Below are positions 1 to 64,000 of a stretch of DNA of 64,000 nt, one piece after another (the first letter of the stretch is position 1; each line of letters begins with the position of its first letter). Made by a program: the position numbers and the translations under genes. The stretch is taken from NCBI GenBank assembly GCA_963971425.1, contig OZ020519.1, positions 4,108,028 through 4,172,027 of the forward strand. Reading direction: 5' to 3'. This stretch comes from Bryoerythrophyllum caledonicum (lineage: Eukaryota; Streptophyta; Bryopsida; Pottiales; Pottiaceae). A model generated the notes under the pieces. The model was not told where the DNA came from, searched no databases, and saw nothing but the letters and a program-made list of their open reading frames with translations.

Positions 1-54
1 TACAAGAGATGGTAATTGTCCCATATGAAGCTCCCAGTGAGGGGTACGTACTTG

Positions 55-230
55 TGGACCCCCAGCAGATGAATTTTGGCCCACCAGAGGCACCCATGGG
101 CCCACAGCAGGTGTATATGCTCCCTCCACAGGCACCCATGGAGCTAACCATGGGCCCACAGCAGATGTATGTACTTCCTCTACAGACACCCATGGAGGCA
201 CCCATGACCCTATACAGGCATCCATGACAT
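55..230. repeat. Minisatellite of about 48 bp next to the MPP alpha exon
   Basis: Three to four imperfect tandem units share GGCACCCATGG, GGGCCCACAGCAG and ATGTAC/ATGC plus CTCCCTCCACAG. The block starts where MPP homology ends. It is open in the gene's own frame (GPWVP repeats) and in the plus-strand frame from 9 to 227, as expected for a short-period repeat. I read it as intronic or inserted sequence rather than protein. Confidence 0.6.
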
Positions 231-564
231 TCCCTCCGATGGCCTCCATCTCGCGCACGAGGCGAAAGTACGACCGGTTGGCGGTGCTCTTGAACGCCAT
301 GCGCTCCAGCAGGTGCGTCGCGCCCATGCACATCGGCGTCTCGTCCTTGGACCCGGAATCGACGAAAATCCCGATGGTGGACGTCGGCCCCGCGACATTC
401 TCCGACGCGATCCGGAGCCCGTTCGGGAGCTTCGTCACCTTGGTTTGGCTCGGACTCACACTCTCCGGGAGCACCACCGCCTGCTGGATAGCGCTGGGGT
501 GAAGCTGCTGCCGCTGCACCAGCAGCTTGGCCAGGCACGCCCTCTGCACTACCGCACCCCTCAT
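225..564 (-). CDS. Mitochondrial processing peptidase alpha subunit, N-terminal exon (partial)
   Basis: Reading the minus strand from the ATG at 564 gives about 40 residues rich in Arg, Gln and Ala that suit a matrix-targeting presequence. Then follow TKVTKLPNGLRIASE, SIG-type IGIFVDSGSKDET, GATHLLERMAFKST and REMEAIGGNV. This is the start of an M16 peptidase domain. The HLLER string, in place of the HxxEH zinc site, is the mark of the alpha (non-catalytic, substrate-binding) subunit of MPP, which with the beta subunit removes presequences in the mitochondrial matrix. Homology stops after GGNV near 225, where the family continues TASASREQ. The frame stays open to the window edge but encodes an unrelated GPWVP-rich repeat, so an exon end (a weak GT follows GGN) or a rearrangement lies there. 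The rest of the gene, if intact, is outside the window. Assignment to MPP alpha is firm; the boundary is not. Confidence 0.8.
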
Positions 565-861
565 GGCTCCGCTTCAACGCTCCGACGACTCTGTGTCAAT
601 AACGGTGGCGAAACTGAAAACCTAGAAAGACGAGCAAGACGACCACTCAAGGCGCGATGGAGTCGACGGACAGATCCATTTCGTTCGCCGCTGTTTCGTT
701 GCACTCTCGTCGGACTGGAAGGAGTTAGTTGGAGGATGGACGGAAGGATGGATCAGTAGAAGGTGGATGAAGTTATGGTGACGGATGGATGAAAGATTTA
801 TGTAAGGATTCGGCGATACGTTCGTCGGCTTCATGTTTTATTAAACTTCAAGTGAGTTGCT
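565..861. promoter_or_regulatory. 5' flank / 5' UTR of the MPP alpha gene
   Basis: This is the upstream side of the minus-strand MPP alpha start codon. It is moderately GC-rich near the gene and shows GGATGGA-type short repeats at 733-790. No TATA box or other element could be assigned with confidence. Confidence 0.3.
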
Positions 862-865
862 TTAA

Positions 866-1152
866 CCCTTTAACGACGAAGGAACAAAATGTGGTCAATG
901 AGACCAATTTTTCAGGAGCCACATCTAATTAAATTGTTGGATTGATTGCACTTGTCGGAGTGGTTGTGAGCAATGCTCTCTTCCATGTAACCCATCTTTC
1001 TGATCCAGAATTGGTTAAGGTAATAACGAACTACAATGATTTCTGTAAAAAAAGTAAACATTGAATTGTATTCTTTGTGTAGATTCTGTCGTGCAGAATC
1101 TATTGAATCATAATAATTTCAGGGCGGCGTGCAAGGCTTTGGTGTTAAAGGG
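866..1152. mobile_element. piggyBac-like MITE
   Basis: A 287-bp segment begins CCCTTTAACGAC and ends GGTGTTAAAGGG. The ends are inverted copies of each other over CCCTTTAAC. Both sides are flanked by TTAA (862-865 and 1,153-1,156). TTAA target duplication plus CCC-starting termini is the piggyBac signature. There is no coding capacity. The short TIR leaves room for chance, and a different TTAA-targeting element is possible. Confidence 0.5.
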
Positions 1153-1249
1153 TTAAATGTTGTGGAAGGGCCATACTGTACATCAATGGGAAGAAGAAAA
1201 TTATCTTTACAACATGGGATGGATTTTACATTCTCTAAGACGAGGTTTT

Positions 1250-1480
1250 GTTCTCTAGTACCATACATCTTGGTCGGGGTCGTACATAAATAATTCAAAA
1301 TGGAGGCTCTCCAAAAAAATTGGAAAATATAAGGGATTTGTCTAAGGTCATATCCAGGTATTATCTAGGCAATACTCATGTAACACCTAGGTGGTATCTG
1401 CTAACATGTGGATTGGAAAAAATAATTAATTCAACATGTGTCCGAACCCGACCGATGCGTACGGTAGTTGAGGTGTTGTT
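1250..1480 (+). repeat. Dispersed repeat family R2, copy 1
   Basis: Shares an ordered set of blocks with 10,605-10,885: GTACATAAATAATTCAAAA, a TCCAAAA...GGAAA block, GGGATTTGTCTAAG / GAGATTTGGCTAGG, a run of GGTATTATC/GATACCTATG-like words, and CGTACGGTA near the end. The copies are diverged, so this is an old interspersed repeat of unknown class. Confidence 0.5.
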
Positions 1481-2009
1481 CTTTTGCTATTGAGGTGTGA
1501 AGTCATGATGTGATTCAATGATAGTCAAGTTGTGTTGCCAATGCTTCCATGATTGTGGAGTCATTGTGGCTTTGTGATTATTGTACTTCCTGGATGGAAT
1601 TGAGCTATTAACCCATACACGACCAAGTTTGTCTTCTCAAGGGACAATTTATTTTACTTTGACTACAATTATTTTTCAATCCATATGGTCAAATTTCACA
1701 AAAGTTTTACCACATCATCTCATATAAGATCCTACAGTTACATTCTTAAAAAGTTCATCTTGGCAGTTGTGGTCAAATGGAGTAGAGATTCTTTTAAAAT
1801 GCCTTGGTCCTTTAGAGGTTAAACACTGTAACTCTCAAATGTCCAAGGCATTTTCCATCAAGAAACATTCCAAAATTGCGATTATCAAAAAGTGGCAAGA
1901 AAATCTAATTTTGAAGAATTTTTTTGAACTTTTAACTATAAGATCTTAAAATATACTTGTGTATAGACTTGTAATAGTTTTTCAGGGTGCAATCCACCAC
2001 ACGGATATG
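1481..2009. other. Intergenic, no gene seen
   Basis: AT-rich sequence with only short, low-complexity reading frames (for example 1,767-1,949). No RNA gene, TIR or tandem structure was recognised. Confidence 0.5.
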
Positions 2010-2255
2010 AGAATTATAGCATTTGAAGTCAAGAAATTGGTTCATTTTCTTTCCTACGTTGAGTGAATCCGTGGACTTTGGCTTCACTTAGAGTCTAATT
2101 TTTGCACTATACAAGGTCTAAATCCTTTATCATTGTGTTAAGCATGATGTTGATTCCTTACGAACCAATTTTTAGAGGTAGAAAAAGGGTGCAGCATATT
2201 CAAAACAAGTCATTGTGCAAGGAGTAGAAGTTCAAAAATTGCCAATTCATGATTT
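2010..2255 (+). repeat. Dispersed repeat family R1, copy 1
   Basis: Contains the family's ordered landmarks: GCATTTGAAGTCAAGAAA, TTCATTTTCTTTCC, GACTTTGGCTTCACTTAG, ATTTTTGCACTATACAAGG, TTTTTAGAGGTA and GCAGCATATTCAAAACAA. The same order recurs at 28,962-29,278, 50,640-50,885, 53,190-53,450 and, inverted, at 32,640-32,905. No coding capacity; class unknown. Confidence 0.55.
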
Positions 2256-2689
2256 ACACTTTTTTGGACTTAATTTGTTTAAAGATGATATCCAAACAAT
2301 TTAAACAAAGGTATTTACTACACAATGTAGTCCAAAAAAAGTAAAAAGACAATGTTTTTAACACTAAATACAAGAATTTTCTTGGCATCTTTAGAGAAAG
2401 TAATATGCTATATATATACATGGAAAACCTCGTCTAGGAGTAGTGGTGTGTAGAACAGAGTAGCTCTGTATTTCTTGGTGAGGGACTCAAGTGTTAGAAG
2501 TAACAACACACATAAGGCACAATGGAGCGGCTGGAATCCCTGTGTCAATGTCTTGCTGCCGATTAGTACTCACATGCATGTTTTTTTGGAATAGAGAGTG
2601 CAGATCCAGATCTCAACAATACTACACAAGATTGTAGACGATAACAATTTAGACGGCACCAGCGCACGGCGATCTTTCTAGCTGTAGGT

Positions 2690-3840
2690 GGAAAAGCTAA
2701 CATCAACACAACACGACAACCCTCAACCACGTGCTATAGAGGAAATCAAGAATCTCGACAAAATCAACAACGCTTGTCAAGACCATGTACAAGAGCGACT
2801 CATAGCTATAAACTCAGCAAACGCCAAGCCCAAAAGAACAACACCAACAAAACCAAGCCTGACCCATGTATAGAAGACAACGCTGGGAAGACGGACAACT
2901 TGGACATCACAAGAGACAACAACTAGACATAATTCTTGCAACAAGGGACGTATAATACAAATTTGGCGTGACACACCCTTAGTCTTAGAAGCGCCAAAGA
3001 CCGCACCAACAACTAGCAACTCAAGAGACTTGGTAACCAAAACAACAATTCACTATTCAGCACCACCTCATCTCAAAATGAGCACAAAAATGCAACTCAA
3101 TCGACAACACATTTACATCAATATAGACTCAACTACAGGTGAAGGTACAACCACAACAACAACACAACCAAGTCATTAGACTCGATGTCACGACGATGAG
3201 AAATCATCGAAGAACATACGACAGCAACAATGACAAACGAAGTCCACAAATCAACCGAGATAGAAGCAGCAGAGGAAGGCATTACTATCTTATTGGCAAC
3301 AGACATCACAACGGCACAAACTACGCATTTCAATAAGTAAGCCCCATATCCCTACTATTCCTTTCTCACATGCAACAAGAAGTACCGCGTGATAGATACA
3401 ACAAAGACAATGTAGAACATCCGCCAAAGTAAATACAGAATAAAAGAAGAACCCTACAATCAATACTACACCCAATGTTAGCAAAAGAGAAGAAGACATA
3501 CAGACCCGTCAAGACAACAATCTAGAACAATAGAGTCTATGGCACCACACAACTACTCGAGCAACCCAAAAGAATTGCCATGCCCACTCAACTCCACCAA
3601 GATTACCAGGATACAAGCAGCAATATGGCAGACCCATCCCAACGACACCACATACGAAAAGACATCTTAGAAGACCAAAAAAAACAAGACGGAAACGTCG
3701 CACACATCAACGACAACGTCAACAATAGACCCTCAATCAAAGTGCCAAGAGGCAACCTCAGAAAGCCCAATCCTAGCCGCCATCGCCAACAACAAAATGG
3801 AGACACAACACAAAACCTAACCACACCCACACACCCACAT
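2690..3840. other. Strand-asymmetric CA-rich block
   Basis: The plus strand is dominated by A and C (many CAACAAC and ACAACA words) and is poor in G and T over more than 1 kb. This opens several overlapping frames encoding Asn/Gln/Thr/His-rich peptides, none longer than about 100 residues and none recognisable. The same skew marks the 5' and coding parts of LINE-A, so this could be a relic of a related retroelement, but no homologous motif was found. Confidence 0.35.
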
Positions 3841-3987
3841 TGAAACAAAGGTATATATCTCCACTTGCAAAATTCAAGAAACCTCTCTTCTTGTCCTTTG
3901 GTACAACTCTCCATGTATCATATGCTACATTTTTCCAGTTGCAAAACGCACGTCCACACCAACTGGCACTACAAGCAACGCAAATCA

Positions 3988-4124
3988 TCTTCTTCATCTT
4001 CTTCATCTTCTTCATCTTCTTCATCTTCTTCATCTTCATCTTCTTCATCTTCATCTTCTTCATCTTCTTCATCTTCATCTTCTTCATCTTCTTCATCTTC
4101 TTCATCTTCTTCATCTTCTTCATC
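3988..4124. repeat. (TTCATC)n microsatellite
   Basis: About 135 bp made of TCTTCATCT/TTCATC units with few interruptions. It opens poly-Ser, Phe-Ile and (on minus) Met-Lys frames that are artefacts of the repeat. Confidence 0.95.
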
Positions 4125-4296
4125 TGTTGTTGAACCCTAATCCGGGTTTATGTTCCTACACGGAATTCACTCACAAATAGTGCGTCATCTGTGCTCCAGA
4201 GTCTGTGATGTAGGTAACCACAAGAGATCTTCTCCACAGCACGCTCAAAACTGCCAACTTTGCCCCAAATTGTTGTCTCAAAGCTTATGTGGAGGC

Positions 4297-4436
4297 TGAT
4301 TCGGTTCCTGTACTCTTTCCCTAAAACTTGGACTCACAACTAGGTGAGTGATGTGTCATCTGTTGAGCCCTGATTCGGTTCCTGTACTCTTTCCCTAGAA
4401 CTTGGACTCACGAATAGGTGAGTGATGTGTCGTCTG
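4297..4436 (+). repeat. Tandem duplication, unit about 73 bp
   Basis: Two adjacent copies of a unit with GATTCGGTTCCTGTACTC, TTCCCTA.AACTTGGACTCAC and TAGGTGAGTGATGTGTC, differing at a handful of positions. No coding role is visible. Confidence 0.85.
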
Positions 4437-5398
4437 CTTCATGTGGGTAAAAGGGAAATTGGTATGAAGGAGTCGGCTGAGCTGATGGCGGTAAAAGCTT
4501 ACAACTCTAGGCGACATTGTGGCAGATTGGAGCCAGAAAGGGAGCAACATCTCCGGTCCCACGATCTCTATCCGAACGATTCGATTTTCTTTACGCCCCC
4601 GGGCAATCCACTTGGTTCTCTAATGCTGGAGTAGGCAAGTCCAGTCACACATGAGATTCCATGTTGATGAAAGGAAAGTGGATTTCAAGCCTGCAGATTC
4701 ATCGACTTGGATGTGTTGACAAATATAGTGTTGTACAGGGAAAATCATTTTCAATTAAATCCATAAGAAAGTCATAAAATGCCGTTTCAACGAATTTATG
4801 GAGAGCTTCTTTCAAGCCTAAATCGACGAGATAGTGTAGTGTACCTACAGAGAAAGATTGTAAACTCCCGACCAAAACTGGGTGGTATTCTCGTGTTCTG
4901 TTCATTGGAATCTGTTAAGAGTTGCTGCAAGTTCGATTAGTACGGTATTTTAGATCCATTAGTTTCTGACAAATGATACGACAATACAAAAGTGAGTTGA
5001 ATTTCCATATTGAAGTTGAATGGTCAATACAGAATTGGAAGTACATGCTTGAGCTGAGTTGCCATGTGACAACTGCCTTCACTTTGACGTGGCCTTGATA
5101 ACGCAATTGCTTGGCGACAAACTGAACGGATTCCAGTTGCTCAGTGACACATAGTAGCTAGGGCTGGAATTGAGCTGGCATGCCACCTCAGCTCTCCTCT
5201 TTTCATGACATTTGGCAGCCCACGTTTAATACCTTGGATTATTATTAAGCTTTTATATAGTTGTCATAAGTTACTGCAAATATGAAGGTAGAGTACGTTA
5301 GATTCCGGACCGCAAGAACAAGCACGAAATTTAAGAGATGCTGTAAAGACGCTGCCCAACATGACAAGTCAGCCAGTAAAACCTAGCTTCATACCAAA
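4437..5398. other. Intergenic, no gene seen
   Basis: Contains a 70-codon frame (4,422-4,634) with no recognisable domain and otherwise unstructured AT-rich DNA. Confidence 0.4.
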
Positions 5399-5566
5399 GG
5401 TTTCCAAAAACTACTGCAGGCTCCACGAAAACACCCAAACAATACTCCAAGCTCCATGAAAGCAACCGAACCTACTCGAAAACAACCAGAAACTACTCCA
5501 GGCTGCATGAATCAACCAGAAACTGCTCTAGGATCCATGAAAACAATCAACCTCTAGAATATTGGA
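5399..5566 (+). repeat. Degenerate tandem repeat, unit about 37 bp
   Basis: Four to five imperfect units built on AAACTACTCCAGGCTCCATG followed by AAAACAACCAG. Unit length varies slightly. It lies downstream of the maturase-like gene. Confidence 0.6.
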
Positions 5567-6382
5567 TTGCACCCAAGGGAAATGATTAATTATGAGACGT
5601 TACCAAAGCCTTGAACCTCTACATAGAGCTCAATCCGTGTCTGCTTCATGCAGCTGTTGCGGTCACAGAATGAGGACCATAAAATATACTGCTAGGCCAA
5701 CAGATTTCGAACACAGCTTATCAAACTCCACCACTTATCCACGCCGTCGATCCCCAACTGCAACGCCTTCACGCTCTTGGTTATTGCACCGTGCCGATGC
5801 ATTTCCATGCCTACTGCAGAGAACCAATACGATGTTGGACACGGCTGAAGGCACAAACCTCGCTGGCATCTTTTCAACCAAAAGTTCGGTACTTGTCTCA
5901 TTAAATGTTCTTATGCCGCAAGTTGAGCTCAAAGAGTCTTAAGAGACCTGAAGAACAACATCAATGGCATAGTCAACAATCTGCACCAGGTATGTTGATT
6001 GGAATTATCTTCCAGGAATTCTCTACACAACCAAGCCGCTAAATCGACCTACTACAATAAGCTCATAATAAAAGTGGGTAGTAGCAGATTGAATAGCCAA
6101 ACTTTTCCAAGCACGCGACAAATGACTATCCTAACCAAGAGAGGCTCCTAAAGACACCATAGAACAAGTATTTCAACCGCTTCCCTGCAATTGAAAGGAC
6201 AAAGAACAAATTTTCTCACCCTCGAAATTCCGAGTAGGTCTTCCTCAATGAAGTTGGCAAAACAACATTCTTGTCATAATCACCGTCCATTGAAACCCCT
6301 CCGAACCAGCACTGAAGGTCTTGAGCATAAACCCTCGTCTATCCAAAGCTCCCATGCAAACGTTGCCAATAGCAATTCACAT
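5567..6382. other. 3' flank of the maturase-like gene
   Basis: Non-coding as far as I can see. Frames of 65-116 codons exist (5,592-5,942 plus; 5,735-5,932 minus) but show no family motif. No polyadenylation signal could be assigned with confidence. Confidence 0.35.
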
Positions 6383-8393
6383 CTATATGACGATGTTCAT
6401 ATCCAGGTCATCAATGAAGACCATGCCTATATGCAAGTCGTCATGATGTCTCACACACAAGGGAATGTGCTTCTTATTCAAAGCATTTTGCACGACCTTG
6501 ATTCCCTCCAGAATCTGCAGCTCTCTGCTTGACCGCACCTTGTGCCGCCCACCCGCCTTCTCAATCTGCCTCATATGGTGCATCTCAACATGCCGCTCCT
6601 GACACCCCTTCACAGCGCACTTCTCCGCCAGCAGCCTCTTCCTCACAAGCCTCGCAAATAACATGTCAATGAGCTCCCCAGGCGGAGTGGGGTCCAAATC
6701 CACAATAAACTTCTTCTTGTACTCGCTGATCTCCGTGGGAGTCAGATAAGCAGAGACCGTCTTCCAATCCTTGGAAATCACCAGGCTCTTGGTGTGCTTA
6801 GCAATGATCTTACTAGAGCTCGACTTGTGCTTCTTTGCAAGCGTGTAGATAGCTGACCAACGGAGAAGGTAGTTCACAATGGCGCGCACTTTACTAAGGT
6901 TGTCGCAGTAGGCATAGTACCTTAAGAGACCTATTCCTATGTTGCGGTACCAGGCGACAATGCGATGGTCTTCTTGGCTGGCGACTTGATCGATTGGCAA
7001 TGGTCTCACTTTCTCATCCATGAACCCCTTCTTCTGCAGGAGTTCGTACAGGAGCTTCACTGGGGCTTCTAAGGCAACAGGGGCTTCGAATGGTCTCACC
7101 ATACGATGGTCCTCCCTCAGATTCTCATCATCTTCTTTGTGGCGGAAATCGTCCTGCACACAAGAAAAGATGGATTTCGTTGATCCTCTTTGTTCTACAG
7201 GAAACAAAAGGCAGCATTTAATGCTTAACATTCGTCAACCTTCATGTCCTACACAACAGAAAAGGTAGAATTTAAATGCTTACCATTCATTAACCCTTTC
7301 TGTTCAACAACTATACATCACATCAAATCACAACATACTAGGCTAGTAACCCTGCATAATTGCAATTTAACAGTTAAAATCCTATTATACAAAGCATCTA
7401 TTATACTCTACATCGTATCCTATTTTCTCACAATGTTTTAAAAAAATCAAATTATTTATGAGTTTTTGGTGTTCACATTTAGAAAATGCATTGCAAAATC
7501 AAGATTAAGAACTTATATGTATCCAGATTCCCACAACACCAAATAAGTACTACTCTACTTCAAGTTTCATCTCCTTTAGACACTACATCCTTAGGTTGAC
7601 GTTCTAGAGTTTCTAAATGTACCAAATAGTACAATTGAAATCAAATCTCTGTCCTCGTCAATAAGTCGCACAGATAGAAATTTGAAGAGTGAATCGCAAC
7701 CAAAAATACCATAAAATAGCCACGTAAGAAATCTGAAATAATTACTAAGAAACTACTTGTTGATCTCCTCATCCAATTAGCCTAATCTAAACGCCATTCC
7801 AGCTCTTAAACACCAAAACCAGACAGTCACACGCAAACATCCGGATCACACATCCCTCCGCGTGCGATCCACCAATTACTCCCAAAACAAACTCCAACTC
7901 GACCAAACACATCACACAAAACTGGATAACTCGAATAAAAGCACAACATTCGTTCACGGCAGCTCAAAACATCATCCACAATTCTCCTCACATTCTCTGA
8001 AACACAATTCCAGCTCTCAAACAAAACTGATGCATCTCACAATCCAATCACATGTCCTCCTCCTCTTCAACGGGGCAAAGCGCCACAATTCACTCGGTAA
8101 AAAGCAAACTCTACCAAATACAACGCACAGAGCTAGAATAATATTAAAAAAACAACAATATTTCTTCACAGAAACTCGAAACATCCTCCAAATTATCCAA
8201 ATCAACACATTCCAGCTCTCCAAGCACCAGAGCCCGGAGAAATCACCTCGTGCTCGACGGGCGCGGCCGCCTTGGCATGCATGGCAAGCGGCATAGCCAC
8301 GGCAGGCGCAGCGCGTAGAGGAGGCAGCGCGTGCGAGGCGGCGAATCGCAGGGAGGAGCACAGTCCTGCCAGCCGCTGGAACCCTAGCGCCAT
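6383..8393 (-). CDS. RT-less group II intron maturase-like protein (domain X + HNH-like), probably mitochondrial
   Basis: Exon 1 (8,393-8,247) encodes 49 residues starting MALGFQRLAGLCSSLRF. The stretch is rich in Ala, Arg and Leu with no acidic residue in the first 40, typical of a mitochondrial presequence. It ends at GAG before a GTGATT donor. Exon 2 (7,153-6,383) starts at GAC after a TGTGCAG acceptor. Both junctions are phase 0, so the join is open and gives 305 residues. Residues about 95-200 match maturase domain X (VAWYRNIGIGLLRYYAYC, NYLLRWSAIYTLAKKHK). Residues 228-290 resemble the HNH/En domain (C228, C233, EMHHMRQ, ALNKKHIPLC, LHIG), with one expected Cys replaced. Nuclear maturases of plants assist splicing of mitochondrial group II introns and normally carry a reverse-transcriptase domain before X; none is seen here. 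A missed upstream exon is the main alternative. The 1,093-bp intron carries a tandem repeat. Confidence 0.7.
7795..8210 (-). repeat. Diverged tandem duplication inside the maturase-like intron
   Basis: Two units of about 205-210 bp are bounded by CCAGCTCT at 7,800, 8,010 and 8,214. The second half of each unit aligns best (TTCACGGCAGCTCAAAACATC versus TTCACAGAAACTCGAAACATC, then CATTCCAGCTCT). Confidence 0.55.
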
Positions 8394-9819
8394 CGCTGCT
8401 GCAGCAACTCAGAGGCGAACACTACCCCTGCAACTCCTGAGCCGTGGAACAACAGTAGGTCTCAGAGATCAGGCGCCGGTGTCGTGGGCGCTGCAAAAGT
8501 GGCGGCGCCTCAATGGCGACTCAGGCGATGTCACTACGACAGCGTGACAAGGCGAGTCTGTCGCGGCGGGCGTCACGCATCTGCGATTGTGTCACGCGCA
8601 TCGGCTGACGGAATTAGGTGCGTGTCGTCTTTAGGTATCTCGCCCGATGGATGGAAACCCGCAGTAGGATGAAGTCGGAGGTGTGGATGAACTCCATCCT
8701 CGTCCTCAACGTCCGAGAATATGCCCTACTTGAAGATTCCTTGCAGATTCTAACTGTGCAACGCACCACATCCTGTGGAGGGCTGGGGAGGGTAGGGACA
8801 AAACCTGCCCTTATTTTTGTGTTGGAGTAGGGCCCTACTTGTTCCTAGGGGGGCTCCGCAAGGTAATTTATAAAAAAAAATCCAAAAAAATATCTAGAAT
8901 CCTAAATCGGGCAGGGCCAGAAAAACAGTCCCACTCGAGCATGTGGCTTGGTTCACCGCTCGACCAGAGTAAATAAAATGATCCAAGATTTTGTCCTCGT
9001 TCCAAATTCCAATTGTCTACGTCCTAAGAATATTTCCGGAAGACCTCAAATCAGTCCAGAATATTCCTTCAAAAATTCCACAACCTGAATTCCCCTCAAA
9101 CAATCCCATCAAGTGCCATTAGCAAAGACTCCAAGTTTGTTTTTTTTTAATAAAAAAATGAAATTTAAAACACTAATTTCCAACTATTAGTTTTCACAAC
9201 ACTTGCAAAAACTATAACTAGTAGTACCGAAGTATTCTCTCAAAGTTTCAAAACACTCTTTTAACCCAAAGTGATGAAAACGATGAAAAAAAAGAGAAAC
9301 CTTATCTCTATATTATGCACAAGACTCATGCAATTTTGGAAATTAGAAATACCCACTTTTCCTCTACTTTAGTTCTAATCTTCCCCAACTTCTCACAACA
9401 AAAGTAACAAAAACTAAAAAGAAAAAAGGCAATCTTTGTCAAGTAAGATAGTTGTAGATCCTACGTAGTCCAGCGTCACGCACTCCACCAAGGAGAAATC
9501 AACAAGTGCAAGTAGAGAAAATATACATAAGGCTTTATTAATGACAAACATCATCATTTACAAGTAAAGCATGCAACCACTACTCTCCACCTAATTCACA
9601 AAGCTTGGGACTTGACAAAGATGTCAAGCTAACGACAAGCACGAAGCTAAATACCTATCTCAAACCTCAGGCGGATGAAGTTATCCGCCAGATGAAAAGA
9701 CAACTTGGTCGCACATCCCTCATGTATACACGCAGATTAAATAACACTAATCTACAAAAGCAACTAAGATGCGGTGGGGCTCCCAACGCCACATCCTGTG
9801 ACAACTTTTTGGTTATCTA
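8394..9819. other. 5' flank of the maturase-like gene and intergenic DNA
   Basis: 8,394-8,650 is GC-rich and fits a promoter/5' UTR of the minus-strand gene. The rest is AT-rich. Plus-strand frames at 8,272-8,547, 8,618-8,830 and 9,605-9,820 have no recognisable motif and appear incidental. Confidence 0.4.
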
Positions 9820-9882
9820 AACAATGAGGTTTTAAGACCCCCCCCACCATAGTTGGGTGGATAATGGTGGTAGACACTACGC
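9820..9882 (-). mobile_element. Fragment of the tRNA-derived SINE body
   Basis: On the minus strand this matches the SINE body at about 28,022-28,085: TACCACCAT, CCACCCAACTATGGTGGGG, TCTT/TTAA AACCTC and TTGT. Both the tRNA-like head and the 3' hairpin are missing, so it is a broken internal relic. Confidence 0.7.
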
Positions 9883-10604
9883 CAATATTGGAACTTAAAC
9901 TCACGAATACCTTAAAGTACATCTTGTCCATTAGAGAACATTTGTCATTTTAGGTGGGTTCCTATTATATAACCTCAATGGGTAGAACAAATTTTTAAAA
10001 AAATTTCATGATGATGCACTTTGTATCCCAAAATTTTCTTTGAATTTTTCATTGATTGTTGACCAAATTGTATTCTAAAATTCTTGACCAATAACCTTCT
10101 TCACCATATTGTAAAGCAATCTTTAAAATATTCCTAGAGTAGAATGCAAAGTGCTTTTGAAACGATTAGAGCATGACCATCGTTGGCCTGTCACGGCAGC
10201 CTACGACCCGATCAAGGCTAGGTTGTGGAGACCCTGAGAATTGCTCCACCGCACCCGACCATTCACCTTCGGAAACAGAGAAAATAGGACATCAATGTTA
10301 CCCTCCTCCTCGCAAAATAACCGCAATTTAACTCCACAACCGCAATGATAACTTAGACACGCACCAAAGATTCTTTCATGAACATTTTGATGCCTCTTCA
10401 TCTACACACTAACCCTTTTCCATAATTCTTGTTAGACTCCCTCATTTATTTGGCAATGGAATACCTCCTTCTTTTGTTTTGACACTCCAATGACAATGAC
10501 AATTTAAAAAAGATGAAAGATTAAACAATACCATTGTAAGTTCAATTATGGTAGAGATTTCAATATTAAAAATTCAATGCTATATACAACAAACTATTTG
10601 TATA
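9883..10604. other. Intergenic, no gene seen
   Basis: AT-rich, with one 66-codon minus-strand frame (10,201-10,401) lacking any motif. Confidence 0.4.
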
Positions 10605-10885
10605 GTACCCTACGCTATGGTCAGTTTTGTACATAATTAATTCAAAATTGGGACTTGTCCAAAATTTTGGAAATTTTAAGAGATTTGGCTAGGCGATACC
10701 TATGTAATACCAAGGTGACACCCGTGCAAGATCTAGGTGATACTTGTGCAATACCTATGTGATACCTATGTGATACCTATGTGATACCTATGTGATATCC
10801 ATTGTGTCAAACCACATGTGACCAAAAAAAAATGCTTTGGCACTTGCCTAACCCAAACTGACCGTAGCATACGGTACTCAAGTTG
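10605..10885 (+). repeat. Dispersed repeat family R2, copy 2, with an 11-bp tandem array
   Basis: Second copy of the R2 family (see 1,250-1,480). Within it, 10,736-10,800 has expanded into tandem GATACCTATGT units, five or more, several of them perfect. The expansion grew from a GATACC-like word also found in copy 1. Confidence 0.6.
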
Positions 10886-11629
10886 GAAAGTGTGAAGCAA
10901 ATGAAAAGTATGATATAATATTGCAAATGCTTCAATCCAGCATGTCATTTTCAGATATCTACTGAAACCTCTATTTTTAACCTCTATATTGGCATTTTCA
11001 TGTTATATTCTACTCCATCATATACAAGAAATGTAACATACTATAGAAAATACATACATCTCTGGATTGATGACTCTTCAAGTAACATATTCTGAGAAAT
11101 GTACAGTACAACAGTTTAGCAACAAATAAATGTTCTGATTATTTACTCTTCAACTTATATATTTCACATGGAGGTAATTTCAATAGGTCCAAACAATTGT
11201 TCATGTTCAAATATCCTTGGCATATTTTATTCCTAACATTTAAGTGGAAATTATGAATTACAAATTTAATATAGACCTACGAATACATCTATGTCATGTA
11301 TCCCATGGGATTCAAGTACACCTAAAGATTAAATCATAGCTCATTTGAATGTAAACCCCTATAGGATCAAGGCATTTCAGATAAATATATACACCATTAA
11401 TCAATAATCTCTCCTTGAACTTTTTAAGAATGTAACCATGGAATCTACTTCTATACTTATATAAAATGAGGCTATAGATATGTTGTGAATTTTGACTAAA
11501 CGAATTAGATATAATAACAATCAAAGTGAAAAAACTTGTCCCTCATACAAACACTTGGTCCTCTAGGGGCTATATTACACATGAGCGTTGCATTCATTTG
11601 AGGAAGAACAATTATCTACTTTTTCCCTA
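10886..11629. other. Intergenic, no gene seen
   Basis: AT-rich sequence up to the 3' end of LINE-B. A 70-codon minus frame (11,312-11,524) has no motif. Confidence 0.4.
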
Positions 11630-11643
11630 GAAGAAGAAGAACA

Positions 11644-11663
11644 CCGGTCCCCAAAGGGGCCGG
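11644..11663 (-). other. LINE-B 3' hairpin
   Basis: Plus-strand CCGGTCCCCAAAGGGGCCGG folds into a near-perfect stem, with a UUUG loop on the minus-strand RNA. It is followed on the minus strand by TGTTCTTCTTCTTCT. It is equivalent to the LINE-A and SINE 3' hairpins. Confidence 0.75.
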
Positions 11664-11979
11664 CGTGAATAAAGTGTCTATTCGTTCCACCACTAAAACC
11701 ATGCCCACCAGACAAGGAATTAGTAGTATGGAACTACTTCCCCCTCTCGAGGGTAGACACTATGTAACAAGTAACCAAAATATACAAGTAACCAAAACAC
11801 AAGTAACCAACCATATCCAAAGAGTAACAAAGAAGGGGGGGAGAGGGGAGAAAATGAGAGGAGAGGGGAGAAATGGAGAGGAGAGAATAGAGAGGAGGGA
11901 AACATTGGAAAGGGAAGGGGTGTTTCTCAATGTGGGAAGTTTTTGACGTTTTAAAGATAAGTAAGTAAAGGGTAATGCT

Positions 11980-13852
11980 AACGAAGGTCTTGTATGTCGG
12001 GGAGGGCTTGGTTGTTTTCAGTTTTGCGTTTGTGTAGTAGGATGGACATAGCATGTTGAATGGCAATGGTGTTTATGTTATTGAAAGTGTGTGAAATTGT
12101 TTCGATGGGGATTTTAAAGGTATCTTCAAGGATTTTTATAGATGGGATAAAGGTGGTGGCACGAGCGCCGGCTGTGATTACAATAAGGGGATCCACTTTC
12201 CATCCGAGGGCTATGATGTCATCAATAAGGGGTTGGTATTTATTCATTTTGTTTTTAATTGTTTCTGGGGAAAATCTATCATTACAATATGTGAATTTGA
12301 TGAATTGAATGGTATAGTCCTGGTTTATGTAGTCGGGTGGGGGGTCATTATATGGTAGGCCTCTAACGCAAAGTATGTCTGGTTTGAGTCTAGTATTGCA
12401 ATGAAATCGTTGAGTTACACATGTACATGGGAGTAGCCAAGGGAAGACCTTGTTTTCTTGTGGGTTGTTATTAAAGGTGTCGGCATTCATGAGAATAAAA
12501 CATCGCGATTTGTTATGGGAGGTAATTAGTTTTCAAATTTCCCATACCACTTTGTTATGTCTTTTGACAATTAAGGAGTGTATGTGGTGGTTTTGGCATT
12601 TAAGTAGAACATGTAGCCATGTGTTGGGGTCCGTAGAAGTGCATATGGAACATGTTATGGATGGGAATCTTTCTATTCCGAAGAAGAGTTGTTTTCGGGC
12701 GTTGCCCATATATTGACCTGTACGGAATTTGATGAGGCATGTTATTTGTGAGTCGGAAATGATGGGATTTTTCCAGAAAGTTGTGGAGAGTTCATTGTCT
12801 ATTTTATTGTTGCCATTCCATTTTTCTCTGTTAGGGAAGTTTTCTGCGATTGTGTCAAGGTTGTTATAGAGGTCTTGTTTTTTGAGATATTTGCTCAAAA
12901 ATCTAACTGGGCCTTTATCGGGGGTATCTTCTTTGGAAAGCCAATCTTCTTATTGAAAGTAGTATGGGGTAGCATGGGCATGTTCGTATGGATCTTTGGC
13001 ATTTTTATGTATTTTTTCTCGGCCCTCTTTTGCTAATTTATCTGCTTCTTTGTTTCCATTAATATTGGCATGTGCTCTAACTTTGTGAAGGGTTGTGATT
13101 TGTGTTCGGTTTTGTAACATTTCGACCATTGACATTAATATGGTTTTGTTGGGATGGCTATTTTGGAGGGTAGGGTGTGTTATTTGGGTGTTTAGTAGGT
13201 AAAGTGCATTGATACAATCGGTAAATATATGTGTGGGTTCGTTGTTGTATTTAGTTGTGATGATTTGTAGTGTTTTGTGGATGGCCATAAGTTCTCCTCT
13301 AAGGATATTTTGTAGTCCATGGAGTCTTTTGGCTAATTTAATTTCTTTGGTACGATTATATATGCCATAGCAAGCTTTTTCTCTGTGCCAATTTCCCGGG
13401 CTAACTTGTTGAGGTGGTTTGAAGGAGCCATCGGTATAGTAGCTATATGCGGGGTCAAATTTGGTGTGGTATAAGTTTGATAATTCGGGAGGGGGGGAGG
13501 TGTTCCAAGGTAGTCTAATGTGTTGTTGAAGTAGTTTAGTTTTGACCATTTTTTGCTTCGGTTAACGGGGGTTGGTATAGGTGTTGGTTGGTGGGGCCAT
13601 TTTAGTGTATAGTCTGTGTATGTTTAGAGTATTTGCTATGGAAGTGAGTTTAGCAAGTTGTTCTAGAGTGCCAAGGTTTTGATTTTGGTGGTCGACACAT
13701 ATTATTTGTAATGTAGATGGTTCTATCCGGGGCTTTTTTAGCTCGGGTGGAATAGTAGATTCTCCGTATGGTATTGAGTCTGCTTCAAATAGTGCAATGA
13801 TATGAGAGTCTGTAAATGGGCTTGAGTGTTGGTTAAAGTTTTGGTACCAGTT
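11980..13852 (-). pseudogene. LINE-B ORF2 part 2: RNase H and C-terminal zinc motif
   Basis: Minus frames 13,549-12,950, 12,898-12,533 and 12,490-11,978 cover an RNase H domain (YYTDGSFKP, RGELMAIHKTLQ, IFTDCINALYLL, NKEADKLAKEG: the D, E, D and final D are all present). Then comes FRTGQYMGNARKQ, a CxxC...H...C finger (CSICTSTDPNTWLHVLLKC) and a C-terminal region with DILCVRGLPYNDPP. Two internal breaks separate the frames. The DNA continues into the MULE insertion at 13,853. Confidence 0.8.
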
Positions 13853-13930
13853 GGGACGAAGCTATCTTGCGTGCGGTGAGGTGTGAGCGGTGAGCGGTGA
13901 GGCATGAGCGGTGAACGGTGAGCCGTAAGA
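13853..13930 (+). repeat. MULE left TIR with sub-terminal GCGGTGA repeats
   Basis: After GCTATCTTG come six to seven copies of a (A)GCGGTGAG-type octamer ending in CGGTGAGCCGTAAG. The right end mirrors this at 21,782-21,853 (CTTACCGCTCACCGCTCAC). Clustered sub-terminal motifs are usual transposase binding sites. Confidence 0.75.
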
Positions 13931-13959
13931 AAAAATTTGGTAAAAAGTTTTTGAAAATT

Positions 13960-14055
13960 GTCACTTTTTACTATATAAAAGTTACTTTTTCACTATATGA
14001 AAGTTACTTTTTTACTATATAAAAGTAATTTTTTTACTATACGATAGTAATCAGA
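13960..14055 (+). repeat. Tandem repeat near the MULE left end
   Basis: Three to four units of about 29 bp, built on CTATATAAAAGTTACTTTTT with small changes. Confidence 0.75.
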
Positions 14056-14442
14056 CTACAGGAACTAAAACTTTTGTTACCAAAAATAATCTACAATAAA
14101 GATTCCAAGACGGCCTTATGACCAAGAAAAGAGCAAGACAATTTCACGTACATGACCATGGACAGAAACTGTGAAAAACAAACAAAAAAGAAGAAAAAAA
14201 ACATAAATAAATAAAAATGAGAAAATAAAAGAGAGAAAAAAGTGACAAAAAAGATAAAAACAAAGTAAAAAAAATTTACAAAAAAGTGAAGATTGAAAAA
14301 GTGGGAAATAAAATTGTGAAAAAGACATTGAGCGATTCAAGAACAGTTCAAATTCTTGCCAATATAGCGGTGGCCCTGTAGTCTCACCGTCTCTTACATA
14401 TTATAGAAAATAGGTATAAGGATTATTTCGTGAAATCAAACA

Positions 14443-16315
14443 CTAGGTGCAGCCCTCTTTCTGAAGCAAGACTTTAAGAACACGCTTAATCTCGTTGAAG
14501 CTAAAACTAGGGGCGTGCATTAAGACTTCCACCTTTGGATCTAGCTCACAAACAATGGTGAAGATAAAATAAAGGTGTTTGCAGTAACACCATTGAGGAC
14601 GTCTGCCAAGAGACTTACTGGACATCTCCTTGAAAGATACGCAGTCACAACTTGGAAATTGACTGATAGAGATTATGTAGTTTGAAACTTTAATTGTGGA
14701 TTTGGACTCAAACGAGAGAATGCAGCCAAAGGCAGGGTCAGGGAGCATAAGAAGGTTACTGACTTTTCCAAGAACCAAAAGCGCAAATGCGTAGATGTTC
14801 CGATGTCTGGTGGTTGGGGCCTTCGGATTCCGGCGGATGTTCTTGCCGAATCTTCGCTTCGGATGCTCATCTGAGTTCACCAGAGTTGGAACAGATTTCA
14901 GGTCAAACAATGCACCATCCTAAGAGAACAACTTCTGGGGAGAGAGCATTACACGTCGGCGAGACGAAAACCTGCATTTGTAAGACGTAGAATCTCGGCC
15001 TTCGTAAGGGACGTGCCAAATTTCACCGGCCAAACGTCGGGGACCACTGGCTTAGAAATTACTCAGTCCCTCTTTGATTCCATCACACAGCGATTGATGT
15101 CATCGTTAGAGAAGAAAAACTGCATCTTATCAAGTCGCATCTTTTTATAGTTCTTCATCATGCCAATGTAAGTCGGTGCGGCAGTACTCTTGTTGTTCTG
15201 CACAATTCGAGCAGTACACTTCTTCTTCGTACCAGCCTGTTGTGCAAAATAGGCTTTTGCTGATGTCCTCGGAAGCCTAGCAATATGCCACTTGCTCTCG
15301 TCACAGGTAGTCTCCAACACACCCATATCATGGGTTACACTTGTTGAAATTCTAGGTCTAGGGGTACTGGCGAGGTTCGTTGGAGCTTCCGCAACTGTTG
15401 AATACATACAATCGTCAGTAGTAAGGTCCATAGTAATTTGTGAAGACGCCCTTGTCGCGACTCTAGGACGAGAAATGCTGATTTTATCTAGACGATGAGA
15501 ATCGAACTCAAATCCGGGAGGAAGGTCTTGCTTTCGTTTCACAGACAAGAAGACTTCCTCTCCTTCCAAATGTGGAGGGCGAATGCAAAACTCAGCAGTT
15601 CCAGGCATATTACAGAAAAGCCTCATGAAGAGATTTTGAGTTTTCCGAACGTTGAGTAATCCAATGAGCAGCACAAAGTCGAAGCTCTTCCTTCCCAGGC
15701 CCTTGCCCTCCTCGCTCACCTTTCGAGTATTGATAGCAAGCCACGACTTGCATGAATGCCCGAACCATGTCATCGACAATGGCAACGTATAAATCATTTC
15801 CATGTTTTCCCGACTGCTGCAACCACTTGTTGTGGACAGTCTCCGCTAAATTTCAAGATGGCATTTCAGCCAATTCAGATTCGGTTTTCAACTATGTTTT
15901 CATTGCAATGTGAGACAGTGAAGGTTACATTTTTTGCCTTCCGCGCAAGGTCTTTTTCAAACGTATAAGGGTCAGTGCCGAATTCGTGTCGTGGGATCGG
16001 GGAGGTTCCGTGTGCGGAATCCGTGTCTCCGGACTTCGTGGATCCGATGATGGAGATGCCTACGCCTTCTCGTGCACGTCTTCTAGGTTTAGAGTGATTA
16101 TAGGTGTTACAGGTGATTGAGTCAACATGGTGTTTTAATCTGCAATGTATGCTTAATAATTCATATCCAACTTTCTCCACCCAGTCCAATTTTATGTAGC
16201 CAGTATCGAAATCGTGCACTGAGGTTGCAAACATAGTGTTCGCTTTGCGAAGTGCGTGGTCAGAAACATTTATACTTCTGTCGGGCCGTAACTCGATTCG
16301 GCCTGTTGAGATCAT
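14443..16315 (-). pseudogene. SWIM zinc-finger protein of the MULE (transposase C-terminal part), decayed
   Basis: Minus-strand frames in order are 16,315-15,875, about 15,870-15,610, 15,803-15,063 and 14,910-14,443. Around 15,870-15,720 they read NLAETVHNKWLQQSG and YVAIVDDMVRAFMQV, a block I associate with plant MULE-type transposases after the catalytic core. At 14,660-14,540 lies a SWIM finger (ISQFPSCDCVSFKEM ... WCYCKHLYFIF: CxC...CxH). SWIM fingers follow the DDE domain in MULE transposases. A frame change near 15,690 and an in-frame stop near 15,857 show it is broken. No DDE core was recognised upstream, so that part may be lost or outside what I can read. Confidence 0.55.
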
Positions 16316-16577
16316 TGTTGAAACTCTGTCTTGTTGTTGTTTAGCTCCGCCTTATGCAGAATGTGTTGGAATATGCATGATGTTTTGTCGCTCATTAGTT
16401 AGAGAAATGAGCTCCATTCTCTGAATTGGATAGAATATCTCTTCTGATTTTTTTGATCATACTGTGTCTTGTTAAAGTTTTGATGGATTTTTTTGCACAA
16501 TTATCTCCATTTATCGGATGATGTCATTCTTGTCCCATTCTTGTCCCTCTAATGTTCTCTCAACTGCTCTTGCAAAA
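16316..16577. promoter_or_regulatory. Divergent upstream region of the two MULE genes
   Basis: It lies between the minus-strand SWIM gene and the plus-strand ParB-like pseudogene, so it should have carried both promoters. It is AT-rich; no specific element could be assigned. Confidence 0.3.
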
Positions 16578-17784
16578 ATGGAGAGCCAATCTGATGTGTC
16601 AGTTCGCGGAGATGAACCAGATACTAAAATGGAGACAGTGAACTCCTTGAATTCTGCTGTGCAGCCATCAGGTAATTATTAAAAAAAATATATTATTCTC
16701 AATGGACTTGTGATTTCATCACTAACAAATCAGTATTTTCAGGAAGTGCCCAAGCGTTGGATTTGAATGACAATGGAACAAAAAGTAACGATGTTGCTGA
16801 AGTTTCAAGACCATTATAAAATGCATCAAACCCACTATCAGTCGCGGATTTGGAGAAGCAGATGGACGATCTTGTACTTAAAGAGACAGTGAACACGATT
16901 GCTCTTTTGGATGGTCTTCAATTTCAGCCCAAAGAGAAGTCGAAGCTTGACATTCCTCTTGGTCGAATGATTCAGTAGCCCATAGTTCGTCCTCTCTTGA
17001 AGAACGATGTCATGGGGTTGGGCTCGCATTTCCTAAAGAACGGCTACATGGAAGGTTCAGGTGTGTTCTATGTTGCGACACAAAATCACGAGGGGAAGAC
17101 TGTAGATGTCTCTGAGGATACCTTGAATAGTTGGAGTCCAGCGTGGATTGCTGCAAAGGAGGCATTCGAATTCAGGTTGAATGCGGATCATGACCTGAGA
17201 GTCTTTTCGAAGAAGATGTTTTATGTCTAGAATGGCAACCATCGGCTGCAGGCTTGGCTGCCAGTGATAAACCGAGACCATGGTGATGACCCCAGCTGGC
17301 ATTATGCAGTGGAGTCCATTCTGCTGAATGTCAATGGTTACGTTCCAGTCCTACTTTCTGCGCTGCATAAAGTAAACTCGTGAGATTTCTTTATGTGCAA
17401 ACAACTTAATCTTCTACATCAAATGAAAAATTTGTCTAAATGGTTTAATGATCTACCTATGTAGGCAAAACCAGAAATCTTTCGTGACAACAAATCTTGT
17501 TCAGAAGCTCTACCGAATTCAAGGCATGGTCGGGCAGCCTTTGAACTATTTCGAGAAACTGGTCTCGAAGGCAGAAATCGATGCAGCTGAAGCAAAGCAA
17601 AACTCTGCAAAAAGGAGGTGGTACACACTCGCGCTGAAGTCATTGAACTCTGTCCTCTATCAGGTATGTCCCTTTATCCACTTGCTGAGTCCAAATTTCT
17701 TCAGTCACATTAAATTGGATTTTAAGAGTTTGATTTTGTCAGTAAATAGGAGTTTGATGCGCAAAGGAGGAGATGCACAATGAT

Positions 17785-18540
17785 GTGGGGGTGTGCGGCC
17801 AACAACACACCTCCTAGCGCTCACACCTTAGCACCTTTTAGGAACCAATGTGTAAGCGATGGGAATTGTACCTCTGGCGGCAGAGACCCACAGAGTTGCG
17901 CTATCACTCATTATCACGAGTCGTGCTAATGAGTGATTGCGCGACTCTGTGGGTCTCTGCCGCTAGCGGCACACCTCCCATCTCTCACCTTGGTTCCTAA
18001 AAGGTTCCAAGGTGTGAGCGATGGGAGGTGTACTGCTGGCGGCACACCCCCGCAACGTCGTGCTTATGAGTGATTGTGCGATGCTATGGGGGTGTGCCGC
18101 CAGCGGCACACCTCCTATCGCTCAAACCTTGGTTCCTAAAAGGTGCCAAGGTATGAGCGATGGGAGGTGTGCCGCTAGCGGCACACCCTCGCAGCGTTGT
18201 GCTTATGAGTGATTGCACGACACTATGGGGGTGTGCCGCTGGCAGCACACCCCCATAGTGTCGCGCAATCACTCATAAGCACAACGCTGCGGGGGTGTGC
18301 CGCTAGCGGCACACCTCCCGTCGCTCATACCTTGGCACCTTTTAGGAACCAAGGTTTGAGCGATGGAAGGTGTGCCGCTGGCGGCTCTTCCCCATAGCGT
18401 CGTGCAATCACTCATAAGCACGACGCTGCAGGGGTGTGCCGCCAGCGGCATATATCCAATCACTCACACCTTGGTTCTTAAAAGGTGCCAAGGAATGAGC
18501 GATGGGAGGTGTGCCGCTGGCGGCACACCCCCACAACATT
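17785..18540. repeat. Chain of palindromes in an intron of the ParB-like pseudogene
   Basis: Two palindromic modules alternate head to tail. Module A, about 62 bp, reads CACCTCCCATCGCTC..CCTTGG, then a TTCCTAAAAGGT centre, and back. Module B, about 55 bp, is built on CACCCCC.CAGCGTCGTGC with an ACTCATAAGCAC/GTGCTTATGAGT core. They are joined by the 20-bp palindrome GTGTGCCGCTAGCGGCACAC or close variants. About a dozen modules fit in 755 bp, and one more partial joint lies at 18,751. Single strands would fold into a row of hairpins. Confidence 0.85.
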
Positions 18541-19309
18541 GTAGATCTTCAAAGATGCGAATCGAATAATAAGACGTAGTTGTAAATCAAGAACTCAATC
18601 ATGTGTTTGTGTGATACTTTACAAACCTGAATCATTCTCCAAACCTTTTTTTAAAGTCCCATTAGACTTAGATCTGGCAATACTTGTGAACAAAGATTGC
18701 GTAGATATAGGATTTCGAATTCGGACACTAATGAAGCAAATGGTGTGCTGGTAGCGGCACACTTCTTTTTCCAAATGCAAATTGTTTAGTGTGTGTGAGC
18801 GCTTCATTTGATTTCTCTGAACTGTCTTGAGTTGTGCTTGACAACTTTACAGTGTATTCACAGCAAGAGATCGGAGAAGCACGTGCGGTGGCGCAGAGAA
18901 AGTTTGCCGAGAGATTTCCGGATCCCAAGGAATGGACTTCAAGTTATGCTCACAATTTTGTGAGAAAAGTTGTTGAGAAGATGAAGGGCTCCTCTCTTTC
19001 AGAGCTGCGAAAACAACTTCCAATTGCAGACCCCAAGCATACTCCAGCATTCCTTAGTCAAGTGAAGCTTCATTACGAGGCTCATGAAGACGACGCAGAG
19101 ATGACCCAGGAGAAGCTAAGTATGCTCGCGACATCTGCCATGGATCCTGTGATGAAAGTGAAATGGCTCCATTGTTGGAATAGAGATGGAAATCTTCGAG
19201 AATCTCTCAGGTTTCCAAAGACGAAGTTTCCAGACAGTGAGTTCCCTGATTGGCTTCACCAAGCAACGTGGTGGGCTCAGGTACCCACTATTAATTCACT
19301 TTGTTTTCT

Positions 19310-19445
19310 TTGTTTAAGTTATAAAAGTTCCCAGTCTAAAAAGTTGAATCCTTATCGCAGCTGTCTACTAAAGCTGAGCAACTAAAGTATGTTTTCTCTG
19401 TTTTAGTTTCTAATACGTTGAATTGTTATTGCAGTTGTCTACTGA
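19310..19445 (+). repeat. Duplicated 3' splice site
   Basis: A tandem pair of about 75-bp segments each contains a T-rich tract, GTTGAAT, TTAT.GCAG and TGTCTACT.AAGCTGAGCA. The first copy (acceptor ending 19,360) runs into a stop soon after; the second (ending 19,434) joins in frame with the upstream exon. Confidence 0.65.
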
Positions 19446-20412
19446 AGCTGAGCAGTTGTTGGATGGCTCGTTGCTGGAAATTGGTGTCAAAGTGAACTAC
19501 GACCCCGATAATGGCGATCTAATCACGCAAATTTTGGACTACGTTGAGGAAATGCGGATTCAGCCATAGGATACAGCATTTTATCGGGAGTTCAACGTGG
19601 ACAAGGGCGTTCACAAGAACTATGAACCTACGGATCAGTGCGGGTTTCCATCGGCTTTGAGGCGTACCTAATACAGGTATTTCAAGTTCATTCTCATGCC
19701 GGCAAGGACAGTGACCCGCAACCCCCCATTTTTTGCATCCTACCTAGATCCCAAGAGCCCCTTAACCATGATATCAGAGGGAATCAAGATTGATTGGGGT
19801 CCTCACCACTGGGAGCGCTGCGGATGGTATCTGGACTGCCCTGTCCAGAAACCGCCTCACTTTGACATTTCATTGCGCGATTCCATTTAGCCAGAGCTGA
19901 TTGGGGTGGAGACGAATGCACAAGCTGCTGCTGTGCAAACTAGAACAAAGGGTAAGGGAAAAGCTGCCACAAAGAAGGCTCGAGGTTCTACATCTCGCGA
20001 CTCTAAAGTTGAGGTCGTCATTCCCTCAGCTGTCGCCGCGGCCGACTCTGCTCTAGTGGTCGCTGAGAGCATTCTAGATGTTCTAACGTCTCCGGAGATT
20101 CCCTTCGCGCGTATCGCGCTGCTGGTCAGCATTTTGTGGGCTTTGAATCCGATAAGGTTGTATTCAAGGTGGTGTTGAAGCCACTATTTATGCCCTAGCC
20201 TCCGAGATCCACTCCCGTTCAGCCCACCACCGTGGACCTTACCATTGATGAAGATCCCCCAATCCGCAAGATCAAGAGAAACCGCTTAAGTAAGTCACAA
20301 CATTAAATTTTACTTCACTTGTTTCTGTATTTCCTCATATTAATTTGTGCTCTCGAGTTTTATTTCAGTTTGATGGAGTTAGCAGCTTCATCGGAAAGGG
20401 ATTTCTTGCTCC

Positions 20413-21528
20413 CTTCGTATGCGGGCCAAGCTGCAAATCAGATGGCAATTGTAGATTCCCCTTCGTCTGCATCCACTTCCTGTAGTTCAGGTTTTAGTTT
20501 TCTCGAATTTCTTGATCTTGAGGCAGTAGAGGAGTCAGACATTTTCCTTTCATCGTCGGATAGTTATTGTAACTCCTCTTCCTAGATAATTTTGATGTTC
20601 AACCTATATCTTGGAATTTATTCATGTTGTTGTGAATAGTTTTGTCACTACACAGAATCACATCCATTACTCTGAATGCCATCATCAGCTGATTGGCCTT
20701 GAATAGGACTTATGATAGATGAGGTGGGTCGTGCTCGATTGGTCTGAGAAGAGCTAATGGGAGTATATATTTGTTACAGTGTGATTCGGGAACTGTTAGA
20801 CTGGAGGAAGATTGTCTTTGTGCGGGTTTTGAGGTCTTATGCTAGTAATGATGTATGGTACCGTAGTATTGAAGTTTGGCATTTGAATCTGGCAAAATAT
20901 ATTTTGCGTTGCACTTGGTAGTGAATCCACTTTCAAGTTGTTGGTTTGGTGTGATGAAATGGTTTATAATCTGGCTTGTGCGCTTAAATTTTTGTTGTTT
21001 TGCCGAAGTTTAGTTATGTTGACGTAGAGTTACTGCTGGCGGTTGCATCGAGTGGAGAGGCTCGCAGGTTCTCTCTCTTCACAACAAATTTCCGTCTGCG
21101 TGTAGGTAACGTCCGGTTCTCCGTATGTCAAGTGTGGCAGACATTCTTTGATGTGGTAGTGGTCTGAATTCGTTTTATTGTAGTGAATGTAGTCGACTTG
21201 TTGCTGTGTGTTGACGAAGCTTCAGCTTAGTGGAATTGCAGCATAGTGAAGCAGAGTGGCTTGGTCTTCTTATGATTGAAGAGGCATCGTGTTTGAGTGG
21301 GTTGTCACCTTCGTATGCGGGCCAAGCTGCAAACTAGCGGGCCAAGCTGCAAACTAGATGGCCAACGTAGTTTCCCCTTCGTTTGCATCCACTTCCTCTA
21401 GTTCATGTTTTAGTTTCTTCAAATTTCTTGATCTCGAGACAATAGAGGAGTCAAACATTCTCCTTTCATCGTTAGATTGTTATTGTAACTCCTCTTCCTA
21501 GATAATTTTGATTTGCAACCTATATCTT
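20413..21528 (+). repeat. Direct duplication of about 200 bp inside the MULE
   Basis: 20,413-20,616 and 21,308-21,528 share TCGTATGCGGGCCAAGCTGC, CATCCACTTCCT.TAGTTCA, AATTTCTTGATCT.GAG and TTGTAACTCCTCTTCCTAGA. The second copy begins with an extra short duplication of CGGGCCAAGCTGCAAACTAG. The first copy lies in a 88-codon Ser-rich frame (20,319-20,585) that may be the last exon of the cargo gene. Confidence 0.8.
20617..21307. other. MULE interior, no gene seen
   Basis: Non-coding sequence between the two duplicated blocks; no domain or structure recognised. Confidence 0.4.
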
Positions 21529-21853
21529 TGATAACCCTCCGATAACTACTTATATTAACGGATATCATAGGAGTTTTGCCGGGTGTCAACTAATACCTAA
21601 ATTTTGATTACATTTTTGGGGCTTCCCAATACGGAAAATGTCTACGGATCTAGGTTACCCTCTTACCGCTTCTTTTTGAGTAATTTCAGATATATTATTA
21701 TATTTCTCTTCAGGATAACTTAATCCTTAAATTATTGAATTTGAGGTCCATTTTTGAAGTAAATGCACTATAAAGTTTTTACCCCTTACCGCTCACCGCT
21801 CACGTCTCACCGCTCGCCGCTCACCGCTCACTACTCACAAGATAGCATTCCCC

Positions 21854-24001
21854 GTACCAGTTGTTGTCCGGTGTGATGATGAGTGTAGATGTGTGGTTCG
21901 GGTCATGTTTGGCGGCAAGGCGGGCCCAGTGTAATGTTTGTTGTGTTTCCTCCTCATTGTGGGGTGAGCTATACCATTACCAATCCATTTGTAGTCAAAG
22001 GCCTTTCCCAAGGAGCCAAATATCTTATCTCTTTCAAAGGGTGAGTAGAATTTTTTTAGTTTGGTGGAACATGTGACGAAGGAAGAAAAATATGATTGTT
22101 CGATGTTAAAGGATGAAATTAATGAGTCTAGAATAGGTGTGGGTATTGTGTAATTGTGCATTTTTGAGGGGATTATTTTTTGGAATACAATATTTATATC
22201 TTTGGTATAGCCAAATTAATTCGGTTTCAAATGATTGGGTTGTTGGTTTAATGTTTGTAGGAGTTTGTAGTTTCATGTTGTATTGATTCCATAGCCATTT
22301 GAGTCTAGTAGTGGAAATAGTGTATAAATGTCGGCCATTTTCTTCATATAGATGTGCTTGATTGTTATCTATTTTAATTGTGTTTGAGAATGTGAGTATA
22401 TCATTTTTGGGGTTACATTCTGTTGTATAGATGTTTAGAAGTGGAATAATTATAGGTGGAGTTACGGATCTTGGGTCTTGGAGTTGTTCTTGAGGGTGGT
22501 GCGCTTGAATGATTTCCGAGTAAAATTTATTTTGAATTCTTTGATAATATTGTTTAAATTTTTTGGTGTTGTATGTGGAGGTATTGCGGTTGTGTCGTGG
22601 AAAGAGGTTTCTTTGAGGAAGCCATTTGTTGAATGAATTGTTGTTGTGTTGCCATTGGCATAAATATCTTGTATAAATATTTTGTATATTGTTAGAATCT
22701 ATGTGTTGTATATGTTCATGATGTATGATGTTATTAATGGGGTATATGGTGGGGTTTTTAAGGGTTGTATGTTGGAGGGCGGGGGTGGTATGGGTGTGAG
22801 GGATTGGAAGGGTGGATTGGAGGGGGGGATATTTCTTGGGATGATGTTATTGTTGATAGAAATGAATGGATCTTGGAGTATGTAGGAGTATGGGTGTATG
22901 TTACAAGGGATATTGCATGTGGTGGGACATGTTGGTCGACAAAAAAGTTGTTTGGCAATATTTAGGGCACTCTTGATTAGTTTGGATGGTGTGAAGTGGA
23001 AGATTTTGAAGTCCTCATTTTTCATGATGTGCATGCCGTTTGGTAAAGTAATTTGTTTTAATTCAAAAATATTTTTTGAGAGGAGTTTTTGTAGAAGTTT
23101 TTGGGAGAGTTGGGCATTGAGTGTGTTATGGTTTTGTGTTTCTTGCCGCCATATTATTTCTAGTTATGTTAGATCAAAGAGGAAATTTGGGAGTGTACTT
23201 TTAAGGTGGACTTTAGCTATGTGTTTCAATAAGAAAAATGTACGAGTTATTGGTGATCTTATGCAATCGGTTTTTTTAATTCTAGGTATATTTTCAGCAC
23301 CACCATATCGAGTGAGAACATAGTGAGTTAATCCATTATATATTTTTCTAAGCCTACCTTTGTCATTGAGAGCATTTTGTAATTGTTCACCTATACATCG
23401 GAGATAGGCATTTTTGAGGGAGAAAGCTTCAAGTCCAAATAAGTTATGTGGGAGTTGGGTTATTGTATTTAACATACACTTTGGCATACCACAAATGATT
23501 TTTTGTATGGCTATAATCTTTTGATCTAGTTTTTTGATAGCTAGCATAGGATATGGTACACCATAGAAGTTGTATGCTACAGCGTAGAAGCTGTATGCTA
23601 CACCTAGGCGTAGTACGGTGTCTACCATTTTTATTTTTTGTTTCATAGTGGCTGGATAGGTTGTCAATTCTTTACATTGTTTAATGAGTTTTGTGGTCGT
23701 GGTGTGAATTTGGATTTTCCATTTTAGAGAGGGAACAAGGTTTGTGCCTAGGTATACGTATGGTTCATTTTGGTGTAGTATGGGGATTGGTTGGTTGCGG
23801 TAATTGATGTTAGAAGCTTGCATTAGGGCTTTAAATGCAATTGGATTTATTTTGGATTTATTTGGACATCCGAAGCAGCACATTTTAGGACGCCTACGTC
23901 CATTCCAGTCCATTTATAATATTTATCTATTTTATCAATTTGTACTTGTAGTGATTTTATTTTCTTGGTTATAGCAGCAAGGTCATCGGCGTAGGCGGCA
24001 G
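21854..24001 (-). pseudogene. LINE-B ORF2 part 1: RT C-terminal half and connector
   Basis: Continuous homology with LINE-A ORF2 from the RT YADD box onward. The long open part is 23,913-23,164 (249 codons), including IPILHQNEPYVYLGTNLVPS, MKQKIKMVDTVLR and LPHNLFGLEAFSLKNAYLRC. The copy retains the active-site Tyr of AYADD, which is His in LINE-A. It also retains a Gln and Leu codons where LINE-A has stops. A short duplication (two similar AYSFYAVAY/AYNFYGVPY blocks near 23,560-23,610) is private to this copy. Later frames are interrupted, so it is not functional. Confidence 0.8.
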
Positions 24002-24028
24002 AATCGAGCAGCAATTGTCTTTAGACAT

Positions 24029-24679
24029 ATGAGCATCACTTTGGTCCAATACGAGGACGTTCACCCGGCTCAAGAAGGTTATGCATCGAACACTAGTAGT
24101 CCAACTTCGGATACAAGCCGGGCAACTTTCAATAGCATCACCTCGCCTGACGGAGCAGTCGACCATGAGATCAGCCCCACTGCGAACCAACGTGGGGTCG
24201 ATCCGACCGAAGCAGTTGCTGCATTGGATCACAGTCCACTTACTTCGAATCACCGCACCACTACTCTCCAACAGGACCAGGCCGCGTATGGAGCAATACT
24301 AGCAATGACGTCCCCAGCTACAACCAACGCTACAACCAACGCAATCGCTGCTCTGAGTGAAGCACCAAAGAGTCCTGGAGCCGAGAGTATCAAGGAGGAA
24401 GTAGACCCGCCATCTCTTGCGTTGTGGGCGGCGGTAGCAAGACCTTCTCGCACCGACGACGCTCACAGTGCGGTTCCAAATCTTGAAGTCCAAGTAACCT
24501 TCCCTATAAAACCAAACAGAGCAGAGGTGACGACACGCGTGCGGCCGTCTTTGGAATATGTTATCAGAGATCAAGAGGGCACTGGGATGGCGTCCACTGC
24601 GCTTCAGAAGGAGGTAGAGCTCGTCACTCCGTCTGATGACTCCAGCAGCAGCTCTACCGCTAGCTCATCTTCGACTTGA
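24029..24679 (+). CDS. Unrecognised 216-codon Ser/Thr/Ala-rich frame next to LINE-B
   Basis: An open frame starts with ATG 28 bp beyond the LINE-B 5' end and ends in a Ser-rich tail (DDSSSSSTASSSST). It is rich in Ser, Thr, Ala and Pro, with a SUMO-site-like SIKEEVD and no domain I know. GC content is higher than in its surroundings, which fits a real exon, perhaps the 3' end of a host gene or transposon gene cut by LINE-B. A chance frame is possible. Confidence 0.3.
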   Translation: MSITLVQYEDVHPAQEGYASNTSSPTSDTSRATFNSITSPDGAVDHEISPTANQRGVDPTEAVAALDHSPLTSNHRTTTLQQDQAAYGAILAMTSPATTNATTNAIAALSEAPKSPGAESIKEEVDPPSLALWAAVARPSRTDDAHSAVPNLEVQVTFPIKPNRAEVTTRVRPSLEYVIRDQEGTGMASTALQKEVELVTPSDDSSSSSTASSSST

Positions 24680-27600
24680 GAGAGCTACTGTACTCACGTA
24701 ATAAATTTTATCTCAGGTACGTACTAGTTGTGCTATTAAACAAACCTTGCGTGTAATAAGTTGTCTCGTTTTTTAGATGTACTCGTAGTACTTTTGAAAT
24801 AGGTGCATTGTGGTTAATCTTGATAATGTCTATGTGATAAAAATATTTATAGCAGTTCACTTATCTAAGGATGTGTTTTATGAGAAGTTCCTTTATCCAG
24901 AGTCAGTTTTCATTCTCCCACTTCATGGTATGCATGGTAGTTTGTCATTCTCTCTTCCAACGTCAAGAGAAATGGTATTTTGGGCTCTTCAGGAGGTGGA
25001 ATTTTGAATCTCTTGGTACATGTATAGAGGTTGGAAGCGAGATTGACACATCATCATGTATTCAATGAAGTGGGAGAATGGATAATTCTCAGTTAAATAT
25101 CACTCAGGATAACTCTCAGTTAGATAACACTCAGGAGTCAGTGTAACTCTCAGTTCAGATAAATGAACTTACCCCTGGGACACATTAGTGTGACTCCCAC
25201 TATTAGGTTGTTGTTGTGACTTGCACTATTAGTTTATTAATGGTTATACTGAACATATTAGTGACATTGTCCATGTTGTTACCACACCAAATGTTAAGTA
25301 GTGTTAACCACATAAATTTTTTAACAAAGATAATATTTAGGTCTTCCAATTTTAGAGATATTATGTAACGAATATTTTACATTATGATTGATAAAATATC
25401 CACTTTACATTGAACATCTTTCCTGTTCTAAACGTTTGTACACAACACGTTTTTCAAAACTTTCAAACATGGACATTGACATGACTTAGTGGAATTGTTT
25501 TATTGACTCCAGGAACGTGCAATTCACTTTTGAATCAATAAGTTCCAAGATTTTGCAACTTCAACATGCACGGTTTTAGGCAACTGTATACGGGGAGCTC
25601 CTTTCAGTCCAGTTTTTGGTTTTCTAACGAGATGTTTTCTTGTTCTCATTGTCCTCCCACGTTTTTCTCCAGGCTAAAAGTACAACTTTTATTGACAAAT
25701 CTCTAAGTAGGTTGAGGTATTCTGTCACTAGTAGGATATCATATTCTTAGAGTTTCGTCAATCAGTTATGAATATTGAGAGAGTGAAGGTAGTTAACAAC
25801 AGGTTGGAAGTGAAGACGGCGCTTTTGGTTAGAGGATTCAACAATAGAAAACCATCAGAGTAGGTCTTGGGTTCCTTGATAGAATCCAACAACTGAAGGA
25901 GGGTGTGTTGTCAATACCTCTGTTGACGAACTTGTGTTTCTTTCTGAATTTTGGTAATTTATCTGTTTGTGTGTTGTTTATTGTGAACAGCTACATGTGT
26001 AGGCCATTGCAGGTTTTGCAAGCTTTCAAAATCAATAGTTGAATAAACGCAGGGTTCAACAAGCTCTTTAGGATTTTTGCATATCGTATGAACTATTTGA
26101 CGGTCTTCAATGTATTAAGGAACCAACCAAATTCTAGAATCAACACCTATAACTTTAGGGATCTTCAACTGCCATGGTCTTCGCTTCATCTTTCACCTTG
26201 TTGTTCAAATACTACCCTACAAACACCACAACATCACCATAGTATTAAAAAAATGTAGAACTTGTCCAGCTAGTAGAATGTTGGCTAACTATAGAAGACT
26301 TACCAATAGGATAGTGAATATAGTGTAAACATGTCCCTAATGTCAATTAGTTTCAGATTGGTGAGTTTAGGAAGGATATGATCCAATCGGTAGATGGAAA
26401 GGACAAGACTAAATTGTTGCAACCAATTGTGAAAGGTACAAGGAGAAGAAAAGCCAATTAGGAATTTAGTTTACAAGCAAGTGAGGCTTGAGCTTCTTCC
26501 TCTTGTGAAAGAAGTATTTTAGTTTTGTTTTGGAGATTTGGAACTTTGTGATGTGATGTGATGTGATGTGGTTATGATTATTTGGAAAAATAAAAACAAT
26601 ATCTATAAATGTTGTGTGATTGGATTTGACAAGTGATTGTGTGAGTTTGTGCTATGATTGCAAAATCTAACGTCAAATGGTGAAAAGTTGACCTGATGCA
26701 TGCCGTGGCCATAACGTAGCCAATGCTGCAATAAAGGAAATTAGAAAATAAGAACAATTGGAGAATCAAGAACGTAATGTCGTTGTTGAAATAATTGGAA
26801 AATGCTTGTTATAAGAAAAATGATATATATGAAAATGAATCAATTGAGTTATTACAAAATAATAAGCCTGACAACCTAATTCCACAACCTAGCAAATGGC
26901 CTCCCCAACGATTGAATCCAACCTCCTCATATATTTTCAATTTGGTGAAAAACACAATCAACATTGGTGCTGCTCCCGGGGAGGCTAACACCTAGATATT
27001 GGGTTTATTATTTTCATAAGAATATATTGATGCAATGTTGTAATAGCTCTTTGGTACTTTCATGCAATTTCTGAAACAAATGTCATAATTTACTACTTTA
27101 GTCTTACCCGTAAATGAGAAAATAATTTGTCCAATTGTTGAGCGTGAGATTAAATCTCTTGGTCGTGTCTATTGATACCTTTAGTTAATTATACTGAGGA
27201 TGTATTTCCGCAATGTTGTGGTTTTACACAAATGGGCATATTGGTTCCATGGTTTTGGCAGACATTCGCACCACAATTGTTGTAAACCTATGATTGCAAG
27301 GTGACCCTACTGTAGTAAATGTGTGCATAAAATTTTACATTACCCTCAACCCTTTAATGCGTGTGTGAGTTTTGGTGTTTTTGCTCATGCAAATATTTTA
27401 ACAATTGGCCATTGTCTCTCAGTTTTTTTTAATAGATTTAGAGCTACTTGTTAGCTTTCCAACAAATCTCTTTGATCTCCAATTCATGCATGCATTAACA
27501 AATTACAATGGTATACATAAATAATTATTTTCTTAAATTATAATATGAAAGTTACTAGCCTTCAAAGTCAAATTGGGGAGAGCATCTTCAAAAAAAATTC

Positions 27601-27929
27601 CTAAAAGTTTCTTTGAATATTTCAAAAAAAATCTTGTCTTCAATGAAAAAAAAACCTTAAAACTAAATTCCAATATTTTCATACATTGTTGGACAAGGGG
27701 GAGAAAAAAACTTTACTTTGGACTTCAAATGTTGTAAGCTTCATATCCATGCGGTGAATTGTAGCCAAAAAAATATGTAAGGTAATAAATAAGTCTCAAT
27801 TGAGATCTTACGGTTGAAATACCAAAACTATGGTTCAAAATTAGATTTTCTTACCGCTTTATGATAGTGGTAGTTTTGAAGTATTTCTTGAGGAGAAAAT
27901 GCCTAGAGGTCTTTAGGAGTAATTTTATA
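24680..27929. other. Intergenic, no gene seen
   Basis: About 3.2 kb of AT-rich DNA with only short frames. 25,080-25,160 has short repeats of AACTCTCAGTTAGAT/AACACTCAGGA. No TIRs, RNA genes or domains recognised. Confidence 0.45.
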
Positions 27930-27943
27930 TGTACATATGGTGA

Positions 27944-28286
27944 AGGTACCACGGCCTTGGTATAGTGGTTTGAGTCATGGCACACAGGTGAGGTGGTTGT
28001 GAGTTCAAATCCCCATGCCGGCATGGTGCCTACCACCATAGTCCACCCAACTATGGTGGGGTCTTGAGACCTCGTTGTATGGGTACTCAAAAAGCCCTTG
28101 GGGGGATGACATGTTGGTTGTCTTTAAGGCACTAAGTGTAGAAAAAAGTATTTACCTTTGAAAGGGGGAAGTAGCTCTAGATTCACTATCTTTTGTCCGG
28201 TGGCCATCATTTTAGTGAATAGAATGAACAAACACTATATTCACACCGGTCCCTTCGGGGGCCGGAGTTCCTCTTCTTCTTCTTCT
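27944..28286 (+). mobile_element. tRNA-derived SINE with LINE-A/B-type 3' end
   Basis: Flanked by a perfect 14-bp duplication TGTACATATGGTGA (27,930-27,943 and 28,287-28,300). The head has RNA polymerase III boxes: A at 27,958-27,968 (TGGTATAGTGG) and B at 28,001-28,012 (GAGTTCAAATCC). After a body of about 130 bp, the last 130 bp match the LINE-A 3' UTR (GAAAGGGGGAAGTAG, TTGTCCGGTGG, AACAAACACTATATTCAC). They end in a UUCG-loop hairpin and CTCTTCTTCTTCTTCT. The SINE therefore uses a LINE 3' end as its retrotransposition handle. The perfect duplication suggests a young insertion. Confidence 0.9.
28244..28263 (+). other. SINE 3' hairpin with UUCG tetraloop
   Basis: CCGGTCCCTTCGGGGGCCGG forms an 8-bp stem (one U-G pair) closed by C(UUCG)G, an exceptionally stable RNA loop. 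It is the same position and fold as in LINE-A. Confidence 0.85.
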
Positions 28287-28300
28287 TGTACATATGGTGA

Positions 28301-28961
28301 GGTTGAACAAAATTATGGTCCTACATTTGATTAGTGAATGATGGCAAGTGCATCGTAGGAGAGATTTTTCAAATTTGGCCGATCATGTAATACAAGTTAG
28401 AGCATCTGCAACTTGACCTTAATTTGGGGCTCAACCTCAAGTATTGAGGCCATGTAATTGTCATCCTACTACAATGTGACCTTTGACAAGGTCTTTATTA
28501 TGGAAGACTTGGCAAATATCTCCTACCATATGCTATATATTTGGCAATATGTGAGAGCCCTTTAAATGACCCTTATGTTCATTACTATAAACACTTAAGG
28601 CTCAAACTTCAATTAAATGTTGCACCACAATCTTAATTCTTTGTTGTCTTTGTGCCATCAAAGATGAGGTGTTGCCATATGGCACACAAAATGTGTATAA
28701 ATTGAGGTTGTGGCTAATTTAGAGGCTAGGGGTTGGATTGCAATGGACTTCAAGGGGCTCATGATTCATTTAGACTCTTTAACCTCTAAATTTCCTTGAC
28801 AACTCTACACCAAAAACACTTCAAAACTCATAAAATTATTGCCATAATTAATGGAGGAAATAAAAGATTTTGTTTCTAGTTTTACACACATGATCTCAAT
28901 TAAGGCGTATTCATTAACTGACTCACAAAATTTTAAAAACTTTGACGTGCGTATTGAAGAA
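28301..28961. other. Intergenic, no gene seen
   Basis: AT-rich. A Harbinger-MITE-like end (TTAGAGCATCTGCAAC at 28,397) has no convincing partner. Confidence 0.4.
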
Positions 28962-29278
28962 TTTTAGTGTTTGAAGTAAGGAAATGAGTTCATTTTCTTT
29001 TGTGCTTTCACTAGATCAGCAGAATTTTACTTCACTTGGTGTCAAATTTTTGCACTATATAGAGTTTAAATTTCATAAGCTGGATAATTCCTAGTTAGGC
29101 CACCTAAAAATAGTTTTCTTACTCAAACTTCACTAAATTCCTACTTTCTTCCGGCTTACCATCATTTTAAGCATAATAATAGCTCCTTGTACACGAGTAT
29201 TTCGAGGTAAAGAAAGGATGGAGCATATTCAAAACAATTGTGTAATGAGTGGAGGTTCAAGAATTGCCAATTCGCGTT
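28962..29278 (+). repeat. Dispersed repeat family R1, copy 2
   Basis: Landmarks in order: GTTTGAAGTAAGGAAATG, TTCATTTTCTTTT, CTTCACTTGGTGTCAAATTT, TTGCACTATATAGAG, GGAGCATATTCAAAACAA and GGAGGTTCAAGAATTGCC. It is nearest to copy 1 at 2,010. Confidence 0.6.
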
Positions 29279-30822
29279 TTATTTTGTTGTGAAGTTAACC
29301 CTTTGAAGCCTAGAAGACCTAAAATGGGACTCTGGAGGTGTTATATCTCAATTGGCATGAAATCCATGACAAATTAGGTTGTGAATTTGATGTTCAAATT
29401 TGGGCACACATTTCATGAACATTTTGTAAAAGTCGGATCATAATTTGGAATTTTAGAACTCATGAAAAAGCTAGGAATACAATGCAAAATATGCCAAATG
29501 CATTAGAATACAACGAATACCATATCACACACTATGTTGTACTTCATACACATGCGAAATGATTTTGATCTTAACTTTTGATTGAAACTTGTCTATAAAA
29601 GATTCTTCATTTTTTTTTATCGATGATCTTTCATCACATACAAATTAATTTTTTTTACTTGTATACATTTTTGAAACATTTTTGTATACAATCGAGTAGA
29701 CAAAACAAAAAAAAATCATCAATGGTTATGTATAAATGTTTTCTTTACATATGATATGTCAATGGGAAGCTGTCAACCTAGTGCATATCTCAACCTCTTG
29801 CAATGAAAGTATAAAAATTCTTGCAAGAATCTATTGATGGATAAACTATTGATGGATACCCTCCAAAGTCTACAGTTTTCACTCTAAATATACGGTAATT
29901 TTTACTACAATAACTTACTGCATGAGTTGTTGGATGTTGTGCAAATTTTCTCCAAAGTTTAAGTTATGGGTTGAATTCAATTTTGTGAGGTTAGATACTA
30001 AGATTGGGCATTCTATTTCCAACAAAGTTAGTTCAAAGAATAAAATCAACACATATCTTGGTTTTCCATAAACATGGACTTGGTGCCAAAGGGCTATCAT
30101 GTATTACAATGGAAATCCAAATGGTCAGTAAGAAGATTTACAACACATCTTCTAGAAGAAAATACAAGAAGTAATAAATATGAAGATCTCTATGTTTTAT
30201 GTGGAATAGAACAAGTCTTTTTGGCACCTTGCCGACAATGTGTACAATGTGTGAAAATATTTGATGTGGATTTATATGCTATTTTCACTAAAGACAAGTG
30301 GTGTTTTACGACACAATGCCCAATCACATTTTAGTCCGTTCATTTGAAAAGCCTTCCTTGCGCGTAATCTTTTGGCGGGCAGGCCTCACGAGAAAATGAC
30401 CTCACACCCTAAACCACCTCACCAAAGATATCCTTGGCAGCTTTGAAGAAATTATTTTTTAGCAATCAGACAATAGGTAGTAAACGTGATCAGGCTCTTG
30501 CTATACAATATGAAAGAAAATAATATTACTTGCTAGTGTTGAAAACTCACATTTAATAGAGTGCTCTAGCAAAAGTTTTGCAAGTTGCCCAACGTGCCCG
30601 CACTTGAGAAGTTTTCTTTGAAATGGCATGACTTATCTCCCATAGGTCCAATGACAATAAAAATCATATTTATGTACTTGATGTCTTCTTACATCTTTGT
30701 AAAAAAATTCCAGAATTGTAAATATAAATTTCAACAAGGGACGCATGCCGGAGGTTTGCAAAAGCCCACCTTGGGATTTTTTTCATTTAGGGTTTAATTA
30801 GTTTTTTAAAATTGAGGTTCAA
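29279..30822. other. Intergenic, no gene seen
   Basis: AT-rich. Frames at 30,074-30,334 (86 codons) and 30,585-30,797 (70 codons) have no motif and are probably incidental. Confidence 0.4.
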
Positions 30823-30929
30823 TACTACCAAGACTTCGTCCGTGGGGACAAGGTCTTTGGTGGTGGATAGAACGGACACTCTATTCATGCCAACCTCCTT
30901 TAAGGACCGACATTCTTCTTCTTTTTTAC
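30823..30929 (+). mobile_element. Tail-only LINE/SINE insertion (107 bp)
   Basis: The segment aligns with the last about 105 bp of LINE-A (GTCCGTGGGGACAAGGTCTT, AACGGACACTCTATTCATGCC) and ends CATTCTTCTTCTTTTTTA. It is flanked by ATTGAGGTTCAA (30,811-30,822) and ATTGAGGGTCAA (30,930-30,941), a 12-bp duplication with one mismatch. It is a severely 5'-truncated copy. Confidence 0.75.
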
Positions 30930-30941
30930 ATTGAGGGTCAA

Positions 30942-31623
30942 ATTGAGATTCATGGTTTGAATTGCAGATGCGTTTACGATTGTTAACCGGAGATTTAGCC
31001 TGTTGTGAGGTCCGGGTAGTAATTTTTTTGTTACTTAGTAGTTATGGGTAGAAAAGTATGGACAGTGGATGAAACTGTCCGGTCTTGACAGTGGATAAAA
31101 TTGTTTGGACATGAATGTCATCCGTCCGGACATCTTTCATCCAACTATGGATGATTAAGATTTGGAGGGAGTAGAGAGCCGCCGTCTTGGACTTTGGAGG
31201 CGCTCTTCTCTTCTCCTTTCTCTTCTCTTTTTTTTCTTGTCTCTTGATGTATTGCAACTTAGAGTGTGTAGGTGTGGTTAGAGAGCTAGTGATTGATGAA
31301 TGTGATGTGTGGAGCTAGGGTGAGAGTGAGTGTGAATGTGAAGTATATTAAAGTTTGAGGAAGTAAAGCAAGACTTTGCTACTATCTATTGTGTGTTTTT
31401 GTTAGGGTTTGAAGGTGTGAGTAGATCTTGTTGTTAGAAGAGCATTTGTAGTGAAACTTGGTTGTCGGTATTGTAAATCCAGCCTAAAAACACTAGATTT
31501 TATATAGATCTAGCTTGATCTACCAAACCCTACTCAAATATGGTACATTAGAATTAGAAACAAGTCCGGATTTGTTGTGGATATAATCTGATTTGCTGGA
31601 TTTTTGTGTAAAAACTCCGGAAC
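30942..31623. other. Intergenic, no gene seen
   Basis: Contains a pyrimidine-rich run at 31,200-31,250 (CTCTTCTCCTTTCTCTTC words). No gene recognised. Confidence 0.4.
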
Positions 31624-33777
31624 TAACATGGAATTCGCTAAATATGCACTTGGTTGATTTTACTTTACTTCTTTGCTGCATATGGTTTGCGCATCTAAAT
31701 CAATGGAAAGATGGTTTTTTTTTTTTGAGTGGAGATATGGGACATTGTTCACCACATACATAAAAGCCAATGTTTAATTTAAGGTAGAACAAAACTAAAT
31801 TTCCTTTGACCATTCTCCATACATCTTATAGCTTATAAAACCATTTTCATATAATGAAGAAAGTTACAACTCTGTCTTCTCCTAAAACTGCTAAAATGCA
31901 TTGAATAAATACGACCAAATACCGCATAATTGTATACTACATATAATACGTAGGTTCCTATATCCATAAACATGTGCATGTGTCTACGTCTACATACCAT
32001 ACCATGTACATATGTATAGTATATTTCTTTTCTCCCTTTCTTTGGGCCCATATACATATGTATATTTCTAGATATGTATATATTTCTAGTTGTGCACGTA
32101 TCGGTAAGTACTAATATACAATATACAATGTACAATGTGATAAGTCTAAGGTATAAGCTACGCCTCTTAAAACAAATATATAAGATCTTCTTCAGCGTGC
32201 CATCTGATTGGCTAGAAGATCATTCTCCACTTCTTCATCTTAACGTGCCACGAGGTCCAACAGATGTGCTCTCATAGGTTCCGGAATACGGATTGCCTTT
32301 TCTATCCGTACACCATATACAGTACAATACAACTCCACAACTTTTCCCTTTTTATTACTCTTTGATGTATGCATTCACGATATCCAACATGTTTCAATGG
32401 GTACCCAATCAGACATTTTGTACGAAGGCTCCCAAATCACATGAAGGCAATTGTTGTATCGTTGATGCAATTCTCCATCTCGATCTCTTCTTCCTGCCTT
32501 TGCTCTTGGCCAATACCACACAACCTTCAAACGTTATTTACTATATGCTTTCTCAACCTCAAAATCCGGTGCTACCTTCCTTACCGATTCTTTTCATTTT
32601 CATTCTAAAACATATCTAAGTGACAAACAAATAAAATGCAAATTTAACATTTTCAAACATCCTCTCCTTGCACATTTTTTTTGAAAATGCTACAACTTTC
32701 CTTAACCTCTAGATTTTTTTCTACAAGGACCTAACACCATGTTCAACATGATAGTAAAAAATTTAAATATTGTGTAGTGTAAAAACTTGGCACCAAGTGA
32801 AGTCAAAGTCAGCTGATCCTCTCAACGCAGGGAAGAAAAATGACATCTTCTCTCATTTCAAACACTATAATCTTCCGATCCGTACGGTCAAATCTTGTGA
32901 AATTTTGTAAGCATATTAATGACTGAGGCATGTTCAAGATCCTACGGTCAAAACGTTAAAGTGGTAGCTAGGATATTCTATTTTACTCCCTACAGCAAAA
33001 TCAACAGTTCTGGATCCCCTATGCCATGCAACAAAGGAGGGGGGTCGAGGCCTCGACCCTCTTGCCATGAAACAAATAAATCACATAACAACTTTGAAAG
33101 TTCACATACCTTGCACATGTCTTGATCACAAATCAAAGGCCGCTCAACAACAATTTTGCCCTCCTCACGACTGCATCATTTCATCCACCACATCCAAAAA
33201 AAACAAAACGACCTTCAATCCTGTGCGCTAACCTACACATCAAACTACTCATGCACCAAATGAACCCTCGAAGTTAGTTGGGATCCTTATATACATTGAA
33301 TCCATATTTAATAATGTTATTCAACAAACACTTTATAAAATCTTGAACCCATCATTTTAACACTGTAATAATTTTAATTCAATATTAGAAGGACATAGTA
33401 GAGAATGCAAGTACAATTAAGATTGTTCACCTTAAAAATAGATTCTACAATGTGTGGGTCCCACATTACATTTGCTCATGTTCATATGAAGATCATCATA
33501 ACCTTATTACAATTTGGTTATTTTATACCCTAAGAACCAAGGTAAAGTCAACTTTGGCGGGCCCCACCACATGGATTAATGTTGGATTGAATTTTGAACA
33601 ACACTCAAATGATGATATAGTATGTGAAATCTTATTGTATATAGTATGTGGGGCCCACTTCGGACCCACCACCCATACATAGTTTTACATTTGAAAATCT
33701 CTTAGATTGAACATATGAATTCATGCTTGTACTTTTGTTTGTTGGATTGCACTTTTTAATAATGTATCCATATGAGT
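31624..33777 (+). repeat. Large inverted repeat, left arm, outer part
   Basis: Near-identical, in reverse orientation, to 54,457-52,304; translated frames are identical over 60-108 codons in both copies. The arm starts at TAACATGGAATTCGCTAAA and is interrupted after TCCATATGAGT (33,767-33,777) by LINE-A. It resumes at 47,951. It carries an R1 repeat (32,640-32,905). It has no protein I recognise. Confidence 0.9.
32640..32905 (-). repeat. Dispersed repeat family R1, copy in the left arm
   Basis: Reverse complement of the R1 landmarks (AACTTGGCACCAAGTGAAGT, CAAAGTCAGCTGATCCTCTC, TTTCAAACACTATAATC). The mirror copy is at 53,190-53,450. Confidence 0.6.
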
Positions 33778-36099
33778 TGATAGTTGCTTGAATCATGTGC
33801 ACAGAGTGAGCTCCGTATTTTGTGGTGAGGGGGGGCACAAGGACTTAGTCTAGAAATCTTGGAGTTTGTGCAATAAGAGGTTGATGGCCTTACTGTGAGC
33901 CCACATTGTTCAAGATCTAGGTGTTGGTGTGGCTTGAGAGGTAGATCACAGTTGTTGGAAGAGCTCAGAACACCAGATCCGGAATTTTTAGAGGTGTTGG
34001 ACAAGTCTTTGAGAGTGATCTTTGCAAGTTTAAACTGAAGCATGGGAAACTAGAGTTGTTGCACAGACCAGGATTCATTGACCCTCCACAACTCTAGATC
34101 TGCCCAGATTGAGTGTAGTAGATCGTGAACTGCGCCCATCACTTAGTCCTTGATCCTCCTCGATCCACGATCACATCATACCAAGAGATTGAGCAACACA
34201 AGGAGACAGCGTCGTTACTAGGACACAAGCATTCAACGACTCCCTGGAGGCCAGATCTACGTCAACACTCACAGGCTATCTCTTACATACCTTACATCTC
34301 TCTTTTCTTCCATTTCTTTGTTATTGTTATTTCCATATTATTACCATGGCCTTATAGGAAAACACACACTTTACAAATCGAACCTAACATCCCTTGCTCA
34401 AGGATCATATGCAACAGATCTGGAGGACAACCCCACAGGAAAACATTTGGAGTGAAGCTCAACACAACACAACACTCAAATCTGCATCGAGACAACTACA
34501 CCACATCAAATCAGGCTACTTCTCCCCTTTTCCATTTATTTTCTGTAGTAGAAATTTCGATATCTAGAAACACATTAGATCTCACCGCACTCACACACAT
34601 CAGCTGTAGAACACCAAAACTCCACCAATACACCACACACACACAGATCTGCACTAAAACCCTAACCCTAAAATACACTAAACTCACTTACACGCGGAAG
34701 CGCTCGCCAATATTTCCAGATCTAGATCTACTTGTGCAGATACAACACCCTTGCACACTGGGATCACCCCGCGCGCATCCACAAACAACCTGCACCAAAA
34801 GAACAACCCTGCAGAGCATCAACAACAAAAGCAAGCAACTTGGAGGTGATCCAAGACAAAGGACCACCACTCAGGACATCACAGCACGCTGGCGAACACA
34901 CCAAGCGCTCACAAAGACAAGAACAAGGACATATCAGGTGAGTACCAACGCAAAACCTCCTATTTTTTTCACACCCCCACGCACCAGATCCCCCCTCTCT
35001 CCCTCAGATCTCACCGTCCCCCCCCCTCTACTCTCTCTCTCCACCCTCCCTCTTCCTCTTCCCCTCCTCTTCTTCCCTCCGACCCCCTCCCAATTAAACC
35101 ACAACTCCATCCACTCCCTGCCTGTCGACCTACATTAGCTCCCCCGCCCCCTCTCTCCCTATAAATCCCAGAAACCCCAATGCTCCACCCCCTCCCGGTC
35201 TCCCCAACACCCAATTAAGTCCCATTGCCCCCTCCCCCTCTAGAACTCCCATAACCTCCCCGATCTACAGAAAATCCAGCAGTCACGGGATCCCACAAAC
35301 AGAACCCATACCCCTCAGACTGAACTCACGGCGCTGCAGACTGAACCCCGAGACTGATCACAGACTGAACCCCGAGCTGCTGCCAACCACTTCCCTTCCT
35401 GAACCGAAACCCCTGCCGACGACACCCCAACTCTCCCATGTCCACTCCCCTTCCCTAAATCCCAACTCCTCCTCTCCCGATTACACCGCAAACTCAAACT
35501 CGACAGGAGCTATTAGGAATCTAGATAGCGACCCTGCTTCCCTGCCCAACGACCTTAGAAACCCCGGTAGCGACCTTGCAAAAAAGACCAACGACCCTGC
35601 ACTTTCGCCTAGCGACCCTACACTACTGCCTAGTGACCTTGCACTAGTACACAGCGACCGTGCACTATCACCCAGCGACCCTGCATACTCCAATTGCGAC
35701 CTCCCCAGTACGTATAGTGACCCCCCTAATCCCTCCTGCGACCTTCCCAACCCTACCAGAACCCCCCCCCCCTCTATCCCTAGTGACCTTCCCTTCACAA
35801 CCTGTGACTCCACCTCCCTTTCCAGCGACCCCCCTCCCACTAATTACGACCTCCCTACCCCTTGCACAAACCTCCCTCTACACCACATAAACTCTCCCCC
35901 CACCCGTAAAAATTATGAAGTATTTAGACCATCCCCCACATCCTCTCTAAACTCCCTATCTCCTAGTATAAACCTCCCCTTGCGTCATAAAACCTCCTCT
36001 TTCCCTATATCCATCTCTAAACTAACATTAATATACCATCACAATTTAGCTTCAAACAAACTAATCACATTAGTGTTATTAGAAAGTAGCAAAACTAAC
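33778..36099 (+). other. LINE-A 5' region
   Basis: Long leader ahead of ORF1, expected to hold an internal promoter. It is C/A-rich and G-poor on the plus strand beyond 34,100. A 337-codon frame (34,125-35,138) is His/Pro/Thr-rich without motifs and is probably a product of the base skew. Confidence 0.5.
35520..35860 (+). repeat. GCGACCCTGCA-type tandem repeat in the LINE-A leader
   Basis: Degenerate units of about 15-30 bp, each starting (A)GCGACC(C/T)TGCA, ten or more times. The reverse strand reads as a Ser-Leu-rich decapeptide repeat. Confidence 0.65.
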
Positions 36100-37746
36100 A
36101 TGGCAGGAACCGCAAGGAAGAACTTATCTTTAGACTTAGAGATGGTGGACCAAACCGAGGATAGCCCCAACTTCACCACAAAATCAAAGACACCAAGAGG
36201 CAAAGAAGGCGAAACGAGCAGTAGCAAGAGAAGCAAAAAGTCCAACATCAATGAAGGTAAGTCCATAAAACCCCCCTTTACTACTTACAAATTTTGGATG
36301 GGGTTTCAGGCCATGGAAGCACTCGCAATAGAAGAAGGAGCTGAGGAACTCTTTAGCGGCGAAACGGTAAAGGACATGATGACTAGAGGACTCTAAGAAG
36401 AGGAGGCCAAAGAGGCCCACGAAGCATGGGTAGCCTTCCCTCGAATCCCACATACCTTGTATCCCATGGAGGTAAGGAAAGGTATTGTCAAACAACACTA
36501 TAATATTACACAACTTCCTTGCGAAGTCAAGACAAACGAATCCACAGGCCTATCTCTTGACTTTCATATTGCCATCCACTTTGAAATCCCTAACACCCCT
36601 ATTATGTATGACACGGCCAAGAACATGATAATGCAAAGGTTTGAAAAAATGAACATCTTGCTTGGCACCGGTGTCTATGACCCATTATACATACCATGTC
36701 TTAGTGTCAAACAAGGGAAAACAAAAGGTGTATGGGTGGGAAACTTTAAGGCACATCTCCTTAAACCCGAATTTGATGGTCTTGCATTGCTTAAAGGACT
36801 AAGAATGTTCATTTTAAACATAGATGGTCAAAATGTAGTGGGCAAAGTTTGCAAGACTTTCAACAACCTTTCTAAAGGTTCTAACCTCTCAGTGAAAGTG
36901 AAGAGTGAGTGTCTAGTGGCAATTTCAGCTCAAGCGGTGTTTGAAGAAACACTTGGGCATAGCTTTTCACAAGGCCATGACTACAAAATAACCGACGTGC
37001 AAAAGGTGTATGGTGAATCATGGGCATTCATCATTGCCTCAACACCAACACAAGTGAAGAACATGATCATTAACCGCATTGTGGTGCAAAACGAAGTTTT
37101 GCTTCCAAGGCAAGTGGTTGACACCAAAGGACCAAATGGTGTCATCGAAACAAAGGCAAGGAAAGAGGCCCTAACCCTTACCCTCTCTTCCCTCCCTATC
37201 ACTTTGAACACCACAAACACCTCACAAGCAATTTATAAAATCATGGGAGCCCTCAATGTTAGAGAAATTTGGTTTCATAGAGAGAGAGACAATTACCACA
37301 ATGGAAGTTGCAATGTGCTTTGTGCTAACCCCATTGTGTATAGATCCTTTGTGAAAAAGACCCATGTGATCAATGGGAACTATGTGAACTTTTCGCCACA
37401 CCCAAGGAGTTTGGAAGGTCTACACCCACCCACCGCCGACGCCATCAAAGACTTTGGTTTTGATGACATCAACACCGCCCTCATCAACACAATCACCACA
37501 TTCAATGTTCAAGCCTCCCCATCATCACCCCCTTATTGCACCACGAAGGAAGTGGAAAAAATGATCAAAGACAACAACAAGAAGGTGATTCAAGCAAGCA
37601 AAGACTACACCGACATGAAGCACGAAGAACTCAAGCTCCACATGGAAGACATCCAAGCAACAATGTTTTCACTAGTGCAAAAGATGTCTGCCGTGACCGG
37701 TAAATCCAACTTACCACTTCTCCAAGACAAACCGCCAAACATGTAA
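36100..37746 (+). pseudogene. LINE-A ORF1 (one in-frame stop)
   Basis: From ATG at 36,100 the frame runs 548 codons to TAA at 37,744, broken only by TAA at 36,394 (context GL-stop-EEEAKEAHEAW). The N-terminus is basic and low-complexity (SSSKRSKKSN). The middle is globular, with RMFILNIDGQNVVGKV and a KARKEALTLTLSSLP stretch. The C-terminus (KEVEKMIKDNNKKVIQASKD through HMEDIQATMFSLVQKM) looks like a coiled coil. LINE ORF1 proteins are usually RNA-binding chaperones of the particle; no zinc knuckle or RRM is obvious here. The stop codon overlaps an ATG in TAATG at 37,744-37,748. Confidence 0.7.
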
Positions 37747-37748
37747 TG
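37744..37748 (+). promoter_or_regulatory. TAATG stop/start overlap between ORF1 and ORF2
   Basis: ORF1's TAA shares its last A with an ATG that opens the next frame (37,746-38,240). UAAUG is the known termination-reinitiation site of some LINEs such as SART1 and fits coupled translation of ORF2. The role here is inferred. Confidence 0.55.
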
Positions 37749-38029
37749 ACCAAAGACCACACGGTAAAACCTAGTTACCACCTCTACACTTCTTATACAA
37801 TACTATGTAGTAGAAAGTATACTATAGCACAAATTTCTACATACCCTAGCTACATATTGAACAAATACATACATTGTATTAGACACTATCTTAAATACAA
37901 AATACAATACTATACCAAACTTCTCAAATACTTACAGTACATTAAAGAAAAAACAAAACTACACATATATTACAAACCATGTATAAAATCTGAGTTGATA
38001 CTTTATAAAACAAATACCAGTACAAATAA

Positions 38030-38560
38030 AAGAATACATGATGATACATATACTGATACATATACGTGTATGAATACTGATGTATATACCGGTACCTATA
38101 CTAATATGTATACTGGTACACATACGAATACAAATACGGATACATATATTGGTACATATACTGGTACATATACTGATATTTATACTAGTACGTATATTGA
38201 AACAAATACGGGTCCATATATCGTACGTATACTGGTATAAATACTGATACAAATACTAGTAACCATACCAGTACGTATAAAGGAACTAATACTGGTACAT
38301 ATACCGGAACATATACCGATACGTATACTGATTTAAATACTGGGACAAATACTGGTACGTACACTCATACAAACACTGGTATATATACTAATACTGATAT
38401 TGATATTTATACTAATACAAATACGACTGGAAATACCAATACGAACTCTAATACATGTACTAATACTAACACAAATACTAACATGGATACTGATATAAAT
38501 ACCAAGACAAATACTGAAACGTACACTAACACAAACATACGAATGAATACTAAACCAATT
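38030..38560 (+). repeat. ATACTGGTACAT-type short tandem repeat
   Basis: Degenerate 6/12-bp units (ATACTGGTACAT, ATACTGATACAA) over about 500 bp, encoding (T/N)-Y/N-T-G/D/N repeats. A second block with the same unit is at 39,670-39,900. Confidence 0.85.
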
Positions 38561-38756
38561 AAAACTACAAAGACAATCACACACCATAAACAAAACACAT
38601 ACATACATATACACACACACAAAAACGAATACATGCAATCAAAAAAATACAAAATAAAATCCAAAAGCTTATTTCACCTCAAATTATAAACACAAAACCA
38701 GTTTCATTTCAAAAAATAAAAATTGAGAAATCACCACTAGAAAATATTAATGAAAC

Positions 38757-39610
38757 ATCCCTTCATAAGAAAACAAATAATAAGAACATAACAATAAACA
38801 GTAGTACTAAAAATAGAATATGCTTCCTAAGAAATTCAAAAATAAGGGATGGAAAATTATCCAAAATAGTAACAAGAAATAATTATCATAAGAATTCAAA
38901 TAATGAGAATATAGCAACAAATAAAAAACTAAAAATAGAAAATGCTTCCTAAGGAAATCAAAAATAAGGGATGGAAAATTAACAAAACTAGTAATGAGAA
39001 TTAATTATCATAAGAATACAAATATTAAAAACATAGCTATAAACAACATTACTAAAAATAGAATATGCTTCTTAAGAAATTCAAAAATAAGAGATGGAAA
39101 ATTAACCAAAATAGTAACGAGAAATAATTATCATAAGAATTCAAATAATAAGAATATAGCAACAAACAACAGAACTAAAAATAGAAAATGCTACCTAAGG
39201 AAATCCAAAATAGGGGATGGAAAATTAACAAAATTAGTAATGAGAATGGATTATAATAAAAATACAAGTATGGATAACATAGCTATAAACAACACTACTA
39301 AAAATAAAATATGCTTCATAAGAAATTCAAATATAAGGGATGGAAAATTCACCAAAATAGTAATGGGAATTAATTATAATAAGAATACAAATATGAAGAA
39401 CATAGATATAAATAGCAGTACTAAAAATTGAATATGCTTCCAAAGAAATTCAAATATGAAGGTTGGAAAATTCAAGAAATTAGTAATGGGAATTAATTAT
39501 AATAAGAGTACAAATATGAAGAACATAGCTACAAACATCAGTACTAAAAATAGAATATGCATCCTAAGAAATTCAAAAATCAGGGATGGAAAATTAGAAT
39601 TACTAAAAAT
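38757..39610 (+). repeat. Tandem repeat, unit about 122-123 bp (41 codons)
   Basis: Seven units start near 38,757, 38,881, 39,003, 39,126, 39,248, 39,369 and 39,491, each with CATAAGAA.ACAAAT, TACTAAAAATAGAATATGC, AAGAAATTCAAAAATA and GGGATGGAAAATTA. Early units alternate in two subtypes (AATTATCATAAGAATTC versus AATACAAATAT), giving a higher-order pair. The period is close to a codon multiple, and 38,994-39,428 reads through unbroken. Confidence 0.85.
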
Positions 39611-39964
39611 AGAAATCTTAATGATAGTAAGAATATATACGAATCTGATTGAAATAAATATCAATATATTTTTTCCGTATACTGGTATGTATCTGTATAT
39701 ATATCTGTATAATGGTACGTATACAGATACATATACTAATACAAATACTGATACTTACACTAATACAAATACTAATATCAATATTGGTACGTATACTAGT
39801 ATAAATTATAACACGAATACTAACAAGGATACTGATACAAACACCGAGACAAAAACCGAGGCATATACTAATACGAACATACGAATAAATACTAATATAA
39901 AAACAAATAAAAATACATATACACACACAAAGACAACAACACACCATCAACGTAATACATACAG

Positions 39965-40003
39965 AGAAGAACGCCGGTCTCCAAAGAAGGCCGGCGGGAA
40001 TCA
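39965..40003 (-). mobile_element. Tail-only micro-insertion of the LINE/SINE 3' hairpin
   Basis: About 40 bp reading, on the minus strand, ATTCCCGCCGGCCTTC...GACCGGCGTTCTTCT. This is the family's final hairpin plus CTT end and nothing else. It interrupts a block that is continuous in the related module at 38,581-38,615, and similar AA(T/C)ACATAC sequences flank it. Confidence 0.6.
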
Positions 40004-40109
40004 TAACACATACATACACACACACAAAAACAAATACATGCAATAAAAAAAACACCAAAATCACATTCAAAAACAAAAAATTCTAAAACAAAACAAAAAA
40101 CCCATCTAC

Positions 40110-40160
40110 TACAAACTTCTAATATTAATTGGAGGAGACATGGAGACTAACCCAAGACCC
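40110..40160 (+). other. Degenerate upstream 2A-like motif
   Basis: Frame reads YKLLILIGGDMETNPRP, then MPNILKRHPTSHKKNAK. The critical NPGP is NPRP and the D-V/I-E core is DME, so skipping is not expected. It is a duplicate of the intact motif 0.5 kb downstream. Confidence 0.7.
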
Positions 40161-40623
40161 ATGCCGAACATATTAAAAAGACACCCCACTTCACACAAAA
40201 AGAATGCCAAAACATATTTCATACCAAATACTAATACAAACACCAAAACAAACAATTGTACAAACCACAAAGTATATAATAACACCGCATATGAAAAAAA
40301 AGGACTTAAAAACCACTTTAAAAACCAACATAAAGCCACATACAAATAGTCTTAAACATAATAGTTACATATACACACGGACAAAAACAACCAAGATAAA
40401 ATACAACCAATCATACATACATCCATACACCACTAAAACAAAAACAACCACAAAAAACACATGGACAAAAAATAAACTAAAGACAAAAACAACTACACCT
40501 ACTATAAAAATAAATAAACCCACAACTCACACACAAAATACAAACATCCACCTACCCCCAAACCAACAAGCCATTAATAACACAACAAAGCCTTTAAAAT
40601 ACACCACTAAACATATATACCAC

Positions 40624-40671
40624 AAGCTTCTACTACTTCTAGGAGGAGACATTGAAACCAACCCGGGACCC
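40624..40671 (+). other. 2A-like ribosome-skipping motif
   Basis: KLLLLLGGDIETNPGP followed by MPNIL matches the 2A consensus D(V/I)ExNPG|P with the usual hydrophobic run before it. In known 2A peptides the ribosome releases the chain at NPG and resumes at P, giving two proteins from one frame. Here it would separate the repeat leader from the endonuclease/RT protein. A TAA five codons later (40,687) breaks this copy; the upstream duplicate reads Lys there. 2A-like motifs are documented in several APE-type LINEs. Confidence 0.75.
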
Positions 40672-43600
40672 ATGCCCAATATACTATAAAGACATCCTAC
40701 ATCACATAAGAAAAATGCCAAAATCTACTTTATACCTAATACCATAAAACTCCAACCAAAATATGAACACATTGCAAAATCCTTCGCACCATTTCTAAAA
40801 AACACACACACATTACACCACATACACAACACTTCCCACCCAAACATTGCCCAATACATACAACAAAAAAATACGCATCCACCACCCCACATCTTATATG
40901 CACTAATAATCACTACTCATCCAAGCATAGATGAATGTAACCAACTTCTAAATCCACAAAATTTGAACACAATTACATGGACTAATACACTCCTACAAAC
41001 CTTATTAACCTTACTAAACCCACCAGAACGACACATTTACACTCCACACCCCTATACTGAATTCCTAATAGAAAACCAAAATATTATAAACCATGAGAAC
41101 TCAATACATAAAAGACTATACGACTTCTTACATAGTCAAGACATACCACCCTCAAATGATATAATAAAACTAAAATTCTCTTACCTCCCTAACAACCTCA
41201 TAAATGAATCACTAAAATGCCTAGACCCTATACCAGAATACACCCACCCACCTCCACCTCTTCCCTACATCCCTCCTCAAAATCAAAACGTTAGACCAAA
41301 TCAAGAAAATACAGACATAATCACATGGAATGCCTCCTCACTAAACACTGCCCTTCCTAGCTTACAAACTCTAGTCGCAAACACAAACACACCACCTGCT
41401 CTTATAGTTATACAAGAAACAAAACTAACCGCCACAAAATCTACAAAATATATACAAAATATATTTCAAAACTATAAACTCATCTTTAACAACACACATG
41501 CACTTACAAGATGCATGCAACAAAGGAGACCATACACACCGGGCCGCGGTGGCCTCCTTACATTAATACACAAAAAATATACATTCCCCGGCAACATCAA
41601 CAAAATCCCTACCCCAATGCACATATCACCATACATTCAAATAATTAAAATCACTAATCACCCACTACAACCGTGGTTAATCTTTCACATGTATATGCCA
41701 TCCCATCCCGAAGATACTAGATTTCTCTTAGATATACAAAACACTATTACAACCCATATTAATAATCATCCCAATCATACATACCTATAATGTGGAGACT
41801 TCAATAGAGACATAGCGCTAATTGGCCGCCAAAACGGAAACCACCACACCCCCCCTCAAAACATTGATTATCAATGGCGCCGCTTCACAGAAAACTTAAA
41901 CTTCACTTACATCAATACCGATACACAATTCTCTAGACAAGGTGGCTACAATTATAGTGATTGGAGTCTAATAGATGGTTTCTATATAAATACAAACAAC
42001 AACACACAATACACAGCCACAACAAACAAAGATATTATTCTCAATTCGGACCACTCACCCGTACAACTGCACATCCCAAATAACACACTAATTAGTAGAA
42101 CTCCTACAATCCCAAACAAAGACACTATACGCATACTCAACCCCATCCCAAAAACCAACATAGAAAAATTCAACACAAAATTCTTCGAAGAAAACTCCGT
42201 ACAAATAGACTCCCTCATAAACACTCTTGAAAACAATAGCCAATTAACACAAGCTCAATGGCAAGAAGCATGCCACTCTCTAGACAAACTCATCAATAAA
42301 ATCTCTGATACACTAGAACAAACTTGTAGAGCACACCCAATACCCCAAATGACAAACATAACCTCTCAACAAGGCGGATATCTACCCCGCAAACTTTCTA
42401 AAACTTGGAAACAACACTTAACCACATACCATACCATACGTAAAACCATTAGAATTGTAAAAAACAACCCTCAATGGCGTAACCACCCCATACACAACGA
42501 ACTACTAACTATACAACACATCCAAATCCCTACCCCGCCGCCTGCTGACCTTCCCCACAATACATGGATAAAAGATATCGCGATAATTGCAAAAAATGCC
42601 AACATACAAGCCCGGAAAATAATCACAAAATACACAAAAGAAAACATTAAAAAAGCCATCTCAAAATACAGACAACTATACGAAATCAGCCCCAAAAAAA
42701 TTAACAAAAAAGTCTTTAAAAACCTTGAATCCCCACCAATGGATTGTATCAAAGATCAATATAATAATATTCTAACTAGCCCCGAAGTCATTGCGAATGA
42801 AATATTTAACCAACAAACAAAAACCAATAGACCAATAGTACCAACATGTAATTACCAGCCACAACATACAATAGAATGCACATGTGCAATACGCCAATAC
42901 CCTTGGCACGACCTGGACGGATATACCCTTGACAAACGGGGCGAACTAGAAATTCCACTTCATAAATACCTCAACAGAGCCACATACGACACATGCCTTC
43001 AAAATCTTGGAAATAATAAAGCCCCAGGCCCAGACCGCATACCAAACTCAATACTAAAAAACATGCCTCCAAGATTTCACAAACTATTATTTTTGTTCTT
43101 CTCCCACTACTATAAACAAAAACAGATACCAAACTCATGGAAATTAAGTACAACAAATCTACTATACAAAAAAGGCGACCCGTCCATACTACCCAACCAT
43201 AGACCAATTGCACTAGCTAACACAATATACAAACTCTTTACCAGTACACTCACCTCCATACTATCCTCATACGGCAAAAAATTCAAAATCCTACATGATA
43301 GTCAAGAAGGATTTAGAGCAGAGAGAAGTACCGCACGACAAATACAAACTTTAATAGCCGCACTAGAAGACGCAAAGTTTACTAACCAAGATATATACAT
43401 ACTATACGTGGACTTCAAAAATGCCTTTGGCTCAATTGACCATGCCCGACTTCTAGCAATAATGATGGACCTTGGTTACCCAAAAGATGCAACTACACTT
43501 GTTGGAAACATCTATTCTAAATCATCTACATGTTATACCGGTGAACACTTTGGGAAAACAAAACCTATACCTATCCAAAGAGGAACTATACAAGGGGATA

Positions 43601-46600
43601 CCCTCAGCCCATACCTATTCATTATATTTCTAGAACCACTACTCAGATGGCTAGAAAGAGGAAATTACGGATACACTTTTGGCACATCACAGGTCATAAT
43701 AAACTCGGCCGCACACGCGGATGACCTAGCCACTATAACTAACAAAATCAAATCAATCCAAATACAACTAAACAAAATTGATAGATGTTGTAAATGGGCC
43801 GGTATGGACGTAGGTGTCCGAAAATGTGCCGCTACCGGTTGCCCAAACAAATCCAAATTCAATCCTACCACTTTCAAAGCCCTAATGCAAGCCTCGAACA
43901 TCAATTACCGCAATCAACCGATCCCCATACTACACCAAAATGAACCATACATATACTTAGGCACAAACCTTGTTCCCTCACTAAAATGGAAAATCCAAAT
44001 CCACACCACAACGACAAAACTCATCAAACAATGCAAAGAACTAACAACATGCCCAGCCACCATGAAACAAAAAATAAAAATGGTTGATACCGTACTACGC
44101 CCAGGTGTGGCATACAGTTTCTACGGTGTACCATACTCTATGCCAGCTATCAAAAAACTTGATAAAAAAATAATAGCCATACAAAAAACCATATGTGGAT
44201 TACCAAAATGTATGTCAAACGCAATAACCCAACTACCACATAACCTATTTGGACTTGAAGCTTTCTCCCTCAAAAATGCATACCTCCGATGTATAGGCGA
44301 ACAACTGCAAAATGCTCTAAACAATAAAGGAAGACTTGGGAAAATATATAATGGATTAACTCACTATGTCCTTGCCCAATATGGTGGCGCTGAAAACATA
44401 CCGAGAATTAAAAAAAGTGACTGCATAAGATCACCAATAACACGAACATTCTTCTTATGAAAACATATAGCTAAAGCCCACCTTAAAAGTACGCTCCCGA
44501 ACTTCCTCACTAATCCTACAACACTAGAAATACTATGGCGCCAAGAAACATTAAATCATAACACACTCAATGCCCAACTCTCCCAAAAGCTTCTACAAAA
44601 ACTCCTCTCAAAAAATATTTTTGAACTAAACCAAATTACCTTACCTAACGGTACACACATCATGAACAATGAGGACTTCAAAACCTACCACTTCACCCCA
44701 TCTAAACTAATAAAGAGTGCCCTAAGTGTTGCTAAACAACTATTTTGCTACATAACATGCCCCACTATATGTCATACTCCTTGCAACATACACCCATACT
44801 CTCATACACTTAAAGATCCATTCATCACCCTCAACAATAACATCATCCCAAGAAATATTCCCACACCAACCAATCCCCCTAACCCTCCACATACATACCA
44901 CCCCCGCCCCCCAACATACATCCCCAAAAACCCTACCACATACCCCATTAATAATATCATAAACCATAAACATATCCAACACACAGACACAAATAACATA
45001 CAAAATACCTACACAAAATATCTATGCCAATGGCAACACAATGATAATACATACAATAAATGGCTCCCCCAAAGAGACCTTTTTCCACGGCATGACACCA
45101 ATACCTCCACACATTACACTGAAAAATTAAAACAATACTACCAAAAGATCCAAAACAAAATATACTCAGATATCATCCTTGCCCACCATCCACAAGAACA
45201 ATCCTCAGACTCAAGGTCCGTAACGCCACCCATAATTATCCCACTCTTAAACATCTACACAACAGATTGCAACCCCGAAAATGATATCCTTACATCCTCA
45301 AACACAATTCAAATAGATAACAATCAAGCACATCTATACGAAGAAAACGGCCGACATTTACACACCATACCCATTACCCGCCTCCAATGGTTATGGAACC
45401 AATATCATACAAAATTACAAACCCCTACAAACATTGAACCAACAACCTAACCCTTTGAAACCGAACTAATATGGCTTTACCAAAGATATAAATATCAAAT
45501 ACCAAAAACTGACCCCCTCAAAAATGCGCAATACACAATACCCACCCCCATTTTAGACTCACTAATATCATCCTTTAACATCGAACACTCATACTTTTCC
45601 TCCCCGATCACATGTCCTACCAAACTAAAAAAATTCTACTCACCGTACGAAAGAGACAAAATATTTGGATCCCTAGGCAAGGCCTTTGAACACAAATGGA
45701 TCGGAAATGGAATAGCTCACCCCCACAATGAGAAAGACATAGAACAAGCCATACATTGGGCTAGACTTGCCGCCAAACACGATCCAAATAACACAAAAAC
45801 AATCATCGTCACACCGAACAACAATTGGTACCAAAACAACAACCAACATTCAAACCCATTCCCAGATTCCCACATCATTGCATTATTTGAAGCAGACACA
45901 ATACCATACGAAGAACCTAATATCCCACCCGAGCTAAAAAAACCCCGAATAGAGCCATCTACATTACAAATACTATGCGTCCATCATCAAAATCGAAACC
46001 TGGACTCCCTAGAACAACTTGCGGAATTTACCTCCATAACAGACAATCTAGACATACAACGACCATACACAAAACCGGCCCCACCAACACCCATACAAAC
46101 CCCCGTAAACAAATGTAAAAAATGGTCAAAATTAAACTATGACAACAACACATTAAACTACTCCGTCATACCTCCCCCTCTCCCAGACTACCCAACTCAT
46201 ACCACACCAAAATTTAACCCCGCATACAGTTATTACACCGACGGCTCCTTTAAACCACCGGAACAAATTAGCCCGGGCTCTTGGCGAAGAGAAAAAGTTG
46301 GCTATGGCATATATAATTCTACCAAAGAAATTAAACTAGCCAAAAGACTCCATGGACTACAAAATATGCTCAGCGCAGAACTCATGGCCATCCACAAAAC
46401 ACTACAAATCATCACAACAAAATACAGAAATGAACGTGCACATATATTCAATGATTGTATAAATGCACTCTACCTACTAAACACTCAAATAACACACCCA
46501 ACCCTTCACAACAGTCACCCCGACCAAACCATACTAACATCAATGGTACAAATGTTACAAAAACGTACACAAATCACAACCCTTCACAAAGTCAGAGCCC

Positions 46601-47694
46601 ATGCCAACATTGATGGCAACGAACAAGCAAACAAACTTGCAAAAGAAGGCCGAGAAAAAACACACAAAAACGCCAAAGACCCTCACGAACATGCTCATGC
46701 CACCCCATACTACTTTCAAAAAGAAGATTGGCCTTCCAAAGAAGATACCCGTGACAAAGGCCCAATTAGATTTATGGGCAAATATCTCAAAAAACAAGAC
46801 CTCTACAACAACCTGGATACAATCTTTGAAAATATTCCTAACATAGAAAAATGGACTAACAATAACGACATAGACAATGAACTCTCTACAAACTTTTGGA
46901 AAAACCCCATCATCTCAGACTCACAAATAACGTGCCTCATCAAATTCCGTACGGGTCAGTACATGGGAAACGCTCGCAAACAACTCTTATTTGGAATAGA
47001 TAGATTTCCATCCATAACATGCCCCATATGCCCCTCAACGGACCCCGACACATGGCTTCATGTGCTACTCAAATGCCAAAATCACCACATTCACTCTCTA
47101 ATCATCAAAAGACATAATAAAGCGGTATGGGAAATTCGAAAACTAATCACCTCCTACAAAAAATCGAGATGTTTCATACTTATGAACGCCGGCACTTTTA
47201 ATAGCAATCCACAAGAAAACACAGTCCCCCCATGGCTACTTCCATGCTCATGTATGACCCAAAGATGTCATTGCAACGCTAGGCTCAAACCGGACATTCT
47301 TTGTGTAAAAGGTTTACCATACAACGACCCACCACCTGAGAACATCAACCAAGACTACACCATTCAATTCATCGAATTTACATATTGCAACGATAGATTC
47401 TCCCCGGAAACAATACAAAACAAAATAGATAAATACCAACCCCTCATAGACGACATCATTGCCCTCGGCTAGAATGTGGACCCCCTTATTGTTATCACAT
47501 CCGGCGCTCGTGCCACCACCTTTATCCCATCTATGAAAACTCTCGAAGATACCTTCAAGATACCCATTGATACAATTAAAACTATCTTTAAAAATATCAA
47601 CACCATCGCTATTCAACATGCCATGTCTATTTTACTGCATAAACGCAAAATCGAAAACAACCAAGTCCTCCCTCATAGGCAAGACCCCCCTTAG
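40672..47694 (+). pseudogene. LINE-A ORF2: APE endonuclease, reverse transcriptase, RNase H, zinc motif
   Basis: One frame from the 2A motif to the TAG at 47,692, without frameshifts but with in-frame stops at 40,687, 41,788, 44,458, 45,448 and 47,470. APE: DIITWNASSL (about 41,316), IQETKL, CGDFNRD (41,791) and NSDHSPVQLHI (about 42,043). RT: NNKAPGPDRIPNS, LYVDFKNAFGSID, IQRGTIQGDTLSPYLF and HADDLA (about 43,714; the Y/F before ADD is His). RNase H: YYTDGSFKP (about 46,230), SAELMAIHKTL and GNEQANKLAKEG, where the last catalytic Asp is Asn. A CxxC..H..C finger (CPICPSTDPDTWLHVLLKC, about 47,018) follows. LINE-B keeps Gln and Trp at two of the stops, so these are decay changes of this copy. 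The product nicked target DNA and copied the element's RNA. Confidence 0.85.
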
Positions 47695-47939
47695 GAACTT
47701 CGCCACTCTATCTCTTCCTGATTGGCTGCCTGTTTGGTTTTGCTTTTTGTTCTTTAGTTAGTTTGGTCATGGTTGGTCGTTGTTGGTTGGTTTTTGGCTA
47801 CTCGTTACATAGTGTCTACCCTCGAAAGGGGAAAGTAGTTCCAGTTCGCTAATTCCTTGTCCGGTGGGCATGGTCTTAGCAATGGAACAAACAGACACTT
47901 TATTCACGCCGGTTCCCTTCGGGAACCGGCGTTCTTCTC
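47695..47939 (+). other. LINE-A 3' UTR and terminal hairpin
   Basis: Contains the block shared with the SINE (CTCGAAAGGGGAAAGTAGTT, CTTGTCCGGTGG, CAGACACTTTATTCACGCC). The hairpin at 47,908-47,930 has a perfect 10-bp stem (GCCGGTTCCC / GGGAACCGGC) around a TTC loop, equivalent to a C(UUCG)G tetraloop. The end is GTTCTTC(TC). Expected role: recognition by the element's own RT. Confidence 0.8.
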
Positions 47940-47950
47940 TCCATATGAGT

Positions 47951-48220
47951 CACTTTAACACTATTGAATCCAAATTTAGTAATTATATTATGTACATCTT
48001 ATTTAACTATAATAATAGTGCATTGATGCAATGTTTTTGTTTTACTCATTTTTTTAAAGTGCTAGAGTGGCGACAAAAAATTTCAAGAGACCAAAGTTTT
48101 TGGCAACACCATTTTTTAAATAGTGTGGACATTTTCATTTTTGTTGCATCTACACCCTATAATCCATAGATAAAAGAAGAATTGATGGCAAATAGTGATG
48201 GTGGTCCAAAGAATTTTTGG
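47951..48220 (+). repeat. Large inverted repeat, left arm, inner part
   Basis: Continuation of the left arm beyond LINE-A, matching 52,303-52,031 in reverse (CACTTTAACACTATTGAATC ... GATGGCAAATAGTGATGG). Similarity fades after about 48,206. Confidence 0.9.
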
Positions 48221-49189
48221 CACCCTGTTTCAAGAGAATAGTAAATTTTTTTGTCTGAAATGGGATCGAGGTAAAAATATTTAGCCATCTTGCAAAATTT
48301 CACTCGTAAATAAATCACTCTATTGATGTTTGGAAATATGTTTTTTGATGTCATCAATGCTATTCGTAGTGTTGACTTTAATTCCCAAAAGACAGTGAAT
48401 GTATTTCACCCTCAATACTTCCACTCCCATGTGCAAGATAATGAAACTTCTTTTTACTACTTTCAACCATAGGATCTCAAGTTTACCACTACAAGAACAT
48501 ACTTACATTTATTTGTATGCTTTGATCGCACGGATTGTGAGATACATGCATTTGAAGAGTTATATTTGGTTTTTTTCTTCGTTGGGTTTACAAGGTCAAT
48601 ATCCTTTGACTCATAATGATGGCGTAAATTTTATGCAACTATGTTTCTACCTCATGTTACGAAAGTGCATGCCAAAGTCACAAATACTTGAGGGATTTAG
48701 AATAAGGAATATTCTCTTTCTGTGACTAGAAGTACAAAACATGGCTATTCCCTAGAATATCTACTATATTTTTGTAGACAAAAATTTGTTAGGTCTAAAA
48801 TCCAAACAATTGATAGAATCACCATGCCTTCTTCTAGGAGATATTTATAGTTTTGAAGAAAATTCTATTCTCTCATTTCTTTGCGTTTTAAAGTAAAATT
48901 GAGAAGATGTGCCCATGACCTTTCTTCATTAGTATTCGCCTCAAAATGTTACACTATTTGCCTTTACAGTAGTGCTATTTATATATAAAAGTTACCCTTC
49001 CTAGCTACACTAAAATCCAACTTTTGAAGTTTGAAGCACTTTAATGATTTCTTTGTGATTCCAAATATCAATTTTAAATCACCAATTATGAGCTTATGAG
49101 ATGGCCTTCACTCAATAACAATTTCATAAATTTTCATTTACAACTAGATGTTTTGAGATCTACTCAATTTTCTCAAATTGCTCCATAGG

Positions 49190-51945
49190 TACAAATTGTC
49201 TTTTAAGGCCTATGACCTCATGAGACCTAGGAAGAGTCTACATTTGTAATAGATCATGAAGATCATCTACTGAAAGGGTAGATTTTATCACAACCCCACT
49301 CCATGGAAATGAGGCTAACCATCGATCTTTGACATCGATTTGCACGCTCATGGTCTCCTTGGAATTGATGTAACTTGTTTAAATCGGTTCTAAAGCCCTT
49401 CTAGAACCATGCTTTCCCAATTCACTGCTTGGGTGCAATTTTACCCCTAGGGAACACATAATGGACTTCTTGACACTAAGGGTTAAGGGTTGATTTTTGT
49501 GTGAATGGTAGGTTTCAAATGTATTGGCCTTTCTTAAATATACCCGAGTGTTACCTTTTTCAAAGAATAGGACAGTTATGCACTTCACTAGCTCAAATCA
49601 TGATTTACCGCTTCTCATGGGCTCTCAAATATGGGCTCTCAAAAATGACATGTGTACATTTCATTGTGGAAAATTTAAGATTTTTGTTGACAAAACTTCA
49701 TTGATGGCCGTTGCCATATTGCCATATTGCCCTTAATGAACAGCGGAGACTTCATGTTGTTGCGAGAAAGGATGTACAAATCTATGTTAATGAAGATGAA
49801 TTCTCTAAAATGAATATTTATGGGAAAAAATTGATTGGGTGTGCTTTCAGGAGAAAGCCAAAAGTGTGCAGCTCCTTGGCCTTTGTAGCCACTGTGGCTA
49901 TTCTACAAAAACGAAAAAATAAAGGGCTGGTCCACACTGGCCTTGTTTTGCATGAGACCATTGTAATCCACCCTCCCTTCTAACGTGGTCAAGGATACTT
50001 ACGCTTTGCATTGAAGAATACTCACTCTCATGTGGTACCAGATGCTTGTCGTTTTTTCTAGAATTTATTTTTTGGTTATCAAAGTGATCTTTCACTATGA
50101 CCAAATAGGTACCCTTCACCTCTGTGTGGGACTGTTTGTATGCTTCCATGCACTACCACGTCACTACATTGAGTTAAATTGACATGTTTGTATATATGAA
50201 TCCTTTTGGGGTCGTGCTTGAAAATATGCTACAACCACCTGTAACAAATACTTCAAGCTGCTTTGTCTTTTTTTCTTTTTTCTTTTTTCTTTTTTTCTTT
50301 TTTGACTATTACTTCTTTTTGCATGACCAGAACGGTTTCAAGACGTTTTTCCTAGTTTGATCCTAAAATCATATTGTCTTAGTCTTGTTTAGATGTTATC
50401 AAGTCTTGGAATGTCTTGTTTCAAATAATGTACTACTCTCTCTCTCTTGCAACTCTTGTAAGTAGAGCACATGTAAACGGATTAATGACTTAAAATGAGA
50501 TATCAAGGTTATGAGTCTTTGCATTGTATCTTCTATGAACTAGCCTATAAAATCCAAAGTGATTTGAGGTTTATTAAGTGTCGTTGAGTAAATCAGGGTT
50601 TCTTGGGGTTTTCTAGGTTTGATTGAGAAAAAAGGGTAGTATATCAATCTCCCTTTAACATGAAAAATCAAGTTTTGTTTCTTCCATTGAGAGGATTCAA
50701 AGCAGACCTTCCCTTCACTTAGTGTGAAAGTCTTGCATGACACAAGGTCATGACCTTTATACCATCATGTTCTTCACAATGTCAAATGCATGTCTACCTA
50801 TTTTAGAGATATATGATGGGTGTAGCATATTCAATTATATTTTGCAAGAAACAATCGTTCAAATTTTGCCAATAAACAAAGTTTTCTTGAAAGAGCTTTC
50901 TGAAGAGGCAAGTCAAGGGAATATGGTGCAAGATCATATGAGATTTTTAAACATAAATAAAGAGAACATAAGCAATTTTAATCCCCTTTTTCCTGCACTA
51001 GTGAAATGCTTGGCAATCAATGCTCTCGGGCCCTACCTCATGTAAGCTCAAGCTCCCCCATAGTACCTTAAGTTCTCAAGGAGTTGGCTAATAATTCCCA
51101 ATAGTTCCTCCACACCTATCCCAAGCCATGTCACCATGTGCATGTGGTCCCAATTACTAACATAAGATCCAATGATTTGGGGTGGCCATCCACAATACTT
51201 TTAGGAGAACTCTATTATCTTGTGAAATTAGATTTCTATAGAATGAGAGTCAATATTATCGAAATTGTGTGTACTATCACAAATTATATTAGTAGTAGTA
51301 GGAACTTTTTCTTTTGTTTTTTGTTTTTGTTTTTGTTTTTTTTGCATGGGCTACAATTCAGCACTAGAACCTCGATCACTGTAGAGTAACAGTATGGGTG
51401 AAGTGAATCCACACGTTCTTGCATGCGATGTGATTCAACATGAGAACCTTGATCACTTTAGATGCAACAGTGATTCACTGAGTAGAGTGGTCATATGTTC
51501 TTGAGATCTAGTCCCATTTCATGTGGTTGGAGCTGTAGGGAGTTCGCCCTGGAAATGCCAAAGAAAACTCAATAATTTATTGGGGAATAATTTATGTGGA
51601 CCAGAGTGGGGAATAATTTATGAGGAAGTTAAGCCTTTAAGGCCTGAGCCCTCTTTTTGTATGGCTAGTGTCCAAAAGTGTATTAGACCATGGAGAGCAT
51701 CATGTAAGGAATGGGCACATTTCCTCATGAATACACTTCATAGAAATGAGGCTAATTGCCAAAGCTCAAGGCCAATTTGCACGCAAACAGTCTCATTAGA
51801 ATCTTTGAAACCTATTGCACGTCGCTTGTGAAGAGTGTTTTGGACCATGCTTCCTCAATTCATTGCTATGGTGCAATTTTATCTCCCAAGAAACCACATT
51901 TGGGGCTTCCTGGTCTTAAAATGTTAAAATCTTACTTAACACTTA
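49190..51945 (+). repeat. Pair of diverged direct repeats in the spacer
   Basis: 49,190-49,480 and 51,620-51,945 share, in order, TTTAAGGCCT, GAAATGAGGCTAA, ATTTGCACGC, ACCATGCTT.C.CAATTCA and GGTGCAATTTTA. They are about 2.4 kb apart. No LTR ends (TG..CA) or primer site could be confirmed. Confidence 0.45.
50640..50885 (+). repeat. Dispersed repeat family R1, copy in the spacer
   Basis: Landmarks: TTGAGAGGATTCAAAG, CCCTTCACTTAGTGTGAAAG, CATCATGTTC, TTTTAGAGATATATGATGGG, GTAGCATATTCAATTATA and CGTTCAAATTTTGCCAAT. Diverged from the copies in the arms. Confidence 0.5.
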
Positions 51946-52030
51946 AACGTTGGTTGGCCACCATATTCACATGACGTCCTCCACATCGTAGAATACAAGA
52001 AATGTGAAACCCCCTAAGTGCCCAACGACT

Positions 52031-54457
52031 TTAACCAAAAACTCTTTGCACCACCATCACTATTTGCCATCAATTCTTCTTTTATCTATGGTTTATAGGG
52101 TGTAGATGCAACAAAAATGAAAATGTCCACACTATTTAAAAAATGGTGTTGCCAAAACTTTGGTCTCTTGAAAATTTCTGTCGCCACTCTAGCACTTTAA
52201 AAAAATGAGTAAAACAAAAACATTGCATCAATGCGCTATTATTATAGTTAAATAAGATGTACATAATATAATTACTAAATTTGGATTCAATAGTGTTAAA
52301 GTGACTCATATGGATACATTATTAAAAAGTGCAATCCAACAAACAAAAGTACAAGCATGAATTCATATGTTCAATCTAAGAGATTTTCAAATGTAAAACT
52401 ATGTATGGGTGGTGGGTCCGAAGTGGGCCCCACATACTATATACAATAAGATTTCACATACTATATCATCATTTGAGTGTTGTTCAAAATTCAATCCAAC
52501 ATTAATCCATGTGGTGGGGCCCGCCAAAGTTGACTTTACCTTGGTTCTTAGGGTATAAAATAACCAAATTGTAATAAGGTTATGATGATCTTCATATGAA
52601 CATGAGCAAATGTAATGTGGGACCCACACATTGTAGAATCTATTTTTAAGGTGAACAATCTTAATTGTACTTGCATTCTCTACTATGTCCTTCTAATATT
52701 GAATTAAAATTATTACAGTGTTAAAATGATGGGTTCAAGATTTTATAAAGTGTTTGTTGAATAACATTATTAAATATGGATTCAATGTATATAAGGATCC
52801 CAACTAACTTCGAGGGTTCATTTGGTGCATGAGTAGTTTGATGTGTAGGTTAGCGCACAGGATTGAAGGTCGTTTTGTTTTTTTTGGATGTGGTGGATGA
52901 AATGATGCAGTCGTGAGGAGGGCAAAATTGTTGTTGAGCGGCCTTTGATTTGTGATCAAGACATGTGCAAGGTATGTGAACTTTCAAAGTTGTTATGTGA
53001 TTTATTTGTTTCATGGCAAGAGGGTCGAGGCCTCGACCCCCCTCCTTTGTTGCATGGCATAGGGGATCCAGAACTGTTGATTTTGCTGTAGGGAGTAAAA
53101 TAGAATATCCTAGCTACCACTTTAACGTTTTGACCGTAGGATCTTGAACATGCCTCAGTCATTAACATGCTTACAAAATTTCACAAGATTTGACCGTACG
53201 GATCGGAAGATTATAGTGTTTGAAATGAGAGAAGATGTCATTTTTCTTCCCTGCGTTGAGAGGATCAGCTGACTTTGACTTCACTTGGTGCCAAGTTTTT
53301 ACACTACACAATATTTAAATTTTTTACTATCATGTTGAACATGGTGTTAGGTCCTTGTAGAAAAAAATCTAGAGGTTAAGGAAAGTTGTAGCATTTTCAA
53401 AAAAAATGTGCAAGGAGAGGATGTTTGAAAATGTTAAATTTGCATTTTATTTGTTTGTCACTTAGATATGTTTTAGAATGAAAATGAAAAGAATCGGTAA
53501 GGAAGGTAGCACCGGATTTTGAGGTTGAGAAAGCATATAGTAAATAACGTTTGAAGGTTGTGTGGTATTGGCCAAGAGCAAAGGCAGGAAGAAGAGATCG
53601 AGATGGAGAATTGCATCAACGATACAACAATTGCCTTCATGTGATTTGGGAGCCTTCGTACAAAATGTCTGATTGGGTACCCATTGAAACATGTTGGATA
53701 TCGTGAATGCATACATCAAAGAGTAATAAAAAGGGAAAAGTTGTGGAGTTGTATTGTACTGTATATGGTGTACGGATAGAAAAGGCAATCCGTATTCCGG
53801 AACCTATGAGAGCACATCTGTTGGACCTCGTGGCACGTTAAGATGAAGAAGTGGAGAATGATCTTCTAGCCAATCAGATGGCACGCTGAAGAAGATCTTA
53901 TATATTTGTTTTAAGAGGCGTAGCTTATACCTTAGACTTATCACATTGTACATTGTATATTGTATATTAGTACTTACCGATACGTGCACAACTAGAAATA
54001 TATACATATCTAGAAATATACATATGTATATGGGCCCAAAGAAAGGGAGAAAAGAAATATACTATACATATGTACATGGTATGGTATGTAGACGTAGACA
54101 CATGCACATGTTTATGGATATAGGAACCTACGTATTATATGTAGTATACAATTATGCGGTATTTGGTCGTATTTATTCAATGCATTTTAGCAGTTTTAGG
54201 AGAAGACAGAGTTGTAACTTTCTTTATTACATGAAAATGGTTTTATAAGCTACAAGATGTATGGAGAATGGTCAAAGGAAATTTAGTTTTGTTCTACCTT
54301 AAATTAAACATTGGCTTTTATGTATGTGGTGAACAATGTCCCATATCTCCACTCAAAAAAAAAAACCCATCTTTCCATTGATTTAGATGCACAAACCATA
54401 TGCAGCAAAGAAGTAAAGTAAAATCAACCAAGTGCATCTTTAGCGAATTCCATGTTA
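52031..54457 (-). repeat. Large inverted repeat, right arm (uninterrupted)
   Basis: Reverse complement of the left arm without the LINE-A insertion. It preserves the pre-insertion sequence, with ACTCATATGGA at 52,304-52,314 once only. Substitutions are few, for example GTGCATC versus GCGCATC near the outer end and short changes in a poly-T run. It includes the mirror R1 copy at 53,190-53,450. Confidence 0.9.
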
Positions 54458-56640
54458 ATTGTAAGTTAAACCTAAGGAAAACTCTAGAAACAAAGTTCCA
54501 ACGAACTCCAAATTCAGATCTAGGTTGAATCCGGAGTTTCAGGTCCAGTATAAGTCCAGTCCAGGACTTTTGTCTTACACTTATGGAACTTTCGTTTGAA
54601 TGAGCGTTGGAAGTAATCCTCACTCAAGCTTGAGGTGAAATTATTTCTTTAACAACGATTCAATGCAGTCAAATAATCTAAATGCTCTTACAATTCAATG
54701 TCAGTCAACTAATCTAAATGTTCTTTACAATCCATTGTTAGGCTTCCAATCCACTGCAATTCAAATAATTTGGAGTATAATGTGGAAGACGGCAATGAGA
54801 ATTTATCCCTAAGCAATGACTTATTGTAAGGTTAAAAACACGGGTCAACTTACACGAACACCCAAGACTCACACACAACTAGGTTCCCTCTTGGGGATGG
54901 ACTAACATCAAATACTTAAGTAGTTTTCTCGAATATCCATTCTATAATGCAATTTCTACCTGACACTTGAAGGATTTTGTTACCTAAACCACTAATTATT
55001 CATTCTTATCTCTATTCCTTTAAGTTTCAATCACATGGATGCACACTCATCAAGCATGTGTTTCTTTTAAAATGAGTCTTGCTCATTTTTGCCGTGTGGG
55101 TGATTTATCTCTTGTTACTCTATCCCACTCGGGAAATGGATCTTATCCATTAAAAACTAGTTGTTAGTTGTCATTTGAGCTTTTAAAGTTTTGCTTCTTA
55201 CCTCTAAGCAAAACGCTCCATCTTCATCACGTCCGTCCTCGGCTAAACTGTCACTCCCTTCGGACGTAAATACTCAACAACCAAAACACATTAATTCACA
55301 AAAAAACACTTGTTATGTGTTAGATTGTGATCCAATTCAATCTCTTCCAATAGGCTTAAAAAGCTTACACTTAGTGGAATTCACTTCCTTTATACCAATC
55401 TTTAATCTCAAGATTGTTTTACTTATCCTAGGATTTATGTTAAAGATCTTGAGTTAACAATATTCCAATTATTCAATTGCAATGTAATTTGATCACTAAG
55501 TTCAACATTAACAATTTAGATGCTTTTTAATAAGCAATTTTATGTATGTGCTTAAGATGCCTTACACTAGTCTCAAGTGTAAGATATTACACCATACAAT
55601 ATTTAATTCAACAATAATAAATAATATAATATATTTTTATTAAGAATTCTTACAACCAATTTGTAAGTTTTACACAATTCTAGCTCCAAGCTAGAACACA
55701 CACTTTCTTCATCAAATGTGGTATGAGTCTCACATAACACACTACTCTCACAACATAAGAGATTTCTATAATTACTACCTTCCAAAGCTAGGACTCACAT
55801 GAATTCTTCAAATGTGGTGTTTTTCTAAAGAAAAACTATACTCTACTACTCAATTCTTTGAAGAATCACAACCTTTCTTAAGGTTTCTACCCTTTCACTT
55901 GAAACCTTTCCATTATTTTAAAGGTTGTGACCTTCCTAATTGTCCTTTCACTATATACTTTAAAACTACTTTCTATCTTTTAACTTATTTAAGCTTTTCA
56001 AGCTTTTACTTTAACTTCAGCTTTTACTTTCCTATTGTAAAGCTATTTCTTAAGCTCTTTAACTCCAAATTTTAAAAAATTTAACACTTTTAACATTTCG
56101 GCTCTACACTTACCTTGCTCATTGCATGGACACAATCTACCTACGTTCCCATGACTTATACAATTTTTGACTATTTTTTGATAATTTCCTTTAAAATCTA
56201 TTGAATCAATGCCATGTTGGCATCTGGAATTAAATCCAAGACCCTTCGACTAATGCACCAAGTTTTTGCCACTCAACCTCCCTTTCAATGAATGTGAAAT
56301 TCCTTGTAGAAAATTACATTTGTTATGGCACAAGATGAAATTTCTAATAGGGACGAGGCTTCAGTGTTTGCAACAACGGTCCTTTCACGGAAAACCCAAT
56401 GCCAACACCAAAGCTCTCATCAAGAAAATACCCCTCTCTAACAACAACCCTACTTCAAATGCCACACAATGGGATACTATAGGAGTACTTTTGCATGACT
56501 GCAAAATTTGGCCATCTTCCAATATTGCTGTAGTATTGAAATTTTTTGCCTACTTTGTAAATCCAAACGATTATAAGTTATATTGCTCAAAAAAATTATA
56601 CATCATCTCTTGTTGAGATAAGGTGTGAGACCACTGAACT
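54458..56640. other. Intergenic, no gene seen
   Basis: AT-rich DNA beyond the right arm. Frames at 55,191-55,457, 55,812-56,075 and 56,266-56,616 have no recognisable motif. Sequence outside the arms does not match between left and right. Confidence 0.45.
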
Positions 56641-56663
56641 TCACATGAAAACCCATGAATCAA

Positions 56664-56760
56664 GGACATGGTCTCGCATGTGGTGAGGGGTTCAATTCCC
56701 CTTGGTACTTGTGGAGGCAGTTGGCAAGCATTAAAGATGCCTCGGAGCAGATGGATAGGC
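56664..56760 (+). mobile_element. Possible second tRNA-like SINE fragment
   Basis: AAGGACATGGTCTCGCATGT followed by a B-box-like GGGGTTCAATTCCCC and CTTGGTACTTGTGG looks like the 3' half of a tRNA-derived head. No clear A box and no target duplication were found, and the tail differs from the SINE at 27,944. Confidence 0.3.
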
Positions 56761-56829
56761 GGTCACGCCATTTTGTTTTTTTTCTACTTTTAATATTGTT
56801 ACCTTATGTTGTATCGGTACTACCGGTAA

Positions 56830-57203
56830 GAGCATCCGCACCCGTAGCGCGGTGCGAAGTGCTTCTTCATTCTCCGGTTCAGGTTCTCTTCGGGTTCCTG
56901 TTCACCACAAATCTACATGAGCCCCACCGCACTCCCACTTGTTGTCCCCCCAAATTGTACACTATCCACGTGTAGCTTAGGCATTGGGTGAAACTTTGGT
57001 CTACGGGCTTTCCCACCTACCATTGTGGTCAAAGCTTGGTTCAGGGAGTGTTTCCAGTGGCTGAATAGTTCAGGGAGAATAAAGAGATTTAACGCGACCC
57101 ACCACTATTCGGGGAAGAAGGAGGTAGCGGTGGGGCACCATCCCTGAACTTTTCGAGTTTATCTGATATAGCGCGGTCTTTTTGGCCTGCGGTGCGGATG
57201 CTC
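56830..57203. mobile_element. Tourist-like PIF/Harbinger MITE
   Basis: 374 bp with inverted ends GAGCATCCGCACC and GGTGCGGATGCTC, flanked on both sides by TAA (56,827-56,829; 57,204-57,206). GAGCAT-type ends and a TAA/TTA trinucleotide duplication are diagnostic of Harbinger MITEs. No coding capacity. Perfect 13-bp TIRs suggest fairly recent activity. Confidence 0.85.
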
Positions 57204-57479
57204 TAATGCAATACTTGCTCCCTGCACATGGTCCCAACCGGGATCCTTTCCGGCCAGGCTCGTCAAGTAGAGGGCTCCACCTGACAGAGCCTCCAAACCT
57301 ACACATGCATTTCTTTTCATTTCCGTCAAGCTGTGACACCGGCGGTTTTCTAGTTTTTTCAACTGAGACATCGGAGGAGATTTTCCACGCCCCCCTCGCC
57401 TCGTTTACACTGCCTCCTCACCTCGGTTTTATCTCACCCAGCCAACAGATAAATACGCAACGGTTTTATTGAATTTGGA

Positions 57480-58260
57480 GCTTTGTTTCTCTCGTCCATT
57501 TCTCTTCTCTGTTTTTTTCCAAGGTTTTGGGAGGAGACTTGGAGCTAATTATTCTTTTTGGGTTTTTACGTTTGAATTTGGAGCTCCATATGCAATTTCT
57601 TCCATTTTTATTCTAATTGATTTTTGTGTTTATGTTTAAGTTCAATTCATTGCTTCTTTCTCCCTTTCTGAACTCTTTTGGAAAGGTTCTGTCTCCGTAA
57701 GAATACTAACACAGAGTGAGGAGTGTGCAATTTTCATGAGTGCAATTTTGTGCTATAATTTCCATTATGCAATCTCTAGTTTACATTTTAGCATAAATAT
57801 TACAATGTTCCCATGCATTTATATGGTGCTTTCTCTTCTCTTATGTGCCATAGGTGCTTCTATGCTACTATGGACCCTATTCTCGTTGGTGCGGTTCCAA
57901 TTATGTGGACATGCAGCTACAAAAAGATATGCATCAGGAGCAGTTGCAAGTGGCCAGGGAAATTCAAAGGGATGTGCATCAGCAACAAATCCAAATTGCT
58001 AACATGCTTGCAAATGCTTTGATGGCTGTAGCTGATTGACCCCCTCCTCCCCAAGGACCACCCCCACCTCCACCCCAACCTTGAGTAGTCAATTCAAGAT
58101 ACCTTAGGTGGTGCCATTTTTTGAACGAAGTGTAAGACTTTTTTTGAACCAATTGTAATGCAATTTTAAAAACAGAATGTAAGACATTTTTTGAGGGGAT
58201 TGTAAAACATTTATTGTAAGGTTTATGACTGTATGTTTTACTTCTATTTATTGTCTACAT
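57480..58260 (+). CDS. Weak gene candidate ending in a Gln-rich helix
   Basis: After an acceptor-like TGCCATAG (57,853) a frame to 58,039 reads QLQKDMHQEQLQVAREIQRD and on to QIQIANMLANALMAVAD before a stop. It is a Gln-rich amphipathic helix like the C-terminal ends of Myb/trihelix proteins and of Harbinger accessory proteins. Upstream 57,480-57,720 is T-rich like a 5' UTR or intron. No further domain is visible, so extent and coding status are uncertain; the feature span covers the neighbourhood only. Confidence 0.25.
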
Positions 58261-58886
58261 TAAAGGGGTTAAATGACAAAAAAAAACTCATGTTAATCCT
58301 AGAACGCCAATGGGCGTTTGTGCTCTAAATTTATGGCATAAAATTATTTTAAAAAATAAATATATGATTGACTCTACACTCTCTAACAGACATACATATT
58401 CCTTCATCAAATGTAGTCAATTTGACAAGGACACAAGTTATATCACATGTTTGTATTCTATTTGGATCAATAACCCCCTTGGAACATGTGTTATTGTCTA
58501 TCCATCCATTTCTTTTAATATGCAACATCAAGTTAACCCCTACAAGTCCAAGCCATTTTAGAGGAATCTCTACTTGGTTGATTAGAAACTGCGAAGATGA
58601 ACTTATTGAAAGTATAAGTGTAGGATCTTCTTCTGAACTTATAAGAGATGATGTGGTGAAAATATTGTGAAATTTGACTTTACAGATTGAAAGAGAATTG
58701 TGGTCAAAGTATACATTTTAGACCCCGTAAGTGCACTTGAGTCTTTAGGGGTTAATTAGCATGTTCATGTTCTTCAAAATGTCACCCCTCTTGGCCACAT
58801 GAAAGATAAGGACCCAATGCCCCTCTTTTCCACATGAAAGAAAAGCACATAAACCTAGGTACTGAAGCCCAGGGCGAATTGACCCC
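58261..58886. other. Intergenic, no gene seen
   Basis: AT-rich, with frames up to 100 codons (58,368-58,670) lacking motifs. Confidence 0.4.
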
Positions 58887-59004
58887 CTCATTGGTACCAC
58901 CCAACAGATGGGGGTCAATTCCCCTCGGATGAACAACCTCGTCGTCGTCGTGTCCCCGCCTAGTCGCGGGCGCAGGTTGCTATTAGTGTACAACTAATAG
59001 CAAA

Positions 59005-59440
59005 AAAAGTTACTTTTTTGAACGTTTACTTTTTCATAAGGTGCCCTTCTCAAACACTAAACTTTTTCAAAGTCTAAGCTTACTTTTCAAAGCTTACTTT
59101 TTCATAACCATACTTTTCCAAAAGGTTAATTTTCATACGTTTACTTTTTCATAAAGTTTTTTTCTTCATAAGGTTACTTTTCCATAATGTTACTTTTTCA
59201 AAAGCTTACTTTTTCATAAAATCACTTTTCCAAAACGTTACTTACTCTAGAAGTTTCCTTTTCAAAAATCTATTTCCCAAAATGTTTCTTTCTTCAAAAG
59301 ATTTTTTCAAACTTTTACCTTACCAAAAGGTTAATTTCGAATAAGTTTACTTTTCCAAAAAGTTTGTTTCCAAAATTTTCCTTCTTCAAATGTTCCCTTC
59401 TTTTTCAAGTTGCAAATTTTCATTCATTTCAATCTGAGTG
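59005..59440 (+). repeat. Degenerate TTACTTTTTCATAA repeat
   Basis: About 20 loosely spaced units of TTACTTTTTCATAA(GG/AG), many reading AAGCTTACTTTTTCA or GGTTACTTTTCCATAA. Strongly T-rich on the plus strand. Confidence 0.75.
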
Positions 59441-59714
59441 TTTGATTTCAAATCTCTCTCTTGCAAATGTCTTTTTTTTTTCTTTTCTTTTTTAATTTTA
59501 AAAAAGATCGGGAGTTCACTTTCCTTCCAATATTTATGTTTTGAAAGCACAAACATTTCTCAAAAAAGTGTACGAGCTACATGAGCGGAGCGAGGAGTTG
59601 GGCGAGCTAAGGGACGAGCTAGGAGGGTACGGGGAACCTAGCATCGTGGAGGTATGGGGTATCGGGGCGCCGGGTATCCTGGGATGGGAGGGTATGGGGT
59701 ACCGAGCATTGGGG

Positions 59715-59815
59715 GGAAGGGCTGCGGGGATGGGGGCTGCGGGGATGGGGGTTTGCTGCGGGGATGGGGGGTTGCTGCGGGGATGGGGGGTTGCTGCGGG
59801 GATGGGGGGGCGTGG
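59715..59815 (+). repeat. G-rich minisatellite, unit 19-20 bp
   Basis: About five units of GCTGCGGGGATGGGGGGTT, with GGGG and GGGGGG runs close enough to form G-quadruplexes. It produces long Gly- and Pro-rich frames on both strands (for example 59,541-60,038) that I do not accept as genes. Confidence 0.85.
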
Positions 59816-60039
59816 GGATGGGAGGCGGGCATTCGGAAGGAGCGAGGACAGCGCAGCGCGAGGGGAGCTCGGGGCGAGGGAGCGCAGGCACGGGAGCGCG
59901 AGGGAACGGGGAGCGGTTCGTCGAGGGAACATGCGCTGCGACTTGGCGGACCTGCGCCCGCGACCAGGCGGGGACACGACGACGACGAGGTTGTTCATCC
60001 GAGGGGAATTGACCCCATCCGTTGGGTGGTACCAATGAG

Positions 60040-60794
60040 GTGCAGTGGTCCCAGGACTGTTTTCCCATTTGAGCGCAGTTGGCCACCTGTGAAAATTCGT
60101 GCAACACTATTTGCGATAAGTAGGGCAGGTGGTCATTTTTTTTTTAATATAGATTTTAAAATGTAGTAATTCCGCTAATTTATTTTTTTAAAGTATATCA
60201 GAGTTTGCTACTGAAGGCTGGAGCAAATTAATTCAAAATACTACTTGTCAGATTTTTTTGTATTGTAGGATGCAACATAAAGGATGGAATGATTAAAAAT
60301 TGCGAATTCACTTAACTTTCTGGTAGTTTTTTTCTTTTTGCTTAAGTTCAGGAAAGGAAAGTGAATGAACGGTGATATATTGTCTTTGCAAGTTTGCACA
60401 AAATCATTAATCACGATTATAATTTTAGATCGGAGTTGTAATATAATTCTGAAACTAATGTTCAAAACCATTTGAAAAAAAGCCTGTCATTGATGCGGGA
60501 ATTGAACTCGTAAACTGCCCACTGCAGCATCAATGTTCTGCACAACACAGCACAAACAAGCCACATTAGATGCAGGCTTAGAAATCGATGCCAAGGCAGC
60601 TCGGTGAAGCTCCTCGTATCCAGCAAGCTCAAGCCTCAGACAGAAGCTTGCAAAATTGCCAGCTCTCCAACGCTTCATGTTAAGTCCTCCAACCTCCGGT
60701 TGTGTTGACAAATGAGCTAGAAAATCAGCCTAACTTCATGGAAACTAAGGAATATAAATCACAACACGTCAAGGGAGGATACTGATTATAAAAT
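60040..60794. other. 3' flank of the hAT-like gene
   Basis: AT-rich. A 74-codon minus frame (60,711-60,487) might be a further 3' exon but shows no hAT motif. No transposon end could be located. Confidence 0.35.
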
Positions 60795-63639
60795 TCAAGC
60801 ATCTCCTTGCCGGCCAACCTTCACACCATTTTGCCAAGAGTCAATTGCATCTTGGAATGGGAAGTTCTCAAGTGTGAAATACTTCTGGCCGAACATTCTC
60901 ACAACTAAAGGAAGATGCTTCCCCATCCTATTTCTTTGGCAAGATTTAAGAAACTTCAAGGTGGAGAAACATCTCTCGTCCTCTACAGATCCCAGCACAA
61001 GCACACTGCCCATTTCAGCGAGCTTCAAGTACTCAGGGAAAAGTTTGCACAGGGGCCTTGATGCCGACAATGTCCTCCACAGCTTCACAAGAGGGTTCAC
61101 GTGAAAAGGGGGGCACAAGCGGCTTCGCAATTAGCCTTCATCGTGAGCTTGAATAGAGCCTGCTCGGTGTCCAACTTTGAGCCAGACAACATCTCAGGGA
61201 CAATCAGAGTCTCACCATCCAGAGTCACGGTTCGAGACTTGCAATAGAAATCCTTGAGCACTGATAAATGCTGCTGGAAAGAGTCATCAGCCCCATCCTG
61301 GAGCCAATATTGAGGATACACAATGCCGAATGCATCAAGCAGTTCAACCTGAGGGAAACGCCGTTCGAGCTCATCAGACAGGGCCTGAGCAGCCTCTGCA
61401 CATCACCGCCACACAACAATGGACTTCAGCACCAACAAAGAGACAACAAAAAAAAAGAGTAAAGGTCCGACGCTGGAAAATGGAGACTGATACACACCAA
61501 TTCGAGACACCAAACACCGAGACAAACAGCCTTCACTACCTTGCTGTTACACGACACATGCTCCAACTGTGAGAACACCGCAGCAGTTTAAAAAATGAAA
61601 AAAAAATTGAAAAACAACGCCAGAGATGGCTAAAACAGGATAGGAAGCATTGGGCAAAAAAAAACAAAAATTCGACAAACAAAACCAGAGCTAGCTGATA
61701 ACTGAATGAAAGAGCGGCATTTAAAGTAAAATAAAAAAAAGACAAACAGGCCGAAGATGAGGGAACAAAGTAAAGGAAAGAGGCATTTTCAATCAGGAAA
61801 AAAGATTTGAAGCAACAGGCCGAAGATGGCTGAAACAGAATAAAGGAAGGAGACATTAAAACAAAAAAAATGAAAAAAAAATTCGAAAACAACAAAGGGC
61901 GAAGGTTAGAATTCAGTACCTGTAAATTGGCGCTCAACAGTGAGCATGCAGCGATTGAACTCCTCATGTGTCACGAAAATGCACTGGCCGGTGGACTTAT
62001 CATGGCAGCGTAGATATATCATTCTACTGCCAAAGTCGAAATACAAGTGGGAAATGCCACTGCCGCCAGGGAGTTTTTTCCACCGCATGCAAAGGGAGGG
62101 ATGCTTCAGATCCACCAAGTTATGGTATTCACTGAAATCCTCCTTGCCAAAAGCAGTGGCTGGATCAATGTATTTCCGAGCCAACTCTTCCTGAACACAC
62201 TTCACAGACTGTAAGAAGTCACAAATGAAGACGTCTTGGGCTTGAGCAAACTTAATGAGGCAATGGACTGTAGTGAGCAGAGGCTGGAAAACCGCAAGAG
62301 ACAACAACAACTCCAGATCTACGAGTAAATCAAAGTTATCACTTGCTGCAGCGACGTCCTTGTTCTTCTCACCCGGAACAGAAGTCATGTCCATGCCCAT
62401 TTTGACAACAAGGGTCTTGTATTCCTCAAGAGCCCTTCTTGCTGGACTCCTCATGGATATCCAGCGTGTAGTGTTTTTTCGGAGAATTTTATTCCCCTTA
62501 GTTTCCATGAGGTTAGCTAACTTTTGGAGCTCAGCATGACGCTTGTTGCTTCGGCAGAAGTAACTGTACAAAGACTGCAGGAAGGACTCAAGCCGAGAGA
62601 CCATGGGGAAGTTTGAAAGAGTTGCAACACAGAGATTCACCCTATGGCCGCAACATCCCATTTCCAACGAAAATGGAGCCCACTTCTCACGAATCTGGGT
62701 TGAAACCCCAGTCTTTGATCCTTGAAATGTGGATACATTATCAGATCCAAAGCACAGAAGTTTTGAAGCAAGCTCGGAGCGGGACAGGCCTCCTTCCCCC
62801 ATCAGCGAGTGCATGATCACACTCGTGAGGTGGTTAGCCTTCCCCCCCTCCGTGACCTGAGACAAGTGAAGCAAGTGGGGAATTCTTTCCCAGTTTTCCA
62901 TTGTGTACACATGTACACCAATCCAGCCCGTATGATCTATAGCAGTGACCTCGTCGGCACTAATGGAGATGATTCTCGCAGACTTAACAATGGACTTCAT
63001 GCAGTTTAAGACTGACAAATGCAAATACTCACTCATTTCCCATCCAGTAGACTCGGACCAATGCTTTCGTGGGAGACTTTTAGTCTTCAGGTGCTTAAGC
63101 AGAATTTCAGACCTCTCGTAATCAACCATTGGACGACCATGACGCAGGACTTCAAGCAAGGTTGAGAATTGAACTCCCTTTCTTTTGTAATCTGGATCCA
63201 AGCCCAGCAGCACCTGATCGGCTACTGTATCGGGGTTCCTCCCTGCAAATGTCTTGCAGTTCTTCAAGTGGGCACAGCTCAAAGCAGTATACTTGTCTCC
63301 CACCTTCAAGTCGGGGAGAGGATGACCATCGGCGGTGCAAGTTCTCTTGCCTTGGTGTTTCGCAAGGTTGTCATTCTTCGGGACGATGCTCTTTCTTCGC
63401 CCATTCACACGAGTGCAGATTGTGCACACAACAGCCACAAGAACCCCGTCGACGAACTCACCCTCGCCCCAAGTGTACTTCGCCGACCACGACTCATGCC
63501 ACATCCGAGTGACATCTAACGTCTTCCTCTTCTTCGTGGCGCCTCCGATCTTCCCCGATCCGCCAGGCTTCCTCTTCTTCCCCACCTCCTCCACTTCGTG
63601 TTCACCGCCACCGCTGACTTCTTCAGCACCAGCGCTCAC
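60795..63639 (-). CDS. hAT-family transposase-like protein (probable frameshift)
   Basis: Exon 1 runs from at least 63,639 to 61,920 and exon 2 from 61,395 to 60,795. The 524-bp intron (GTACTG donor, GTGCAG acceptor) joins in frame (RQFT-EAAQALSDELERR). Numbering from 63,639: nuclear-signal-like KKRK (21-24, 36-39); a BED-like finger C72/C75...H95...C101; catalytic-type D229 in ISADEVT and D300 in CFGSDN; CCGHRVNLC around 330; TTRWISMRSPARRAL; and in exon 2 the hAT dimerisation motif (LWRTLSASRPLCKLFPEYLK, SVEDERCFSTLKFLKSCQ). Around 61,105-61,120 the frame must shift by one base at a C6T4 run to stay in register, so this copy is probably broken or has an unseen splice. The frame is open upstream to the window edge without a clear ATG; 63,639 is a GTG, so the true start is undetermined. 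It may be a transposon or a domesticated gene. Confidence 0.75.
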
Positions 63640-64000
63640 CCTCTCGCCGCTGCTGACAGAGAGCTCGGACCAGGAGCAACCCTCTGACCGACGTGCAGGG
63701 GTGATCGAGTCCTCATTTCTCGTCTCAGAGATATGTGTCTCGCCACCAGGGACACCAGCCGCTGCCGATGGAGCGCCGAAAATCGGGGAAGGAGGCAGAT
63801 ATTTCCCAATGCCATTGGCATTGCGAGTGCAGCCTTGAATACAGCACCCGAAAATTCTCAGGCAATTGAAGCCGCGGTGCCATCTTCTTAAACCCTGTGC
63901 CAGTGCGCCCCTCGGAAAACCAAACCCAATAGAACCGCCAAGAACACAACCAGAGCCCCCACCGAATCCAACAACAATAACACTATGGCAACAACAATAA

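Follow-up and report, generated by a model that had tools for sequence, protein, structure and literature searches.

A moss LINE family with a long repeat-coded leader ahead of a 2A motif: candidate steps from the ORF1 stop to a separate endonuclease-reverse transcriptase protein

How could a LINE whose first open reading frame closes on a stop codon supply an endonuclease-reverse transcriptase protein that is encoded only beyond a long stretch of repeats? The question is raised by an element in the window, by which we mean the whole 64,000-nucleotide stretch of Bryoerythrophyllum caledonicum DNA analysed here. Judging from sequence comparisons, we consider it probable that ribosomes enter the repeat-coded leader at the ORF1 stop and that, at the last 2A peptide, the enzyme is released from this leader, which would be disposable.

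The window copy and its enzyme

The element belongs to a plant LINE family of the APE type, of which it is a dead copy. Translation of the forward strand, on which all features lie unless stated otherwise, placed ORF1 at 36100..37746, with a stop at 36394-36396 in this copy; homologues at other loci share 31-90% amino-acid identity with it, and a Pfam scan of 36400-37743 returned no family. As stated in the original prediction, ORF1 ends in TAATG (37744..37748), the TAA at 37744-37746 being overlapped by an ATG at 37746-37748 with which the leader begins in the -1 frame. The leader (37746..40641) is rich in Thr, Asn and Tyr and, again as foreseen, coded by repeats: units of 12 nt occupy 38045-38389 and 39727-39916, and a 123-nt tandem repeat fills 38763..39596 (6.8 copies of a 41-codon unit, Tandem Repeats Finder), both unit lengths being multiples of three. 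The expected GGDIETNPGP was found at 40642..40671, adjoining the endonuclease. A second, degenerate 2A copy, GGDMETNPRP, which had been overlooked, lies at 40131..40160, 511 bp upstream of the last 2A.

The claim that the frame after ORF1 runs open through the leader into the 2A motif fails for this copy. In the -1 frame the earliest stop is at 38238, and 31 stops in all precede the last 2A, itself in a different frame; a single open frame was thus rejected on account of stops and frame changes. The damage continues after the 2A, with a TAA at 40687 and ORF2 stops at 41788, 44458, 45448 and 47470. Self-comparison of the window yielded two partial copies on the reverse strand, both 83% identical, one of the 3' part (11978..13853) and one of the middle part (21854..24002), and an inverted-repeat search placed a hairpin at the 3' end of the element (47902..47940). 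An Rfam search matched no family; a search of plasmid records gave one weak RT match. Elsewhere, rbcL turned up at three places and was translated at two loci; these sequences, like an accD-like neighbour in L033, are of land-plant type and resemble those of bryophytes.

The enzyme is recognisable by its reverse transcriptase (43177..43962; PF00078, E 2.2e-25), for which R2 is the nearest solved structure (E 3.4e-31), and its RNase H (46225..46653; PF00075, E 1e-9). Between them lies a PCIF1-like domain (45454..45822; PF12237, E 1.8e-9, above the cut-off) that retrieved human PCIF1 from the PDB only at E 0.19. The region upstream of the RT (41317..42060) starts at a database match and ends, by eye, at GDFN and SDHSP motifs, which we take to mark the end of an APE endonuclease. 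Its matches to exonuclease III in the PDB (E 0.0009 over 41 residues) and to TIGR00633 (E 0.0016, below the family cut-off) are weak but in the expected position, consistent with a putative APE endonuclease upstream of the RT. Near the C-terminus, a Cys/His knuckle and a KPD...E stretch (47020..47469), both recognised by eye, may represent a restriction-like endonuclease (RLE); comparison of the C-terminal region with the PDB gave no R2 match in support of one. In a comparison of domains rather than of sequences, the element resembles the Dualen/RandI group in that a single protein carries APE, RT and RNase H, and in an RT that is closest to R2 among solved structures; the RLE candidate would extend this likeness to the APE, RLE and RNase H of that group, whereas the PCIF1-like domain between RT and RNase H sets the window element apart.

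Openness and content of the leader across loci

We compared 24 loci with a located junction. Most had been chosen because they carry NPGP, a long frame or both, and openness and NPGP among them are in part a consequence of that choice. Within this sample six loci (L016 and L038-L042) have a -1 frame of 495-1,407 codons that runs without a break between the ORF1 stop and the last NPGP, L038-L040 being near-identical and L042 having no recognisable ORF1; at the other 18, which weighs against the proposal, a stop or frame change breaks the leader. The original prediction had asked of other copies whether TAATG, an open leader and NPGP are kept in one frame. An ORF1 stop, an open leader and NPGP do occur in one frame in L016 and L038-L041, and the latter two in L042, whereas TAATG is not general. 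Because the open frame from leader to NPGP is kept in other copies, its absence from them, which the prediction had named as counting against it, was not found.

An open frame in low-complexity repeats could be accidental, the leader being an untranslated spacer and ORF2 starting from an internal AUG near the 2A: units of 12 and 123 nt, once open, stay open, and most loci have a leader rich in A. However, the 11 leader stretches chosen as open hold no stop, a result that none of 300 shuffles of each reproduced (means 18-83 stops), and the other two frames over the same stretches contain 13-125. Moreover, intact leaders differ from one another by 156-230 substitutions over the aligned codons, for which 7-9 stops would be expected and none is seen. 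We therefore regard accidental openness of a spacer as very improbable, and a leader kept open for translation as the preferred reading. Less easily squared with this reading, only 12 of the 22 indels that separate intact leaders have a length divisible by three, and the other ten do not.

If the leader is translated, its product could be a functional protein released by the 2A, for example a membrane-targeting or RNA-binding one. The L041 and L042 leaders have a strongly hydrophobic start followed by a Lys/Asn-rich part, dN/dS between intact leaders is below 1 (0.62-0.87, against 0.10-0.27 for ORF2), and a sea urchin NLR 2A is described, in the available part of PMC4981915, as doubling as a signal sequence. 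This reading is nevertheless unlikely, given that the content is wholly different between subfamilies, with extended poly-Asn tracts in L002 and L007, poly-Gln in L006, a Pro/His-rich leader in L040, and Thr-Tyr repeats elsewhere. Some weak protein constraint is possible, dN/dS being somewhat below 1. Taken together, dN/dS and the differing content suggest a leader that looks disposable, in line with the earlier proposal of a leader to be discarded.

Entry into the leader at the ORF1 stop

According to the available part of PMC5972666, the ORF1 stop of SART1 overlaps the downstream frame and the two are coupled by UAAUG. The window copy has the same arrangement, and its lineage has a stop overlapping AUG as in SART1; across the family this overlap does not hold. 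Only seven of the 69 junctions related to the window's have TAATGA (the UAAUG form), 36 having CAATGA (AUGA) and 14 GUGA. Further afield, L038-L040 have UUGA, L016 and L041 have CUAG, and some lineages have no AUG at the ORF1 stop. Thus, unlike SART1, UAAUG is here a minority form beside AUGA, GUGA, UUGA or no NUG codon at all, as far as the accessible description of SART1 allows the comparison. UAAUG as the general device of the family was rejected on its frequency and on the UUGA and CUAG of unbroken loci.

Classical UAAUG/AUGA reinitiation with an obligatory AUG, as known from SART1, could still apply if the AUG-less lineages had decayed, and an AUG overlaps the stop at 43 of the 69 junctions. 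What makes this improbable is that in L016 and L041, both with CUAG, no break interrupts the frame between the ORF1 stop and the last 2A, the first in-frame AUG lying 462 nt and 93 nt downstream of the junction, respectively, and that the unbroken L038-L040 have UUGA. In L016, L015 and L026, 93-154 open -1 codons run from the junction before any AUG, which exceeds 200 shuffles.

Where ORF1 had been placed for this comparison, the -1 frame continues open past its stop at 17 of 17 loci, and GNCAAAC stands 0, 3 or 6 nt before the stop at 22 of 24 (near it in 20 of the 21 loci placed independently of the motif). In the window it reads GCCAAAC (37734..37740), 3 nt before the stop. What appears constant across divergent lineages is thus a -1 frame that stays open where ORF1 stops, together with GNCAAAC just ahead of that stop, and not AUG. 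Since AUG is not constant, the predicted stop/start reinitiation has to share its place as candidate entry step with one other, and UAAUG itself belongs to the window's lineage. We put coupled reinitiation, with the start-codon requirement relaxed, at about an even chance; slippage into the -1 frame at GNCAAAC is a serious candidate, at a little under even.

Slippery heptamers of -1 frameshifting follow the rule X XXY YYZ; GNCAAAC has the A AAC half and lacks the X XX half. Motif 1 of caliciviral termination-reinitiation (UGGGA) was scarce: one of 24 loci has TGGGA in the 100 nt preceding the stop. Folding of the 80 nt downstream of the junction, in a model that leaves pseudoknots aside, gave z < -2 in two of 15 loci (L020 and L040), with 13 unremarkable, and in none of 15 upstream of it; a consistent RNA structure at the junction was rejected on these counts.

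2A copies and the proposed route to the enzyme

A degenerate DNA pattern for the 2A motif has 1,529 matches (777 + 752) in the 437-Mb genome, and its reversed control none. When its codon was left free, the skipping glycine was kept in 91 of the 100 matches listed, with all four third bases in use. The 2A/StopGo core, given as (D/G/C/N)(V/I)ExNPGP in the available part of PMC12846837, is matched by GDIETNPGP in the window and at other loci, for which skipping is predicted from the motif; the upstream copies NPRP and GELEINPGP depart from it. Two 2A copies are present at nine of the 13 loci bearing the window's 2A word, the upstream one having the NPRP form in eight of the nine. Over 120 nt the window's two copies differ at 27 positions, 20 of them third codon positions.

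On the favoured account, ribosomes reaching the end of ORF1 would enter the -1 frame at its stop and read the leader, about 500 to 1,400 codons in intact loci (about 100 in L003 and L006, both damaged). Just before the endonuclease they would meet the 2A peptide and skip one peptide bond, so that the endonuclease-RT-RNase H protein would start separately with proline and the leader would be discarded. A discarded leader would be nearly free in amino-acid content, with selection mainly removing stops and net frame changes. Leaders may grow by duplication of a repeat-plus-2A module, upstream 2A copies decaying and the last being kept. More tentatively, and with rather less confidence than in this general outline, we propose that expression is start-codon-free, by way of the conserved GNCAAAC entry into the -1 frame, and that the long leader is selected only for openness and removed by the 2A. 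Its length, and its content, from poly-Asn and poly-Gln to hydrophobic and lysine-rich, would then drift freely, and the serial, decaying 2A copies would record its growth.

Non-LTR retrotransposons with a 2A, namely trypanosome L1Tc and sea urchin elements, have reportedly been described before (by Heras in 2006 and Odon in 2013). As far as the available accounts of them extend, the moss element shares with these DxExNPGP in frame with a LINE endonuclease-RT protein, and differs in its plant host, in a leader that can reach about 1,400 codons and in its often two or three 2A copies, the upstream ones degenerate. Some picornaviruses likewise have multiple 2A-NPGP sites in one reading frame (PMC11512398, in the part available), whereas the upstream copies of the moss element are mostly degenerate and separated by low-complexity stretches. 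The accessible text of a 2026 survey reports no evidence of natural StopGo use by plant viruses (PMC12846837), and a search of the literature, much of it available in part, returned no plant LINE with a 2A. If the proposed route is correct, this family would provide a natural case of 2A use in plants and of an extended coding sequence on which selection acts almost solely for readability. It also offers many natural variants on which 2A context can be tested, and bears on the need for AUG in ORF1-ORF2 coupling in plant cells.

The LINE in the window and its relatives

The plus-strand LINE at about 36100 to 47945 has the predicted stop/start overlap, its ORF1 ending in TAATGA (37744, by translation of the window). 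As anticipated, ORF1 is followed by the repeat-coded, Thr/Asn/Tyr-rich leader and the 2A sequence GGDIETNPGP (40642-40671). Behind these are matches to APE, RT, PCIF1 and RNase H. The original prediction had rightly placed a 2A in front of the endonuclease but had overlooked a second copy, GGDMETNPRP, 511 bp upstream of GGDIETNPGP. Of the 27 positions at which the two copies differ over 120 nt, 20 are third codon positions, suggesting that each preserved its peptide long after they had separated. Since ORF1 and ORF2 (the APE-RT-RNase H protein) both carry stops and the leader is interrupted by stops and frame changes, this copy is dead. Inside its leader, the short stretch 39963-40001 looks like an antisense version of the 3′ hairpin of the same element, with 79% complementarity, and locus L010 carries a similar insert whose in-frame translation is RRRRRTPVPE. 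Elsewhere, the window holds a 2.16-kb inverted repeat (31621-33777 and 52304-54460, 99.6% identical), with no link to the LINE as far as examined, and a minus-strand open frame (6386-7231) matching the group II intron maturase (PF01348, E 3.6e-16). The assembly contains two different rbcL genes (L033 versus L034), perhaps reflecting two plants or a divergent copy.

Across the 437-Mb source assembly, a degenerate 2A pattern gave 1,529 matches (reversed control, 0). With the skipping-glycine codon left free there were 1,444; among 100 of these listed, 91 kept the glycine, using all four third bases (hand count). This pattern fixes the remaining residues, so a copy with any other residue of the motif changed would escape it. 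The 217 residues following 2A retrieved 4,027 candidates; the 150 that were scored were 92-100% identical, and the open frames around them reach 3,764 aa. Of the 150 places scored in the PCIF1 search, 33 had frames of exactly 3,087 aa (hand count), and part of the family is therefore probably young. The loci compared below came from the 2A pattern search (L001-L008) or were selected for the window's 26-nt 2A word or a near form (L009-L021, n = 13), a second 2A word (L022-L028, n = 7), long PCIF1-bearing frames (L036-L040) or very long frames (L041-L042); this way of choosing favours NPGP and intact frames.

The leader frame and its 2A copies

Six of the 24 loci with a located ORF1-leader junction (L016 and L038-L042) have an unbroken −1 frame relative to ORF1, 495-1,407 codons long, connecting the ORF1 stop with the last NPGP. 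The expectation that other copies keep an open leader and NPGP in one frame is borne out there; the other 18 have a stop or frame change in the leader. Because L038-L040 are near-identical to each other and L042 has no recognisable ORF1, five of the six have ORF1 and represent three lineages. L020 is open from its TAATG for 869 codons, through its first 2A. Ten loci supplied 11 leader stretches selected for being open; none of 300 shuffles per stretch was stop-free, shuffles averaging 18-83 stops and the remaining frames containing 13-125. From this openness it follows that the leader would be translated.

Leader content varies: Thr-Tyr repeats are one type, others being Lys/Asn-rich (L016, L041, L042) or Pro/His-rich (L040), with long poly-Asn runs just ahead of 2A in L002 and L007 and poly-Gln upstream of it in L006. 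The leaders of these last three are built from trinucleotide repeats. Where the intact leaders of L016, L041 and L042 can be aligned, dN/dS was 0.62-0.87, and 7-9 stops were expected from the observed changes where none was seen, these loci having been picked as intact; 12 of 22 indels between intact leaders were multiples of three. In a broader set, dN/dS was 0.50-1.02 in the leader, 0.25-0.66 between tandem 2As (one pair of 21 lacking synonymous change) and 0.10-0.27 in ORF2. The leader pattern nearly matches the expectation under selection for openness alone, but weak protein constraint on it is possible.

Nine of the 13 loci L009-L021 have a pair of 2A copies separated by about 170 codons; in eight the upstream member is NPRP, and in L009 it is NPGP. 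No close pair was found in L022-L028, where L028 has two sites separated by 2.15 kb. L041 carries three copies (GELEINPGP, GGDMETNPRP and GGDIETNPGP). In L040 the pair is instead RRDIETNPGP with GGDIETNPGP, and L036 retains GGDINTRP as a relic upstream. Throughout these loci, most of them chosen for NPGP, the last copy has that form. What the sequences show is the frames, the 2A copies and the difference in constraint; the motif and its conservation would point to skipping by 2A.

Entry into the leader frame

The predicted TAATG persists in part. Among 69 junctions that match the window's with at most 3 mismatches (control 0; classes counted by hand), the six bases after the last ATG of ORF1 were TAATGA in seven, but CAATGA in 36 and TGAAGA in 14, followed by TAGTGA (4), TAATAA (3), TAAAGA (2), TGATGA, TAACGA and CAATAA (1 each). 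In lineages whose ORF1 shares 31-57% identity with that of the window, the stop and its preceding base read GUGA, UUGA, CUAG, CUAA or GUAG. In all 17 loci with ORF1 placed (L042, misplaced, left out), no stop interrupts the −1 frame where it crosses the ORF1 stop. In ten loci, the stretch that separates the junction from the nearest in-frame AUG or stop downstream measures 23-154 codons and ends at an AUG in nine and at a stop in L012. Stop-free shuffles of this stretch numbered 0/200 in L016, L012, L026 and L015 and 1/200 in L021; the five shorter stretches are little informative (3-90 of 200).

Entry into the −1 frame may occur by coupled reinitiation or by a −1 shift. Coupled reinitiation in caliciviruses tolerates near- and non-cognate codons (PMC5972666), a tolerance in keeping with the variety of overlaps seen here. 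A heptamer, GNCAAAC, lies 0, 3 or 6 nt before the ORF1 stop in 22 of 24 loci, or in 20 of 21, L014 lacking it, once L003, L006 and L042, where it helped place the junction, are removed; the loci bearing it are related, so these are not independent events. Its two synonymous positions have base rates of 0.21 and 0.37 in six ORF1s. A −1 shift at GNCAAAC would better explain this conservation, but 13 of 15 loci show nothing remarkable in their downstream structure and, by the slippery-codon rule for the frameshift P site, the P-site half is a non-standard slippery codon.

An ORF1-less form and the C-terminal domains

The components are known one by one, 2A in LINEs, UAAUG in SART1 (PMC5972666) and multiple 2As in picornaviruses (PMC11512398); no plant LINE with 2A was found in our search, which covered part of the journals.

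The element spanning L036 and L037 lies antisense inside another copy, with no long ORF1 seen upstream. Its 2A frame has no stop over the 476 codons that precede the first AUG, a stretch with 20 and 23 stops in the other two frames, and the 1.8 kb upstream of that AUG hold 6 ATG versus about 22 expected. Together with the 33 of 150 PCIF1-search places, it looks like a young form without ORF1 whose leader frame extends upstream of the first AUG.

The PCIF1-like domain separates the RT from the RNase H (window 45454-45822; also L029-L032 and L037) and passes the Pfam cut-off at all 150 scored genome places. Six sequences have A-H-P-H at the site corresponding to NPPF of PCIF1, so that the methylation motif seems lost. 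Our literature search found no PCIF1 domain inside a LINE. Profile searches gave no support for a restriction-like endonuclease in the C-terminus, where a CX2CX9HX4C knuckle and a KPD...E stretch (window 47020-47469; L037:5307-6047) resemble by eye the R2-type restriction-like endonuclease. If that likeness is true, this would be a dual-endonuclease element.
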